Positions 1-64,000 of a stretch of 64,000 nt of DNA are shown one piece after another. Origin of the DNA: Paracoccaceae bacterium (lineage in GTDB: Bacteria > Pseudomonadota > Alphaproteobacteria > Rhodobacterales > Rhodobacteraceae); assembly GCA_020425085.1 (NCBI GenBank), contig JAGQRW010000017.1, positions 124,001 through 188,000 on the forward strand, given 5' to 3'. The notes under the pieces are model-generated. The model ran no database searches. It was not told the DNA's origin and was given only the letters and a program-made list of their open reading frames with translations. The position numbers and the translations under genes were made by a program. The first letter of the stretch is position 1; the number at the start of each line of letters is the position of its first letter.

Positions 1-2
1 AT

Positions 3-200
3 ACCATGGGGGTGGACGTTGAAATTGCACCGGACATTCCGTGTGCAGACAGCGACCTGACCGCACTTGCGGGCGAGGTGCGGCAACGTATCAAGGCGAT
101 TATTGGTGTCACTTGTGCTGTTGTGGCCAAGCGACCCGGCGAATTACCCCGTTCGGAAGGAAAAGCCGTTCGGGTTCTCGACCAGCGCAAGAAGATCTGA
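3..200 (+). CDS. paaK: Phenylacetate-CoA ligase, C-terminal end (partial)
   Basis: Only the last 65 or so codons are present; the gene enters from the left edge. The visible tail resembles the small C-terminal domain of phenylacetate-CoA ligases (PaaK, adenylate-forming family), including IKAIIGVTCAVV followed by GELPRSEGKAVRVLDQR. This domain swings over the active site in the thioester-forming step; full enzymes are about 430-440 residues and make phenylacetyl-CoA from phenylacetate, ATP and CoA. A related aryl-CoA ligase such as a benzoate-CoA ligase cannot be excluded from the tail alone. Its position directly before an ABC importer and a benzoyl-CoA pathway fits aromatic acid activation. 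Confidence 0.75.
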   Translation, partial: TMGVDVEIAPDIPCADSDLTALAGEVRQRIKAIIGVTCAVVAKRPGELPRSEGKAVRVLDQRKKI

Positions 201-317
201 CCGCGAAAGGTTCGGACATAACAAAAACAAGAATGCCGAAGTCGGGGATGGTTCTTCGACAATCGGAGCATTTGAGGAAGGAAAGCACACAAAAGCAATA
301 CCTTAGAGTAATGCCCG

Positions 318-362
318 TTGCACAAAAACGTGTATAGTGGTACGGTTATGCTTGATTTAGTC
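318..362 (+). promoter_or_regulatory. Putative promoter/operator upstream of the ABC importer
   Basis: A TTGCAC hexamer at 318-323 is followed 17 bases later by TACGGT, which could be a weak -35/-10 pair. The block at 332-362, starting GTATAGTGGTACG and ending near TTTAGTC, closely matches a block at 17867-17898 in the had/korA divergent region: 12 of the first 13 bases agree, then AT, CTT and TTAG are conserved in register. The repetition in two non-coding regions of the same metabolic block suggests a shared operator or promoter. The regulator is unknown. Confidence 0.4.
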
Positions 363-398
363 TCTGGACTATTTCGTCATTCACAGCGGAGGAAAGTA

Positions 399-1553
399 AT
401 GACACGTTTCAATCATCTGAAAACCACGGCACTGGCGATCGCCCTTGCCGGTAGCGCGGCAATCGCCGTCCCTGCCCATGCCGACATCAAGATCGGCAGC
501 AGCCTGGCCATTACCGGTCCGGCCTCGTTCCTGGGCGACCCCGAGGCAAAGACCCTCAAGATGCTGGTCAATGAACTTAACGCCAATGGCGGCATCAACG
601 GCGAGAAAATCGACCTCATCATGTATGACGATGCCGCTGACCCGAACCAGGCCCGCACCTTCGCCACCCGTCTGGTCGAGGATGACGAGGTTGTGGCCGT
701 GATCGGTGGCACATCCACCGGCGCCACCATGGCAATGATCCCGGTATTCGAAGAGGCCAAGGTTCCCTTCATTTCGCTTGCCGGTGCGGTGGTGATCATT
801 GATCCGGTCAAGAAATGGGTGTTCAAGACACCGCATACCGACCTGATGGCCTGCGGCAAGATCTTTGAAGATATCAAGGCACGCGGCCTTTCCAAGGTCG
901 GCCTGATCTCAGGCACCGGTGGTTTCGGCAAATCCATGCACGAACAATGCCTGTCGGTCGCCGGCAAATACGGCATCGACATCGTTGCCGATGAAACCTA
1001 CGGCCCGAAAGACGCCGACATGACCCCGCAACTGACCAAGATCGCCGGCGCTGCCGGACTTCAGGCAGTGGTTAACCCCGGCTTTGGTCAGGGTCCGGCA
1101 ATCGTGACCCGCAACTTCAAGCAGTTGAACATCAAGGTTCCGCTCTATCAGTCGCACGGTGTTGCATCAAAAAGCTTCATCGACCTTGCCGGTGATGCGG
1201 CCGAAGGTGTTCGCCTGCCTGCTTCGGCGCTTTTGGTTGCCGACATGCTGGACGACAGCGATCCGCAAAAAGCGGTCGTCGTTGGCTACCGCGATGCCTA
1301 TGTAGCCGAGACCGGCCAGCCGGTTTCAACCTTTGGTGGACATGCGTATGACGCTTTTCACATTCTGGTAAATGCGATCAAATCTGCCGGGAGCAACAAT
1401 CCGGCGGCTATCCGCGACGCGATTGAAAACACCAAAGGCTTCATCGGCACCGCCGGCGAAGTGAACATGTCGGCAACAGACCACCTTGGTCTCGACCTGA
1501 ACGCGTTCAAAATGCTTGAAATCCGCGATGGTGACTGGACTATCGTCAAGTAA
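399..1553 (+). CDS. Branched-chain-type ABC importer, substrate-binding protein
   Basis: A 384-residue periplasmic binding protein of the Leu/Ile/Val (LivJ/K, type I) family. The ATG at 399 is chosen because GGAGGAAAG lies just upstream and the first 27 or so residues form a standard Sec signal peptide ending PAHA before DIKIGSSLAITGPAS. Family features include the mature start IKIG...TGPAS and the GGINGEKIDLIMYDDAADPNQA stretch near residues 60-85. It should bring its ligand to the permeases and ATPases encoded immediately downstream. Such importers carry amino acids but also aromatic acids, as in Rhodopseudomonas; given the phenylacetate and benzoyl-CoA genes nearby, an aromatic acid or aromatic amino acid is the likeliest cargo. 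That ligand is inferred only. Confidence 0.88.
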   Translation: MTRFNHLKTTALAIALAGSAAIAVPAHADIKIGSSLAITGPASFLGDPEAKTLKMLVNELNANGGINGEKIDLIMYDDAADPNQARTFATRLVEDDEVVAVIGGTSTGATMAMIPVFEEAKVPFISLAGAVVIIDPVKKWVFKTPHTDLMACGKIFEDIKARGLSKVGLISGTGGFGKSMHEQCLSVAGKYGIDIVADETYGPKDADMTPQLTKIAGAAGLQAVVNPGFGQGPAIVTRNFKQLNIKVPLYQSHGVASKSFIDLAGDAAEGVRLPASALLVADMLDDSDPQKAVVVGYRDAYVAETGQPVSTFGGHAYDAFHILVNAIKSAGSNNPAAIRDAIENTKGFIGTAGEVNMSATDHLGLDLNAFKMLEIRDGDWTIVK

Positions 1554-1560
1554 TACGATT

Positions 1561-1589
1561 CGGCGGGGCGTACCCGATACGCCCCGCCG
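1561..1589 (+). other. Intercistronic stem-loop between binding protein and permease
   Basis: A perfect 12-bp stem (CGGCGGGGCGTA against TACGCCCCGCCG) with a 5-base loop lies 7 bases after the binding-protein stop. No T-run follows, so it is not a classical terminator. In ABC operons such hairpins often protect the upstream binding-protein message from 3' decay and give it an excess over the membrane subunits; that role is inferred here. Confidence 0.6.
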
Positions 1590-1622
1590 ACCATAAAAAC
1601 AAAAGACAACTGCGGGGGTCAA

Positions 1623-2495
1623 ATGTCTGAACTGTTGCAGTTCTTTTTTTCCGGGATCACAGTCGGTGCGATTTATTCGCTGGTGGCGCTCGGATTCATC
1701 ATCATCTACAACTCAAGCGGTGTGGTGAATTTCGCCCAGGGCGAATTCGTGATGCTGGGTGGCATGTCCACGGTGTTTCTGTTCAACGCGGGTGTGCCAT
1801 TGGCCATCGCTGCGGTTGCGGCCATCCTGATAACCTGTTTGGTCGGCATCGCCTTGAACAAGTTGGCGATCGAACCGGCCAAGGGTGCCTCGGTGGTGAC
1901 GCTGATCATCATCACCATCGGTGCCTCGATCTTCATACGCGGTATGGCGCAGCTTGTGTTTGACAAGCAATTCCACCGCTTTCCCAGCTTTTCCGGCGAC
2001 GATCCGTTTCTAATCGGCGGTGCCACCATCCTGCCGCAAGGCGTCTGGATGATCGCTGGTGCCATTGCAGTGTTTATCGGTCTGTTCGTGTTCTTTACCT
2101 ATTCGCTGACCGGCAAGGCGGTTCTGGCCACCTCGAACAACAAGCTGGCGGCGCGACTGGTGGGGATTTCCACCAATATGATGATGACGCTCAGCTTTGG
2201 CCTTTCGGCGGCAATCGGTGCGCTGGCAGGCGTTTTGGTGACGCCGATTACCCTGACCAGCTATGATGTCGGCATCGCACTGGCGCTCAAGGGTTTTGCG
2301 GCAGCCATTCTCGGCGGTATGGGCAGCCCGTTCGGTGCCCTTGTCGGCGGCATTCTGGTTGGTCTGATCGAAGCGATGACGGCAGGTTATATCAGTTCCG
2401 AATACAAGGACGCCGCCTCGTTCATCGTTATCCTTGCGGTGCTTTTCGTCATGCCGAACGGCATCTTCGGCCGCTCGACGATTGATCGGGTATGA
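1623..2495 (+). CDS. livH: Branched-chain-type ABC importer, permease (LivH)
   Basis: A 290-residue hydrophobic protein with about eight predicted membrane helices, matching the LivH permease family in length. Family landmarks are GAIYSLVALGFIIIYN near the N-terminus, VVNFAQGEFVMLGG around residues 34-47, and the C-terminal GFAAAILGGMGSPFGALVGG loop that carries the coupling region for the ATPases. It forms half of the inner-membrane channel with the next gene product. The start follows TGCGGGGGTCAA. Its stop overlaps the livM start as ATGA, so the two subunits are probably translationally coupled. Confidence 0.92.
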   Translation: MSELLQFFFSGITVGAIYSLVALGFIIIYNSSGVVNFAQGEFVMLGGMSTVFLFNAGVPLAIAAVAAILITCLVGIALNKLAIEPAKGASVVTLIIITIGASIFIRGMAQLVFDKQFHRFPSFSGDDPFLIGGATILPQGVWMIAGAIAVFIGLFVFFTYSLTGKAVLATSNNKLAARLVGISTNMMMTLSFGLSAAIGALAGVLVTPITLTSYDVGIALALKGFAAAILGGMGSPFGALVGGILVGLIEAMTAGYISSEYKDAASFIVILAVLFVMPNGIFGRSTIDRV

Positions 2496-3457
2496 AATTG
2501 ACCAAATTGTCCCCCAAAATTCTGACGCTTCTGGCGCTTGCGTTGCTTGTCATCATTGCGCCGATGTTCTTTCCCAGCTCGTTCTATTACCGGATCGGTG
2601 CGCTGATCTTTATCAATGGACTGGCGGTAATCGGGCTGGTCATTCTGGTCGGCTATGCCGGACAGATCAGTCTTGGCCATGCCGGATTTGTCGGCATCGG
2701 TGCCTATTCCTGTGCGCTTGCACCCGAACATCTTGGAATTTCGCCGGTACTGGCAGTTTTTCTGGGGGCTTTCCTGTCAGGGCTGCTGGCCTGGCTGGTA
2801 GGTCGCCCGATCCTGAGATTGCGAGGCCACTATCTGGCCGTGGCGACACTGGGTTTCGGCATCCTGATCTACATGGTCCTCAGCAACGAAGCGCAATGGA
2901 CAGGCGGGCCGGATGGCATGGCGGTGCAGGCTACCGGCCTGAAGGCGCTGCTGAAATCCATGGGCTTCAAGGTCAGCGCCTCCGAAATGTGGTACTGGAT
3001 CGCGGCGGTGGTGATGATGATCGGTGCGCTGATCGCGCTCAACCTTCATACCAGTCCGACCGGCCGTGCCCTCAGATCCCTGCATGACAGCGAAGTGGCA
3101 GCCGGAACCGTTGGGGTCAATGTCGCCAACTACAAGCTGTCGGCGTTTGTCATCTCGGCGATATACACCTCGGTCTCGGGTTCCGAACTGGCGCTGATGA
3201 ACCGTTTCATTTCACCGGATGTGGCCGGGTTTCTGCATTCAGTGGAACTTTTGACCATGACGGTGCTTGGGGGTGCCGCAACCGTGTTCGGGGCCGTCAT
3301 CGGTGCCGCGATCCTGACCTCATTGCCGCAGGTTCTGACGGTTCTTCATGATTTCGAACATATCGTTCTGGGGCTGATCATGATGCTGGTAATGATCTTC
3401 ATGCGCGAAGGTCTGGTTCCCAGCCTGGCCAAGATTCTGCGCAGGAGGCCGAAATGA
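2492..3457 (+). CDS. livM: Branched-chain-type ABC importer, permease (LivM)
   Basis: A 321-residue LivM-family inner-membrane permease, the partner of LivH. Recognisable segments are VGYAGQISLGHAGFVGIGAY at about residues 52-71, the RLRGHYLAVATLGFG segment near 110-125, and the coupling loop LTMTVLGGAATVFGAVIGA near 250-268. The reading frame begins on the ATG that overlaps the livH stop and ends on a TGA that overlaps the livG start, so livH, livM and livG form one coupled block. Confidence 0.92.
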   Translation: MKLTKLSPKILTLLALALLVIIAPMFFPSSFYYRIGALIFINGLAVIGLVILVGYAGQISLGHAGFVGIGAYSCALAPEHLGISPVLAVFLGAFLSGLLAWLVGRPILRLRGHYLAVATLGFGILIYMVLSNEAQWTGGPDGMAVQATGLKALLKSMGFKVSASEMWYWIAAVVMMIGALIALNLHTSPTGRALRSLHDSEVAAGTVGVNVANYKLSAFVISAIYTSVSGSELALMNRFISPDVAGFLHSVELLTMTVLGGAATVFGAVIGAAILTSLPQVLTVLHDFEHIVLGLIMMLVMIFMREGLVPSLAKILRRRPK

Positions 3458-4242
3458 CCCTGCTGACAGTCGAAGACCTGAGCATCGAATTCGGCGGCCT
3501 GAAGGCCGTTGACGGGGTGAATTTCAATGTGGAAGCCGGCAAGATCGTGTCGGTGATCGGCCCCAATGGCGCCGGAAAGACCACGCTTTTCAACATGCTG
3601 TCGGGGCTTTACACGCCGTCGCGCGGACGGGTGACGCTGGCGGGCAAGGATGTTACCAATCAGCCCCCTTACAAGCTGGCCCGTCTTGGCATGTCGCGCA
3701 CATTTCAGAACCTGCAAATCTTTTTGCAGATGTCGGTTCTGGAAAATGTCATGGCCGGTTGTCATCTGACCGAAGGCCGGCATATCGTGACCGACCTTCT
3801 GGGTCTGCCAGCCTCGGGGCGGCGTACCAGGCAATCCATGAAGGATGCGCTTGGCCTTCTGGAACGCATCGGCTTGCAATCCCATGCCACGGACGAGGCA
3901 TCGGGCCTTTCCTATGGCGCGCTGAAACGGCTGGAGATCGCCCGTGCACTGGCGGTCCGGCCACAACTGCTGCTGCTGGATGAACCCGCTGCGGGCTGCA
4001 ACGCCGTGGAAACCGAGGAAATCGACCATCTGATTGCCGAGATTGCCGCCGAAGGCGTCGCCATTCTGCTGGTCGAGCATGACATGAAACTGGTGATGAA
4101 GATATCTGACCATGTGATCGTGCTGGATCAGGGCATGAAAATAACCGAAGGACTGCCCACCGAAGTGGCGCAAAATCCCAAGGTGATCGAGGCCTATCTT
4201 GGCGTCAAGGCAACCGAGGAGGTCCACAATGCTCTTGGTTGA
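3454..4242 (+). CDS. livG: Branched-chain-type ABC importer, ATPase (LivG)
   Basis: A 262-residue ABC ATPase of the LivG type. Walker A is GPNGAGKTT (about residues 33-41), the Q-loop is in TFQNLQIF, the signature is LSYGALKRLEIARAL, Walker B is LLLLDEPAAG and the switch histidine lies in LVEHDMK. It powers import through LivH/LivM as a heterodimer with LivF. After Walker B the sequence reads GCN where most LivG proteins have GLN, a minor change. Its 3' end overlaps the livF start by 14 bases. Confidence 0.93.
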   Translation: MTLLTVEDLSIEFGGLKAVDGVNFNVEAGKIVSVIGPNGAGKTTLFNMLSGLYTPSRGRVTLAGKDVTNQPPYKLARLGMSRTFQNLQIFLQMSVLENVMAGCHLTEGRHIVTDLLGLPASGRRTRQSMKDALGLLERIGLQSHATDEASGLSYGALKRLEIARALAVRPQLLLLDEPAAGCNAVETEEIDHLIAEIAAEGVAILLVEHDMKLVMKISDHVIVLDQGMKITEGLPTEVAQNPKVIEAYLGVKATEEVHNALG

Positions 4243-4930
4243 GGATCTCTGGTCGCGCTATGGCCGGATCGAGGTGCTGCACGGCATCAATCTTGAGGTG
4301 AAGGCGGGCGAAGTGGTGGCCGTAGTCGGTGCCAATGGCGCTGGCAAGACCACGCTGTTGCGCTGTCTTTCCGGGGTGCAGCCGATGGCGGCGGGCACGA
4401 TTACCTTTCGTGGCTCGAACATCACCCGCGTTCCGGCGCACCGCCGCCTTGGCCTGGGTCTGGCGCAGTCGCCGGAAGGGCGGCAGATTTTCACCAACCT
4501 GTCGGTCGAGGAAAACCTGCGTCTTGGTGCCTATCTTTACAAGGATGCCCGCGTGGAAAAGGACATGGAAGAGGCGTTTACCCTGTTTCCCATTCTGAAA
4601 ACCAAGCGGAACCTCAATGCCGGTGATCTTTCCGGCGGCCAGCAACAGATGCTGGCGATCGGTCGCGCCCTGATGGGGCGGCCACATTGCCTGCTGCTGG
4701 ATGAACCCAGCATGGGGCTTGCCCCGATTCTGGTGGATCAGATTCTGGATGTGGTGAAAAACCTGCGCAGTTATGGCGTCACCGCATTGCTGGTGGAACA
4801 AAACGCCTTTGCCGCACTTTCCATCGCCGATCGCGGCTATGTCATGGAAATCGGCAAGATCACCATGTCGGGCCCGGCGCAGGAACTGATCGCGGATGAG
4901 CGCGTGCGCGAAGCATATCTGGGAATTTAA
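4229..4930 (+). CDS. livF: Branched-chain-type ABC importer, ATPase (LivF)
   Basis: A 233-residue LivF-type ABC ATPase. The ATG at 4229 is preferred over an upstream in-frame codon because GAGGAGG lies just before it and MLLVEDLWSRYG is the normal family start. Walker A is GANGAGKTT, the signature is LSGGQQQMLAIGRAL, Walker B is CLLLDEPSMGLAP and the H-loop position reads LVEQNA, as usual for LivF. Its TAA overlaps the stop codon of the convergent ubiV gene, leaving no space for a terminator between the two. Confidence 0.93.
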   Translation: MLLVEDLWSRYGRIEVLHGINLEVKAGEVVAVVGANGAGKTTLLRCLSGVQPMAAGTITFRGSNITRVPAHRRLGLGLAQSPEGRQIFTNLSVEENLRLGAYLYKDARVEKDMEEAFTLFPILKTKRNLNAGDLSGGQQQMLAIGRALMGRPHCLLLDEPSMGLAPILVDQILDVVKNLRSYGVTALLVEQNAFAALSIADRGYVMEIGKITMSGPAQELIADERVREAYLGI

Positions 4931-5826
4931 GCAGCACCCGACCAGTCCGCACCGGTCTTGCCGGTCAGAAAGCCATCGGAAAACGCCCCTCCCGGTGCCT
5001 CGGACAACAGGGCGGCGTTCAGGCCGACGGCATCAATCCGGCCATCCAGCAGATCGCGGAACCCCTGACACACCGCCAGAAAATTGCCGGAATGCGGCGA
5101 CAGGCGCAAGGCCGTCACCCCGGCATCGCGCAGGATATCAATCTGTAACGCTGCGTTGGCGCAGGTGGATGAAAGTGTCTGCACCCCGTTCATGGCAAAG
5201 ATCGGCTGATCGTCCAGCGTGTCCACCAGCAGGCCATCGACATCCTCGCCGCATACGAACTGACAGTTATCCTTGGTACGGTTGTGCAGTCGCGCATGAT
5301 AACAGCGACCGGAAATCGCCAGCGGCAGGCGGCCATAGCCCCAAACCTCGATAATCATACCCAGATCGGCCCCAGCTTTTGCCAGTGACGCGACAGAACC
5401 AAGCGGCAATTCCGGCGGCAGACATACCCGCGTCGCGCCCTTTTTCGCCAGCCATGCCAGCGTACCTTCGTTGTAGACATTGACCAGCGGCCCAACCGAA
5501 AACGCCGCTCCTTTGGGGATATGCGCCAGCGCCGTCAGGTCGTTGATTTCAACCTCGATCCCCATCTCGCCAAGATCGGCGGTCAGGTTGCGTTCGCGTT
5601 TCAGCGTCACCAGCGCCAGACTGGTCAACGACACGGCCTTGCCGGATGCCTGCACCTGCTCCACCGCTTCGGGGATGTGGTTCTGGTAAAACGGCAGGCG
5701 TTTGGAACAGACCAGTTCGCCCAGAACCATGCGATCAACCGGCGCATCGGCGGCCATATTGCGGTTGAATTCGCGCCAGATATCCGCCTGCCAGAAAAAC
5801 TGGTTCGGCCCTATGGTCAGTTCCAT
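4927..5826 (-). CDS. ubiV: O2-independent ubiquinone hydroxylation protein UbiV
   Basis: A 299-residue member of the U32 peptidase-like family, here the UbiV branch. The start is placed at MELTIGPNQFFW, since upstream codons read into unrelated sequence. Cysteines at about 40, 175, 188 and 192 reproduce the spacing of the four residues that bind the 4Fe-4S cluster in Escherichia coli UbiV (39, 180, 193, 197). UbiV with UbiU carries out oxygen-independent ring hydroxylation in ubiquinone synthesis, with UbiT as the lipid-binding partner. It lies 10 bases after ubiU in a ubiT-ubiU-ubiV operon that would let this organism make ubiquinone without O2. Confidence 0.92.
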   Translation of the reverse strand: MELTIGPNQFFWQADIWREFNRNMAADAPVDRMVLGELVCSKRLPFYQNHIPEAVEQVQASGKAVSLTSLALVTLKRERNLTADLGEMGIEVEINDLTALAHIPKGAAFSVGPLVNVYNEGTLAWLAKKGATRVCLPPELPLGSVASLAKAGADLGMIIEVWGYGRLPLAISGRCYHARLHNRTKDNCQFVCGEDVDGLLVDTLDDQPIFAMNGVQTLSSTCANAALQIDILRDAGVTALRLSPHSGNFLAVCQGFRDLLDGRIDAVGLNAALLSEAPGGAFSDGFLTGKTGADWSGAA

Positions 5827-5836
5827 TTTCGGCCCC

Positions 5837-6814
5837 CTAACGCCACTTTTTCTGATAGGCGCCCGAGGTGGCGGCCTGCCCCTCGGCCAATGCGCCAAGG
5901 GTGCCGGCGGGCACTGGCAGGCCGGCCTCCACCGCCTCGACCGCGGCGCGGAAATTGCGCACCACTTCGGCGACGTAAGAACGCGAACGCTGCCTTCCTT
6001 CGATCTTCAGTGCCGATACCCCGGCCTTGGCCAGCGCCGGAATGAGTTCCGAAGCATCAAGACTTACGGCATCTTCAAACACATGCCCGGTCTGATCCCC
6101 GGCCGAAAAACATCCCTTGCACAAGGTCGGATAGGGAACCGGGTCATCCTTGGCGACGCGGTGTACCATCTGACCACCAAGTCGCGCCACCAGATCGCTG
6201 CCCTCTTCGGCGTAAACCACATGCGACGCGGGCGAACAGACGCCGTTCATATTGGGCGATTTGCCGGTGATATAGGACGATAGCGAACACCGACCCTCGG
6301 CCATGACGCAAAGGCCGCCAAACACGAACGCCTCGGTTTCCACGTCGATTTCGCGGTTGATGGCAGCGATTTCCGCCACCGTCAGGATGCGCGGCAGCAC
6401 CACCCGTTTGACGTCAAATTCCGAAGCATAATAATTGATGATATCCGGGTTCGCCGCTGCCGCCTGCACCGACAAATGCCTTCTCAGGCCCGGATGATGT
6501 TCCGCCGCATGCGCCAGAAGGCCAACATCGGCCAGAATGACGGCATCACAGCCAGCCGATTCTGCATCGGCCAGTGCGCGGTGCCAGATTTCCTCGGCCC
6601 CGGCGCGCGGAAAAGTGTTGATCGCCACCAGAACTTTGGCCCCACCCTGGTGAGCATAAGCGACCGATTCCGCCATTTCGTCGCGTTCAAAGTTCAGGCC
6701 GGGAAAGTTGCGGGCGTTGGTTTCATCAGCAAAGCCGCAATAAACCGCATGCGCCCCGGCATCGACCGCCGCTCGCAAAGCCGCAGGCGTTCCCGCCGGA
6801 CAAACCAGTTCCAT
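5837..6814 (-). CDS. ubiU: O2-independent ubiquinone hydroxylation protein UbiU
   Basis: A 325-residue U32-family protein of the UbiU branch. Three adjacent start codons are possible (GTG 6820, ATG 6817, ATG 6814); the last is used because it gives the family N-terminus MELVCPAG. From that start, cysteines fall at about 169, 176, 193 and 232, the same positions as the four 4Fe-4S ligands of E. coli UbiU, within GGLCVMAEGRC, NGVCSP and PTLCKGC. It forms a heterodimer with UbiV for O2-independent hydroxylation of ubiquinone precursors. The ubiT stop lies within three bases of its start, so the two are translationally coupled. Confidence 0.92.
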   Translation of the reverse strand: MELVCPAGTPAALRAAVDAGAHAVYCGFADETNARNFPGLNFERDEMAESVAYAHQGGAKVLVAINTFPRAGAEEIWHRALADAESAGCDAVILADVGLLAHAAEHHPGLRRHLSVQAAAANPDIINYYASEFDVKRVVLPRILTVAEIAAINREIDVETEAFVFGGLCVMAEGRCSLSSYITGKSPNMNGVCSPASHVVYAEEGSDLVARLGGQMVHRVAKDDPVPYPTLCKGCFSAGDQTGHVFEDAVSLDASELIPALAKAGVSALKIEGRQRSRSYVAEVVRNFRAAVEAVEAGLPVPAGTLGALAEGQAATSGAYQKKWR

Positions 6815-6816
6815 CA

Positions 6817-7353
6817 TCACATGCCACCTTTCGCACGTTGCAGACTAAGCCCGGTGCGACGTTCACAAATCGCCGCAAATTGACCGATCAGCCCGGCAAG
6901 CGGCGGCGTCAGACTGGCCACCTCCTCTGATAGGTCAAGCTCGGCGTCGTCAATGGCGTTGCGCAGCGCCAGCGTGGCCGAGGTATCCCCCTCGATCACC
7001 AGATCTCGCGAGAAAAACAGCGCATCACCATCACAGGATCCATGCACCAGCCCCAACAGCGCCGACAGCGTACCGGCAATCCGACAATCTGCCCCGTCGG
7101 CATTGCGCTGAACCGTGATCCGGGGTGTTCCGCCGGGAAAATCCATCAGCAAAACAAACGGCAAGTCGGTGGGATCAATGGCAAAACGCTTGTCGATGCT
7201 ACCGGCCAAACGGCGCAGAATTCGCGGATGACGCACCGAGATTCGCCGCGCCAATGCACTCAGCGCCAGTGTCAGCGGCATCATCGGCAACAGGCCGACG
7301 GCGCGAGACAGCATCGGATTGAACACCGGAAAATGAACGGGGCCTTGTGTCAA
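6817..7353 (-). CDS. ubiT: O2-independent ubiquinone accessory protein UbiT (SCP2 domain)
   Basis: About 178 residues with an SCP2-like lipid-binding fold; LFFSRDLVIEGDTSATLALRNAID is the stretch most like E. coli UbiT (YhbT). UbiT is needed with UbiU and UbiV for anaerobic ubiquinone synthesis and probably presents the hydrophobic precursors. The long frame starts on TTG at 7353 with GAGAG six bases upstream; the first ATG would be at 7314, giving about 165 residues. Both lengths suit the family, so the start is uncertain. It is the first gene of the leftward ubiTUV operon, about 60 bases from an FNR-type box shared with ubiD. Confidence 0.85.
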   Translation of the reverse strand: MTQGPVHFPVFNPMLSRAVGLLPMMPLTLALSALARRISVRHPRILRRLAGSIDKRFAIDPTDLPFVLLMDFPGGTPRITVQRNADGADCRIAGTLSALLGLVHGSCDGDALFFSRDLVIEGDTSATLALRNAIDDAELDLSEEVASLTPPLAGLIGQFAAICERRTGLSLQRAKGGM

Positions 7354-7413
7354 CGGAAACTCTCAGAAATTTCAGCGATATATCCGATCTAAAACCCCGG
7401 TCGATTCACTGCC

Positions 7414-7427
7414 TTGACCTACATCAA
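7414..7427. promoter_or_regulatory. FNR/FnrL-type box between ubiT and ubiD
   Basis: The 14-mer TTGACCTACATCAA fits the FNR consensus TTGAT-N4-ATCAA at nine of ten defined positions, and flanking GCC/GGC extend the dyad to GCCTTGA...TCAAGGC. It lies in the middle of the divergent ubiT/ubiD intergenic region, about 60-65 bases from each likely start, a geometry that would allow activation of both promoters from one site. This fits expression under low oxygen. FNR, FnrL, Dnr or NnrR-type proteins could all use such a sequence. Confidence 0.7.
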
Positions 7428-7489
7428 GGCGGGGTGGTCGGCCGGTTCATAATTTCGGTGAAAATCCCGAGGATGCGACCATACGCGAC

Positions 7490-8989
7490 CTGCCCCCCTT
7501 TCCCAGCCTGCGCAGCTTTTTAAGCTGGTGCAAGGTTGAAAGCTGTTTCAAATCGATTCCCGACCGGGTTTCGGTACGCCATCAGCTATCGGCAGTGCAT
7601 GAACGTGTGCTGCGACATCAGGGGCCGGTTCTCAGGTTTGACGCGCCGGTGCAGGATTCGGGGGAATTGTCAAAGATACCGGTCATTGCCAATCTTTTTG
7701 GCACCACGGATCGGGTTGCGGCGGGGCTGGGTCTTGTGCCCGAAAAGGTGCCGATGCTGGGCGAGTTTCTGGCGGCTTTGCGCGCGCCCGCCCCGGTGGA
7801 CGGGATGCGCGACGCCCTGTCGCGCTGGCCGATGCTGAAGGCGGCACTGGCGACAAGGCCGAAAATCACCAACCGCGCACCGGTGCAAGAGGTTCGCCTG
7901 GAAGGCAAGGATGTCGATCTGACGGCCTTGCCGGTGCAGACCTGTTGGCCGGGGGATGCCGGGCCGCTGATAACCTGGCCGGTGGTGCTTAGCCGGCCTT
8001 TTGACAGCAAACCTGACGATTTGGCGCGTTACAACACCGGGGTTTATCGCGCCCAGGTGATCGGCAGGAACCGACTGATCATGCGTTGGCTGGCACATCG
8101 TGGCGGTGCGGCGCATCACCGGGGCTGGATGAAGGCGGGGCAGAAGATGCCGGTCGCCATCGCCCTTGGTGCCGACCCCGCCACGCTGCTATCCGCGGCG
8201 CTGCCGCTGCCCGAAAATCTGTCGGAACTTGGGTTTTCCGGTGTGCTGCGCGGTGTGCGAACCCAACTTGTCGCCGCAAAAACCGTGCCGCTCCTGGTCC
8301 CGGCCGAGGCCGAGATCATTCTGGAGGGCTGGGTTTCCCCCACCGAAACCGCGCCCGAGGGGCCATTTGGCGATCACACCGGTTATTACAATTCGGTCGA
8401 ACCGTTCCCGTTGATGGAGGTGACCGCCATCACCCACCGGCGCGATCCCCTGTATCTTTCGACCTATACGGGCCGCCCACCCGATGAACCTTCGATCATC
8501 GGTCAGGTGTTCAACGATCTCACATTGCCGGTGATCCGTCAGGCGATACCGGAAATGCGCGATCTGTGGTTGCCGCCTGCGGCGTGTTCCTATCGCATGG
8601 CGGTGATTTCCATCGACAAACGCTATCCCGGTCAGGCCAAGCGGGTAATGATGTCGCTTTGGGGGATGCTGACGCAGTTCAGCTATACCAAACTGATTGT
8701 TGTCGTGGATGACGATATCGACCCGCGCAACTGGGACGATATTGCCTGGGCGCTGGCGACCCGGATGGACCCGGCGCGCGATGTGACGATCCTTGATCGT
8801 ACGCCGATGGATTATCTTGACTTCGCCTCTCCGCTGGAAGGTCTGGCAGGCAAGATGGGGATTGACGCCACAACCAAGATTGGCGCCGAAACCAGCCGCG
8901 AATGGGGCAGGGTGATGGAAACCGCCCCCGACGACGCGCATTTTGCGGCGGATCTGGTCGGCAAGTATTTCCCGGATTTCGGCCAGTGA
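7490..8989 (+). CDS. ubiD: UbiD family decarboxylase (3-octaprenyl-4-hydroxybenzoate carboxy-lyase)
   Basis: The conserved part matches UbiD closely: MRWLAHRGGA, GPFGDHTGYYN, STYTGRPPDEPSIIG and MDYLDFASP are hallmarks of the true ubiquinone enzyme, which uses prenylated FMN to decarboxylate 3-polyprenyl-4-hydroxybenzoate. Alignment with the family places the N-terminus at PPFPSLRSFLSW, so the protein is about 499 residues (E. coli 497). No ATG or GTG opens this frame there. Candidates are CTG at 7490, ATA at 7481 (8 bases after GAGG), an ATG at 7473 in another frame, or GTG 7595, which would remove about 35 conserved residues. It faces ubiTUV across an FNR-type box, fitting a ubiquinone role. 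Confidence 0.85.
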   Translation: MPPFPSLRSFLSWCKVESCFKSIPDRVSVRHQLSAVHERVLRHQGPVLRFDAPVQDSGELSKIPVIANLFGTTDRVAAGLGLVPEKVPMLGEFLAALRAPAPVDGMRDALSRWPMLKAALATRPKITNRAPVQEVRLEGKDVDLTALPVQTCWPGDAGPLITWPVVLSRPFDSKPDDLARYNTGVYRAQVIGRNRLIMRWLAHRGGAAHHRGWMKAGQKMPVAIALGADPATLLSAALPLPENLSELGFSGVLRGVRTQLVAAKTVPLLVPAEAEIILEGWVSPTETAPEGPFGDHTGYYNSVEPFPLMEVTAITHRRDPLYLSTYTGRPPDEPSIIGQVFNDLTLPVIRQAIPEMRDLWLPPAACSYRMAVISIDKRYPGQAKRVMMSLWGMLTQFSYTKLIVVVDDDIDPRNWDDIAWALATRMDPARDVTILDRTPMDYLDFASPLEGLAGKMGIDATTKIGAETSREWGRVMETAPDDAHFAADLVGKYFPDFGQ

Positions 8990-9094
8990 CGGCGCGTTCG
9001 ATCTCTGCGCCATGTCGTCGCACCTCGGTGAAAGACGCGCGCGATTGAAAACCAGCCGCGCAAGCATGCAATGAATGAAACGAAAGGTAGAACC

Positions 9095-9760
9095 ATGTCC
9101 AACCCGCTAATTTCCGCCGACACAAAGGTCGGAGAACTGGCCGCGCATATTCCCGAAGCCGCCCAACTGTTTCGTGACAACGGCATCAGCTTTTGCTGCG
9201 GCGGCAAGCTAAGTCTTGGCGAGGCAGCCCAAAAGCACGCCAAATCCATTGATGCCCTGTTGGCGTCGCTGAATGCCGGTGCCCATCAGGCCGCCAAGGA
9301 TGCACCCGACAAAACCGAAGAACTGATCGCACATATCAAAAGCCGCTATCACGACACCCATCGTGCCGAACTGGCGGAACTGGTGCCGCTGGCGGAAAAA
9401 GTTGAATCCGTACACCACGATCATGCCGATATTCCACGGGGTCTGAGCAAGTTGCTTGGCCAGATGCAATCGGAAATGACGGCGCATATGGCGAAAGAGG
9501 AACAGATTCTGTTTCCGATGATGCTAAGCGGCGGCCATCCGATGATCGCAGGGCCGATTGGCGTCATGCGCCATGACCACGAAGGCCATATGGATCAACT
9601 GAAAGGGTTGGAGCATCTGACCAACAGTTTTGCATTGCCGGCAGATGCCTGCAAATCCTGGACGCGACTATATACGGACACCAGCAAATTTGCTGCCGAT
9701 CTGGTGCGCCACATGTATCTGGAAAACGAGATTCTGTTTCCACGCTTTGACAACGCCTGA
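9095..9760 (+). CDS. Iron-sulfur cluster repair di-iron protein (RIC/ScdA/YtfE)
   Basis: A 221-residue protein with the two expected parts: an N-terminal ScdA_N (DUF542) domain with the ISFCCGGK double-cysteine motif near residue 30, and a C-terminal hemerythrin-like domain whose histidines and glutamates (HDTHRAEL, HHDHADI, HMAKEEQILFPMM, MRHDHEGHM, HMYLENEILFPRF) bind a di-iron centre. The ATG at 9095 is preferred because it follows AAAGGTAGAACC and gives the family N-terminus. RIC proteins help rebuild Fe-S clusters after nitrosative or oxidative damage. Its place between ubiquinone genes and an Fe-S-rich reductase operon suggests protection under denitrifying conditions, an inference. Confidence 0.9.
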   Translation: MSNPLISADTKVGELAAHIPEAAQLFRDNGISFCCGGKLSLGEAAQKHAKSIDALLASLNAGAHQAAKDAPDKTEELIAHIKSRYHDTHRAELAELVPLAEKVESVHHDHADIPRGLSKLLGQMQSEMTAHMAKEEQILFPMMLSGGHPMIAGPIGVMRHDHEGHMDQLKGLEHLTNSFALPADACKSWTRLYTDTSKFAADLVRHMYLENEILFPRFDNA

Positions 9761-9767
9761 TCAAACG

Positions 9768-9807
9768 AAAAAGCGACCGATCCGGCGGCAAAACCGGTTC
9801 GGTCGCT
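9768..9807 (-). terminator. Intrinsic terminator for the bcr-fdx operon
   Basis: A 9-bp stem (AGCGACCGA against TCGGTCGCT) with an inner CCGG/CCGG extension lies between the convergent RIC and ferredoxin genes. Read on the minus strand it is followed directly by TTTTTCGTTT, so it should stop leftward transcription about 75 bases after the ferredoxin stop. On the plus strand no T-run follows. Confidence 0.75.
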
Positions 9808-9882
9808 GATCAGACGCGACCCAAAAGGGGAGACAGGGGCGGCCCGATATTTCCGCCGGGCTAGTGCGACCCGGCGGAATTC

Positions 9883-10125
9883 CTAGTTCAGGGATTCGTA
9901 TTTCGCCTGAAGCTCTTCTTCGGTTTCTTCCCAGTCGGGATTGTCCACGATGCAGGCTTCGGGACAGACCAGCTTGCATTGCGGTTCATCCTCGGCACCG
10001 ACACATTCGGTGCACTTCATCGGGTCGATGACATAGATCGGGTCACCGGCGGTGATTGCCTCGTTCGGGCAAACCGGTTCACAGGCGTCACAAGCCGTGC
10101 AGGGTTCAACTATCATCAATGCCAT
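9883..10125 (-). CDS. fdx: 2[4Fe-4S] ferredoxin, electron donor of benzoyl-CoA reductase
   Basis: An 80-residue ferredoxin. Cluster-binding motifs are CTACDACEPVCP at residues 9-20 and CTECVGAEDEPQCKLVCP around 38-55; the eight-residue insert in the second motif and the acidic C-terminal tail are typical of Allochromatium/Thauera-type low-potential ferredoxins. In Thauera and Rhodopseudomonas such a ferredoxin next to the reductase genes carries electrons to benzoyl-CoA reductase. It lies 21 bases after bcrD with its own AGGAGAG site, and the operon terminator follows. Confidence 0.9.
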   Translation of the reverse strand: MALMIVEPCTACDACEPVCPNEAITAGDPIYVIDPMKCTECVGAEDEPQCKLVCPEACIVDNPDWEETEEELQAKYESLN

Positions 10126-10146
10126 TTGCTCTCTCCTAGTTTTGAC

Positions 10147-10995
10147 TCATGATGCTTTCAGAAGCGTCCCGGCCTCTGCCAGTTTCTGATGCCGGAACAC
10201 CCCGAAAAGCGCCGCGCCGATGGCACCGGCGAAAATCGAGTCCGGATGGCTTTCGACGTTGGCTTCAATGCCTTTCATCTTTTCCAGTTCTTCACGAATT
10301 GCCTGAATCAGGCCTTCGTCCTGGGCGCTGCCGCCAGTGACCAGCACAAGACCTTCCTTGGCACCGATGGATTTCAGCAACCGCGCCAGCCGTCCGGCCA
10401 TGGAAACGTGAATACCCTTTAGGATGTTGGGCGCTGAAATGCCGCGCGAAACCATGTTGATAACATCAGTTTCCGCCAGTACCGCACAGATGCTGGATAC
10501 CGTTTCAGGATCGTCGGATTGCATGGAGAGCGAGCCGATTTCATCCTGGGCGATTCCCAGATAACGCGCGATATTCTCAAGAAACTGGCCCGAACCCGAG
10601 GCGCACTGGCTGGTCATCTTGTAGTTCAGCACCTTGCCGCGTTCATCGGTAATGATGGCGCGACCGTGCAAGGCACCGCAATCCAGCACCGAACGTGTCT
10701 CAGGATTCAGATGCCGCGCACCGCGAGCATGGGTGGTCATCGAATAGAAGTGACCGGTGTGAAACGGAATCGCCTCACCCTCGCCAGTAGTGGCGATATA
10801 ATCCATGTCCTTTTCGGTCAGCCCGGCATCGGCCAACGCCTCATCAAAGGCTTCGCGTGCCAGCTCCATCGGATCGCGCTGGCGAATGCGTTTCATTGAC
10901 CGCGCCAGCCATTTTTCGTTGCCGTCATCGTCAACATCGAAGATGACCGCCTTGACGGCACCCGTGCCGACGTCAATTCCTGCTGCCAGTGTCAT
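10147..10995 (-). CDS. bcrD: Benzoyl-CoA reductase, subunit delta (BcrD)
   Basis: A 282-residue ASKHA-fold ATPase of the BcrA/BcrD/HgdC activator family. The phosphate-binding start is [17 protein letters not shown]. Cys131 in [12 protein letters not shown] and Cys170 in [11 protein letters not shown] are the residues expected to hold, with BcrA, the 4Fe-4S cluster shared between the two ATPase subunits. ATP hydrolysis here drives low-potential electrons to the BcrB-BcrC ring-reducing unit. The length equals the Thauera subunit. Its start overlaps the bcrA stop as ATGA. Confidence 0.92.
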
Positions 10996-12317
10996 TCTTC
11001 CACTCCTTCAATTTGTCCATGGGCGGCACGGCGGGCAAATTCTGCCCCACCCAGCGCACCGGTATAGATCGAGTCCGGGTCGATGTTGATCTTCACTTCG
11101 CCGTAGTTCTCGAACACCAGCTTTCTGAGTTCACGAACCGCCGCCTCGTTCTTGGCAACGCCACCGGTAAAGGTGAACTCATCCGCAACCCCGCCCGAGC
11201 GCGACAGGATCGACATCGAACGCAGGATGATGGCGCGGTGAAGACCTGCCAGAATATCCTCACGATTCTCACCCATTGCCAGCCGGTCACGCAATTCGGC
11301 ACCCGCAAAAACCGTGCAGGTCGAGTTGATGCGCGAAGGCTTTTCGGATTTCAGCGCCATCGGTCCGAGTTCGTGCAGACCCATGTTCATTTCATCGGCG
11401 ATATAGCCCAGATAGCGTCCGGTGCCGGCGGCACAGCGGTCGTTCATCTGAAAGTTTTCGACGATGCCCTGGGGGTTGACCTGAATGCCCTTGGTGTCCT
11501 GCCCACCGATATCCAGAACCGTGCGGGTCTTGGGATACATCATATGCGCCCCCAACCCGTGGCACAGGATTTCGGAACGGATATGTTCCTTGGAGAACGG
11601 CAGCGTCACCCGGCCATAGCCAGTGCCGACCAGATAGGTTTCCTCAAGGTCAATACCCAGGGCGTGGTCCACCCGATCGCCAAGTTCGGCGGCGTTGGTA
11701 TCACCTGCACGGGCAATGCGATCCATTGCGCGCTTGAACTTTTCGTTCAGGCTGCCTGAGGGGGGGCGGTTTTCCACTGCGATGATCGACTTGTCATAGA
11801 CGTTCAGCAGAACGTCATAGGGCAGACCGGCTTCGCGTGCCACTTCTTCGGCCAGGGCCAGATACCGTGAACCGGCGATATCGCGAAAGAAATCCGACTT
11901 GCGGTCGGCATCCGGCGCGAACATTGCCGGGGCTTCTTCGCGCAATCGCCGGAACACTTCGGTCAGCGCCGCCTTGACGCCATCGCCGGTCTTTTCAAAT
12001 CGCTCACCCTTGACCTGATCTATGCAGGTATTTTCCAGGTCGGCCAACTGCTCCAGAAACTGTTCCAGGCGGAATGAACGTTCCATTGCGCCCAGAAATT
12101 CCTCGACCTTGCCGTCACTCTTGTCCTCGGCGCCGAATTCGCGCCGGAACATGGTGAAACGGGCGTCGATCATCGCCTCTTGCTGGGCCACCCGACAGGC
12201 GGTGTCATAGTTCGACCGTGAGTTGGTGATGCCGCGTCCAAGGATATCCTGGTTCTCATCCAGAATCACCGCCTTGGTGGTGGTTGATCCAAGATCAATT
12301 CCTACGAAGGTTTTCAT
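10992..12317 (-). CDS. bcrA: Benzoyl-CoA reductase, subunit alpha (BcrA)
   Basis: A 441-residue ATPase subunit of the same ASKHA family as BcrD but with an insertion of about 150 residues after the first phosphate loop ([18 protein letters not shown]), as in other BcrA proteins. Cluster cysteines are in [13 protein letters not shown] (about residue 293) and [11 protein letters not shown] (about 334). With BcrD it couples two ATP per electron pair to electron transfer into the BcrBC catalytic unit for dearomatising benzoyl-CoA to cyclohexa-1,5-diene-1-carboxyl-CoA. It is coupled by ATGA overlaps to bcrB upstream and bcrD downstream. Confidence 0.93.
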
Positions 12318-13621
12318 GCCGCCGCTCCTTTTCCGCTGCGCTTCTGTTCGACCATCTGGAAATAGCTTTCCAAACGGTTCTTGACGTTGGCTGCCGAGAA
12401 ATACCGCGGATCAACCAGGTCGGTTTCGATGAATGCCGCCGGTTTGCCGGTGCGCTTTTCAACTTCGCGCATGATCAGAAGCTGACCGGCGGAAAAGCTG
12501 TTGCAGCTTTTGATCGAGTTGATCAGCAGGCCATCAGCCTCGTATTCGTTGATATAGTCAACCAGCATGTCGATGCGCATCGGCAAACTGCGGTTGGTAT
12601 AAACGCCCAGACAGTATTCAGCCATGGTTTCCAGCGGCCGTTCGTAATCATGGCGAAAGCCAAGATCATAGGTGCCGCCAACCTTGGTATAGCTGGACGC
12701 AACCACCGTCGCACCCTCTTCATAGAACATCTTCCAGAACTGGCGGAAGTTGGTGTAGTTCGGCGGGCCTTCGACCACCAGGCGGTATTTTTCCTCGGGC
12801 ATGTCGCCATCGGGTGTTACCGGGCCTTTGCCAGCAGCAACGCGGGCATCGACCTCTTCACGCAGGAAGCGATAGTAGTCGATGGCATCGTCCGTGCCGC
12901 GGAAAGCGCCGAAAATCGGCCCGATATAATAGATGCCCCCGAAATAGGCGTCGATCGGCGACGGCTTGTTCTTGGCCGATTGCAGAACATGCACCAGATC
13001 ATCCTCGGCCTTGGCCGATTTTTTCAGGTACTCCCTGAGCCGGTCGATGTCGAACTTGACGCCCGAAACCTTTTCCAGCGTCGGAATCACGTCTTCCTTG
13101 AACTGCTTGACCATATACTGAACCATGTTCGGCGTAACCTTGCCATCGGCCATATAGGGGGTTTGCAAGAAGATGGTCGGGCATTTGTACTGCTCGCGCA
13201 GCAACTCGAACCATTTCAGGAAGGTGAAACAGCCGGTATAGGACAGCAACAGAACATCGGGGTTCGGCAGCTTGCGCCCGTTCGGGCCGATATTGCCCTT
13301 CATCATCATGCCGATGTCGGATTTCACATAGGTGCAGACATCCTCGGAATGGCCTGAACGCTCGGCCTCCATGATGTAACCGCCCGATTGTCGGCGCAGG
13401 CCGCTTTGAATGGCGTTCACCTCGGGCAGGTTGTTCACAAGGTCAAAGCACATGAGCAGTTCGTTCAGGTTGCCCGGAACGAAGGTCGAGGCAACCTTTT
13501 GACCGGTTTCGGGCGCATCCGACAAACGATCATAGTGTTTCGCCATCATCTCTTTCTGCTTCAACATCGAAGCGTCCTTGATGACTTCCTGTGCTTTCGC
13601 TTTCACTGGGGTCGGTTTCAT
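12314..13621 (-). CDS. bcrB: Benzoyl-CoA reductase, subunit beta (BcrB)
   Basis: A 435-residue member of the HgdB/FldB-like family and one of the two substrate-reducing subunits of class I benzoyl-CoA reductase. The ATG at 13621 ([13 protein letters not shown]) is chosen over the ATG at 13633 because GGAG lies six bases before it and it overlaps the bcrC stop as ATGA. Conserved cysteine segments include [16 protein letters not shown] and [13 protein letters not shown], likely cluster ligands. It pairs with BcrC to hold the 4Fe-4S clusters and the benzoyl-CoA site. Confidence 0.92.
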
Positions 13622-14793
13622 GCTGCGCTCCATAGTTTGATTGAATCGACAAAGGTGCCGGCCTGTTCGCGGATGGGCTGCATCTGACCGGAATTCTCGG
13701 CGTATTTGAAGGCGATGTAAGGAATGCCTGCGTCAGCCAGAACATGCTGCAACATCGGACGATCCAGCAATGCCGGGTCACAGAAGCTGGGCGAGGCAAA
13801 GATCACGCCTTCTGCACCGGTGCGTTTCACCGAGCGTACCAGGAACTGGCCTTTTTCTTGCTGGTTCGGTTCATATTTCGCGGCGGTGCTGCGGGAATGG
13901 TGCAGAAATGCCTGTGACAGGTTGTAAACCGGATCGCCTTCGGTCGGCACATCGTCGACCAGCCAGCGTGAAACCAGCATGAAATCGTCGTCGACCACAT
14001 AGCAACCGCTGAGTTCAAGCGACTTCAGCAAGTTCAGCGGTGGCTGTTCACAGAACATGCCGGTGACGATCACCTTGCTGTTGTCCTTGATCGGCCGATC
14101 CTCTGATGACGTGGCGTCGATATACTGACGCAGCAGTTTGGAATGCTCCTCGACCGGCAGAACCAGCCCGGCGCGGATCACCAGATACGCCTCGGAGGCC
14201 GGCGCGAGCCAGGGTTTGGCTGCACGCAAATCATAAAGCTCGGCGATCAGCTTGCGGTTCTCGTTATAGACCGCAATCGAATTCCGGATGTCGTCATCGG
14301 TGATCTTGCGCCCGCCCAGTTCCTCCAGATCATGCAGGAATTCGCGCATCTCGCCAATATAGAACTCGCCGCCAACTGAATCTTCGTAGGTCTGTGGAAC
14401 GTCGAAATACTTGCTGTAGACATTCGGGAACAGCATTTTCCACATGCCGCTGAGGTTGCGGATCACGTCACAGATCGACGGGAACAGCATGGCGTCAACG
14501 AAATCAAGCCGACCGGAAACGCCCAGTTCGATGGTCGATCTTGGGATACGGCAGATATAGCTTTGATAGTAAGCGTCGCCATGGATGACCTCAAGATTGT
14601 CACCGCCACCCATGATGCCAAGCGGCAGCATGCCGGCGGCGTGGATCAGCTCACGCGGGATATAGATCGGCATGAAACCCACGACCTTGCGGCCCGGCAC
14701 GGCCTTTTTCCATTCGCGCGCAGCATTGAAATGCATATCGTCATAGAGCGCCTGGCAGCGTTCGACTATTTCGCTAGTTGTCGTATTGGTCAT
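13618..14793 (-). CDS. bcrC: Benzoyl-CoA reductase, subunit gamma (BcrC)
   Basis: A 391-residue HgdB-like subunit, the partner of BcrB. Family marks are the VVGFMPIYIPRELIHAAGMLP segment near residues 37-57, the cysteine in SYICRIPRSTIELG, and FASPSFCDPALLDRPML near the C-terminus. Length matches Thauera BcrC (about 386). It starts on an ATG overlapping the dch stop (ATGA), so the ring-reduction subunits are translated together with the downstream pathway enzymes. Confidence 0.92.
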   Translation of the reverse strand: MTNTTTSEIVERCQALYDDMHFNAAREWKKAVPGRKVVGFMPIYIPRELIHAAGMLPLGIMGGGDNLEVIHGDAYYQSYICRIPRSTIELGVSGRLDFVDAMLFPSICDVIRNLSGMWKMLFPNVYSKYFDVPQTYEDSVGGEFYIGEMREFLHDLEELGGRKITDDDIRNSIAVYNENRKLIAELYDLRAAKPWLAPASEAYLVIRAGLVLPVEEHSKLLRQYIDATSSEDRPIKDNSKVIVTGMFCEQPPLNLLKSLELSGCYVVDDDFMLVSRWLVDDVPTEGDPVYNLSQAFLHHSRSTAAKYEPNQQEKGQFLVRSVKRTGAEGVIFASPSFCDPALLDRPMLQHVLADAGIPYIAFKYAENSGQMQPIREQAGTFVDSIKLWSAA

Positions 14794-15557
14794 TTATTCC
14801 CCCATTTGGCAGGACGTTTGGCCAGAAAGGATTGCAGACCTTCCAGCGCGTCGTGAGTGGACATCAGTTCATCCAGGTACAGGCGCTCGACCTGTTCGAG
14901 CTTGGCTACCACTCTGTCGGTATAACCAAGACGGGCGGCTTTAACCGCCAGTCGCAGTGAACTTGCACTTTTGTTTGCAAGGTGGGTATCAAAATATTCA
15001 AGTGCCGCAGCCGACGGATCGTCGGCAATGGCATCCACCAGGCCTGCCGCCAATGCATCACTGCCCGACATGCTTCGACCGGAATAAAGCAAATCCTCGG
15101 CCATGGCCTGGCCGATCCGTTCCGGCAGCAGGCAGGATGCGGCCGGGGCGAATACCCCAAGCTGCATTTCCGGCTGGCCAAGACTTGCCTTGGGATGGGC
15201 GAACAACCGGTGCCCGGCTGCGGCCACTTCCAGACCGCCGCCAAGGCATTGACCCTGGATTGCAACGAAAACCGGAACCGGGCTGTAAAGCATCCGGCGA
15301 ACCAGTGCATGCAGCGAGGCCAGCATCGACGCGCAGCCTTCGGGCAGGTGTTCCTCGACACTGGCGCCAAAGCTGAAATGCGGGCCTTCGGCATCCAGCA
15401 ACACCGCCTTGAGGTCGGTTCCGCCAAGATTGTCGACCAACGCCGTGTCAAGAGCAGCGATCATCGCCGCATCGACGATATTCGCCTTGGGCCGGTCCAG
15501 CCGCAACCGCAGCAGGCTACCCTGCCGGTCGAACCATATTTTAAGCGGTCCGCTCAT
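14790..15557 (-). CDS. dch: Cyclohexa-1,5-diene-1-carboxyl-CoA hydratase
   Basis: A 255-residue crotonase-fold protein. The start MSGPLKIWFDRQG is used because this ATG overlaps the oah stop as ATGA. The crotonase core is visible: FSFGASVEEHLP in the CoA/oxyanion region and GQCLGGGLEVAAAGH. Its place between oah and bcrC and its length match Thauera dch, which adds water to the diene made by benzoyl-CoA reductase to give 6-hydroxycyclohex-1-ene-1-carboxyl-CoA. Crotonases are hard to tell apart by sequence, so the assignment rests partly on context. Confidence 0.87.
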   Translation of the reverse strand: MSGPLKIWFDRQGSLLRLRLDRPKANIVDAAMIAALDTALVDNLGGTDLKAVLLDAEGPHFSFGASVEEHLPEGCASMLASLHALVRRMLYSPVPVFVAIQGQCLGGGLEVAAAGHRLFAHPKASLGQPEMQLGVFAPAASCLLPERIGQAMAEDLLYSGRSMSGSDALAAGLVDAIADDPSAAALEYFDTHLANKSASSLRLAVKAARLGYTDRVVAKLEQVERLYLDELMSTHDALEGLQSFLAKRPAKWGNK

Positions 15558-16690
15558 CCACGCGCCCCCGGCATATGGCTGTTGATGAATTCTTCGGTCC
15601 ATTTCACGCCTTCCGCCAGTTCGCGGCGAAGTGCGACAAAGTCGATCTCGCGGCCGTGTTCCTTGGTGCCCTCGTTGAAGGCGCGGAACCCGGTGCGGGC
15701 CTCGGTCATCATGTTCAGGCTAAGCCAGGCACGCGAGTTTTCCTTGTTGGCGTTCCAGGCGTTCAGCTTGGGTTTGCGCAACTCTTCGACCGATTTGGTG
15801 GTGCAGTCCGGGAAGGTCAGCATCAGCTTGGTGCAAAGTTCTTCAACCTTGGCATCAAGGGCGCTGAGGTCTATTTCGCCACGTTTCAGCATTTCCTTGC
15901 CGGCGGCCAGATCATCACCGGTTTTTGCTTCGCCATGCAGGATGCGGCCAAATTCGTCGGTTTTCATCCTGAGTTCCACCAGCGGGTTGCCGACATATTT
16001 GCCATCAACCTTCAGTCCCGGAACGATGTCGGTCAGAATGCCAAGTCGCAGTGCCTTTTGCGCCGAAAAGCTTTCGCAAAGAACGCCGGAATTCATCGCC
16101 TGTTCGCAGCCGATCATCACCGGCAGGAAATCGGTAGAGCCGCCGATCGCAGCCGAGCCGTGCTTGGGACCAGCCTGGCCAAATCGTGCCATGTCCTGTG
16201 CGACCGAGAAATCGCAAGCCATGCCGATTTCCTGCCCGCCGCCGATACGCATGCCATTGACGCGGCAGATCACCGGCTTGTCGCAAGCCAGGATGGCCGA
16301 GACCATGTCGTTGAACAGGCGCATGTACTGGCGGTATTCATGTGGGCGACCGGCATAGTATTCGGCATATTCCTTGGTGTTGCCACCGGTGCAGAATGCC
16401 TTGTCGCCGACCGCGGTAAACACCACCGCATTGACGTCGCGCGCATTCGATGCGGCGCGGAATGCCAGAATTACCGATTTCACCATGTCGGTTGTGTAGG
16501 AATTGAACTGGGTCGGATTATTCAGAATAATCCAGGCGTTATAAAGACCCTTGGCAACCGAACCGTCGGGCATTTTGGCCGGGCGTTTTTCATAGATCAC
16601 GCCGCCGGTGATTCCTTCGCGGATTTCATCGGAAACCAGGTCATGCGGCAAAAACTCGAAACCTTCGGGCTTTGTCGGTATATTGTTCAT
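15554..16690 (-). CDS. oah: 6-oxocyclohex-1-ene-1-carbonyl-CoA hydrolase
   Basis: A 378-residue crotonase-superfamily protein, longer than ordinary hydratases and close to the 377 residues of Thauera Oah. It shows the segments of the Oah/BamA group: NAWIILNNPTQFNSYTTDM, FCTGGNTKEYAEYYAG and RVNGMRIGGGQEIGMACD. The enzyme adds water and opens the ring to give 3-hydroxypimelyl-CoA. The ATG at 16690 follows GAGG at a suitable distance; another in-frame ATG lies 12 bases upstream. It lies 13 bases after had and overlaps dch. Confidence 0.93.
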   Translation of the reverse strand: MNNIPTKPEGFEFLPHDLVSDEIREGITGGVIYEKRPAKMPDGSVAKGLYNAWIILNNPTQFNSYTTDMVKSVILAFRAASNARDVNAVVFTAVGDKAFCTGGNTKEYAEYYAGRPHEYRQYMRLFNDMVSAILACDKPVICRVNGMRIGGGQEIGMACDFSVAQDMARFGQAGPKHGSAAIGGSTDFLPVMIGCEQAMNSGVLCESFSAQKALRLGILTDIVPGLKVDGKYVGNPLVELRMKTDEFGRILHGEAKTGDDLAAGKEMLKRGEIDLSALDAKVEELCTKLMLTFPDCTTKSVEELRKPKLNAWNANKENSRAWLSLNMMTEARTGFRAFNEGTKEHGREIDFVALRRELAEGVKWTEEFINSHMPGARG

Positions 16691-16703
16691 GTCATCCCTC
16701 ATG

Positions 16704-17771
16704 TTAGTTCACCGACGGCACGAGAATGGCACGGCGAACAAATTTTCCGTCATGGACGGCTTGAAAAACTTGGTTGATGTCGTCCAGCGGATGCTGTTCG
16801 ACGAATGGGGCCAGCTTGACCTTGCCATCCAGCACCAGATCCAGCGCCCCGGCATACAATTCAGGCGGGCAGCCCCAGTTGCCAAGCAGGCGAGCGTGAA
16901 AGGCCATCAGGTTGGACAGGCGAACCTCGACCTTGTCCATGGTAAAGCCGACAACGCACATGGTCGCCCCATGGTTGAGCAGACCGAATGCCGCCTGTTG
17001 CCCGGCGGCGGTGCCGGAACATTCCATGATGATCCATTCGGTTGTCCGTAGGCCATTGGCCTTGGCAAAACCGATGATTTCCTTTTTCAGGCTGCGCGGG
17101 TCGTATTCGCGGGCATTAAGGGTCAGCGTCGCGCCGTATTGTTTCACCAGCTCCAGCTTGGCGGCAACCACGTCGATCGCGACCACCGTCGCGCCCAACG
17201 CCGCCGCAACCTGCACCGCATAGCCGCCGACACCGCCAACACCGTTGACAACCACCAGATCACCCTTGCCGATACCTGCCTGCACCGCCGCCTGATAGGG
17301 CGTGGTCAGCGCATCGGCCACCACCGACACATCGGCCAGCGACAGGCCGACTTTGGCCAGGCGATCCACGTCGACCGCGCACAAACCGCGCGCCGGTACG
17401 GTTATGTGGCTGGCGAATCCGCCTTCGATATCGTTGCCGGGCATTTTCTGGCTGCGGCAGATGGTGCCTTTGCCGCGCTTGCACAGATCACATTCGCCGC
17501 AGGGCATGACCGCCGGAATGATGACCGCGCGGCCCTTCCATTCCTCGGCGCCCTTGCCGGTCTGGGTGACGTAACCGCTGATTTCATGGCCAAGGGTCAG
17601 CGGCAGCGGCTGATTGGTGGAAACACCGTCGTAGTAATAACCAAGGTCGGTGTGACAGACACCGCAACCGGCGATTTCGACCACGACCTCACCTTCGCCA
17701 GGTTGGGCTGGCTCAAACTCTTCCATCCTCAGAGGAGCTTTTTGTGCATCCATTACCCAACGTCGCGCCAT
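16704..17771 (-). CDS. had: 6-hydroxycyclohex-1-ene-1-carbonyl-CoA dehydrogenase
   Basis: A 355-residue zinc-dependent medium-chain alcohol dehydrogenase, the length of Thauera Had. It has the catalytic-zinc segment [13 protein letters not shown], the structural-zinc quartet [15 protein letters not shown] and the Rossmann motif [13 protein letters not shown]. It oxidises the hydroxy-CoA from Dch to 6-oxocyclohex-1-ene-1-carboxyl-CoA with NAD. The start [13 protein letters not shown] at 17771 has AAGGA seven bases upstream. It is the first gene of the leftward had-oah-dch-bcrCBAD-fdx operon; its promoter must lie in the region shared with korA. Confidence 0.92.
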
Positions 17772-17853
17772 TTGTCGTTCCTTTTCCCTGAATGCTTGCG
17801 ATTCGGGCGAATTTCCTGAACCACCTTGGTCGTATTGAATTGACAGCATTTGA

Positions 17854-17900
17854 TTTCACTATTACCGTAAAGTGGTACGCGAATACTTTAATTAGGTCAA
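17854..17900. promoter_or_regulatory. Shared operator-like block in the had/korA divergent region
   Basis: GTAAAGTGGTACG at 17867-17879 followed by AATACTTTAATTAGGTC repeats the block found at 332-362 before the ABC importer. It also forms a small dyad, TACC-N7-GGTA, at 17864-17878. Overlapping its right end, TTTAA-TTAG-GTCAA (17887-17900) resembles an FNR box with one perfect half; the equivalent place before the importer has the other half perfect, TTGAT-TTAG. It could serve both had and korA promoters. The regulator is not identified. Confidence 0.45.
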
Positions 17901-17949
17901 TACCGAAATCCACAAGGTTTCCTCAACGCAACAAAACAGGCCGGATGTC

Positions 17950-19683
17950 ATGACGAACAAAGCAATACCAAAGAAGAGTGTCTCAGTCGCAATCGTCGGT
18001 TCCGGCGGGGCCGGGTCCATTACTGCCGGGTCCATTCTGCTGGAAGCTGCTGGAAAAACCGGCTGGTACGGGATGATGAACCGCTCGGTCGGGCCACAGA
18101 TTCGTGGTGGTGAGGCGGCGGCGCTGGTGCGTCTGGCCAATCACCCGGTGGAATGTACGGCGGAAAAATATGACTTGCTGATTGCCATCGACTGGAAGAA
18201 CGCCGACCGATTCGCTGCTGAAATGCCGCTGAAGACCGAAGGTCTGATCATTGCCGACCCGACCTCGGGCCCAATCCCGGAACTGATCAGTTCTTCCGGG
18301 GCTACGGTTGCCGAAATTCCGATCAAGGAACTGGCCAAGGAAATTCCCGGCGGACGCGAAAACATGATCGCCGCAGGTCTGGCCGCCGGTTTCATCGGCC
18401 TTTCGGTGGATGACCTGATGTCGGTCATCGGCACCAAACTTGCCAACAAGGGTCAGGCCGCCATCGACGCCAGCCGCGCCTGTGTCGAAGCAGGCATCGC
18501 CCAGTCCAGAAATTACGACTTCCGCTTTGAAATCGGTGAGGCCGACCTCAGGCACAAGGGCCGCTGGCTGATCACCGGCAACGAGGCGATTGGCCTTGGC
18601 GCGATCCGTGGCGGCGTTCGGTTTGCCGCCGCCTATCCGATCACGCCCGCGACCGAGGTACTGGAATGGCTTTCCCCGTCGCTGACCGAGGTTGGCGGCG
18701 CGCTGGTTCAGGCCGAAGATGAACTTTCGTCGATCAACATGGCCATCGGCGCTTCGTTCGGCGGCCAGCCTTCGATCACCGCTACCTCGGGACCGGGTCT
18801 TTCACTGATGATGGAATCGCTAGGCCTGGCCGCTGCATCAGAAGTGCCGATCGTGGTGGTTGACGTGATGCGGGTCGGCCCATCGACCGGGATCGCCACC
18901 AAATCGGAACAATCCGATCTCAATATCGCGGTTTATGGCTTTCACGGCGATGCACCGCATGTGGTGGTGGCACCGCTGACCGTGGCCGATTGCCTTTATA
19001 CCGGCCAATGGGCCGCACATCTGGCCGAAGCTATGCAGGTGCCGACCATCGTTCTTTCCGATCAGGCACTGGGTCAGTCGCGGGTTCTGATGAAACGCCC
19101 GGCCAACCTGTCGTTTTTCGCCAAACGCAAGACCTGGGAACGCACCAGCGAAGAACCATATCTTCGCTATGCGCTGACCGCAGACGGCATTTCACCGATG
19201 GCCATTCCCGGCACCACCGGCGGCCAATATACCGCTGATGGCCTGACGCATTCGCTGCGGGGTCATCCATCGACCCGGCGGTCGGACCAGCAGGACCAGA
19301 TGGACAAACGCCACCGCAAGGTCGCCGATTTCGATTATGGCGTACATTGGGGCGAGATCACCGGCGAGGGTGAAACCGTCATCCTGACCTGGGGTTCGAT
19401 CACCGGCCCGGCGCGTGAGGCGATTCGCAGCCTCAAGGCTGAAGGCATCAAGGTAAAGCTGGTGGCGATGCGATTGATCGCTCCATTCCCCAAAGAGGCG
19501 CTGGATCAGTCGCTGAAAGGTGCCAAGCGCGTTCTGGTGGTGGAACAATCGCATTCCGGCCAGTTCCGCAACTACCTCAGGGCCAATACCGAAATCCCCG
19601 GCGAGATCCGCCATTTCCATCGCCCCGGGCCGCATAATATCGGCGCCGGTGAAATTGCCGCTCAAATCCGAGATTGGAAATAA
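17950..19683 (+). CDS. korA: 2-oxoacid:ferredoxin oxidoreductase, alpha/gamma fusion (KorA)
   Basis: A 577-residue protein joining a gamma domain (about 1-190, VAIVGSGGAGSITAGSILL) to an alpha domain (from about 205, AIGLGAIRGGVRFAAAYPITPATEV and TSGPGLSLMMESLGLA). With KorB it should oxidise a 2-oxoacid with CoA, release CO2 and reduce ferredoxin. In Thauera aromatica a two-subunit 2-oxoglutarate:ferredoxin oxidoreductase of this layout lies beside the benzoyl-CoA genes and regenerates the ferredoxin used for ring reduction. The same context here supports 2-oxoglutarate, but the sequence alone does not fix the substrate. It is divergent from had. Confidence 0.85.
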   Translation: MTNKAIPKKSVSVAIVGSGGAGSITAGSILLEAAGKTGWYGMMNRSVGPQIRGGEAAALVRLANHPVECTAEKYDLLIAIDWKNADRFAAEMPLKTEGLIIADPTSGPIPELISSSGATVAEIPIKELAKEIPGGRENMIAAGLAAGFIGLSVDDLMSVIGTKLANKGQAAIDASRACVEAGIAQSRNYDFRFEIGEADLRHKGRWLITGNEAIGLGAIRGGVRFAAAYPITPATEVLEWLSPSLTEVGGALVQAEDELSSINMAIGASFGGQPSITATSGPGLSLMMESLGLAAASEVPIVVVDVMRVGPSTGIATKSEQSDLNIAVYGFHGDAPHVVVAPLTVADCLYTGQWAAHLAEAMQVPTIVLSDQALGQSRVLMKRPANLSFFAKRKTWERTSEEPYLRYALTADGISPMAIPGTTGGQYTADGLTHSLRGHPSTRRSDQQDQMDKRHRKVADFDYGVHWGEITGEGETVILTWGSITGPAREAIRSLKAEGIKVKLVAMRLIAPFPKEALDQSLKGAKRVLVVEQSHSGQFRNYLRANTEIPGEIRHFHRPGPHNIGAGEIAAQIRDWK

Positions 19684-19685
19684 TC

Positions 19686-20519
19686 ATGAACGCTCCAACC
19701 AAGAACAAATTCTCTGCCCGAGACTTCACTTCGGATCTCACCCCGGTCTGGTGCCCCGGCTGCGGCGATTTCCATGTGCTGATGTCCACCACCAAGGCGC
19801 TGGCCGAACTTGGCACTCCGCCCGAAGATATCGCGGTGATTTCCGGCATCGGCTGCTCCTCGCGCATTCCGGCCTATACCGATTGCTATGGCTTTCACGG
19901 CGTGCATGGCCGTTCACTGGCGCTGGCAACCGGCCTGAAGGTGGCAAGCCCCGGTCTGACCGTATTGGCAATGAGCGGTGATGGCGACGGGTTTTCCATT
20001 GGCGGCAATCACTTCATCCATGCCTGCCGGCGCAATATCGACATCACCTATATTGTGATGGACAACCGGGTTTATGGCATGACCAAAGGCCAGCCATCAC
20101 CAACCACCGAACCGGACTGGGACAGCGCGCTGTCACCGGGTGGTACCGGACTTAGCCCGTTTCACCCGCTGGTGATCGCGCTGGCATCCGGTGCCAACTT
20201 TGTTGCCCGCTCGTTTTCGGGCGACATCAAGAACACCACAAAGATCATCGTCGAAGCGGTGAAACATCCCGGATTTTCCTTTGTGCAGATCCTCAGCCCT
20301 TGCGTGACTTTCCGCCCGGATGAGAAGGATTGGAAAAACACCGTTCACCCCGCCTCGGTCGAGGAAACCGATGATCCGGCCCGTGCGGCAAGGCGTATCA
20401 TGACCGATGACGGCATGAATACCGGTATCCTTTATCGGGGCAATCGCGCCCCCTATAAGCCGCAAGTTACCGGCAAAGGTGTGGAAACCATCGAACTTGA
20501 GCGCCAGTTCGAGATCTGA
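19686..20519 (+). CDS. korB: 2-oxoacid:ferredoxin oxidoreductase, beta subunit (KorB)
   Basis: A 277-residue thiamine-diphosphate-binding subunit. It has CPGCGDFHVL and SGIGCSSRIP near the N-terminus, which with a later cysteine (SPCVTF) bind a 4Fe-4S cluster, and the TPP motif GDGDGFSIGGNHFIHA followed by MDNRVYGMTKGQ. The ATG at 19686 follows GGAAA and lies two bases after the korA stop, so the two are one operon. It transfers electrons from the decarboxylated 2-oxoacid to ferredoxin. Confidence 0.9.
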   Translation: MNAPTKNKFSARDFTSDLTPVWCPGCGDFHVLMSTTKALAELGTPPEDIAVISGIGCSSRIPAYTDCYGFHGVHGRSLALATGLKVASPGLTVLAMSGDGDGFSIGGNHFIHACRRNIDITYIVMDNRVYGMTKGQPSPTTEPDWDSALSPGGTGLSPFHPLVIALASGANFVARSFSGDIKNTTKIIVEAVKHPGFSFVQILSPCVTFRPDEKDWKNTVHPASVEETDDPARAARRIMTDDGMNTGILYRGNRAPYKPQVTGKGVETIELERQFEI

Positions 20520-20525
20520 TCCTTG

Positions 20526-21017
20526 TCAGCCGCCTGCCCCGGTGGGCGGCTGAAACGCCATTTCGCGGGCGGTATTGATCTGACGCAGGATCAGATTGGT
20601 CTGGGCCGAATCAACCGCCGGCAGGCGAAACAGAAACTCCTCCAGAAACCGGTTATAGGCGTCGATGTCGCGGCACAGCACCAACAGGTGATAATCCGCC
20701 TGCCCGGTGGTGGCGTAACATTCCTGAACCTCGGCCCGCCGCTCCACTGCGCGGATGAAACCGACCATGTTGTCAGGATTGTGCCGGGTCAGGCGCACAT
20801 GCACGATGGCGCGGAATTCCAGGCCGCAGGCGCGGGCATCAATGCGAATGCCATAGCTTTCGATCACGCCGCTTTCTTCCAGTGCGCGTACCCGCCGCCA
20901 GCAGGCAGATGCGCTCATCCCGACGCGATCGGCCAGTTCGGCGTTGGAAATGCGCGAGTCCTTTTGCAACTGGTTGAGAATGCGGAAATCGCTGGTTTCA
21001 AGACGGGTGCGTGACAT
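20526..21017 (-). CDS. Lrp/AsnC family transcriptional regulator
   Basis: A 163-residue regulator with an N-terminal helix-turn-helix (DFRILNQLQKDSRISNAELADRVGMSASACWRRVRAL) and a C-terminal RAM ligand-binding domain. The start MSRTRLETSDF is taken at 21017 after GGAAA. It is divergent from the fused indolepyruvate:ferredoxin oxidoreductase gene across about 130 bases and is its likeliest regulator, probably responding to an aromatic amino acid or its keto acid; ligand and targets are inferred. Its 3' end meets korB tail to tail, six bases apart. Confidence 0.9.
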   Translation of the reverse strand: MSRTRLETSDFRILNQLQKDSRISNAELADRVGMSASACWRRVRALEESGVIESYGIRIDARACGLEFRAIVHVRLTRHNPDNMVGFIRAVERRAEVQECYATTGQADYHLLVLCRDIDAYNRFLEEFLFRLPAVDSAQTNLILRQINTAREMAFQPPTGAGG

Positions 21018-21150
21018 GGCATGAATTTCCAGATTGGCAGATTTCAAGGATTATCCTGCCTATATATCGCCCGTTCCTGACAAGAAGGAAAAGTTTTTTC
21101 ACTCTAACTGGTGTAATTGCATCAAACTAGCGCAGAAAAGTCGTATCATC

Positions 21151-24100
21151 ATGACCAAACCAGAATTATCCTTGGCCCCGTATCAACTTGCCGATCGCTA
21201 TACCCGGCGTTCGGGGCGGGTTTTCATGACCGGAACCCAGGCGTTGCTGCGTATCCTTCTGGATCAGGCGCGGCGTGATCGACGGGCCGGGTTGAACACC
21301 GCCGGGTTGGTATCTGGCTATCGCGGCTCGCCGCTTGGCGCGCTTGATCTGGAAATGTGGAGCGCCAAGGCCCTGCTTGATGAACACCGCATCGAGTTCA
21401 TGCCCGCCATCAACGAAGACCTTGGCGCCACCGCCGTTCTTGGCGCCCAACGCGCTGCGCTGGAACCGGGTGCCGATGTCGAAGGCGTGTTTTCCATGTG
21501 GTACGGCAAAGGCCCCGGCGTTGATCGTTCCGGCGATGCGCTGAAACACGGCAACGCCTATGGATCCGCCCCCAAGGGCGGGGTGCTGGTGGTGGCGGGG
21601 GACGATCACGGTTGTGTCTCCTCCTCCATGCCACACCAGTCGGATGTGGCGTTTCAATCCTGGTTCATGCCGGTTCTGAACCCCGCATCGGTAGGGGAAT
21701 ATCTGGCCTTTGGCGAATATGGCATTGCATTGTCCCGCTTCAGCGGCACTTGGGTCGGCTTCAAGGCGATATCGGAAACCGTGGAATCCGGGCAATCCCT
21801 GGAACTTCATCCCGACCGCAACTTTACCATCCCCGATTTCACCCCACCGCCGGGTGGGTTGCACATGCGCCTGTCGGACCCGCCCGGTGCCGAGATTGAG
21901 ATCAGGATCGCCCATAAATTGCGGGCGGTGCAGGCGTTTGTCGAGGCAAACCCGATTGACCGCAAGATCTACGGCACCAAAACAGCGCGATTCGGCATCG
22001 TCACCAGCGGCAAGGCGCATCTTGACCTGATGGAAGCCCTGCGCCTGCTTGGCCTAGGCCCGGATGAATGCCGCCGGATCGGCATTGATATCTACAAGGT
22101 CGGAATGGTCTGGCCGCTGGCCCGGCGCGATGCGCTGGATTTCGTTCGCGGCAAAACTGAAGTTCTGGTGGTCGAGGAAAAGCGCGGTATCATCGAAGGC
22201 CAGCTCAAGGAATATTTCTACGACTGGCCCGGCGACAAACCGCACCTGATGGTGGGCAAGACCGATGCCGACCTTAACCCGCTGGTGCCGTGGACCTCGG
22301 AATTGTCGCCGCTGAAGCTGGTGCCGATCGTGGCGGCGCGGCTGGATCATGTGTTTCCTGATCTCAACCTGACCGCCCGCGCTCGCAAACTGACGGCAAA
22401 TCCGCCCAAATTGATCGAGGTCGCGGGTGCCGCCCGCATTCCCTATTTCTGTTCCGGCTGCCCGCACAGCACCTCGACCCGCGTGCCCGAAGGCAGCCGC
22501 GCCGGCACAGGCATCGGCTGTCACGTGATGGCAAGCTGGATGAATCGCAATACCTCGGAATTCACCCAGATGGGCGGCGAAGGCGTCGCCTGGGCCGCCG
22601 CATCAAAATTCAACCAAAGACGCCACCGGTTCCAGAATCTGGGCGAAGGTACCTGGTATCATTCCGGCATTCTGGCAATCCGGCAGGCCATCGCCGCCGA
22701 TGCCAACATCACCTACAAGATCCTTTACAACGACGCCGTGGCGATGACGGGTGGGCAGCCGGTTGACGGGCCGATATCGGTGCAGAAAATCGCTGCTTCC
22801 TGCCGGGCCGAAGGGATCAGCCGTATCGCGCTGGTTTCCGACGACATCGGCAAGTTCAGGCAATCCGACTTTCCCGACGGCACCAGCTTTGATGGCCGCG
22901 AAAACCTCGACCCTATCCAGCGCGAGTTGCGCCAGATCAAAGGTATCACCGCCCTGATCTATGAACAAACCTGCGCCACCGAAAAACGCCGCCGCCGCAA
23001 ACGCGGCACCCTGCCCGACCCGGCGCGTTTTGCCGTCATCAACGATCTGGTATGCGAGGCGTGCGGTGATTGTTCCCAACAATCCAACTGCCTGTCGGTG
23101 GAGCCCAAGGAAACACCCCTTGGTCGCAAACGCCGCATCAACCTTTCAAGCTGTAACAAGGATTTCACCTGCCTGAACGGCTTTTGCCCCAGCTTCATCA
23201 CTGTCGAGGGCGGTAAAAGGCGGCAGAAATCCGGTCAGGTGGGGAATATCGACGCGCTGCTGGCCGACCTGCCGCTGCCTGCACCCGCACCGCTGGAGGA
23301 ACCGTTCGATCTGCTGGTGGCGGGTGTTGGCGGCACCGGCGTTGTCACCATCGGCGCGATCATCACCATGGCGGCACATGTTGCCGGACTTGGCGCCAGT
23401 GTGCTGGATTTTACCGGGTTTTCCCAGAAATTCGGCACTGTCCTTAGCTATATCCGCATTGCCAGTCAGCCCGATGCAATCAATCAGGCGCGAATTGATC
23501 TTGGCAGCGCCGATGCGGTAATCGCTTGTGACATCGTTTCCGCCTCATCTCCCAAGGCATCGGAATGCTATTCGCCTGAAACCCGGATGGTTCTGAACCT
23601 TGCGGAAATGCCAACCGGCGATCTGGTACTTTCGCGTGACGCCAGCCTGCGGGTGGACATGCGCAAAGCCGCCATCGCTGATCGGATTGGCAACCAGCGG
23701 CTAGTGGCCTTTGACGCCAACCAGATGGCGGAAACGCTGTTGGGTGACGCGGTATTTGCCAATATGCTGATGCTTGGCCATAGCTGGCAAACCGGGCTGG
23801 TGCCGATTGAACTTGATGCCATCAATCGGGCGATTGAACTAAACGGCGTGGCGGTGGACAAGAATCGGCTGGCCTTTGCCATCGGGCGCATTTTGTCCGC
23901 CAGACCCGATGCTTTTGGCGATACCGCCCAGACCCAGACCGCCAAGGCAGAAACGCTGGAAGATGTAATCGCCTATCGCGCCCAGTATCTGACCGACTAC
24001 CAGAATACCGCCTATGCCGACCGCTATCGCCAGCGGTTGGCGGCATTTCAGGCGGCCCTGCCCGCCGATATTTCAACCGTTGAGGTCGAAACGCTTGGCA

Positions 24101-24576
24101 TTCTGGCCGCCAAATCGCTGTTCAAACTGATGGCGATCAAGGATGAATATGAGGTGGCGCGGCTGCATGTCTCAAAACCCTTCCGCCAGCAGTTGCAGCA
24201 GGATTTTGAGGGGGATTTCAGCATCCGCTATCATCTGGCACCGCCGTTCCTGCCACTGGGAAAGGATCCGACCGGTCGCCCGAAAAAGGTGCAGTTCGGT
24301 GGCTGGCTGACACCGGTTCTGGCAGTTCTGGCGCGACTGAAACCGCTGCGTGGCACCCATCTTGATCCATTCAGACATAGCGCCGAGCGGCGTCAGGAAC
24401 GCGCCCTTGTTGGCTGGTATGAAACTTGCATGGATGCAGTGATAAATTGCCCGAACCTGACACCAGACACCCGCGCGAGGTTGCTGGCAGCGGCGATGGA
24501 CATTCGCGGATTCGGCCCGGTCAAGCAGGCGGCGATTGCCAGTGTTCAAAAGGAAGTCAGCAACTTGCTTGTCTAG
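21151..24576 (+). CDS. Fused indolepyruvate:ferredoxin oxidoreductase (IorA/IorB)
   Basis: A 1141-residue protein joining all parts of an aryl-pyruvate oxidoreductase. The N-terminal alpha and TPP-binding part includes CSGCPHSTSTRVPEGS near 430; cysteine-rich ferredoxin-like motifs (CEACGDC near 636, then SCNKDFTCLNGFCP) follow; a gamma domain begins near 720 (LLVAGVGGTGVVTIG); and a C-terminal region resembles DUF6537. The ATG at 21151 is preferred to codons further upstream. Enzymes of this type convert indolepyruvate or phenylpyruvate to the aryl-acetyl-CoA and reduce ferredoxin. Beside phenylacetate-CoA ligase and benzoyl-CoA genes it could feed phenylalanine carbon and electrons into the pathway. 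Confidence 0.88.
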   Translation: MTKPELSLAPYQLADRYTRRSGRVFMTGTQALLRILLDQARRDRRAGLNTAGLVSGYRGSPLGALDLEMWSAKALLDEHRIEFMPAINEDLGATAVLGAQRAALEPGADVEGVFSMWYGKGPGVDRSGDALKHGNAYGSAPKGGVLVVAGDDHGCVSSSMPHQSDVAFQSWFMPVLNPASVGEYLAFGEYGIALSRFSGTWVGFKAISETVESGQSLELHPDRNFTIPDFTPPPGGLHMRLSDPPGAEIEIRIAHKLRAVQAFVEANPIDRKIYGTKTARFGIVTSGKAHLDLMEALRLLGLGPDECRRIGIDIYKVGMVWPLARRDALDFVRGKTEVLVVEEKRGIIEGQLKEYFYDWPGDKPHLMVGKTDADLNPLVPWTSELSPLKLVPIVAARLDHVFPDLNLTARARKLTANPPKLIEVAGAARIPYFCSGCPHSTSTRVPEGSRAGTGIGCHVMASWMNRNTSEFTQMGGEGVAWAAASKFNQRRHRFQNLGEGTWYHSGILAIRQAIAADANITYKILYNDAVAMTGGQPVDGPISVQKIAASCRAEGISRIALVSDDIGKFRQSDFPDGTSFDGRENLDPIQRELRQIKGITALIYEQTCATEKRRRRKRGTLPDPARFAVINDLVCEACGDCSQQSNCLSVEPKETPLGRKRRINLSSCNKDFTCLNGFCPSFITVEGGKRRQKSGQVGNIDALLADLPLPAPAPLEEPFDLLVAGVGGTGVVTIGAIITMAAHVAGLGASVLDFTGFSQKFGTVLSYIRIASQPDAINQARIDLGSADAVIACDIVSASSPKASECYSPETRMVLNLAEMPTGDLVLSRDASLRVDMRKAAIADRIGNQRLVAFDANQMAETLLGDAVFANMLMLGHSWQTGLVPIELDAINRAIELNGVAVDKNRLAFAIGRILSARPDAFGDTAQTQTAKAETLEDVIAYRAQYLTDYQNTAYADRYRQRLAAFQAALPADISTVEVETLGILAAKSLFKLMAIKDEYEVARLHVSKPFRQQLQQDFEGDFSIRYHLAPPFLPLGKDPTGRPKKVQFGGWLTPVLAVLARLKPLRGTHLDPFRHSAERRQERALVGWYETCMDAVINCPNLTPDTRARLLAAAMDIRGFGPVKQAAIASVQKEVSNLLV

Positions 24577-24625
24577 CCTGCCATCTGCCCCGGCCTTGAC
24601 CGTTTCAGGTACTTTGGCCTGGCCG

Positions 24626-26551
24626 TCAAATCCGGATTTGACGACCGACGGTAACCGTCTGCCCCACCGGCAGATTGTAAAAGGATGCGGCGCGGGTGGT
24701 GTTGCCCCACAAAAAGGCGAAAATGCTGTTGCGGATGTTTTGCAGGCTCAATCCCGAATCCGAAACGATCAACGAGTCGCGGCCCAGATAAAAGGTTGAA
24801 TTCTCTGGGTCGATTTCCAACCCAAGCACGGCACAGAACCGCAGCGCCACCGGCAGATTGGGGTTTTGCATGAACCCATAATGCAGGGTGACTTGATAGA
24901 AATCCGGTTGAAAAACCACGATCTCGGCCCGTTCGGCACTGGGTACGCGCGGTACATCCTCGATCTTTACCGTGACGAATATGATCCTTTCGTGCAGCGC
25001 CGGGGCCAGGCGCATCTCCTGCAACAGCACCGTCGGGGTAAAATCGCGGGTTGCGGTCAGATAGATCGCGGTACCGGGAAACCGTTGTGGCGGATCCTGC
25101 CGGATACGTTCAAAGAAATCATCCAGCTTTTCGCGGTTTTTGCGGGTCGTCTCGCGCAGATTTTCAATGCCGTTGCGCCAGATCGACATGATGGCAAAGA
25201 TCAGGGTTGCGATCAGCACCGGATACCAGCCACCTTCAAGAAACTTGAACAGGTTAGCGCCCAGAAAGGCGATATCGAAACTCAAGAATCCGACTGCCAG
25301 CGCCCCGGCCAGCCACGGGTTCCAGCCAAACCGGCGCGCCACGAAAAAAGCCAGACAGGTGGTGATGACCATATCCGCCGCCACAGCCAGACCATAAGCC
25401 GCCGCCAGATTGCTTGAGGTTCTGAAACTGATGACCAGTCCGATGGTGGCCAGCATCAGTGACCAGTTGACGAAGGGGATATAGATCTGGCCGATATGCT
25501 GGCGGTCGGTTTGCAGGATGCGAACGCTAGGCAACTGGCCCAGTTGTACGGCCTGCCGGGTCAGCGAAAACACCCCGGAAATCACCGCTTGCGAGGCGAT
25601 GATGGTGGCAATGGTTGCCAGCATGACCAGAGGATAATGCGCCCAATCACCCCCAAGCCCGTAAAACGGATGCGCAATGGTTTCCGGTTGCGCCAGCACC
25701 ATCGCGCCCTGACCGAAATAATTCAGCAAAAGCGATGGCAGCGCCACGGTGAACCACGCCAGCCGGATCGGTTCGCGGCCGAAATGCCCCATATCGGCAT
25801 ATAGCGCCTCGGCCCCGGTTACCGACAGGAACACGGTGCCAAGGATGATAAAACCGACAACCCCGTTGCCGAACAAAAAACCAAGCCCGTAGAGCGGGTT
25901 GAAGGCGATGAACACCCCAGGATTTCGGATGATGCCGTTCAGACCCATGATTGCCAGCACCAGGAACCAGACCAGCATCACCGGCCCGAACAGCGCCCCG
26001 ATCTTGGAGGTTCCGCGCCGCTGAAAAGTGAACAAGGCCAACAAGATGCCGACAGTGATCGGGATTACCAGATGATTGAAGCTTGAACTTTCAACCGTCA
26101 GACCTTCGACCGCGCTCAGCACCGAGATGGCCGGGGTAATGGTGCCATCGCCGAACAACAGGGCCGCACCGAACAGGCCCATGATCATCAGGATATTGCG
26201 GCTGGTTCCCTTGGCCGCATTCCATGGGTTCAGCAGCGCAACCAGGGCAATGATGCCACCTTCGCCATTGTTGTCGGCCTTCAGGACAAACCAGAGGTAT
26301 TTGATCGACACCACCAGAATCAGCGACCAGACGATCAACGACAGGATGCCAAGGACGTTGGCGGGCGATGCCGCCACTTCCTCAGGGCCATTGAAGCATT
26401 GCTTGAAGGCATAAAGCGGGCTGGTGCCGATATCGCCATAAACCACCCCGAGGGCCGCAAGCGAAAGGGTTCCCAGCGGTTTTCTGGTTTTTTCAACATC
26501 GGGTGAATCGATGTCATCGCTGGGGAGTTCGACCATTTTCGGTTTTTCCAT
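24626..26551 (-). CDS. kup: Low-affinity potassium uptake protein (KUP family)
   Basis: A 641-residue inner-membrane K+/H+ symporter. The family signature GVVYGDIGTSPLYAFKQCF lies near residues 35-53; about twelve hydrophobic helices follow, then a soluble C-terminal domain of roughly 200 residues beginning near the RETTRKNREKLDDFFERI stretch. Length matches E. coli Kup (622). The ATG at 26551 has only a weak ribosome site; ATG six codons later is possible. It is convergent with the oxidoreductase gene and separate from the pyc operon. Confidence 0.93.
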   Translation of the reverse strand: MEKPKMVELPSDDIDSPDVEKTRKPLGTLSLAALGVVYGDIGTSPLYAFKQCFNGPEEVAASPANVLGILSLIVWSLILVVSIKYLWFVLKADNNGEGGIIALVALLNPWNAAKGTSRNILMIMGLFGAALLFGDGTITPAISVLSAVEGLTVESSSFNHLVIPITVGILLALFTFQRRGTSKIGALFGPVMLVWFLVLAIMGLNGIIRNPGVFIAFNPLYGLGFLFGNGVVGFIILGTVFLSVTGAEALYADMGHFGREPIRLAWFTVALPSLLLNYFGQGAMVLAQPETIAHPFYGLGGDWAHYPLVMLATIATIIASQAVISGVFSLTRQAVQLGQLPSVRILQTDRQHIGQIYIPFVNWSLMLATIGLVISFRTSSNLAAAYGLAVAADMVITTCLAFFVARRFGWNPWLAGALAVGFLSFDIAFLGANLFKFLEGGWYPVLIATLIFAIMSIWRNGIENLRETTRKNREKLDDFFERIRQDPPQRFPGTAIYLTATRDFTPTVLLQEMRLAPALHERIIFVTVKIEDVPRVPSAERAEIVVFQPDFYQVTLHYGFMQNPNLPVALRFCAVLGLEIDPENSTFYLGRDSLIVSDSGLSLQNIRNSIFAFLWGNTTRAASFYNLPVGQTVTVGRQIRI

Positions 26552-26632
26552 GCCGGATGGCCCGGTTTAATTCAATGCTGCCTGAGTGTGAAGGAAAAAG
26601 TCTTGGTTCAGGATGTTCGTCCCTCCGGGCTT

Positions 26633-29600
26633 CTATTCCAGTTCCACCAGCAAATCCTTGGCGTCGATCTGATCACCGGGGCGCACATGCACGGCCTTGA
26701 CCACGGCATCGCGGTCGGCATGAATGCCGGTTTCCATCTTCATCGCTTCGATGGTCAGCAGCATGTCGCCCGATTTGACCTTCTGGCCAACCGTTACCGT
26801 AACGCTGGCCACCGCACCCGGCATGGGTGCGCCGATATGGTCGGGGTTGCTGGTATCCGCCTTGGGCCGTTTGGCGGTTGCCGCCTGCACCCGGCGGTTC
26901 GCCACCCGGATCACGCGGGGCTGGCCGTTCAGTTCAAAGAACACCTTGGCCTCGCCGTCGTCATTGGTTTCACCAACCGCCTGCAAGCGGATCTCCAGCG
27001 TCTTGCCGGGGTCGATTTCGGCCTCGATCTCGTCGCCGGGTTGCATGCCGTAAAAGAAGGTCAGGGTCGGCAGGGTGCGCACCGGGCCATAAATGCGGTG
27101 CCGGCCCATGTAGTCCATGAACACCTTGGGATACATCAGATAGCCGTTCAGATCCTCGTCATCCAGCCGGAAACCCTCCAACTCGGCCGAGACCCGCTTG
27201 CGCACAGCCTCGATATCCTCAGCCGGCAGGTGCAGGCCGGGGCGTTCGGTATTTGGCACCTCGTCCTTCAGCACCTTGGCGATCAGCGCGGTCGGAAAGC
27301 CGCCGGGCGGCTGGCCGAGATTGCCGCGCAGCATGTCGATCACCGAATCGGGAAATGCGACCTCGTGATCCGGATCCTCGACCTCGGCGCGGCTCAGGCC
27401 CTGGCTGACCATCATCAGCGCCATGTCACCGACCACCTTGGAGCTGGGCGTGACCTTGACGATATCCCCGAACATCCGGTTCACGTCGGCATAGGCTTCG
27501 GCCACCTCGTGCCAGCGATCCTCCAGCCCCAGACTGCGTGCTTGTGCCATCAGGTTGGTGAATTGCCCGCCCGGCATTTCATGCAGATAAACCTCGGACG
27601 CGGGGGCGGCCAGACCGCTTTCAAAGGCGGCGTATTGGGCGCGCACGCCTTCCCAGTATTGGCTGATCGTGCGCACCGCGCGCATATCGATACCGCTGTC
27701 GCGCCCGGTATGGTGAAGCGCCTCGACGATCGAGCCGAGACAGGGCTGCGAGGTGCCACCAGACATCGAATCCATCGCCGCATCGACCGCATCAGCCCCG
27801 GCATCACAGGCCGCCAGCACCGTCGCCGCCGCCAGACCGCTGGTGTCGTGGGTGTGGAAATGCACCGGCAGGCCCACCTCATCCTTCAGCGCCTTGATCA
27901 GCACCCGCGCCGCTGCCGGTTTCAACAGGCCCGCCATGTCCTTGAGGCCGAGCACATGCGCGCCCGCCGATTTCAGATCCTTGCCCATTGCGACATAATA
28001 TTTCAGGTCGTATTTTGCCCGGTCAGGATCCAGAATGTCGCCGGTGTAACAAATTGCCGCCTCGCAGATCTTGCCGCTTTCGATCACCGCGTCCATGGCG
28101 ACGCGCATGTTCTCGACCCAGTTCAGGCTGTCGAAAACCCGGAAAACATCCACCCCGGTTTCGGCGGCCTGACGTACAAAGAACCTGACCACGTTGTCGG
28201 GGTAGTTGGTATAGCCAACGCCATTCGACCCCCTTAGCAACATCTGCGTCATCAGATTCGGCATGGCCTTGCGCAAATCGCGCAGCCGCTGCCAAGGGCA
28301 TTCCTGCAAGAAACGATAGGCGACATCAAAGGTCGCACCGCCCCAGCATTCGACACTGAAAAGCTGCGGAAGATTGCGGGAATAAGCCTCGGCCACCTTC
28401 ACCATGTCATATGACCGCATCCGCGTCGCCAACAGCGACTGATGGCCGTCACGCATCGAGGTGTCGGTGATCAGCACCTGCTTTTGCGCCAACATCCAGT
28501 CGGCAACCGCCTGCGCCCCTTTTGACTTTAGCAGATCGCGGGTTCCGGGGGGTGCGGTTCCAACCAGGTTGGCCGGGGGTTTGGGGCTGCGGGCGGTGGC
28601 GGGTGGTCTGGGTCTGCCTTCGGTTTCTGGATGGCCGTTGAGGGTGATATCGGCGATATAGGTCAGGATCTTGGTTGCCCGGTCGCGCCGCTTGCGGAAA
28701 TTGAACAGTTCGGGTGTCTCGTCAATGAAACGCGTGGTGTATTTGTTGCTTAGAAATGTCGGGTGTTTCAACAGGTTTTCCACAAACGCGATATTGGTGG
28801 AAACGCCACGAATGCGAAATTCCCGCAAGGCCCGGTCCATCCGCGCAATCGCCTGTTCCGGGGTCGGCGCCCAGGCGGTGACCTTTTCCAGCAGGCTGTC
28901 GTAATAGCGCGTGATGACCGCCCCGGAATAGGCGGTGCCACCATCCAGTCGGATACCCATGCCGGTCGCCCCGCGATAAGCGGTGATGCGGCCATAATCG
29001 GGGATGAAATTGTTTTGCGGATCTTCGGTGGTGATACGGCATTGCAGCGCGTGACCGTTGAGTTTCACCCCCGCCTGCGATGGCGTGCCGGTGGCATCAG
29101 CCAGACTTGCCCCCTCGGCAATGCGAATTTGCGCGCGCACGATGTCGATGCCAGTAACTTCTTCGGTGACGGTATGTTCCACCTGTACGCGCGGATTTAC
29201 CTCGATGAAATAGAATTCGCCGCTGTCCATATCCATCAGGAATTCGACGGTGCCGGCGCATTCATATCCCACATGCGCACAGATCTTGCGGCCCAGCGCA
29301 CAAATGGTTTCGCGCTGTGACTGGCTCAGATAAGGGGCGGGGGCGCGTTCGACCACTTTCTGGTTGCGCCTTTGCACCGAACAATCACGTTCCCAAAGAT
29401 GGTAAATCGCGCCATACTGATCGCCGAGGATCTGCACCTCGACATGACGAGCGCGTTCGACCAGCTTTTCCAGATAGCCTTCGCCATTGCCGAATGCCGC
29501 TTCGGCCTCGCGGCGGCCTTCCAGCACTTTTTCCTCTAGCTCGCTTGCATCCTTGATTGGTCGCATACCGCGGCCACCACCGCCCCAGCTTGCCTTGAGC

Positions 29601-30088
29601 ATGAAGGGATAGCCGACCTTGTCCGCCATCTTGCGAACCTCGGCCATATCATCGGGCAGAACGTCGGTTGCCGGTACCACCGGCACGCCTGCGGCAACGG
29701 CCACCTGCCGCGCACTTGCCTTGTCGCCAAGCTGGCGCATGGTTTCAGCCCTCGGGCCGATAAAGGCCAGCCCGGCGGCATTGCAGGCATCAACGAAATC
29801 CGGGTTCTCGCTTAGCAAACCGTAACCCGGGTGGATGGCATCAGCACCCGACATGCGGGCCACGCGAATGATCTCATCAATCGACAGATACGCGGCCACC
29901 GGCCCCAGACCTTCGCCGATCTTGTAGGCCTCATCCGCCTTGAACCGGTGAAGGCCAAGTTTGTCTTCTTCGGCGTAAACAGCGACGGTACGTTTGCCCA
30001 ACTCGTTGGCGGCGCGCATCACCCGGATGGCGATTTCACCGCGATTGGCAATCAGGATCTTCTTGAACTGCCGCTGTTTGCCTGTCAT
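26633..30088 (-). CDS. pyc: Pyruvate carboxylase
   Basis: A 1151-residue single-chain pyruvate carboxylase. Domain order is biotin carboxylase (about 1-450, starting KKILIANRGEIAIRVMRAA), carboxyltransferase (about 540-830, ITDTSMRDGHQSLLATRMRS), the allosteric/linker region, and the C-terminal biotinyl domain with the modified lysine in IEAMKMETG. It makes oxaloacetate from pyruvate, ATP and bicarbonate to refill the TCA cycle. The start codon shares one base with the scoB stop (TGATG), so it is cotranslated with the CoA-transferase genes, a slightly unusual pairing. Confidence 0.96.
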   Translation of the reverse strand: MTGKQRQFKKILIANRGEIAIRVMRAANELGKRTVAVYAEEDKLGLHRFKADEAYKIGEGLGPVAAYLSIDEIIRVARMSGADAIHPGYGLLSENPDFVDACNAAGLAFIGPRAETMRQLGDKASARQVAVAAGVPVVPATDVLPDDMAEVRKMADKVGYPFMLKASWGGGGRGMRPIKDASELEEKVLEGRREAEAAFGNGEGYLEKLVERARHVEVQILGDQYGAIYHLWERDCSVQRRNQKVVERAPAPYLSQSQRETICALGRKICAHVGYECAGTVEFLMDMDSGEFYFIEVNPRVQVEHTVTEEVTGIDIVRAQIRIAEGASLADATGTPSQAGVKLNGHALQCRITTEDPQNNFIPDYGRITAYRGATGMGIRLDGGTAYSGAVITRYYDSLLEKVTAWAPTPEQAIARMDRALREFRIRGVSTNIAFVENLLKHPTFLSNKYTTRFIDETPELFNFRKRRDRATKILTYIADITLNGHPETEGRPRPPATARSPKPPANLVGTAPPGTRDLLKSKGAQAVADWMLAQKQVLITDTSMRDGHQSLLATRMRSYDMVKVAEAYSRNLPQLFSVECWGGATFDVAYRFLQECPWQRLRDLRKAMPNLMTQMLLRGSNGVGYTNYPDNVVRFFVRQAAETGVDVFRVFDSLNWVENMRVAMDAVIESGKICEAAICYTGDILDPDRAKYDLKYYVAMGKDLKSAGAHVLGLKDMAGLLKPAAARVLIKALKDEVGLPVHFHTHDTSGLAAATVLAACDAGADAVDAAMDSMSGGTSQPCLGSIVEALHHTGRDSGIDMRAVRTISQYWEGVRAQYAAFESGLAAPASEVYLHEMPGGQFTNLMAQARSLGLEDRWHEVAEAYADVNRMFGDIVKVTPSSKVVGDMALMMVSQGLSRAEVEDPDHEVAFPDSVIDMLRGNLGQPPGGFPTALIAKVLKDEVPNTERPGLHLPAEDIEAVRKRVSAELEGFRLDDEDLNGYLMYPKVFMDYMGRHRIYGPVRTLPTLTFFYGMQPGDEIEAEIDPGKTLEIRLQAVGETNDDGEAKVFFELNGQPRVIRVANRRVQAATAKRPKADTSNPDHIGAPMPGAVASVTVTVGQKVKSGDMLLTIEAMKMETGIHADRDAVVKAVHVRPGDQIDAKDLLVELE

Positions 30089-30714
30089 CAGACCAGTTTT
30101 GCCTCGGTCGCGGCCTTGATGTCGTCCAGCGTGACACCATCGGCCATTTCAACCAGCTTCAGCCCGCCTTTTACCACGTCATAAACGCCAAGTTCGGTAA
30201 TGATCCGATCGACCACGCCCTTGCCAGTCAAAGGCAGCGTGCATTCCTTCAGCAGTTTGGAATTACCTTCTTTGTCGACCTGACTCATCAACACGATAAC
30301 CCGGCCAACACCGGCGACCAGATCCATCGCGCCGCCCATGCCCTTGACCAGTTTGCCCGGCACCATCCAGTTGGCCAGATCGCCGTTTTCGGCAACTTCC
30401 ATCGCGCCAAGAATGGCCATGTTGATCTTGCCGCCGCGGATCATCGCGAAACTTTGTTCCGAACTGAAATACGAGGTTCCCGGCAGTTCCGTCACCGTCT
30501 GCTTGCCAGCGTTGATCAGATCGGCATCAACCTCATCCTCGGTTGGAAACGGGCCGATTCCCAGCATGCCATTCTCGCTTTCCAGCGTCACGTTGACACC
30601 TTCGGGGATAAAGTTTGAAACCAGTGTCGGGATACCGATGCCAAGGTTGACATACATGCCGTCTTCCAGTTCCTGCGCGGCCCGTTCGGCCATTTGATTG
30701 CGGTCCCATGCCAT
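30088..30714 (-). CDS. scoB: 3-oxoacid CoA-transferase, subunit B
   Basis: A 208-residue beta subunit of a succinyl-CoA:3-oxoacid CoA-transferase. The catalytic glutamate lies in [12 protein letters not shown] (the SENG motif). Other marks are [13 protein letters not shown] and the [15 protein letters not shown] stretch. With ScoA it activates acetoacetate or another 3-oxoacid with CoA from succinyl-CoA in the cytoplasm. It lies 12 bases after scoA and overlaps pyc. Confidence 0.93.
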
Positions 30715-30726
30715 GATCTTGTCCCC

Positions 30727-31422
30727 TCAAGCGGTGCGCAAAGTGCGCTGTTCGATACGTTTTTCATGCTCGCCCTGAATGATGCGATGCACATAGATGC
30801 CGGGCGTGTGGATCATGTCGGGGTCCAGTTCTCCGGGCTGCACCAGTTCCTCGACCTCGGCGATGCAGATCTTGCCACAGGTGGCGGCAGGCGGATTGAA
30901 ATTTCGCGCTGTCTTGCGATAGATCAGGTTGCCCATGGTGTCGCCCTTCCACGCCTTGACGATGGCAAGATCGGCCACGATGCCGCGTTCCAGGATATAG
31001 GTCTTGCCGTCGAATTCCTTTACTTCCTTGCCGTCCGCTATCACGGTGCCAACCCCGGTCTGGGTATAAAAACCGGGAATGCCGGCCCCGCCTGCGCGCA
31101 TGCGTTCGGCCAGCGTGCCTTGCGGGTTGAATTCCAATTCCAGTTCACCCCCCAGATACTGACGCATGAATTCCTTGTTTTCACCGACATACGAGCTCAT
31201 CATTTTTTTGACCTGCCGCGATTCCAGCAGAACGCCCAGACCGAAACCGTCGACCCCGGCATTGTTGCTGGCCACGGTAAGGTTCTTGGTGCCGGCTTTG
31301 CGGATGCCAGCGATCAGTAGTTCGGGAATACCGCAAAGGCCAAATCCCCCAGCGGCAATCAGCATGCCATCAAACAGCACCCCATCCAGAGCCTCGGCGG
31401 CGTTTTCGTATACTTTTTTCAT
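30727..31422 (-). CDS. scoA: 3-oxoacid CoA-transferase, subunit A
   Basis: A 231-residue alpha subunit. The ATG at 31422 (MKKVYENAAEALDG) is used because AAGGG lies eight bases upstream; a longer frame begins 33 bases earlier. Family features are IAAGGFGLCGIPELLIAG, the AGTKNLTVASNNAG loop and TCGKICIAEVEELVQPG at the C-terminus. It forms the acyl-CoA transferase with ScoB and heads a scoA-scoB-pyc operon. Confidence 0.93.
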   Translation of the reverse strand: MKKVYENAAEALDGVLFDGMLIAAGGFGLCGIPELLIAGIRKAGTKNLTVASNNAGVDGFGLGVLLESRQVKKMMSSYVGENKEFMRQYLGGELELEFNPQGTLAERMRAGGAGIPGFYTQTGVGTVIADGKEVKEFDGKTYILERGIVADLAIVKAWKGDTMGNLIYRKTARNFNPPAATCGKICIAEVEELVQPGELDPDMIHTPGIYVHRIIQGEHEKRIEQRTLRTA

Positions 31423-31509
31423 CAGCAAGCCCTTTTCGCTATCGGTGCTTTTCAACCTCTGCCGGATATATGGCCGGAACCCATGGAAAATACAATCGAC
31501 AGAACGCGA

Positions 31510-31533
31510 AACGACGCCTTCAGAGGCGTCGTT
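31510..31533. terminator. Possible terminator hairpin between vapC and scoA
   Basis: A perfect 9-bp stem, AACGACGCC against GGCGTCGTT, with a six-base loop, lies about 40 bases after the end of the toxin gene on the minus strand. Only a short TTTCG follows on that strand, so it is a weak intrinsic terminator or a decay-blocking hairpin for the toxin-antitoxin transcript. Confidence 0.4.
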
Positions 31534-31572
31534 CTGTCCAGCAAGTCTTGTTTGTTCGGGCTAAGTCTGTCC

Positions 31573-31959
31573 TCAGACCAGTTCGATAGGGCCGGGATAG
31601 CGGCCAACCACCTTGTCGGCGGTCAACAAGACCATGGATTCCACCGTCGCCTGCGCCACCAACATGCGGTCAAACGGATCACGGTGCAGCAGCGGAAGAT
31701 TGGCCGCCGCCAACGCATGCGGGCCGGTCACGTTCAGTTCACGATAGCCACGCTGCAACAGACCACGGCGCAATTCAGCCCCGTCAACATGCAACTCGGA
31801 ATGTCTGAGACTTGATTTGATCGCGATTTCCCACAGGCTTGCCGCGCTGAAAACCAGATCATTCGCAGTGTTTTCCAGCATCCTTGTTGCGGCTTCAGGC
31901 AGTTTTTCCGGCATCGCCGCCGCCAGCAGCAATATTCGGGTGTCCAGCAGAATTTTCAT
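31573..31959 (-). CDS. PIN-domain toxin (VapC family)
   Basis: A 128-residue PIN ribonuclease. The acidic metal-binding residues appear in LLDTRILLL (Asp6), SLWEIAIK (Glu near 44) and RDPFDRMLVAQA (Asp near 97), and the typical C-terminal LLTADKVVGRYP is present. Such toxins cut tRNA or rRNA when freed from their antitoxin. The usual LDTH start reads LDTR here. It overlaps the upstream antitoxin gene by four bases, the normal arrangement for a type II pair. Confidence 0.9.
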   Translation of the reverse strand: MKILLDTRILLLAAAMPEKLPEAATRMLENTANDLVFSAASLWEIAIKSSLRHSELHVDGAELRRGLLQRGYRELNVTGPHALAAANLPLLHRDPFDRMLVAQATVESMVLLTADKVVGRYPGPIELV

Positions 31960-32198
31960 GACATGCCCTCAAACATCTCTTCGACATCGCCAACGCCGAG
32001 CGAATCAAAATCATCCGGCAGACTGATCTGGCCCTGCATGAAGCCAAGACGCGCCACGTTCTCGTCGTCTTGCGGCAATGCTTCGACCCGGACCAGAGGT
32101 TTGCCAGACTTGGCAATGATAAAGGATTCACCACTGACAGCTTCGGCGATCAGGCGCGACAAATGGGTCTTGGCCTGATGAATATTGACAATTTTCAT
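31956..32198 (-). CDS. Antitoxin of the Phd/YefM family
   Basis: An 80-residue antitoxin. The N-terminal DNA-binding part reads MKIVNIHQAKTHLSRLIAEA, followed by GESFIIAKSGKPLVRVEAL, which is standard for Phd/YefM proteins; the acidic C-terminus should wrap the PIN toxin. It comes first in the operon, with its stop overlapping the toxin start, and is expected to repress its own promoter just upstream in 32199-32282. Confidence 0.9.
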   Translation of the reverse strand: MKIVNIHQAKTHLSRLIAEAVSGESFIIAKSGKPLVRVEALPQDDENVARLGFMQGQISLPDDFDSLGVGDVEEMFEGMS

Positions 32199-32282
32199 GT
32201 AGTTACCTCCGACTTAGTTTGCCCAACTTAGTCTGACGATTGCGGCGAATCAAGCCGCTATTCCAATCCGGCATAAAACTGC

Positions 32283-33560
32283 CTAACCATTGTCCCGCAA
32301 CACTTGCCCGGCCAGATAAAGCGAGCCGCAGATCATGATCCTGGCTTTGGGTTCGATCGCGGCAATGGCGCTTGTCGCCGCCAGAACACTGTCGGCAACT
32401 TCTGCCTGCTGCATCCCTGCCCTGACCGCTTCAAACACCGTCTTTTCGGCGGGCAGGGTATTGATTTCGTTTGGAATACCAACGCCATAGAAACTTTTGA
32501 CCAGCGGTGCCAGTGGGGCAAGATAGCCGCCGATATCCTTGGTATTCAGCATGCCACAGATCATATGCAAAGGCCGCTTGGGCAGGTCTAACAGCGACTC
32601 GGCCAGGGCCTGACCGCAGGCGGCGTTATGGCCGCCATCCAGCCAGATTTCGGCATCTGGCGCGGCGGCAACCAGTGGGCCGGAACGCAGACGCTGCATC
32701 CGGGCCGGCCATTCGGCACGGGTTACAGCGGCCCGGCAGGCGTCTTCGCCAAATCCCAAAAACCTCAGCGCCGCAATGGCTGCACCGGCGTTTTGCACCT
32801 GATGGGCACCGATCAGATTGGGCAATGGCAGATCAAGCAAACCGGTTTCATCCTGAAAAACCAAGCGACCGTGTTCGGTGCCGACATGCCAGTGCTGACC
32901 ATGAACCAACAGCGGGGCGCCAACCCGTTGCGCCTGTTTCTCGATCACATCCAGCGCGTCATCGGGTTGCGGGCCTACAATGCAGGTCACGCCCCGTTTC
33001 AAAATCCCCGCCTTTTCAAACGCGATCTCGGCCACGGTATTGCCCAGATACTGCGGATGATCGAACGAAACTGGCGTGATGATCGAAAGCCTTGGCTTGT
33101 CGATCACGTTGGTAGCATCAAGCCGCCCGCCCAACCCGACCTCAAGCAGGGTGAAATCAGCAGCCGTGCGGGCAAATGCCAGAAAGGCGGCGCAGGTGGT
33201 AATTTCGAAATAGGTGATCGGAATGGCCTGATTGACCGTTTCGCATTCCAACAACAGGGCGCTCAGCACCGGTTCTTCGATCAGTTTGCCGGCAACGCGA
33301 ATCCGCTCATGAAACCTGACCAGATGCGGCGAGGTATAGGCGTGTGCCGACTTGCCGGCACCTTCCAGCCCGGCACGGATCATCGCCAGGGTGGACCCCT
33401 TGCCATTGGTGCCCGCCAGATGAATGACCGGCGGCAGCCTGCGTTCGGGATGATCCAGCGCCGCCAGCAGCCGCAATACCCGGTCCAGCGTCAGATCAAT
33501 GATCTTGGGATGAAGGGACATCAACCGCTCAAGTACGATGTCGCTGTCCGGGTGGTTCAC
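32283..33560 (-). CDS. folC: Bifunctional folylpolyglutamate/dihydrofolate synthase
   Basis: A 425-residue Mur-ligase-type enzyme. The P-loop HLAGTNGKGSTLAMIRAGLE is near residue 48, followed by YTSPHLVRFHERIRV. It adds glutamate to dihydropteroate and to reduced folates. The C-terminal Mur ligase domain contains WLDGGHNAACGQALA. It starts on a codon overlapping the accD stop, giving an accD-folC operon, a pairing found in many proteobacteria. Confidence 0.94.
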   Translation of the reverse strand: MNHPDSDIVLERLMSLHPKIIDLTLDRVLRLLAALDHPERRLPPVIHLAGTNGKGSTLAMIRAGLEGAGKSAHAYTSPHLVRFHERIRVAGKLIEEPVLSALLLECETVNQAIPITYFEITTCAAFLAFARTAADFTLLEVGLGGRLDATNVIDKPRLSIITPVSFDHPQYLGNTVAEIAFEKAGILKRGVTCIVGPQPDDALDVIEKQAQRVGAPLLVHGQHWHVGTEHGRLVFQDETGLLDLPLPNLIGAHQVQNAGAAIAALRFLGFGEDACRAAVTRAEWPARMQRLRSGPLVAAAPDAEIWLDGGHNAACGQALAESLLDLPKRPLHMICGMLNTKDIGGYLAPLAPLVKSFYGVGIPNEINTLPAEKTVFEAVRAGMQQAEVADSVLAATSAIAAIEPKARIMICGSLYLAGQVLRDNG

Positions 33561-34483
33561 GCTTTGCCGTTCTCCGCCGGAACCGGGGTCTTCCCGGTGA
33601 TTTCGGGCCTGGGCAGATCGGCGACAACCTCGGGCGTCAGGCGCATCAGCATGCGGCAGATGGTGATCAGTTCACCCCGCAAATCCTTGCGGTGGGTCAC
33701 CCGGTCCAGCATGCCGTGATCCAGCAGGTATTCGGCCCTCTGAAACCCCTCGGGCAGGCTTTCGCCGATGGTCTGCTCGATCACCCTGGCCCCGGCAAAG
33801 CCGATCAGGGCGTTCGGTTCGGCGATATGCACATCCCCCAGCATGGCATAGCTGGCGGTAACACCGCCGGTGGTCGGATGCGTCAAGACCACAATGAACG
33901 GCAATCCGGCATCTTTCACCATTTCGACAGCGACGGTGGTGCGTGGCATCTGCATCAGGGACAGGATCCCCTCCTGCATCCTGGCACCACCTGCGGCGGT
34001 GAACAGGATATAGGGACATTTCCGGGCAATGGCGCGTTCGGCACCGGCCAGAATGGCATTGCCCACATGCATCCCCATGGAACCGCCCATGAACTTGAAA
34101 TCCTGCGCGCCGGCGACGATCGGAGTGCGGCCGATTTCACCTTCGGCAATCAGCATTGCCTCGGCCTCGCCGGTGGCCTTCTGGGCGGCTTTCATGCGTT
34201 CTGGGTATTTCTTCTGGTCGCGGAAATGCAGCGGATCGGCCAGCGGTTTCGGCACCTCGACCTCGGTGAACAGACCGCCATCAAACAGGTTGATGAACCG
34301 CTCGCGCGGCGAAATATGCATGTGGTGGTTGCAGTTCGGGCAGACGTTCTGCGCCTCGGTCAGTTCGCGGTGAAACAGCATGGTGCCGCATTCATCGCAT
34401 TTGGTCCAAAGGTTGTCCGGCGTTTCGCGGCGCGAAAAGATCGAATTGATCTTGGGGCGGACATAGTTGGAAATCCAGTTCAT
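33557..34483 (-). CDS. accD: Acetyl-CoA carboxylase, carboxyltransferase subunit beta
   Basis: A 308-residue protein with the N-terminal zinc ribbon CDECG...CPNCNHHMHISPRERF (residues 29-55) followed by the crotonase-like carboxyltransferase core (FMGGSMGMHVGNAI, AAGGARMQEGILSLMQM). With AccA it transfers the carboxyl group from biotin to acetyl-CoA in fatty acid synthesis. The start is ATG at 34483 (MNWISNYVRPKI); the longer frame opens with an unsupported TTG three codons earlier. Confidence 0.95.
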   Translation of the reverse strand: MNWISNYVRPKINSIFSRRETPDNLWTKCDECGTMLFHRELTEAQNVCPNCNHHMHISPRERFINLFDGGLFTEVEVPKPLADPLHFRDQKKYPERMKAAQKATGEAEAMLIAEGEIGRTPIVAGAQDFKFMGGSMGMHVGNAILAGAERAIARKCPYILFTAAGGARMQEGILSLMQMPRTTVAVEMVKDAGLPFIVVLTHPTTGGVTASYAMLGDVHIAEPNALIGFAGARVIEQTIGESLPEGFQRAEYLLDHGMLDRVTHRKDLRGELITICRMLMRLTPEVVADLPRPEITGKTPVPAENGKA

Positions 34484-34549
34484 GCAGGCCAAGGCTCCGG
34501 GTTCTTTGTGTCAGGGCTAAATAGGCCGCGCCGGGCAGAATTGCAATCG

Positions 34550-35440
34550 TTAGAGGCCGCGCCGCCGCATCAGATATAGGTAGACCAAATAGCCCACGAC
34601 GATCACCGCCATGTCGGACAAAAGCGCGGTTCGCATCGCGTCCCAGTCGTTCACGCCAAACGCCGTGACGTTCAGGGCAAGACCGTTCATGTCCCCCGTC
34701 GGTGCGATGAACAGGATGGCCATGGCATTATTGACGAAATGCAGCCCGATCGCCGCGCCAAGGTTGCCGGTGCGGGCAGTCAGATCCGCTGCCACCAGCC
34801 CGAAAAGCGCCGTGTCTGCCACCACCAGCCAGGCATTGGGGCCGTAACCGGACGGATCATAATGCAGCATGCCAAACAGCAGCGACGGCAGCAGCAACCA
34901 AACCAGCGGCGAGCGAAACCTTGCCGCCAGTTGCGTTTGCAGATAGCCGCGAAACAGCAATTCTTCGGATGCGCTCTGGATCAGTATCAGGGTCAGAGAA
35001 ATCGGCAACCATGCCAGCCAGGTCAATAGTGGCAGATGGCTTTGTGGCTGGCTGTAGGCAAGGCTGAGGGCCTGCACCAGAACCCCCAGCGTCAGAACTG
35101 CGGTGGCGGCGATGGCGAAATGCAACCGGAATTCCGCCGGGTCCGGGCCGAAAAGCCCGCTCAGATTACGTTGCTGAAATACCCGCGCCGCCAGTGCCAC
35201 ACCCAGCACCAGACCAACGAAACTTAGCAATATCAATGCGGTTTCCGCCGCACTGCCCTTGCCTTCAAACACAGCACCGGGATCAAGCCCGAAACCCCGT
35301 CCCGTCGCCATAACCAAAATTGATGTGACCAGATAGACCGCCACCAGCAGAACCACACCCAGAAGCAATCGCCAGATTTCGGGATGAATGCGCGCCGGGG
35401 CGATATAGGCCTCGAATCGTGGGGAAATTCTGGGAAACAT
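34550..35440 (-). CDS. CPBP family intramembrane metalloprotease
   Basis: A 296-residue membrane protein with about eight hydrophobic segments and the CAAX-protease/bacteriocin-processing motifs: [13 protein letters not shown] (paired glutamates plus arginine) near residue 175, then [10 protein letters not shown] and [10 protein letters not shown] with the later histidines. The start MFPRISPRF at 35440 follows GGAAGG. Family members process membrane or prenylated proteins; the substrate is unknown. It is divergent from ilvD. Confidence 0.87.
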
Positions 35441-35566
35441 GCCTGGCCTTCCGGTTTTCAGAACGCTAGCGCCGATTTGTCCCAGCCGCAATCAGGTGTC
35501 TTGTACAAGCCTGCGCTGTCGCCTATTCCCGTTAATCAGCAAAACAGAACTTCCGAGGGAAAGACC

Positions 35567-37306
35567 ATGAGCATGCGCAATCAGAGATTCGACAAAAGCA
35601 AACTGCCCAGCCGCTATGTGACCGAGGGGCCAGCGCGGGCGCCGCATCGTTCCTATCTTTATGCGATGGGTCTGTCGGAAGAGGAAATCCATATGCCACT
35701 GGTCGGGGTTGCGACCTGCTGGAACGAAAGCGCGCCCTGCAATATCGCGCTGCAACGTCAGGCCCAGGCGGTCAAGATGGGGGTGAAGGCCGCCGAAGGC
35801 ACACCGCGCGAATTTACCACCATCACCGTCACCGACGGAATCGCCATGGGGCATGAGGGCATGCGTTCTTCGCTGGCCAGCCGCGAGGTGATCGCCGACA
35901 GCGTGGAATTGACCATGCGCGGCCACGCCTATGACGCGATTGTCGGCCTTGCCGGTTGCGACAAGTCGTTGCCGGGGATGATGATGGTCATGGTGCGGCT
36001 GAACACGCCATCGGTGTTCATCTATGGCGGCTCGATCCTGCCAGGCCGGTTCGAAGGCCGCGACATCACCGTTCAGGACCTGTTCGAGGCGGTCGGCCAG
36101 AACCAGGCCGGCAACATGTCCGAGGAAACCCTGCGGGTGATGGAGGCGATTGCCTGTCCTTCCTCGGGCTCCTGTGGCGGCCAGTTTACCGCCAACACCA
36201 TGGCCTGTGTGTCCGAAGCGATCGGCCTTGCACTGTTGAACTCCTCCGGTGCACCCGCCCCTTACGAAAGCCGCGATCAATATGGCGAGGCGTCGGGCCG
36301 TGCCGTGATGAACCTGCTGGAAAAGAACATCCGCGCCCGTGATATCGTAACCCTGAAATCCCTGCAAAACGCTGCAAGGGTGGTCGCCTGCACCGGCGGT
36401 TCCACCAATGCCGGCCTGCACCTGCCGGCGATTGCCCATGAGGCGGGGATTGATTTCGATCTGGATGATGTCTGTGAAATTTTCCGCGACACGCCGTATT
36501 TTGTCGATCTGAAACCGGGCGGAACCTATGTCGCCAAGGATCTTTATGACGTTGGCGGTGTGCCGGTGGTGATGAAGGAATTACGCCGCGCCGGCCTGAT
36601 GCACGAGGATTGCATGACCGCATCCGGCCGAGAAATAGGCGAAGAACTTGACCGGATCGAACGCGAGGCCGACGGCAAGGTGATTTATCCGATCGACAAA
36701 CCCCTCAGCAAGACCGGCGGCGTTGTCGGGCTGAAGGGCAACCTTGCACCCCTCGGTGCCATCGTGAAAATCGCGGGAATGGCAGAGAACGAGATCGTCT
36801 TTTCCGGCCCAGCACGGGTGTTTGAATGCGAAGAAGACGCCTTCGCCGCGGTGCAAAAGCGCATCTATAAGGAAGGCGAGGTTATCGTCATCCGCAACGA
36901 AGGCCCCGCCGGTGGGCCGGGGATGCGCGAAATGCTGGCCACCACCGCGGCCTTGTCCGGGCAGGGCATGGGCAAAAAAGTGGCGCTGATCACCGACGGG
37001 CGCTTTTCCGGCGCAACCCGCGGTTTCTGCGTCGGTCATGTCGGCCCCGAGGCGGCACATGGAGGCCCGATTGCCTTTGTAAAGGACGGCGACATCATCA
37101 CGCTCGATGCCGCCAAGGGCGAAATCTCGGTGGCGATTTCCGACGAGGAAATGGCCAAACGCAAGGCCGAATGGAATGGTCCGCGCGAAACCATCTATGC
37201 AACCGGCGCGATGTGGAAATATGCCCAGCTTGTCGGTCCCGCCAATCTTGGTGCAGTAACCCATCCCGGCGGCAAGAAGGAAAAGCATGTCTATATGGAC
37301 ATTTGA
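35567..37306 (+). CDS. ilvD: Dihydroxy-acid dehydratase
   Basis: A 579-residue IlvD/Edd-family enzyme making 2-oxoacids in isoleucine and valine synthesis. Iron-sulfur ligands appear in [24 protein letters not shown] and [14 protein letters not shown]; the catalytic region includes [16 protein letters not shown] near the C-terminus. The start ATG at 35567 follows GAGGGAAAG; a second ATG lies two codons later. The end overlaps the next gene by 20 bases. Confidence 0.95.
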
Positions 37307-38078
37307 CCACCAACCGGTCAAAGCCATTGTTATATTAATGCTTTTTGCGGGTCTGGCGTCTTGCACGTTGGCCCGTCTTGGCGGAACTGGGGTGCGAAAT
37401 CCCGTCAGTTCCGCCAGCAGTTCCGTCAGGATCGCCGACAAGAATGTGGTGATCGAAGGCCCGCACGGTTTCTGTATCGACCGGCAGGCATCACAGATCG
37501 GCGGCAATACCGCTTTTGTGCTGCTGGGAAACTGCCGGATCGTCTCGCCCGACGACGATGCGCCCTCGCCTGCGGTTAGGGCGCTGCTGACCGCTTCGGT
37601 TTCCACCCGTGATCCAAATGGTGCGCGGGTGGCGGATTCGCTGATCGAAATGGATCGTTTCTTTCGCTCGGAAGCTGGTCGCGCGGCGCTCAGCCGCAGC
37701 GCCGATCCGGCCACGGTCGAGGTGCTGGATACCTTTCAGCAGGACGAAACGTTCTATCTACGTGCGCTTGATACCAGCGATGGCATCATTCCGGGCGATG
37801 CCGACGATTACTGGCGCGCCTATTTCGATGTTGACCTGCAAATGGTCTCGGTTTCAGTTATCGGTCTGGAATCAAGTCCGATTTCCGCCGATCAGGGGTT
37901 GAGAACGGTTCGGGAATTTGCCGGTCTGATCCGGCGTCGGAACGGTGTGATTTCCGCCGTTACCGCCGAAGCTACACCAGAGACGGCCACCGAATACAAG
38001 AACGACCCCGCCCCACCACGCTCACAGACGGGGCGAACATTGCGCAAGGTCGGATTGCTGCGCAAACTGTTCAATTAG
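37287..38078 (+). CDS. Putative lipoprotein, function unknown
   Basis: A 263-residue protein. After a short charged start, a hydrophobic segment ends in LFAGLASC, a good lipobox, giving Cys26 as the likely lipidated residue and an inner- or outer-membrane anchor. The rest is soluble, with few recognisable motifs and a basic tail ([15 protein letters not shown]). Its ribosome site AAGGAAAAGC lies inside the end of ilvD, whose stop it overlaps, so it is coupled to ilvD. I do not recognise a domain; it may be a Rhodobacteraceae-specific envelope protein. Confidence 0.75.
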
Positions 38079-38141
38079 CAAGAATTCCGTGCAAGTCAGA
38101 GGATTTACGTCTAACAAAGGATCGAGCGGTAGTATTTCATC

Positions 38142-38915
38142 ATGCGCAACCTCATTGCAGGCATCATCAACGGTTTTCTGCATCGCCGCACCTTGCGACG
38201 CTGGGAAAGGCTTGGCCAGACGGCTCAGACCATCAGCCTTGATCAGTTGCGCGACATCCGAACCACGGCCCGCGCCCTGTCACAGCGGGTGACATCGGTT
38301 CTGCATACTGCGGAAATGCGGCTTACTCGCCCGGTTCTCGGCTCCAACGCCATGCTCTTGCCGGGCGCGACCGACTGGTCTTATCGGCCGATGCTTTGGG
38401 CCGGTCCGGTGGTGCCACCAGGCTTTGCCCCGGCCAGAAACAAGACCGAGATTGGTCAGGAAGTCACGGTTTTTCACGACTGCAAGGATCCGGGCCTGTC
38501 CATTCGCCAGATCCGCAATACCAGATCCGAGGATTTGGCACCTTGCGGTTTGCAGATGGATATCTTCAATTTTGACGGCTCGTTCCTGTCGCTGGTGCTG
38601 AAGGCACCGGATGAAATCGTCAAGGACTTGCAAAAGAAACACGTCATCCGCCTGACGCTGCGGCTGGAAAGCGAACGACCGATTGAAATCAACGCCCGCC
38701 TGAACCTGAAAAACGGCCCGAATACCGAACAGGTCAGCCACCACGTCAAACATGCGCGCGATGGTTCCTCGACCGAATTCGATCTTGCTTATGTACCGTT
38801 CAACCCAAACAAGGCCGAACATATCTGGATAGATCTGTTTTTCGAAAGCCCCGAGATGAACCAGATCACGATATACGACCTGACCCTGTCACGACACCCG
38901 CGCGCCGAGTTATAG
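38142..38915 (+). CDS. DUF6478 family protein
   Basis: A 257-residue protein of unknown function. It starts RNLIAGIINGFLHRRTLRRWERLG and ends with NQITIYDLTLSRHPRAEL, features I associate with the DUF6478 family of Rhodobacteraceae. The middle (VTVFHDCKDPGLSIRQIRN, FNFDGSFLSLVLKAPDE, LNLKNGPNTEQ) looks like a beta-rich binding fold. No signal peptide is evident. It lies nine bases before another conserved small gene, suggesting a shared job. The family name is from memory and should be treated as likely, not certain. Confidence 0.7.
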   Translation: MRNLIAGIINGFLHRRTLRRWERLGQTAQTISLDQLRDIRTTARALSQRVTSVLHTAEMRLTRPVLGSNAMLLPGATDWSYRPMLWAGPVVPPGFAPARNKTEIGQEVTVFHDCKDPGLSIRQIRNTRSEDLAPCGLQMDIFNFDGSFLSLVLKAPDEIVKDLQKKHVIRLTLRLESERPIEINARLNLKNGPNTEQVSHHVKHARDGSSTEFDLAYVPFNPNKAEHIWIDLFFESPEMNQITIYDLTLSRHPRAEL

Positions 38916-38924
38916 GATATAGCG

Positions 38925-39308
38925 ATGAGCGATTTCAAACTGACCAGACGACGAATTCGCGGCGGTTATTATGAGGGGCTGCTGACCACCAATGCGCGGC
39001 TGAAGGGCCAACCGGTGGTCGAACTACATCTGCCCGATACCTCGCTTGGCGATGTCAGCATCACCGCCACCGGCAAAGGGGGTAAGACCTGGGACGTCAT
39101 TGCCAAGATCCCCTCGGTTTCAATCAACGAGGGGATCCAGACCTATATCCTGCGGGACGGAAATTCAGGCGATACGCTGGACAGTTTCGCCGTTGTAACC
39201 GGCGAGCCGTTGCAGGAGGATTTGCGCAGCGAGATTTCACTGATGCGGGCCGAACTGGACATGCTGAAACGCTCATTCCGCCGTCATGTGGTCGATTCTT
39301 CCGGCTGA
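38925..39308 (+). CDS. Conserved hypothetical protein
   Basis: A 127-residue soluble protein. The first 90 residues look beta-rich (GGYYEGLLTT, PVVELHLPDTSLGDVSITATG, TYILRDGNSGDTLDSFAVVTGE); the last 35 form a charged helix (LRSEISLMRAELDMLKRSFRRH) that could make a coiled coil. It starts nine bases after the DUF6478 gene with no promoter gap, so the two are an operon. I do not recognise the family and assign no function. Confidence 0.7.
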   Translation: MSDFKLTRRRIRGGYYEGLLTTNARLKGQPVVELHLPDTSLGDVSITATGKGGKTWDVIAKIPSVSINEGIQTYILRDGNSGDTLDSFAVVTGEPLQEDLRSEISLMRAELDMLKRSFRRHVVDSSG

Positions 39309-39357
39309 CGTGGCGTTTGGCGTGACAAGTTAGTAGAATATCTGCAAATTCCCGTAA

Positions 39358-41415
<2,058 letters not shown>

Positions 41416-41439
41416 TTGCGGACTAAGTTCGATCTGCGA

Positions 41440-42417
41440 TCAGGCAATGAGCTCGCGCATTTCGTCCATCGCCTTGACCAGCTCGCGGGTGATCCCGGGT
41501 TCCGACAGGGCATGTCCGGCGGTGGCCACCAATACCAGCCGCGCCGATTTCCAGCCGCTGGCCAGGGCATAGGCCCGCGCCGGGGGGCAGATCATGTCAT
41601 ATCGCCCCTGCACGATGATGCCGGGGATCGTTTGCAACCGGTCCAGATTGCTTAGGATCGCCTGTTCTCCAGTCAAAAAGGCATGGTTGGTGAAATAATG
41701 GTTTTCCAACCGCGCAAAGGCCCGGGCATAGTTTGCCGGGCTGGCGCCATGACGCTCGCCGGGATCCAGAACTGCCAGCGCACTTTCCCAACCGGCCCAA
41801 ATCCGGGCAAATTTGGTCTGAACGTCGATACTTTTTGAAAACAACCGCTTGTGAAAGGCCATGATCAGGTCATCGCGCTCGGATTCCGGGATTTGAGATA
41901 TAAACTTAGTCCACTCTTCCGGCCAGAAAATCGCGGCACCGCCACCGTAAAACCAGTCCAGCTCGGCCTGGGTTGCCAGGAACACGCCACGCAGCACCAG
42001 CGCGCGCACCTGTTCGGGATGGGTCTGGGCATAGATCAGCGCCAGTGTTGCGCCCCAGGAACCGCCGAAAACCACCCAACGGTCGATTTCCAGCATCTGG
42101 CGGATCTGCTCGATATCGCTGATCAGATCCCAGGTGGTGTTGTTGTCAACACTGGCCAGCGGGCGCGAACGGCCACAGCCTCGCTGATCAAACAGCACCA
42201 CGCGGTAAATTTCTGGGTCAAAGAACCGCCGCATTGCCGGACTGCAACCGCCACCAGGGCCGCCATGCAGAACCACTACCGGTTTTCCGTTCGGATTGCC
42301 GCACTGTTCCACATAAACCTGATGGCCACCGGGAACCTCGATCATCGACTGATAAAAAGGCGTGATCGCGGGGTAAAGCATGTCAGAAGCGCTTTTTTGG
42401 GTCGCGGATTTGTGCAT
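41440..42417 (-). CDS. pip: Proline iminopeptidase
   Basis: A 325-residue alpha/beta hydrolase of the S33 family. The oxyanion loop is [11 protein letters not shown], the nucleophile is Ser120 in [10 protein letters not shown], the acid is Asp274 in GRYDMICP and the base His302 in [10 protein letters not shown]. It removes N-terminal proline from peptides in the cytoplasm. The start [13 protein letters not shown] at 42417 gives the usual length; a far longer upstream extension of the frame runs through ubiG and is not real. Confidence 0.93.
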
Positions 42418-42483
42418 CTCTGGGCTATAGGGGTTTCTGTAGGTTTCCTGCCCCATCCTTGGCAGGTTGAATTGGAGAGTGCA

Positions 42484-43227
42484 ATGCCATCCGCTACCAC
42501 GATTGACCAGAACGAAGTCGCCAAATTCGAAGCGATGGCAGCCGAGTGGTGGGACGTGAACGGCAAATTCAAGCCGCTTCACATGATGAACCCGGTGCGG
42601 CTGGAATATATCACCCGACAGATCGCCAGCCAGTTCGGGCGCGATCTGACGACCGAGCGGCCATTTGCCGGCCTGCGATTGCTGGATATCGGATGCGGCG
42701 GCGGATTGCTGTCGGAACCGATGGCACGGCTTGGGGCAGATGTGGTAGGTGCCGACGCCGCGGCGGGCAACCTGCCGGTGGCGCGAATCCATGCTGAACA
42801 GTCTGGACTGAAAATCGACTATCGCCATACCAGTGCCGAGGCGCTGGCCGAGGCAGGTGAGGTTTTTGATATTCTGCTGAACATGGAGGTCATCGAGCAT
42901 GTCGCCGATCCGCTGGCCTATCTGACCGCCTGCCAAAAACTGCTTGAACCAGGTGGTCTGATGTTGTGTTCCACCATCAACCGCAATCCGAAAAGTTATC
43001 TGGTGGCGATAGTTGGGGCCGAGCAGGTGATGCGCTGGTTGCCAAAAGGCACACATGACTGGACTAAGTTCATAACTCCGGAGGAGCTTGAATCCCTGAC
43101 AACCAGATCAGGGATGAGTCAGGTTGACAGCAAAGGATTTGTTTTCAACCCTCTGACTTGGTCCTGGTCGATCTCGGACCGGGATCTTAGCGTCAATTAT
43201 GTAACGGCCAGCGTTCGGCCAGCCTGA
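42484..43227 (+). CDS. ubiG: Ubiquinone biosynthesis O-methyltransferase
   Basis: A 247-residue SAM-dependent methyltransferase. UbiG features are [25 protein letters not shown] at the N-terminus, the SAM motif [19 protein letters not shown], and [11 protein letters not shown]. It carries out both O-methylations of ubiquinone. The ATG at 42484 follows TTGGAGAGTGCA. The gene ends one base before the convergent marR stop. It is part of a normal genome block, away from the anaerobic ubiTUV/ubiD cluster. Confidence 0.95.
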
Positions 43228-43228
43228 C

Positions 43229-43672
43229 TTAGTCTTCTTTTTCCAGCTGCGTCCGCAGATCGCGCAGCAATGGCAGCGTTGCCTTGATCCGCTCGGCCCC
43301 CAGCGCCTGCACCACGCTTTCGAACATCGGTGCGATGGCGCGAACCGCCTCATTGCGTGCCTGTGCTCCTGCCGGACTGATGGCAACGAATTTTCGTCTG
43401 GCGTCGTCCCAGTCCGGGCGGATATGCACGAATCCTGCGGTTTCGAGCTTGCCAAGGGTATTGGTCATCGCACCTTTGGTCACATGAAACAGCCGCGCCA
43501 GTTGCGCCGGGGTGCGTTCAGCGGAAATATGCGCCAGGTGGTTCAGGACCGAAAAATGCGACACTTCCATGCCCTTTGGCAGCACCTTGGACAGACGGGC
43601 GCGGGCCAGTTGATCGGCCATGGCGACCTCGCTGAACAGGGCAATCGCAAGGGGATCATTGGTGATCGTCAT
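43229..43672 (-). CDS. MarR family transcriptional regulator
   Basis: A 147-residue winged-helix regulator. The recognition region reads RTPAQLARLFHVTKGAMTNTLGKLETAGFV, followed by the wing RPDWDDARRKFVAISPAG. The start at 43672 overlaps the stop of the upstream nitrilase gene (ATGA), so it is translated with it; a GTG nine bases earlier is less likely. The target and ligand are unknown. Confidence 0.88.
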   Translation of the reverse strand: MTITNDPLAIALFSEVAMADQLARARLSKVLPKGMEVSHFSVLNHLAHISAERTPAQLARLFHVTKGAMTNTLGKLETAGFVHIRPDWDDARRKFVAISPAGAQARNEAVRAIAPMFESVVQALGAERIKATLPLLRDLRTQLEKED

Positions 43673-44502
43673 CCGCCCCACCCATAAGTCCGGTCATGGC
43701 TTAACGAGGGAATGCGACTGCGGGCGATGTTTACTTCCTTCAGGTCGATTTCCAGAAAGGTAACACCGGGCTCCGAGCCACCATCCGCCAGAATCTCGCC
43801 CCAGGGGGATATGGCCAGCGAATGGCCAAAGGTCGAGCGCTGCTTGCCGTGGGAAATATCATGGGCTCCACATTGCGCCGGGGCCAGAATGTAGCACCCG
43901 GTTTCAATCGCCCGCGCCCGCAACAGTACATGCCAGTGCGCAGCCCCCGACACAGGCGAGAACGCCGCCGGCTGGGTGATGATTTCAGCCCCCGCCTTGG
44001 CCAGATCGCGGTGGAGATGCGGAAACCTGACATCGTAGCAGATCGTCATGCCGATATTGCCGATTTCGGTTTCGGCCATGACCGCCTGATCGCCGGGGCG
44101 GTACCCTTCGGATTCGCGCCAGCTTTCAACCGCGTCGATATCGACATCGAACATGTGAATCTTGTCGTAACGTGCCACCACTTTGCCTTTGGGGTCGATC
44201 AGAAAACTGCGATTGGCGAACCGGCCATCGGCATCACCGGTCTTGAGCGCAAGCGAACCGATCAGCAGCCAGATTTGCAGCTCCGCCGCCAGTTGCCGCA
44301 GCCGCGCCAGTGTCGGGTCATCCTGCTCCAGATGCAGCACTTCGTTCTGGAAGGTGCGATTGGTGGAAATGATGTTGGTCACCTCGGGTGTCAGCACGAA
44401 TCTGGCACCACCCGACGCCGCCTGACGGATAAATCCCTCGGTTAGCGGCAGGTTGTCGGTCGGCCGGTCACTGACATTCAGCTGGATCAATGCAACCCGC
44501 AA
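43669..44502 (-). CDS. Carbon-nitrogen hydrolase (Nit2-like amidase)
   Basis: A 277-residue nitrilase-superfamily protein with the Glu-Lys-Cys triad at Glu40 (LTPEVTNII), Lys114 (RYDKIHMFDVD) and Cys155 (MTICYDVRFP). The Nit1/Nit2 branch deaminates glutathione or acts as omega-amidase on 2-oxoglutaramate. It lies three bases after grxC, a neighbour consistent with thiol repair, as is usual in alphaproteobacteria. Confidence 0.9.
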   Translation of the reverse strand: MRVALIQLNVSDRPTDNLPLTEGFIRQAASGGARFVLTPEVTNIISTNRTFQNEVLHLEQDDPTLARLRQLAAELQIWLLIGSLALKTGDADGRFANRSFLIDPKGKVVARYDKIHMFDVDIDAVESWRESEGYRPGDQAVMAETEIGNIGMTICYDVRFPHLHRDLAKAGAEIITQPAAFSPVSGAAHWHVLLRARAIETGCYILAPAQCGAHDISHGKQRSTFGHSLAISPWGEILADGGSEPGVTFLEIDLKEVNIARSRIPSLSHDRTYGWGG

Positions 44503-44505
44503 GCT

Positions 44506-44763
44506 CTACCCCTCCAGAACGCTGTCAAGCTTGCCCGAGCGTTCCAGTTCATAAAGCTCGTCACAACCGCCGATATGCCGTCCGCCGATGAAAATCTGCG
44601 GCACGGTACGCCCACCAGCGGCGCGTTTGACCATCTCGGCACGCCTTGCCGGTTCCTCGCCCACGTCAATTTCGCTGAAGCTGGCACCCTTTTCGTTCAG
44701 CAGGCGTTTTGCCGCAACGCAGAAGCCGCAATAGCGAGTTGTGTAGATCTCGACCTGTTTCAT
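44506..44763 (-). CDS. grxC: Glutaredoxin 3
   Basis: An 85-residue dithiol glutaredoxin with the active site CGFC at residues 12-15, the cis-proline in GGRTVPQIFIGG and the GGCDELYELE glutathione-binding end. The start MKQVEIYTTRYCGFC at 44763 is the family N-terminus; the frame extends further only through non-conserved sequence. It reduces protein disulfides and mixed disulfides with glutathione. Confidence 0.95.
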   Translation of the reverse strand: MKQVEIYTTRYCGFCVAAKRLLNEKGASFSEIDVGEEPARRAEMVKRAAGGRTVPQIFIGGRHIGGCDELYELERSGKLDSVLEG

Positions 44764-44800
44764 GATTATTCTTCCGTTGTTCGCCGTCGACTTACAGGAT

Positions 44801-45523
44801 TTAGGTATCCGAGGCAACGCGTGCCAGTACCGTGACATTTACCGCCAGGACTCCTGCGTCAAAGCAGGCTTCGGCACAGGCAGCAAGGGTTGCGCCCGAG
44901 GTCATGACATCGTCAACCAGCAGCAACTCGCGCCCTTTCAGCAACTTTTGCCGCGACTGCGGAACCTGATAGGCGGCGCGCTGGTTTTCAAACCTTTCGA
45001 CGCGGCTCATGCCCTGGTGCGGTCGCGTGGCGCGGGTACGGATCAGAAGATCCGGGCAGAAATCGGCATTCATCAGCCGCGCCATCCTGGCACCCAGCAG
45101 GGCCGCCTGATTGAACCGTCGGCGAAACAGGCGATGCCGGTGCAAGGGAACCGGTGCAATCAGGACATCGGCGCCGGTAATCACCCTTGCCTGCATCACC
45201 ATCCACTGCGCCATCGGTTTCAGGTAATCGTGCCGGTCACCATGTTTGAAGGCAAGGATCATGCTGCGCGCTGTGCCCTGATACAACAGTGGCGCGCGGC
45301 CCCGCGACCAGAGGTGCGGTGCCATCATGCAAGCGTCACAATGCACCCGTTCACCGCTTCCTTCGCCCGCCAGCGGCACGCCACATGCATCGCAGACCAG
45401 CCCGGTTATGAACGGCATTTCCCGCCAGCACCCACCGCAAAGCGAAAAATCTTCGGCGGTTTCGGCACCACAGGTCAGGCATTGCGGCGGATAAAGCGCA
45501 TGAATCGCGGATTGTAATTTCAC
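44801..45523 (-). CDS. comF: ComF family phosphoribosyltransferase-like protein
   Basis: A 240-residue ComF-family protein. An N-terminal zinc-binding region holds paired cysteines (CLTCGAET, CGGCW, CDACGVP, CDACMMAP), and the C-terminal phosphoribosyltransferase fold has the PRPP-type motif LLLVDDVMTSGATLAA. In naturally transformable bacteria ComF helps DNA uptake; elsewhere the role is unclear. It precedes grxC and diverges from the methyltransferase gene across only 45 bases. Confidence 0.9.
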   Translation of the reverse strand: MKLQSAIHALYPPQCLTCGAETAEDFSLCGGCWREMPFITGLVCDACGVPLAGEGSGERVHCDACMMAPHLWSRGRAPLLYQGTARSMILAFKHGDRHDYLKPMAQWMVMQARVITGADVLIAPVPLHRHRLFRRRFNQAALLGARMARLMNADFCPDLLIRTRATRPHQGMSRVERFENQRAAYQVPQSRQKLLKGRELLLVDDVMTSGATLAACAEACFDAGVLAVNVTVLARVASDT

Positions 45524-45568
45524 CGGTTACTCCGTATTTCCGAGGTTTGGCGAGGGTAGGAACCGCAA

Positions 45569-46399
45569 GTGACCAAAAATCTGTTTGACATGAACCGGCT
45601 GGCGCGAAACCGCCGCCGCGCCGCCAGCCTTGATCCGGCGGCGATGTTTCTGCACGACCTTGCCGCCGATCAGCTTTCAGAAAGACTGAGCGAAGTTAAC
45701 AGAAGGTTTACAAACCCGGCCATCGTGAGCGGATTTAACGATTTCTGGGCCGAAAGGTTTCCCAAGGCAGCCATGGTGGCGGAATCCGAGGTGCTGGATA
45801 TTCGCACGGCCGCACATGATCTGGTGGTGCATGCGATGTCGCTGCATTGGGCCAATGATCCGGTCGGGCAGATGATCCAGTGCCGTCGCGCCCTTCGACC
45901 GGACGGGCTGTTTCTGGGCGTGTTGCTGGGCGGGCGCACCCTGCATGAACTGCGCAGCACCCTGACCGAGGCCGAGATCGAGACCCGCGGCGGCCTGTCG
46001 CCCCGGGTGGCACCGATGGCGGAACTGCGCGACCTTGGCGGGCTGTTGCAACGCGCCGGTTTCGCCCTGCCGGTGGCAGATTGTCAGGTGGTACCCGTCA
46101 GCTATCCTTCGGTCAGGGCGTTGATGCTAGATCTCAGGGCAATGGGGGAAACCAGTGCGCTTGCCGATATGGCCCGGCATTTCACACCGCGTCGTCTGAT
46201 CGACCGGGCAGATGCGATCTATCGTCAGCATTTCGCTGAAGATCCGTCGCGTGTCCGGGCCACGTTCGAGTTGATCTTTCTGACCGGCTGGGCACCCGAC
46301 GAAAGCCAGCAAAAACCGTTGAGGCCGGGGTCGGCCAGGATGCGGCTGGCGGATGCGTTGGCAACCACGGAAAACCCCGAACCAGATCAACACAGGTAG
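45569..46399 (+). CDS. Methyltransferase-like protein, NDUFAF5/BioC-related
   Basis: A 276-residue protein starting on GTG after GAGGGTAGGAACC. The C-terminal two thirds match NDUFAF5-like SAM methyltransferases of alphaproteobacteria (HDLVVHAMSLHWANDPVGQM, CRRALRPDGLFLGVLLGGRTLHELR). The glycine-rich SAM motif I usually expected before this part is missing: the region reads PKAAMVAESEVLDIRTAAHDLV with no GxGxG. It may not bind SAM in the standard way, or may be a non-catalytic relative. It runs into hemH three bases later, so it is in a hemH operon. Confidence 0.8.
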   Translation: MTKNLFDMNRLARNRRRAASLDPAAMFLHDLAADQLSERLSEVNRRFTNPAIVSGFNDFWAERFPKAAMVAESEVLDIRTAAHDLVVHAMSLHWANDPVGQMIQCRRALRPDGLFLGVLLGGRTLHELRSTLTEAEIETRGGLSPRVAPMAELRDLGGLLQRAGFALPVADCQVVPVSYPSVRALMLDLRAMGETSALADMARHFTPRRLIDRADAIYRQHFAEDPSRVRATFELIFLTGWAPDESQQKPLRPGSARMRLADALATTENPEPDQHR

Positions 46400-46402
46400 A
46401 TC

Positions 46403-47425
46403 ATGCCAGACAATGCGAAACCCGCCGACCACCCCGTTGTGAATCACGGCAAGACCGGCGTTCTGATCGCCAATCTCGGCACGCCGGACGGTACGGATTA
46501 CTGGTCGATGCGGCGTTATCTGAATGAATTTCTGTCGGATCGGCGGGTGATCGACTATGCCCGGTGGAAATGGCAGCCCCTGTTGCAACTGATCATCCTC
46601 AGCAAGCGGCCGTTCAGTTCGGGGCGGGCGTATAAAAGCATCTGGAACCACGACCGCGACGAAGGGCCGTTGCGCAGCATTACCCGCGAACAGCGGGATC
46701 GGCTGGCGGAACGGCTTGGCGATGACGTGGTGGTGGAATATTGCATGCGTTACGGCAACCCATCGACAAGGGAAAGGGTGGCCGCGCTGGTGCAACAGGG
46801 TTGCGAGCGCATCCTGTTCTTTCCGCTTTATCCACAATATGCCGGCGCCACCACCGCCACAGCAAATGACAGCTTTTTCAGGACCTTGGCATCGCTGAAA
46901 TGGCAGCCATCGGTCAGGACCGTCACCGCCTATCACGATCACCCGCTTTATATCGAGGCGCTGGCGGGTTCGGTCAGGCAGGCCTTTGCCGGATTGACCC
47001 AACCGCCCGAGGTATTGCTTGCATCCTATCACGGCATGCCGGAACGCTATCTGGCCGAGGGGGATCCCTATTATTGCCAGTGCATGAAAACCACACGACT
47101 GCTTCGCGAACGGCTCGGGATGGACGAGAAATCGCTGGTCGCCAGCTTTCAGTCAAAATTCGGGCCCGAGGAATGGCTGAAACCGGCGACGGTCGATCAT
47201 GTTGCCAAACTGGCCAGATCAGGCGTTCGCCGCCTGGCAATCATGGCACCTGCATTTTCCGCCGATTGTCTGGAAACACTAGAGGAGATCAAGGTTGAGA
47301 TAAGGCAGGCTTTTCTGGGCGCGGGCGGTCAGGAATTCACCTATATCCCCTGCCTGAACGCCGATGCGGCACATATCGACATGATGGCGGATATCGTTGA
47401 CGCCAACCTTCAGGGCTGGCGCTAA
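46403..47425 (+). CDS. hemH: Ferrochelatase
   Basis: A 340-residue ferrochelatase inserting Fe2+ into protoporphyrin IX. Recognisable parts are VLIANLGTPDGTDYWSMRRYLNEFLSD at the N-terminus, EYCMRYGNPS, and the metal-site segment LASYHGMPERYL with its conserved histidine; MAPAFSADCLETLEEI closes the active site. It follows the methyltransferase-like gene and converges on mutT with a four-base overlap of the two stops. Confidence 0.95.
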   Translation: MPDNAKPADHPVVNHGKTGVLIANLGTPDGTDYWSMRRYLNEFLSDRRVIDYARWKWQPLLQLIILSKRPFSSGRAYKSIWNHDRDEGPLRSITREQRDRLAERLGDDVVVEYCMRYGNPSTRERVAALVQQGCERILFFPLYPQYAGATTATANDSFFRTLASLKWQPSVRTVTAYHDHPLYIEALAGSVRQAFAGLTQPPEVLLASYHGMPERYLAEGDPYYCQCMKTTRLLRERLGMDEKSLVASFQSKFGPEEWLKPATVDHVAKLARSGVRRLAIMAPAFSADCLETLEEIKVEIRQAFLGAGGQEFTYIPCLNADAAHIDMMADIVDANLQGWR

Positions 47426-47820
47426 AGCCAGTCGCGCAGGACCGCGATCAGCGGTATGTCGGCGGGCGGCATCGGATAGTTGCCAAGATCATTGGCCCGC
47501 ACCCATTTCAGCGCCTGGCCTTCGCGCGACCTCGGAATGCCCTGCCATTTGCGACAGGCAAAAACCGGCATCAGCAAGTGAAAATCGTCATAGGCATGGC
47601 TGGCAAAGGTCAGGGGCGCAAGACAGCTTTGCCAAGTGTCGATGCCAAGTTCTTCCTGCAATTCGCGGATCAAGGCCGTTTCAGGGGTTTCGCCAGGTTC
47701 GACCTTGCCGCCGGGAAACTCCCAAAGCCCCGCCATGGATTTGCCTTCGGGGCGCCGGGCCAGCAGCACCCGCCCTTCAACGTCGATCAGGGCAACCGCC
47801 GAAACCAGAACCGTTTTCAC
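47422..47820 (-). CDS. mutT: 8-oxo-dGTP diphosphatase (MutT)
   Basis: A 132-residue Nudix hydrolase. The Nudix box is GGKVEPGETPETALIRELQEELGI (residues 40-63, with the GX5EX7REUXEEXGU pattern). LARRPEGKSMAGLWEFPGGK before it and the short length are typical of MutT, which removes oxidised dGTP. Its start overlaps the argJ stop as ATGA, so it is translated with argJ. Confidence 0.93.
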   Translation of the reverse strand: MKTVLVSAVALIDVEGRVLLARRPEGKSMAGLWEFPGGKVEPGETPETALIRELQEELGIDTWQSCLAPLTFASHAYDDFHLLMPVFACRKWQGIPRSREGQALKWVRANDLGNYPMPPADIPLIAVLRDWL

Positions 47821-49196
47821 GAGCGATAATCAGCGTTGATCGCGATATATTGCTTGGTCAGATCACAGGTCCAGGCGGTAAAACTGCCGGATCCGATGCC
47901 CATGTCAACAGCGATCCTGATCTCGGGCTGTTTCATGTATCCGGCACCGTCTTCTTCGCGATATTCCGGGCAGACCCAGCCGTTTTCAGCCACCAGAATG
48001 TCGCCAAAGCGAATGGTCAGTCGATCACGGTCGGCCCTGGCACCGGATTTCCCCACCGCCATCACCACCCGGCCCCAATTCGGGTCTTCTCCGGCGATTG
48101 CGGTCTTGATCAGGGGCGAATTGGCAATCGCCATCGCCACCTTGCGGGCATCCGGCGGGGTGGCGGCACCGGTCACTTCGACCTCGACGAACTTGGTTGC
48201 GCCTTCGCCGTCCCTGACCACCAGATGCGCCAATTCACGCATTACCTGACCCAGCGCATTGGCAAATTCCTTGCCGGTACGCGACCGGACACCGCCGATT
48301 TCACAGCCGGATTTGCCGGTCGCCGCCAGGATCAGGCTGTCCGAGGTCGAGGTATCGCCATCCACGGTTATCGCGTTGAAGGTGTTGCGATTGGCCTGCG
48401 ACAGCATCTTCTGCAAGGCTGGCTGGCTGATGCTGGCATCGGTAAACAGGAACACCAGCATCGTCGCCATATCCGGTGCGATCATCCCGGATCCCTTGGC
48501 GAATCCGGCGATTTTCACCGGCCTGCCGTCGATCTCGATTTCAGCGACAGCACCTTTGGCAAAGGTGTCGGTGGTCATGATGGCGCGCGCTGCCGATTCG
48601 GCCGCATCCGGCGACAGGTCGTCACTTAGCTGGCTGATCACATCGGTGATCTTGCCATATGGCAGCGGCTGGCCGATGACGCCGGTCGAGGCGGAAAACA
48701 CATGTTCCGCCGGAATGGTCAGCGCCGCTGCAACCGCCGAAGTGGTCATGGCCACCGCCTCGGTTCCGGCAGCACCGGTAAATGCGTTGGAATTGCCCGA
48801 GTTCACCAGAATGGCAAATCCCTTGCTGCCGGCGCCCCTATCGGCCAGCCACGCCAGTTTTGCCTCGCAGTCCAGCACCGGGGCCGAGCGGGTCGAGGAA
48901 CGGGTGAACACCCCGGCAATCGACGCCCCGGCTGAAATGCTGACCAGCATGACATCATCGCGGTCGGCATATTTCACCCCGGCCCTGGCCGCGGCAAAGC
49001 TTACGCCGTCGATTACCGGCAGGGCCGGAAACCCGTCCGGTGGGGCCAGCGGGGAAACGCCATGCGGCGTTCCCAAAGCCGCCTCAAGTTCGGCTCGGGC
49101 CTCTTTCAGCTTGCGCCTTAGCCGGGTCAGCTTGTTTTCCAATTCGGAGACATGCTCGGCAGATTGCTGATCTTCGCTGTCATCACCCGGCATCAT
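47817..49196 (-). CDS. argJ: Bifunctional glutamate N-acetyltransferase (ArgJ) with N-terminal extension
   Basis: A 459-residue ArgJ, which makes N-acetylglutamate and recycles acetyl groups in arginine synthesis. The ATG at 49196 is chosen because AGGGGG lies seven bases upstream. The self-cleavage site is in GMIAPDMATMLVFLF (Thr nucleophile); CVFTRSSTRSAPV-like and GEDPNWGRVV segments are present. Ordinary ArgJ begins near VSPLAPPDGFPALPVIDG; here about 45 extra residues precede it, acidic then strongly helical (ELENKLTRLRRKLKEARAEL). No closer start with a ribosome site is seen, so the extension seems real. Confidence 0.92.
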   Translation of the reverse strand: MMPGDDSEDQQSAEHVSELENKLTRLRRKLKEARAELEAALGTPHGVSPLAPPDGFPALPVIDGVSFAAARAGVKYADRDDVMLVSISAGASIAGVFTRSSTRSAPVLDCEAKLAWLADRGAGSKGFAILVNSGNSNAFTGAAGTEAVAMTTSAVAAALTIPAEHVFSASTGVIGQPLPYGKITDVISQLSDDLSPDAAESAARAIMTTDTFAKGAVAEIEIDGRPVKIAGFAKGSGMIAPDMATMLVFLFTDASISQPALQKMLSQANRNTFNAITVDGDTSTSDSLILAATGKSGCEIGGVRSRTGKEFANALGQVMRELAHLVVRDGEGATKFVEVEVTGAATPPDARKVAMAIANSPLIKTAIAGEDPNWGRVVMAVGKSGARADRDRLTIRFGDILVAENGWVCPEYREEDGAGYMKQPEIRIAVDMGIGSGSFTAWTCDLTKQYIAINADYRS

Positions 49197-49219
49197 TCCC
49201 ATTCCCCCTGCTAGGTCGT

Positions 49220-50080
49220 TTAGTCGTTCAACAGGTCTACATCGCGGATCACCGACGGATCAACCGCCAGTTCGGTCCGCGTCACTTTTGCCGCTTCGGT
49301 CAGGCGGGCTATTTCAGCCTCCAGCGATTTCTGCCGCAGTTCATTGGTCAGATCGGCCCGCACATCCTCGATCGTGGGGGTTTCAAGGTTGCGCATGTCG
49401 TTCAGTTTGATCACATGCCAGCCGAACTGCGTTTCCACCGGTGGCGACACCTCACCGATGGCCAGCTCCATTACCGCATCCTCAAACGGTTTCACCATCT
49501 GGCCCTTGCCGAACCAGCCCAGCTTGCCGCCGCCCGGCCCCGAAGGCCCGGTCGATCGTTCCTGTGCCAGCGTGGCAAAATCGGCGCCATCCTGAAGAAG
49601 CTTGATGATTTCTTCGGCCTCTTCGCGGGTCTTGACCAGAATATGCGAGGCATCGAATTCGGTTTCCGGCACCATTGCATCATAGTGTTCGTCATAGGCA
49701 GCCTTGAGCTCTTCCTCGGAAATTTCGCGTTCGGCCAGTTGGTCGATGGCGGCATTTGCCAGATAGGCGCGCTTTTCGTTCTCAAGGCCGATGACCGTCC
49801 TGGCGTTCATCTTGTCCTTGATGGTGTTCATCAGCACGGTCTGCTGGATCAACTGTTCGATCATTCCCTCCAGCAGCACATCATCGGGCAGTTGCTGGTA
49901 CTGCTCTGGCAACCGGGTGCGCAGCGAAATGACGTTTCCGACCGTGATATCGGTGCCATCGACCGTCGCAAGCACCGATTTGGCGGTGACCGGTTCTTCG
50001 GCGGCGGCGCCAAGCGGCAACAGTGCGACGCATGCGGCCAGGGTCAGGGATTTGGCCAGATTTCTGCTTGTCGGGTTCAT
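49220..50080 (-). CDS. Periplasmic parvulin-type peptidyl-prolyl isomerase
   Basis: A 286-residue protein with a Sec signal peptide (SLTLAACVALLPLGAAAEE), a SurA-like N-terminal helical region and a parvulin domain at about 135-225 (ASHILVKTREEAEEIIKLL, GPGGGKLGWFGKGQMVKPFE, TQFGWHVIKL). It should assist folding of exported proteins. The ATG at 50080 has GGAG six bases upstream. It is divergent from secA across about 250 bases, which suits an export-related role. Confidence 0.9.
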   Translation of the reverse strand: MNPTSRNLAKSLTLAACVALLPLGAAAEEPVTAKSVLATVDGTDITVGNVISLRTRLPEQYQQLPDDVLLEGMIEQLIQQTVLMNTIKDKMNARTVIGLENEKRAYLANAAIDQLAEREISEEELKAAYDEHYDAMVPETEFDASHILVKTREEAEEIIKLLQDGADFATLAQERSTGPSGPGGGKLGWFGKGQMVKPFEDAVMELAIGEVSPPVETQFGWHVIKLNDMRNLETPTIEDVRADLTNELRQKSLEAEIARLTEAAKVTRTELAVDPSVIRDVDLLND

Positions 50081-50152
50081 CATGCTCTCCAAAGGGCGGT
50101 GCGGTATGGCACCTTTATTTGACGGTCATCCCACCACCTGCCAGTGGTGACG

Positions 50153-50181
50153 TTGACACAGGTGAAGCATCCCCTTACATG
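50153..50181 (+). promoter_or_regulatory. Candidate secA promoter
   Basis: TTGACA at 50153-50158, a perfect -35 hexamer, is followed after 17 bases by TACATG, a partial -10 match (T, A and the fourth A agree). It lies about 147 bases before the secA start and points toward it. No other strong candidate is seen in the divergent region. Confidence 0.4.
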
Positions 50182-50327
50182 CCTTTTGTCAGTGTGGAAA
50201 GACAGGCAAGGCTTGGCTATTGGGCGATTGTTCTAGGGCCGCCGATCAGGGCAGGCAAGACCGGCCTTTGCACATTTCTGTTAGTGCGCCGTCATTCACG
50301 GCACAGTTCAACGTTATCGGAGCCTGA

Positions 50328-53015
<2,688 letters not shown>

Positions 53016-53198
53016 GGCCGGATTCAGCAATTCTTCATTTTCGGGCGGCAGTATCGGCGTTGATAAATCAATGCAGATGGAATTGACGCAAATTGTCGCA
53101 TGGGCAAAGATCAAACTATCGACATGCGAATTTGGTATTCTGGCCACAATTCCCTGCGATGGTTAACCGTGGATCGGCCATGAAACCCGGAGTGTACC

Positions 53199-54521
53199 TT
53201 GCGAAACGGCGATAAATTGGGGCTACTCGGCGCGGCATTGTTGCTGGCGGGTTCGGGTGCAGTGCTGGCCACCCATGCCGGTTCCATATTCAACACCGGG
53301 ACCGGCGGGCATCCCGGCGCGGTGCGCGTTGCCAGCCTGAACCGGATGGCGGATGATACCACCATGACCGATTTCACACCGGCCACGGAACTGCTGGGCT
53401 TTGAACCGCAGTTGAAGATCAACCGCCGCGAACTTGAAATCACCAATGTGCATCTTGGACATACGGCCAGTGCCGAAATCACCTCGATCCCGGATTATGG
53501 CGCGCCGCTGGCCAGGATTGCCGTTGATCCGCCGTTAACCTTTCAGCGCCCTGAACCGGTGGCGCGACCGATGGTCGGCAAGGACATGATTGCGGCCGCG
53601 CCCATGCAGCCCGACAGTCCGAATAGGGTGAAACAGGATGCCATCGGCACCACACAAACCGCCGGCAATAGGCCGCCAGTGGAAACGGGTCCGATCCTGC
53701 CGACAGCACCCTTTGGCCGTGACAGCGCCGGTTTTCCCTTTGGTTCCGATCTTGGCAAAAAGGCGAATCTGACCCATTCCGACAACGGTATGCAGGTGCC
53801 GATGGTCAGCGATCTTAACGATCAAAGCCCGTTCGGTGTCGACTGCAAGGTCGATCTTGATGCCGGTTCCGCACCGGGGGCAATGGTTCATCTGGCGCTG
53901 AACGTGCCGTGCCTGCCCAACAGCCGGGTCGAAATCCGACACGGCAAATTGTTCTTTGCCGCCGCAACCGATCCTGTCGGCAAACTTGATATCAATGTGC
54001 CCGCGCTTGAAGAAGATGCCTCGATCTCGGTCCGGCTGAGCACCGGCACCACGCTTGATGCCAACGTCAAGGTGCCGGAACTGAAAGATTTCGAACGCGT
54101 TGCGGTTCTGTGGCGCGGTCTGCTTGATCTTGAAATTCATGCCCTTGAATTCGGTGCCAACCAGAATTCGCGCGGCCATATCTGGCCCGGTCACCCCAGT
54201 GAGCCGGAACAGGCCAGACGGCAGGGTGGCGGATTCGTGATCACCCTCGGCAACGAAACGCTGCCGGAACCGGAGCGGGCGGCGATCTATTCACTACCGC
54301 GATCGGCCCGAAACAAGGCGGGTGTGGTGAAAATGATACTGACCGCCAATGCCGACGCGGCAACCTGTGGCACCAGCCAAACCGTCTATTCGGTGCATTC
54401 AAAACAGGGGCGGATGGTCGGCGCATCGGGCTTTCAGTTCGAAATGCCCGCCTGCGGCAGTGAAACGCAAAGCATGGTCTTGAATAATGCGGTTCGGGAC
54501 TTGATTATCGCCGCAAAGTGA
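53199..54521 (+). CDS. Secreted or membrane-anchored protein, function unknown
   Basis: A 440-residue protein. The only start in the open frame is TTG at 53199, with GGAG six to seven bases upstream. Residues 8-28 (LGLLGAALLLAGSGAVLATH) are a signal or anchor. A low-complexity proline-rich part follows (about 90-180), then beta-rich sequence with cysteines (DCKVDLDAGS, NVPCLPNSRVEIRHGKL) and a C-terminal part with two more (AATCGTSQTVY, EMPACGSE). I do not recognise the family. It sits between secA and a PstS/OmpA fusion, 21 bases before the latter, so the two likely form an operon and act in the envelope. Confidence 0.8.
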   Translation: MRNGDKLGLLGAALLLAGSGAVLATHAGSIFNTGTGGHPGAVRVASLNRMADDTTMTDFTPATELLGFEPQLKINRRELEITNVHLGHTASAEITSIPDYGAPLARIAVDPPLTFQRPEPVARPMVGKDMIAAAPMQPDSPNRVKQDAIGTTQTAGNRPPVETGPILPTAPFGRDSAGFPFGSDLGKKANLTHSDNGMQVPMVSDLNDQSPFGVDCKVDLDAGSAPGAMVHLALNVPCLPNSRVEIRHGKLFFAAATDPVGKLDINVPALEEDASISVRLSTGTTLDANVKVPELKDFERVAVLWRGLLDLEIHALEFGANQNSRGHIWPGHPSEPEQARRQGGGFVITLGNETLPEPERAAIYSLPRSARNKAGVVKMILTANADAATCGTSQTVYSVHSKQGRMVGASGFQFEMPACGSETQSMVLNNAVRDLIIAAK

Positions 54522-54542
54522 TTTTGCCACAGGCGGGGATGC

Positions 54543-56105
54543 ATGAATCGGTTTTACCGGTGGGGTTCGGGGTTGGCCGTGGGTCTGGCATTCGCCTTTG
54601 CGGGTGCCGCATATGCAGAAGACATCACGCTTTTTTCCGCCGATGGCGCATTGCAGGTTTCCGGAACGCTGTTGAATTATGACGGTGAGTTCTACACCAT
54701 TCAGTCGCGCTTTGGCGAACTGACCCTGAACGCACTTGGCCTGACCTGTCAGGGCGCGGCCTGCCCGGATCCCGGGTTATATGCCGCTGACCTGTCGCTA
54801 TCCGGGGCCAGCGCCATGGTGCTGGATCTGCTGCCCGGACTGATCGAGGATTTCGGCTTTTCCACCGGTCACGATACCAAACGCATCGACCTTTCGCATA
54901 CCGAATGGACCTATTTCGTTGCCGACAAGGCGCGTATCCCGGTGGCCCGCCTGCAAGCCCGGGCCAATAATTCGACCGATGCGATTGGCGATCTGATCAA
55001 CGGTGACACTGATCTTGCATTTGCCACGCGGCGCCCGGACAAAGACGAACTGAAAGCCGCCAAAAAGGCCAGAATCGGCGAGCCGAAAACCCCTTTCCGG
55101 CAGCAGATCATCGCCATTGATGCACTGGTTTTCATCGTTTCGAAATCAAACCCGGTATCGGCACTCAGCCTTGCCGATATCGCTGCGATCTACGCCGGCG
55201 AGATCAGCAACTGGTCGCAACTCGGCGGTTATGACGCGCCGATTGCGGTGTTTCACCATCTGCCGGATTCCGACCTGGCCGCCGCTTTCACCAGTGCCAC
55301 ATTTCCCGAGACCCCGGATCAGCCGCTCAGGCCCGGGCGTATTTTCGGCGACGCGCGTGATCTGTCCGACGCGATCACACAGGATCCGTTCGCCATCGGC
55401 TATACCAGTTTCGGCGCAGTCCGGAACGCCCGTGTGCTGTCGCTGAAGGGGGATTGCGGCATCCTGCAACCACCGGACAGTTTCAGCCTGAAGGCGGGCG
55501 ACTATCCGCTGATCCGGTTCCTCTATGCCATTGCACCAAGCCGCCGCCTGCCATTGTTCGCGCGGAACTTTCTGGCCTATCTGGATGGCGAACCGGCGCA
55601 GCAGTCGATTGCCGACCTGGGTTTTGTTGCTCAGGATATCGAACGTCGTTCCCTTTCCGAACAACAGGATCGCCTGTCAAATGCCATCATGCAGGCAGAT
55701 TACGAGGTCGGGCTTGAAGATCTCAGGTCCTTTGTCACTACCTTTCAGGGGGCCGAAAGGTTGTCTGCCACCCTTCGGTTTCTGGACGGTTCGACCGCGA
55801 TGGATGCACGATCAAGCCGCAACCTGAGGATTCTGTCGCAAATGATCGAGACCGGCGATTTTGACGGGCGCGAACTTGTCATCGCTGGTTTTTCCGACAG
55901 TCAGGGCGGCAAACTCGGCAATCAGCGCCTGTCGCAACAGCGCGCCGATCTGGTTCTGAGCGCGCTGAAATCCCACGCCACGCGGGCCAATCTGTCGCGC
56001 GTTACCTTTACCACCATTGGCCTTGGCGAAATCTCGCCGCTTGCCTGCAACGATGACGAGGCGGGTCGGCACCTTAATCGGCGGGTGGAAATCTGGCTGC
56101 GCTGA
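54543..56105 (+). CDS. Fusion of PstS-like substrate-binding domain and OmpA C-terminal domain
   Basis: A 520-residue periplasmic protein with a signal peptide ending AAYAED. The middle (about 85-360) resembles PstS-type phosphate-binding proteins: VFIVSKSNPVSALSLADIAAIYAGEISNWSQLGG is the typical stretch. The C-terminal 130 residues are an OmpA-like peptidoglycan-binding domain (VIAGFSDSQGGKLGNQRLSQQRADLVL, LNRRVEIWL). It may tether a ligand sensor to the wall; its ligand is unknown. It follows the unknown gene after secA at short distance. Confidence 0.88.
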   Translation: MNRFYRWGSGLAVGLAFAFAGAAYAEDITLFSADGALQVSGTLLNYDGEFYTIQSRFGELTLNALGLTCQGAACPDPGLYAADLSLSGASAMVLDLLPGLIEDFGFSTGHDTKRIDLSHTEWTYFVADKARIPVARLQARANNSTDAIGDLINGDTDLAFATRRPDKDELKAAKKARIGEPKTPFRQQIIAIDALVFIVSKSNPVSALSLADIAAIYAGEISNWSQLGGYDAPIAVFHHLPDSDLAAAFTSATFPETPDQPLRPGRIFGDARDLSDAITQDPFAIGYTSFGAVRNARVLSLKGDCGILQPPDSFSLKAGDYPLIRFLYAIAPSRRLPLFARNFLAYLDGEPAQQSIADLGFVAQDIERRSLSEQQDRLSNAIMQADYEVGLEDLRSFVTTFQGAERLSATLRFLDGSTAMDARSSRNLRILSQMIETGDFDGRELVIAGFSDSQGGKLGNQRLSQQRADLVLSALKSHATRANLSRVTFTTIGLGEISPLACNDDEAGRHLNRRVEIWLR

Positions 56106-56115
56106 TCGCGCCCGC

Positions 56116-56880
56116 TTACAACAACCCCGCCGAACGGAAGCTGAAATCGCTTTCCTTGCCGATGATCAGGTGGTCGTGAATGACGATGTTCAGGGCGTCT
56201 GCGGCATCCCTGATGCGGTTGGTCATGACAATATCGCTGTCCGAGGGGCTGGGGTCGCCCGAAGGGTGGTTGTGTACCAGAATGATCGCCGAGGCATTCA
56301 GCTCCAGCGCGCGCTTGATCACTTCACGCGGATAGACCGGGACGTGATCGACCGTGCCCTTTTGCTGTTCCTCATCCGTGACAAGGATGTTCTTTCGGTC
56401 CAAAAACAGCACCCGGAATTGTTCCAGCGGACGGTGCGCCATCGCCGTCTTGCAATATTCCAGCAGCGAATCCCACGATGACAGAACCGGGCGGTTCATC
56501 ACCCTGGCGCGTGCCATCCGATGCGCTGCCGCCTCGACGATCTTCAATTCCTGCACCACGCTTGCACCAACCCCCGGCACCTTGGCCAGTCGTTCGGCCG
56601 GGGCAGCAAGCACATGGTTGAAATCACCAAATTCACGCATCAGGCGTTTGGCCAGCGGTTTCACATCCTGTCGCTGGATGGCGCGAAACAGCACCAGTTC
56701 CAGCAGTTCATAATCCGGCATCGCCGCGGCACCGCCTTCCTGAAACCGCAGGCGCAGACGGGTTCGGTGATTTTTGCGATAATCTTCCTCATCCTTGCGC
56801 TGACCCGGAACATTGGCGGCAAAGGCGAATCCCGGCAAGGGGGATTCGGCAAATTCCGGTTGTTTCCGATCAATGCTCAT
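56116..56880 (-). CDS. radC: RadC/JAB-domain protein
   Basis: A 254-residue protein with a helix-hairpin-helix part (LAKVPGVGASVVQELKIVEA) and a C-terminal MPN/JAB domain whose metal motif HNHPSGDPSPSDSD is complete. The exact biochemical role of RadC proteins is unsettled; DNA-repair naming is historical. It converges on the PstS/OmpA gene and starts 42 bases after map. Confidence 0.93.
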   Translation of the reverse strand: MSIDRKQPEFAESPLPGFAFAANVPGQRKDEEDYRKNHRTRLRLRFQEGGAAAMPDYELLELVLFRAIQRQDVKPLAKRLMREFGDFNHVLAAPAERLAKVPGVGASVVQELKIVEAAAHRMARARVMNRPVLSSWDSLLEYCKTAMAHRPLEQFRVLFLDRKNILVTDEEQQKGTVDHVPVYPREVIKRALELNASAIILVHNHPSGDPSPSDSDIVMTNRIRDAADALNIVIHDHLIIGKESDFSFRSAGLL

Positions 56881-56922
56881 GACCGCAAATCTGCTGCCAT
56901 TCCGGTTAAGAAATGCTTAACC

Positions 56923-57750
56923 TCAGGCCCAGGTCGGGTGGAATTTACCCGCTGGCGACAGCGTGAAAATCTCGCAACCATCGGCGGTGACACCGATCGA
57001 ATGCTCAAACTGCGCCGAAAGCGACTTGTCCTTGGTCACGGCGGTCCAGTCATCCGCCAACACCTTGGTGTCTGGCTTGCCGAGATTGACCATCGGTTCG
57101 ATGGTGAAGAACATGCCTTCTTCCAGTCTTGGGCCGGCACCGAACCGGCCATAGTGCAACACGTTCGGTGCGGAATGAAACACCCGCCCAAGCCCGTGAC
57201 CGCAGAAATCACGCACCACCGACATGCGCTGCGCCTCGACATAGCGCTGGATGGCGGCACCGATATCGCCAAAGGTGTTGCCCGGCCTGACCTGATCAAT
57301 GCCCAGCATCAGCGCGTCATGGGTGACCTGAATAAGGCGTTCCGCCTTGCGATTCAGCCGCCCGGCCACGAACATCCTTGACGAATCTCCGAACCAGCCA
57401 TCCAGAATGCAGGTCACGTCAATATTCAGGATATCCCCGTCCTTCAGACGTTTTTCCGACGGAATGCCGTGACAAACCACATGGTTCAGCGAAATGCAGC
57501 TGGATTTCGGATAGCCCTTGTAGCCCAGCGTCGCCGGGACCGAGTCATTGGCCAACATGAAATCGTGGCACAACTGATCCAGCCGTTCGGTGGTAACACC
57601 CGGCACCACATGTTCGGCGATCATGTCTAGGGTTCGCGCGGCAAGGGCTCCGGCGCGACGCATGCCTTCGAATTCATCCGGGGTGTGGATCTGAATGCCG
57701 TCTCTGTTCAGACGGCCAGGTGTCTGACCTTCCACTCTATGCTCCGTCAT
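56923..57750 (-). CDS. map: Methionine aminopeptidase, type I
   Basis: A 275-residue metallopeptidase removing initiator methionine. Metal ligands and family motifs are in DILNIDVTCILDGWFGDSSRMF (two aspartates), FCGHGLGRVFHSAPNVLHYG (histidine), FFTIEPMVNLG (glutamate) and QFEHSIGVT (glutamate). The start MTEHRVEGQTPGRLNRDG at 57750 is preferred to an upstream extension without conservation. Confidence 0.95.
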   Translation of the reverse strand: MTEHRVEGQTPGRLNRDGIQIHTPDEFEGMRRAGALAARTLDMIAEHVVPGVTTERLDQLCHDFMLANDSVPATLGYKGYPKSSCISLNHVVCHGIPSEKRLKDGDILNIDVTCILDGWFGDSSRMFVAGRLNRKAERLIQVTHDALMLGIDQVRPGNTFGDIGAAIQRYVEAQRMSVVRDFCGHGLGRVFHSAPNVLHYGRFGAGPRLEEGMFFTIEPMVNLGKPDTKVLADDWTAVTKDKSLSAQFEHSIGVTADGCEIFTLSPAGKFHPTWA

Positions 57751-57805
57751 CTGGCGTTTTTTTCTAGTTAGTCTGAAACCTTGGTTGATACCAGCCCGGG
57801 GATGG

Positions 57806-58522
57806 TCAAAATTGTCGATCTGCGTCAACGGGCAGCGGATTTCTCAGGGTTTCCGCCTCGGGTGACAATGCGATATCATATGCCAGCATTTCAACCCCGG
57901 CGTCGCGCGCGGCATCAAAGGCGCGGGCATAGTCGGGGTCGATGTCGGCAGCAACACGAAATCCTGTACAATCGGTGCGATGGATGGCGTAAAGCATGAC
58001 CGCACGAAACCCCTGTGCGATCATCCGGGTCAGTTCTTCCAGATGTTTGGTGCCGCGTTTGGTAATCGTATCGGGAAATTCGGCAACCTGACCCTGACGC
58101 CGCAGCGTCACGGTCTTGACCTCGACATAGGCGTCCGGCAGTCCGGGTTCCGACAACAGGAAATCAATGCGGCTGTTCTTGCCATAGGCGACCTCGGGCC
58201 TGATTTCACCATAGGCTGCAAGTTCCGGCACCCGGCCCAGGCGCAACGCGTTTTCAACCACGCGGTTCGGCAGGCTTGTGTCGATCCCGGCCCAGTGATC
58301 ATCGCCGAGTTCCACCAGTTTCCAGCTGTAATTCAACTTGCGTTTCGGATCGTCGTTCGGTTCCAGCCAAATCCGCAACCCTTCCATGTTCAGCCCGGTC
58401 ATCGCGCCGGGATTGGCGCAGTGGGCCGTGACAATGCTGCTGTCGGACAGGCGCGCATCGGCCAGAAACCGTTTGTAACGGCGGATCAGGGTGGCGGCAA
58501 CCAAGGGGGTTTGAAACTGCAT
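57806..58522 (-). CDS. sfsA: SfsA family DNA/RNA nuclease
   Basis: A 238-residue SfsA. Family segments include LVAATLIRRYKRFLADARL, VTAHCANPGAMTGL near the N-terminus and SRIDFLLSEPGLPDAYVEVKTVTLRR, which resembles a PD-(D/E)xK nuclease core. E. coli SfsA was named from maltose-gene stimulation; related proteins have nuclease activity. It is divergent from the molybdopterin-binding gene across 51 bases. Confidence 0.93.
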   Translation of the reverse strand: MQFQTPLVAATLIRRYKRFLADARLSDSSIVTAHCANPGAMTGLNMEGLRIWLEPNDDPKRKLNYSWKLVELGDDHWAGIDTSLPNRVVENALRLGRVPELAAYGEIRPEVAYGKNSRIDFLLSEPGLPDAYVEVKTVTLRRQGQVAEFPDTITKRGTKHLEELTRMIAQGFRAVMLYAIHRTDCTGFRVAADIDPDYARAFDAARDAGVEMLAYDIALSPEAETLRNPLPVDADRQF

Positions 58523-58573
58523 CCGATGGTCCTATAGCTCGCACAGGTTCAAAACAAGTTCCGGGGCGATGAA

Positions 58574-59308
58574 ATGGCAAACCCAACCGCTGGATTTCTG
58601 GTGATCGGTGACGAAATACTTTCCGGCCGCACCAAGGATGTCAATGTCGGCTATTTGGCCGAACAACTGACCAGGGCGGCGATTGATCTGAAAGAGGTTC
58701 GGATCGTTGACGACAACCATCAAAACATTATGGCAGCGGTGCAGGCGCTTAGCCAGCGATGGGACCATGTGTTTACCAGCGGCGGCATTGGCCCGACCCA
58801 TGACGATATCACTGCCGACGCCATTGCGGCGGCTTTCGATACACCGATTGACGTGCGCGAGGATGCCCGCGCGCTGATGGCGGCGCATTACCAAAAGGCC
58901 GGGGTCGAACTGAATCAGGCGCGCCTCAGGATGGCGCGAATTCCCGATGGCGCCAGCCTGATTGTCAATCCGGTTTCGTTTGCACCGGGGTTCAGCCTGA
59001 AGAATGTGCATGTGATGGCCGGGGTTCCGTCGGTATTTCAGGCGATGGTCGATATGGTCGTGCCGGAACTGAAGGGCGGCAAGGCACTGATTTCCCGCAC
59101 CCTCAAGATCGACCGGGCCGAAGGTGACATCGCCGGACCACTGGCAACGATCGCATCGGCATTCCCGGCGGTTTCAATCGGCTCATACCCATTCCACCGG
59201 GCGGGGCGATACGGCAGCAACGTGGTTTGCCGCTGCTCTGACAGGCCGCTATTGGATCGGGTGATGGCCGAACTGAAATCGACCTTTCCCGAAGGGCAGG
59301 AGCAGTGA
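58574..59308 (+). CDS. Molybdopterin-binding domain protein (CinA N-terminal-like)
   Basis: A 244-residue protein with a single MoCF_biosynth (MoeA/MoaB/CinA) domain: GFLVIGDEILSGRTKDVNVGYLAEQL and FTSGGIGPTHDDITADAIAAAF are the hallmarks. The C-terminal nicotinamide deamidase domain of full CinA is absent, as in many short proteobacterial relatives. The function is unsettled. Its stop overlaps the GTG start of the acetyltransferase. Confidence 0.9.
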   Translation: MANPTAGFLVIGDEILSGRTKDVNVGYLAEQLTRAAIDLKEVRIVDDNHQNIMAAVQALSQRWDHVFTSGGIGPTHDDITADAIAAAFDTPIDVREDARALMAAHYQKAGVELNQARLRMARIPDGASLIVNPVSFAPGFSLKNVHVMAGVPSVFQAMVDMVVPELKGGKALISRTLKIDRAEGDIAGPLATIASAFPAVSIGSYPFHRAGRYGSNVVCRCSDRPLLDRVMAELKSTFPEGQEQ

Positions 59309-60027
59309 CCGACGCGCCAGACGAAAATCGCCTGTTGGCGGCGATGGACCGGACATGGACACCACTAGGGATCCAGAGGTTCGGCCCGTGGACTTTGCGA
59401 CGCGACAATGGTGGTGGCAAACGGGTGACGGCGGCATCCACTGATTCGCCGGTAAATGCCGCCAATATCGCCGAAGCCGAGGCGGAAATGCTGGCCATCG
59501 GCCAAAATCCGCTGTTCCGGTTGAGCGCCGAAAACCCGGCGCTGGATGCAGATCTGACCGCTCTTGGCTACCGCATCGTCGACCCGGTTCTGATCTATTC
59601 CATCGCTGCTGCCGATCTGGTCTGGATCAACCCCGAGCCATTGGACGCGATTCCCTGCGATGAGCCACTGGAACGGATGCAGGAAATCTGGGCCGCAGGC
59701 GGCTTTCCAGAACCCCGCATCGAAGTGATGCGACGCACGCCGGGGCCGAAAACCTATCTGTTCTGCCGATTCCGCGATAAGCCCGCCGGGGCGGCCTTTG
59801 TTGCCATCGACGGCGAAATTGCCATGCTGCACGCGCTGACGGTCATTCCCGGATTGCGCCGTCATGGGATCGGTCGGCGGACTTTGGCGCGTGCGGCGAT
59901 CTGGGCGCTGGAAAACCAGGCAAAGCATCTTACATTGGTTACGACCGCCGACAACCAGCCGGCGCAAAAGCTGTTTGCCGGCTTGGGGATGCAGATTGCA
60001 GGCAGATATCATTATCGAATGAAATAA
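59305..60027 (+). CDS. GNAT family N-acetyltransferase
   Basis: A 240-residue protein with a C-terminal GNAT domain: IAMLHALTVIPGLRRHGIGRRTLARAAI is the acetyl-CoA-binding V/I-x-x-x-x-R/Q-x-x-G-x-G/A motif, followed by LVTTADNQPAQKLFAGLGM. The N-terminal 100 residues are less conserved. Start is GTG with GGGCAGGAGCA upstream. The acceptor substrate is unknown. Confidence 0.88.
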   Translation: MTDAPDENRLLAAMDRTWTPLGIQRFGPWTLRRDNGGGKRVTAASTDSPVNAANIAEAEAEMLAIGQNPLFRLSAENPALDADLTALGYRIVDPVLIYSIAAADLVWINPEPLDAIPCDEPLERMQEIWAAGGFPEPRIEVMRRTPGPKTYLFCRFRDKPAGAAFVAIDGEIAMLHALTVIPGLRRHGIGRRTLARAAIWALENQAKHLTLVTTADNQPAQKLFAGLGMQIAGRYHYRMK

Positions 60028-60039
60028 AGGACTTGATGG

Positions 60040-60615
60040 ATGAGCGTCAAAGGTAAACCGATCCATGCGCTGGATCTGCCGCCGGTCGAAAAACTGCCGC
60101 CGGAAACCCAGAAGTATTTTGATCTGTGTGTCGAAAAGCTGGGGTTTGTTCCGAATGTGCTGGCGGCTTATACCTTCAATATCGCCAAGCTGAACGGTTT
60201 TACCGGCATGTATAATGACCTGATGCTTGGCCCCAGCGGGTTGAGCAAGCTGGAACGTGAAATGATCGCCGTTGTGGTTTCGTCAATCAATCACTGCTTT
60301 TATTGCCTTACCGCGCATGGCGCTGCCGTGCGGCAACTGTCGGGTGATCCGACCTTGGGTGAGGTTCTGGTGATGAATTACCGCGCCGCCGATTTTTCGC
60401 CGCGACAAAAGGCCATGCTGGATTTTGCCGTCAAGATCACCGAAGCGGCCCACAAGATCGAAGAGCCGGATCGTCAGGCGCTGCGCGATGTCGGGTTCAG
60501 TGATGCTGATATCTGGGACATTGCCTCGGTCGCCGGATTCTTCAATATGTCCAACCGCATCTCCAATGCTGTGGATAAACAGCCAAATATCGAGTATCAT
60601 TCCCAAAACAGATGA
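60040..60615 (+). CDS. AhpD-like peroxidase-related protein
   Basis: A 191-residue protein of the carboxymuconolactone decarboxylase/AhpD group. The redox site is CFYCLTAHG (CxxC with a histidine four after), preceded by LSKLEREMIAVVVSSINH. Such proteins act as thiol-dependent peroxidases or carriers. It lies 12 bases after the acetyltransferase gene and overlaps the ompA gene by four bases (ATGA). Confidence 0.9.
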   Translation: MSVKGKPIHALDLPPVEKLPPETQKYFDLCVEKLGFVPNVLAAYTFNIAKLNGFTGMYNDLMLGPSGLSKLEREMIAVVVSSINHCFYCLTAHGAAVRQLSGDPTLGEVLVMNYRAADFSPRQKAMLDFAVKITEAAHKIEEPDRQALRDVGFSDADIWDIASVAGFFNMSNRISNAVDKQPNIEYHSQNR

Positions 60616-61583
60616 AAATTCGAGCCGTCATATCCTCCTTGCTGGTCGTGGTCGCACCGTTCGGTGCAGATGCCGCGGGCGCGCTGCGTTTTCCGGCTGG
60701 CTCCAGCCAGGGATATGAAGAGGTGTTGCTTGAAACCACCGCCCATATCCCGGTCGGGCCCTTTGTAAACGGCAGTATTGATACCCGCGCCGCCGATGGT
60801 GTGGTGATGCGTCGGGTCTGGAAAACCCCGCCGAACAGGACCAATACTCAGGTGCTGCTTGCCGCGCTGCGCAAACAGTTAAAGGACGATGGCTTTTCCG
60901 TTCTGTTTGAATGCGAGACACGCGATTGCGGCGGATTTGATTTCCGATTTGAAACCGACGTGATTGATGAACCCGACATGCATGTCGATCTTGGCGATTT
61001 TCGCTATCTGTCCGCCGCCAAAAAGCAGGGGAACAGGGAAGAATTCGTCGGCCTACTGGTAAGCCGCAGCCCGGAACATGGTTTCATCCAGGTAACCCGC
61101 GCCGGGCTTGACGCGGAAATGGCAACAACCGGTTCACTATCGTCAAAATCGCCCGAACCCGAGGTCAGCGCCGAAACCGGCAACGAAACCATTGCAGCAA
61201 CCGATCTGGATATCGCGTCGTCGTTTGCCACAACCGGTTCCGCCGTTCTGGAAGGCGTGACATTTCGCATGGGATCGGCCGATCTTGACGGCAACGCGGC
61301 GAAATCACTTGCAGAGCTGGCCGCATTCCTGACGGCGAACCCGAAAAAATCGGTGATTCTGGTCGGCCACACCGACGCCTCGGGCTCGCTCAGCGGCAAT
61401 GTTGCGCTGTCACGCAAGCGCGCCGAATCGGTTTTGCGGCAACTGGTCAGCGAATATGGGGTCAACACCGGGCAACTGGCGGCCGAAGGGGTTGGCTATC
61501 TGGCGCCGCGCGCCACCAACTCCACCCAGGAAGGCCGCGACAGAAATCGCCGGGTCGAAGCGATACTGGCCACGATCGACTGA
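60612..61583 (+). CDS. OmpA family protein
   Basis: A 323-residue envelope protein with a signal peptide (SSLLVVVAPFGADAAG) and a C-terminal OmpA-like peptidoglycan-binding domain (about 210-320): LVGHTDASGSLSGNVALSRKRAESVL and RDRNRRVEAIL. The N-terminal part (FECETRDCGGFDFRFETDV) is of a type often found before such domains but not assigned here. It is the last gene of a rightward group and ends before a strong hairpin. Confidence 0.9.
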   Translation: MKIRAVISSLLVVVAPFGADAAGALRFPAGSSQGYEEVLLETTAHIPVGPFVNGSIDTRAADGVVMRRVWKTPPNRTNTQVLLAALRKQLKDDGFSVLFECETRDCGGFDFRFETDVIDEPDMHVDLGDFRYLSAAKKQGNREEFVGLLVSRSPEHGFIQVTRAGLDAEMATTGSLSSKSPEPEVSAETGNETIAATDLDIASSFATTGSAVLEGVTFRMGSADLDGNAAKSLAELAAFLTANPKKSVILVGHTDASGSLSGNVALSRKRAESVLRQLVSEYGVNTGQLAAEGVGYLAPRATNSTQEGRDRNRRVEAILATID

Positions 61584-61603
61584 CGCCGCGAAATCCGAAC
61601 ATG

Positions 61604-61638
61604 AAAAGACCCGGTTCGCCTGAAACGAACCGGGTCTT
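61604..61638. terminator. Terminator hairpin between ompA and lysR
   Basis: A perfect 13-bp stem (AAGACCCGGTTCG against CGAACCGGGTCTT) with a seven-base loop separates two convergent genes. On the minus strand it is followed by TTTTCA, so it best serves the leftward lysR transcript, whose stop lies 35 bases before the stem; it may work for both directions. Confidence 0.7.
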
Positions 61639-61672
61639 GGCTGAAACTGCTGCGGAATTATCCGGCGCTGGT

Positions 61673-62578
61673 TTACCAGTCTTCCGGGCCTTTGGACTTG
61701 AAGTGCTCGACAAGAAAATCAATGAATGCGCGCAGCTTGGGCTGGGTATAGCGGCCCGGCGGGTAGACGGCATAGATCCCCCGTTTTTCGATGGGCAATT
61801 CCGGCATCGCTTCTTCCAAAAGGCCGAGTTCCAGCTTTTCGTAATAAAGGAAGCTGGGCAAATAGGCGATGCCAAGCCCCGCCGATGCCGCCGTCAACAG
61901 CGATTGCCCGTCATTCACCGTCAGACAGCCGGTGGTCCTGATCTGCCGCGTTTCCCCCGTGGGTGAGGTCAGTTTCCAAACATTGCCGGATGCCTGATTG
62001 GAATAGTGCAACAGCATATGTTCGTTCAGATCGTCAATCCGCTTGGGCTTGCCGTGCTTGGCGAAATATTCCGGCGAGCCGACCATCTTCATGTTCGCCT
62101 CGGTCAGTTTACGTGCCCTGAGGGTGCTGTCTTCCATCTCGCCTACCCGAATCGCCAGATCGAAACCTTCGGAAATCAGTTCGACATACCGATTGTTCAG
62201 TACCAGGTTGACGTTGATTTCCGGGTATTGATGCAAAAACGCCCCCAGCGCGTTGGAAATGTGATTGACCCCGAAATCCGTCGCCGCCGACAAACGCAGT
62301 GAACCGCTGGGTGCGGCCTGCATGGAAGTCACCATCGCATCCGCCTCACCGGCGTCGTTCAGTACCCGGCGCGCCTTGTCGTAATAGGCAAGGCCGATCT
62401 CGGTCGGGCTGACCCGGCGGGTGGTGCGGTTCAACAGCCGCGCGCCCAGCCGTGATTCCAGCGACGAGACGTGCTTTGAGACGGCGGATTTGGAAATCCC
62501 CATCTTTCGCGCTGCATCCGTGAACCCACCTTGGTCCACCACGCTTGCGAATGCTTCCATTTCAGTTAGTCGGTCCAT
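61673..62578 (-). CDS. LysR family transcriptional regulator
   Basis: A 301-residue regulator. The helix-turn-helix is GGFTDAARKMGISKSAVSKHVSSLESRLGARLLNRTTR (residues 16-53), followed by a substrate-binding domain (LRLSAATDFGVNHISNALGAFL). The start MDRLTEMEAFASVVDQ at 62578 follows AAGGG seven bases away. Its target is not evident because both neighbours are housekeeping genes; it belongs to the large CrgA-like branch. Confidence 0.92.
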   Translation of the reverse strand: MDRLTEMEAFASVVDQGGFTDAARKMGISKSAVSKHVSSLESRLGARLLNRTTRRVSPTEIGLAYYDKARRVLNDAGEADAMVTSMQAAPSGSLRLSAATDFGVNHISNALGAFLHQYPEINVNLVLNNRYVELISEGFDLAIRVGEMEDSTLRARKLTEANMKMVGSPEYFAKHGKPKRIDDLNEHMLLHYSNQASGNVWKLTSPTGETRQIRTTGCLTVNDGQSLLTAASAGLGIAYLPSFLYYEKLELGLLEEAMPELPIEKRGIYAVYPPGRYTQPKLRAFIDFLVEHFKSKGPEDW

Positions 62579-62996
62579 TTGAATACCCTTTTCCACTCAG
62601 AACTGGAGTCAATATGGTCATCCGATTTTGTCAGCAATTTGGAAACAACCCGACAATTACAGGTCTTTTCATTCACTGTCGCGCGCAACGAAACGCCATT
62701 GCAGCGGGTGTTGACCGCATCGAAACGATCCCATCCAATTTGCGATATCGTATACAAATATCGGGTTTTGTCGTGCTTTACATGAGAACCAGCGAAACCG
62801 ACAGGGAAGTTGGGGGTTTCCCGAATTGTGTCAAAAACCCGCACCAGGCCGTAAATGCAGTCAAAGCCAGGTCTTGCCATTGCCGGCCGTTGCGCCTATA
62901 TCCCGTTCAACAGCGGCAAGACTGGCCTCCACCCCCAGACTTCCACCGGAAATTTTAACGGGCCGCGCGCCCGTTTTTTTGTGCTTCGAGACTACC
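62579..62996. other. 418-bp intergenic region between lysR and rimP
   Basis: No convincing protein is encoded here; the short open frames lack family features and ribosome sites. The region holds a small dyad CGATAT-N9-ATATCG at 62743-62763 that could be a LysR-type or other operator, a larger stem-loop at 62866-62926, and an intrinsic terminator at 62958-62980 pointing at rimP. No tRNA is seen, although an initiator tRNA precedes rimP in enteric bacteria. Confidence 0.6.
62866..62980 (+). ncRNA. Putative rimP leader with attenuator, or terminated small RNA
   Basis: A stem of 12 pairs with one bulged base (GCCAG-G-TCTTGCC at 62866-62878 against GGCAAGACTGGC at 62915-62926) is followed by an intrinsic terminator: ACGGGC at 62958-62963, a five-base loop, GCCCGT at 62969-62974, then seven T. 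It ends 16 bases before rimP, and no rightward gene lies upstream for it to terminate. CCCGTT at 62902-62907, in the loop of the first stem, can pair with AACGGG (62957-62962), the terminator's left arm. This suits an attenuator controlling rimP-nusA; Rfam lists a rimP leader in gammaproteobacteria as precedent. A separate small RNA is the alternative. Confidence 0.5.
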
Positions 62997-63572
62997 ATGA
63001 CCGACCTGATCGCCAGAACCACCATTGACAAGCGGCTTGCCGGGATTGTCGAGCCCCTGATCGTTTCGATGGGGTTTGAACTGGTGCGGATTCGCCTGAT
63101 GTCGGGCAAATCGACGACGTTGCAAATCATGGCCGAACGCCCCGATGGCGGCATCGAGGTTGACGACTGCGCCAAAATCTCAACCGCCATCAGCGCGGTT
63201 CTGGATGTCGAGGATCCGATCGCCGGGGAATACACGCTTGAGGTTTCCTCGCCCGGGATCGACCGGCCCCTGACCCGGCTAAAGGATTTCGACAACTGGG
63301 CCGGGTATGAGGCCCGACTGGAAACCTCGGAACTGATCGACGGGCGCAAACGCTTCAAGGGCGAATTACGCGGCAGCGAGGGTAATGAGGTTCTGATTGA
63401 AATTCCCGAGGGTATCATTGGTCTGGAATTCGACTGGCTGACCGAGGCCAAGCTGGTACTGACCGATGAGCTGATCGCCGAAATGCTGAAGGCGCGCAAA
63501 GCCCAGGGTTTTGATGAAACCGAATTTGACGACATAGAAACTGACGAAACATCCAAAGAGGAAACGACATGA
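62997..63572 (+). CDS. rimP: Ribosome maturation factor RimP
   Basis: A 191-residue RimP needed for 30S assembly. Core segments are [42 protein letters not shown] and [20 protein letters not shown]. The C-terminus carries an acidic tail ([18 protein letters not shown]) typical of Rhodobacteraceae. The frame is open further upstream, but the family start is ATG 62997, just after the leader terminator. Its stop overlaps the nusA start as ATGA. Confidence 0.94.
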
Positions 63573-64000
63573 GCATAACCAGTGCCAACCGGCTGGAGCT
63601 TTTGCAGATCGCAGATGCGGTCGCGCGGGAAAAACTGATCGACCCCGAACTGGTGATCGAGGCGATGGAAGAGTCAATGGCCAAGGCGGCCAAGTCGCGC
63701 TACGGCGCGGAACTGGATATCCGTGCCCATATCGACCGTAAGTCGGGCGAACTGACCATGACCCGCATCCGGCATGTGGTGGACGAGGTCGAAAACCACT
63801 TTACCGAAATGGCCCCGGCCGATGCCCGTGCGCATCTTGACGACCCCAAGGTCGGCGACGAGATCATTGATCAGCTTCCGCCAATGGATTTCGGTCGGAT
63901 TGCCGCGCAATCGGCAAAACAGGTGATCCTGCAAAAGGTGCGCGAAGCCGAACGCGCCCGCCAATACGAGGAATTCAAGGATCGCGAGGGCGAGATCATC
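63569..64000 (+). CDS. nusA: Transcription termination/antitermination protein NusA (partial)
   Basis: The first 144 codons, running off the right edge. The N-terminal RNA-polymerase-binding domain is visible: [40 protein letters not shown] and later [21 protein letters not shown]. It starts four bases inside rimP (ATGA overlap), the conserved rimP-nusA order. Full proteins are about 500-540 residues in this group, so the S1 and KH domains lie outside. Confidence 0.95.

Follow-up and report, generated by a model that had tools for sequence, protein, structure and literature searches.

A Thauera-type benzoyl-CoA operon that is very probably a stable trait of a Rhodobacteraceae genus and has probably also moved among members of the family

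Anaerobic reduction of the aromatic ring is usually placed in the Rhodocyclales, Magnetospirillum and Rhodopseudomonas. The benzoyl-CoA pathway gene set of Thauera aromatica comprises had, dch, oah, bcrCBAD and fdx, together with korAB, the bad cluster of Rhodopseudomonas palustris (BadDEFG, BadK/H/I) likewise encodes a class I reductase, and the bzd reductase of Azoarcus is ATP-dependent and of class I, as is, by prediction, the enzyme described here. No report of a benzoyl-CoA reductase (BCR) operon in Rhodobacteraceae was found among the titles and abstract openings listed for open-licence full texts. The portions consulted of PMC8605020, PMC13186573, PMC13170169, PMC8329499, PMC6449761, PMC6191541, PMC3598227, PMC11278965, PMC8166890, PMC10673493 and PMC10803450 do not place Bcr in this family ("rhodobacter" occurs 0 times in PMC10803450); in the same portions, a Marivivens is described with Box enzymes (PMC11278965) and key anaerobic genes went undetected in the bins of PMC8166890. 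Here we describe an intact operon of the Thauera type which, in all probability, is a stable trait of its host genus and has also passed between members of the Rhodobacteraceae. The chemistry is of a known kind and it is the host that is unusual, the operon being rare in the family and standard in the whole genus.

The window, that is, the whole stretch of 64,000 nucleotides that was analysed, carries had-oah-dch-bcrC-bcrB-bcrA-bcrD-fdx on the minus strand at 9883-17771, from the had ATG at 17771 to the end of fdx at 9883 (Table 1). Each of the eight frames runs from an ATG to a single terminal stop, and ATGA overlaps were seen at exactly five junctions (oah/dch, dch/bcrC, bcrC/bcrB, bcrB/bcrA and bcrA/bcrD), with no overlap at had/oah or bcrD/fdx; for bcrB, the start at 13621 is favoured over a longer ORF reaching 13633. 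All eight products scored above NCBIfam curated cut-offs, the seven pathway proteins above those of Thauera-type models. The four BCR subunits match the BcrA-D equivalog models, as expected of a class I reductase of the Thauera type, and the operon contains the Dch, Oah and Had equivalogs of the Thauera-type lower pathway. The Rhodopseudomonas-type BadI model scored 122.2 on Oah (cut-off 467.6), and the BadK and BadH models were absent among the best 25 matches listed per protein. A Bzd-type reductase was also rejected, with BzdN at 118.2/453.8 on BcrC, BzdO at 72.4/448.6 on BcrB and BzdQ at 146.4/380.2 on BcrA. The first-pass annotation, which had proposed one leftward operon with ATGA at five junctions and a Thauera-type pathway rather than the BadK/BadH/BadI route, agrees with these positions, strand, frames and model matches.

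Table 1. Positions of the operon and its neighbours in the window (model values are given as score/cut-off)
Feature	Position	Strand	Model match or remark
phenylacetate-CoA ligase, 3' end	1..200	+	gene begins upstream of window (L131:2857-4200)
Liv-type ABC transporter, 5 genes	318..4930	+	318-1553, 1623-2495, 2492-3457, 3454-4242, 4199-4930
ubiT-ubiU-ubiV, O2-independent ubiquinone synthesis	4927..7353	-	NF047962, NF047963, NF047965, all above cut-off
UbiD-family decarboxylase	7595..8989	+	TIGR00148 445.7/244.85
Ric/YtfE di-iron Fe-S repair protein (hemerythrin + ScdA_N)	9071..9760	+	TIGR03652 211.7/204.7; PF01814, PF04405
fdx, dicluster [4Fe-4S] ferredoxin (YfhL-type)	9883..10125	-	NF033683 110.8 bits/86
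bcrD, BCR activase-type subunit	10147..10995	-	TIGR02261 448.5/312.85
bcrA, BCR activase-type subunit	10992..12317	-	TIGR02259 781.4/578
bcrB, ring-reducing module subunit	12314..13621	-	TIGR02260 853.9/486.55
bcrC, ring-reducing module subunit	13618..14793	-	TIGR02263 675.8/421.15
dch, cyclohexa-1,5-diene-1-carbonyl-CoA hydratase	14790..15557 (start 15557 favoured)	-	TIGR03189 417.2/292.5
oah, 6-oxocyclohex-1-ene-1-carbonyl-CoA hydratase/hydrolase	15554..16702	-	TIGR03200 652/464.45
had, 6-hydroxycyclohex-1-ene-1-carbonyl-CoA dehydrogenase	16704..17771	-	TIGR03201 583/338.65
had/korA divergent intergenic region	17772..17949	.	presumed site of both promoters
korA, fused 2-oxoacid:ferredoxin oxidoreductase alpha-type subunit	17950..19683	+	TIGR03710 556.2/482.75
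korB, beta subunit	19674..20519	+	TIGR02177 260.4/261.9 (1.5 bits under); NF008820 282.1/402
Lrp/AsnC-type regulator	20526..21047	-	Lrp model 114.6 bits, under cut-off 233
fused indolepyruvate-type:ferredoxin oxidoreductase	21034..24576	+	NF009589 1629.9/816

Both activase cysteines of BcrD, and the cysteines of BcrA, align with MbdQ of 3-methylbenzoyl-CoA reductase. The cysteines are likewise retained where BcrB was aligned with MbdO and BcrC with MbdN (solved structures), and those of BcrC are invariant across an alignment of 20; the aligned residues correspond to the cluster-binding cysteines of activase and ring-reducing subunits.

The eight genes stand as first annotated, but they are not the whole unit, since korAB (17950-20519, plus strand) also belongs to it; korA was found in 37 of the 46 named bcr loci. 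As for a 2-oxoglutarate:ferredoxin oxidoreductase of the KorAB kind, the KorA-type subfamily model is exceeded and the KorB-type model is missed by 1.5 bits. A pattern scan of the had/korA gap gave no FNR-like site at ≤2 mismatches, and the window as a whole held 32 matches to this pattern against 25.3 expected. None of the genes read was recognised as a known regulator of the benzoyl-CoA pathway. The operon sits in a region of ~50 kb, starting upstream of the window, that also holds genes for UbiTUV, a phenylacetate-CoA ligase, PadBCD-like proteins and a probable 4-hydroxybenzoyl-CoA reductase. For the reductase, alpha and beta subunits scored above cut-off and gamma at 242/257.8, and 753 residues of HcrA could be aligned with the solved structure 1rm6, the 4-hydroxybenzoyl-CoA reductase of Thauera. 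The upstream PadBCD-like genes encode molybdopterin and 4Fe-4S domains and, by sequence reading, a membrane anchor, with no curated model above cut-off. The phenylglyoxylate step is a guess, because the models for phenylglyoxylate dehydrogenase PadEFGHI were matched upstream only below cut-off (PadG 277.3/700, PadI 220/700, PadE 83.2/300). The phenylacetate-CoA ligase likewise scored under its cut-off (TIGR02155, 603.7 against 646.3), as did the Ric/YtfE protein with the YtfE model (231.7 against 254) and the Liv-type substrate-binding protein with the Liv model (101.8 against 477), the other four transporter genes being assigned by sequence reading; this transporter is a candidate for aromatic uptake. 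The start of the UbiD-family gene is uncertain, with coding similarity continuing upstream of 7595, and the real start of the fused indolepyruvate-type ORF is probably internal.

BcrC was searched for in two genome sets. It scored above cut-off in nine of ten host-genus genomes, including 8/8 of the high-quality ones, and the sole genome without it, G394, is a 77% complete bin; BcrC, the PadB-like protein and 4-hydroxybenzoyl-CoA reductase share these nine genomes and are jointly absent in G394 only. The operon gene order is repeated in genus-mates, with phenylacetate and 4-hydroxybenzoyl-CoA genes as regular neighbours. In the family sample, BcrC was above cut-off in 10 of 394 genomes, two of them from the host genus; this count is a lower bound because the matches at E≤0.001 (16/394) include two contig-end fragments (G344 and G245). 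Ruegeria marisrubri ZGT118 and Roseovarius amoyensis GCL-8, both recorded as strains, carry the full korB-to-fdx set of ten genes with open frames. Twenty plasmid records matched BcrC, all at <60% identity, and the annotated ones are 2-hydroxyacyl-CoA dehydratase or YjiM-type proteins, which argues against plasmid carriage. The Rhodobacteraceae-type host and the rarity of the cluster in the family, both of which had been proposed, are borne out, and the reservation that the cluster might be routine in the host's group holds for the genus and not for the family.

A tree of seven operon genes rejects a single clade for the host genus (AU p 3.2e-5), while the rpoB tree holds the genus together, and this conflict supports operon exchange within Rhodobacteraceae. 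The BCR trees bear on movement within the family and not on a donor among Thauera, Azoarcus, Magnetospirillum or Rhodopseudomonas; rpoB was matched in 26 of 30 genomes and its tree has 25 rows, G704, with a match split over contigs, being omitted. The single-gene trees of korA, bcrB and oah are weakly resolved: the window copy of korA groups with G398, L054 and both Roseovarius records, and those of bcrB and oah fall in no starred small group. The operon may be a mosaic for which the seven-gene tree is an average. Its GC content and codon use are not deviant, since the same degree of deviation was reached by 125 of 500 random gene sets, and a comparison that had been suggested as a check for acquisition instead showed a native composition that fits the flanking genes. 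A recent foreign island in the host genome, as opposed to a lineage trait, would accord with the scarcity of BcrC in the family sample and with the disagreement between BCR and rpoB trees, but we consider it unlikely given the nine carriers in the genus, the identical gene order in genus-mates and the GC and codon match to the flanks. Of the earlier term "acquired", movement within the family therefore survives, whereas recent acquisition by this genome finds no support, the operon being routine in the genus and native in composition.

A second alternative is that the reductase acts on another substrate, such as a substituted benzoyl-CoA. Its best solved relative is 3-methylbenzoyl-CoA reductase, albeit in a PDB list without a Thauera-type BCR, and the regular neighbours include the phenylacetate and 4-hydroxybenzoyl-CoA genes, but the scores lie far above the cut-offs of the Thauera-type BCR models and Dch, Had and Oah, with substrates derived from benzoyl-CoA, share the operon, making this alternative improbable. 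Benzoyl-CoA as the substrate, the electron donor, expression and phenotype are what we infer from gene content. BcrC and BcrB would form the ring-reducing module and BcrA and BcrD the ATP-hydrolysing activase. Electrons would come from ferredoxin, the fdx product being the likely donor to BCR (its earlier label "low-potential" is inferential), and KorAB would recharge it, KorA being a likely regenerator of reduced ferredoxin. Hydration, oxidation and ring opening by Dch, Had and Oah would then yield an aliphatic CoA ester for beta-oxidation, a last stage to which no gene was assigned. Benzoyl-CoA probably arises from aromatic amino acids or phenylacetate through the indolepyruvate-type oxidoreductase (which may channel aromatic amino acids into the pathway), phenylacetate-CoA ligase, the PadBCD-like enzyme and a 2-oxoacid oxidoreductase, and probably also from 4-hydroxybenzoyl-CoA through its reductase.

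Benzoate probably enters by way of the ligase encoded in the Box cluster, which serves the oxygen-dependent route, is separate from the operon in the host genome and has BoxB, BoxC and benzoate-CoA ligase adjacent and above cut-off. This is the genome's sole benzoate-CoA ligase above cut-off, 107 kb from had, and all ten host-genus genomes have one. Nitrate is the likely acceptor without oxygen, NarG being present in eight of the ten genus genomes, the host included; denitrification may be partial, because NosZ, present in six of the ten, had no match at E≤1e-50 in the host. The host 16S was not found, so the genome is likely a bin, but that the cluster sits on a contaminating contig is hardly credible for a contig of 327 kb and a system shared by nine of ten genus genomes and two strain records of the family.

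Several satellite genes recur beside bcr operons. Among 46 named loci in which bcrD is complete and followed by 4 kb of sequence (a match anywhere in the locus was accepted, and the set includes a small number of bins whose titles read Gammaproteobacteria, Burkholderiales, Myxococcota or SAR324), a hemerythrin was found at 35, a GNAT, often tandem, at 34, and a membrane protein of the heme-copper oxidase subunit I fold at 22; neither hemerythrin nor GNAT was found at nine, including L049, L054 and L055 of the Rhodobacteraceae clade. A count over 90 loci, some of which are the same place twice, gave 54 GNAT, 50 hemerythrin and 32 membrane protein; the control loci (n=24, 464 kb) came mostly from the host genome and genus. 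In the host these three sit upstream of the window, at a distance of 21 kb. A GNAT match at 40% coverage may come from a lone GNAT gene; a single match covered >80% in 19/46 loci, and the fused form is overstated because in four of these (L083, L086, L093 and L112) the called gene has only 163-165 aa. The canonical heme-copper oxidase has its histidines in helices 2, 6, 7 and 10, and the satellite membrane protein has invariant histidines in helices 2, 6 and 11 only. Its host copy had no Pfam match at 0.001, its profile gave nothing at E≤1 against PDB sequences, and Pfam COX1 was seen in 4/22 members (E≤1; below cut-off in member 1). An identity as NnrS was rejected, with Pfam NnrS in 3/22 at E≤1 (likewise below cut-off in member 1) and only weak scattered NCBIfam matches. 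We tentatively speculate that alphaproteobacterial bcr operons are accompanied by an unrecognised guard unit that senses or removes O2 or NO for the oxygen-labile reductase. It would consist of the heme-copper-oxidase-fold protein, apparently without the usual histidine set, the hemerythrin and the often tandem GNAT, and would gate expression of, or protect, the reductase in bacteria alternating between Box and Bcr routes.

The genus-wide and otherwise scattered occurrence suggests that roseobacter relatives may use aromatic amino acids or other aromatics without oxygen, and the two carriers recorded as strains are material for testing this. How facultative bacteria operate an oxygen-labile enzyme is a question for which the recurring satellite genes suggest a testable answer.

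With regard to known systems, BadL is the comparison for GNAT genes neighbouring BCR operons in the portion consulted of PMC6191541; a GNAT accompanies the BCR operon at the 34 loci counted above, the host copy, which carries PF00583, being 23 kb off. The locus differs from the R. palustris bad cluster in that the BadI model is not reached (122.2/467.6) and no BadM, the repressor partnered with the aminobenzoate acetyltransferase BadL, was recognised among the genes read, and from the Azoarcus bzd cluster in that the Bzd models fall below cut-off. The closest likeness is to Thauera aromatica, which has the same gene set and whose models are all above cut-off here; the host belongs to another family, the operon is joined to pad-like and hcr genes, and the benzoate-CoA ligase lies in the distant Box cluster.

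The benzoyl-CoA reductase (BCR) operon of the window is real, and its location is given in the table together with those of the related features. In agreement with the first-pass annotation, which had read had, oah, dch, bcrCBAD and a ferredoxin gene as a single leftward operon, all eight products scored above the curated NCBIfam cut-offs, each of the eight reading frames had an ATG start and one terminal stop, and the ATGA overlaps proposed for five of the junctions between the genes were found. Alignment with the solved 3-methylbenzoyl-CoA reductase matched both activase cysteines in BcrA and BcrD and, in BcrB and BcrC, the main cysteines. The earlier view that the genes are of Thauera type and not those of the Rhodopseudomonas BadK/BadH/BadI route also held; the BadI model, like the Bzd models, scored below its own curated NCBIfam cut-off on the operon proteins.

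Locations of the BCR operon and associated features
Feature	Location	Strand	Remarks
had-oah-dch-bcrC-bcrB-bcrA-bcrD-dicluster ferredoxin	window 9883-17771	-	
korAB	window 17950-20519	+	divergent from had
Coding sequence homologous to the UbiD-family gene	window 7395-7595		
FNR-like site	window 7414-7427		between ubiT and the UbiD-family gene
Tandem GNAT, hemerythrin, heme-copper-fold membrane protein	L130:5521-8419 (host genome, contig C11, upstream of the window)	same strand as each other	behind 4-hydroxybenzoyl-CoA reductase genes
Second korAB-, IOR-, CoA ligase- and PadBCD-like gene set	L223:1359-17348 (host genome, contig C18)		read from sequence; its PadB copy has 64% identity to the first
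Two adjacent GNAT genes	L093:16050-17102		

Beyond korAB, which is predicted to encode a 2-oxoacid:ferredoxin oxidoreductase, lie an Lrp-type regulator and then a fused indolepyruvate-type oxidoreductase (IOR), and the opposite flank of the operon carries Ric, a UbiD-family gene, UbiTUV and a Liv-type transporter. Homologous coding sequence of the UbiD-family gene continues upstream of its first standard start codon, possibly reflecting a non-standard start or a frameshift. The FNR-like site in the same region has one mismatch, and chance matches to such sites are common.

The aromatic gene complement of the host extends beyond the window. In the part of the contig immediately upstream of it lie PadBCD-like genes and genes for a phenylacetate-CoA ligase, a 2-oxoacid oxidoreductase (four genes) and a 4-hydroxybenzoyl-CoA reductase. 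The last of these enzymes and the PadB-like gene each occur a second time on other contigs (64% identity between the PadB-like pair). BoxB, BoxC and a benzoate-CoA ligase, the only such ligase above cut-off in the host genome, are located on the window's contig 107 kb beyond had; the BoxA of this cluster was assigned by reading the sequence only. The genome encodes NarG, and a search of it for NosZ gave no match at E values up to 1e-50. The gene identities are shown by these data, and the best reading is that the host is a facultative degrader of aromatics with both Box and Bcr routes. Several aromatics would be converted to benzoyl-CoA as a common intermediate, the ring of which would be opened via Box when oxygen is present and via Bcr when it is absent, with KorAB predicted to recharge the ferredoxin. 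We infer the substrates, the phenylglyoxylate step, nitrate use and the regulation of the pathway.

The first-pass annotation had also suggested that the trait was acquired, or little described, in this lineage. The trait is indeed rare in the family, BcrC scoring above cut-off in 10 of the 394 genomes sampled (two of the 10 from the host genus; two further fragments at contig ends fell below cut-off), but standard in the host genus: BcrC was above cut-off in nine of 10 genomes, the same nine in which 4-hydroxybenzoyl-CoA reductase and PadB-like genes occur. With the window's own genome included in both counts, BcrC passed its cut-off in 15 of 385 genomes of the class sample and in three of 398 of the phylum sample. 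A contig scan matched 594 stretches, of which 589 encode a relative, and the best 80 were retained. Among the matches listed, Ruegeria marisrubri ZGT118 and Roseovarius amoyensis GCL-8 are carriers, with open frames in 10 of 10 tested genes.

The BcrABC tree comprised 85 rows from 102 candidate loci (14 lacking a gene and three duplicates were left out) and placed the window within a starred 23-row set that also contains bins titled Roseibium and Halieaceae. In the seven-gene tree (32 rows) two Roseovarius records joined the window (97/99), and family members from outside the genus were nested within the spread of the genus. In the rpoB tree (25 genomes) the genus stayed intact, with 87/90 at its own node and 100/99 for the other eight family members, and the window paired with genome G399 (99/98). 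Tested with the BCR genes, monophyly of the genus was rejected (p = 3.2e-5); the single-gene trees were weak and differed in part. Taken together, we infer that the trait is old in the host genus and has been exchanged within the family. In the BcrABC tree, the BCR of G363 (locus L146), a genome of the same family, has L118, a Rhodospirillales record, as its partner (95*), probably reflecting a separate gain or misbinning.

At loci L116 (the same place as L158), L153, L161, L104 and L111, bcrCBAD and korAB occur with no close dch, oah or had adjoining. These are reduced operons; their ring-opening genes must be elsewhere or of a different kind. Relatives of the tandem GNAT, hemerythrin and heme-copper-fold membrane protein were found repeatedly at bcr loci elsewhere. 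In locus L093 the tandem GNAT is present as two genes, possibly the state before fusion. The trio of GNAT, hemerythrin and membrane protein makes up a candidate accessory unit that merits a test. Titles and abstract openings of open-licence texts yielded no report of a BCR operon in Rhodobacteraceae, and what the host lineage carries is a pathway of a known kind.
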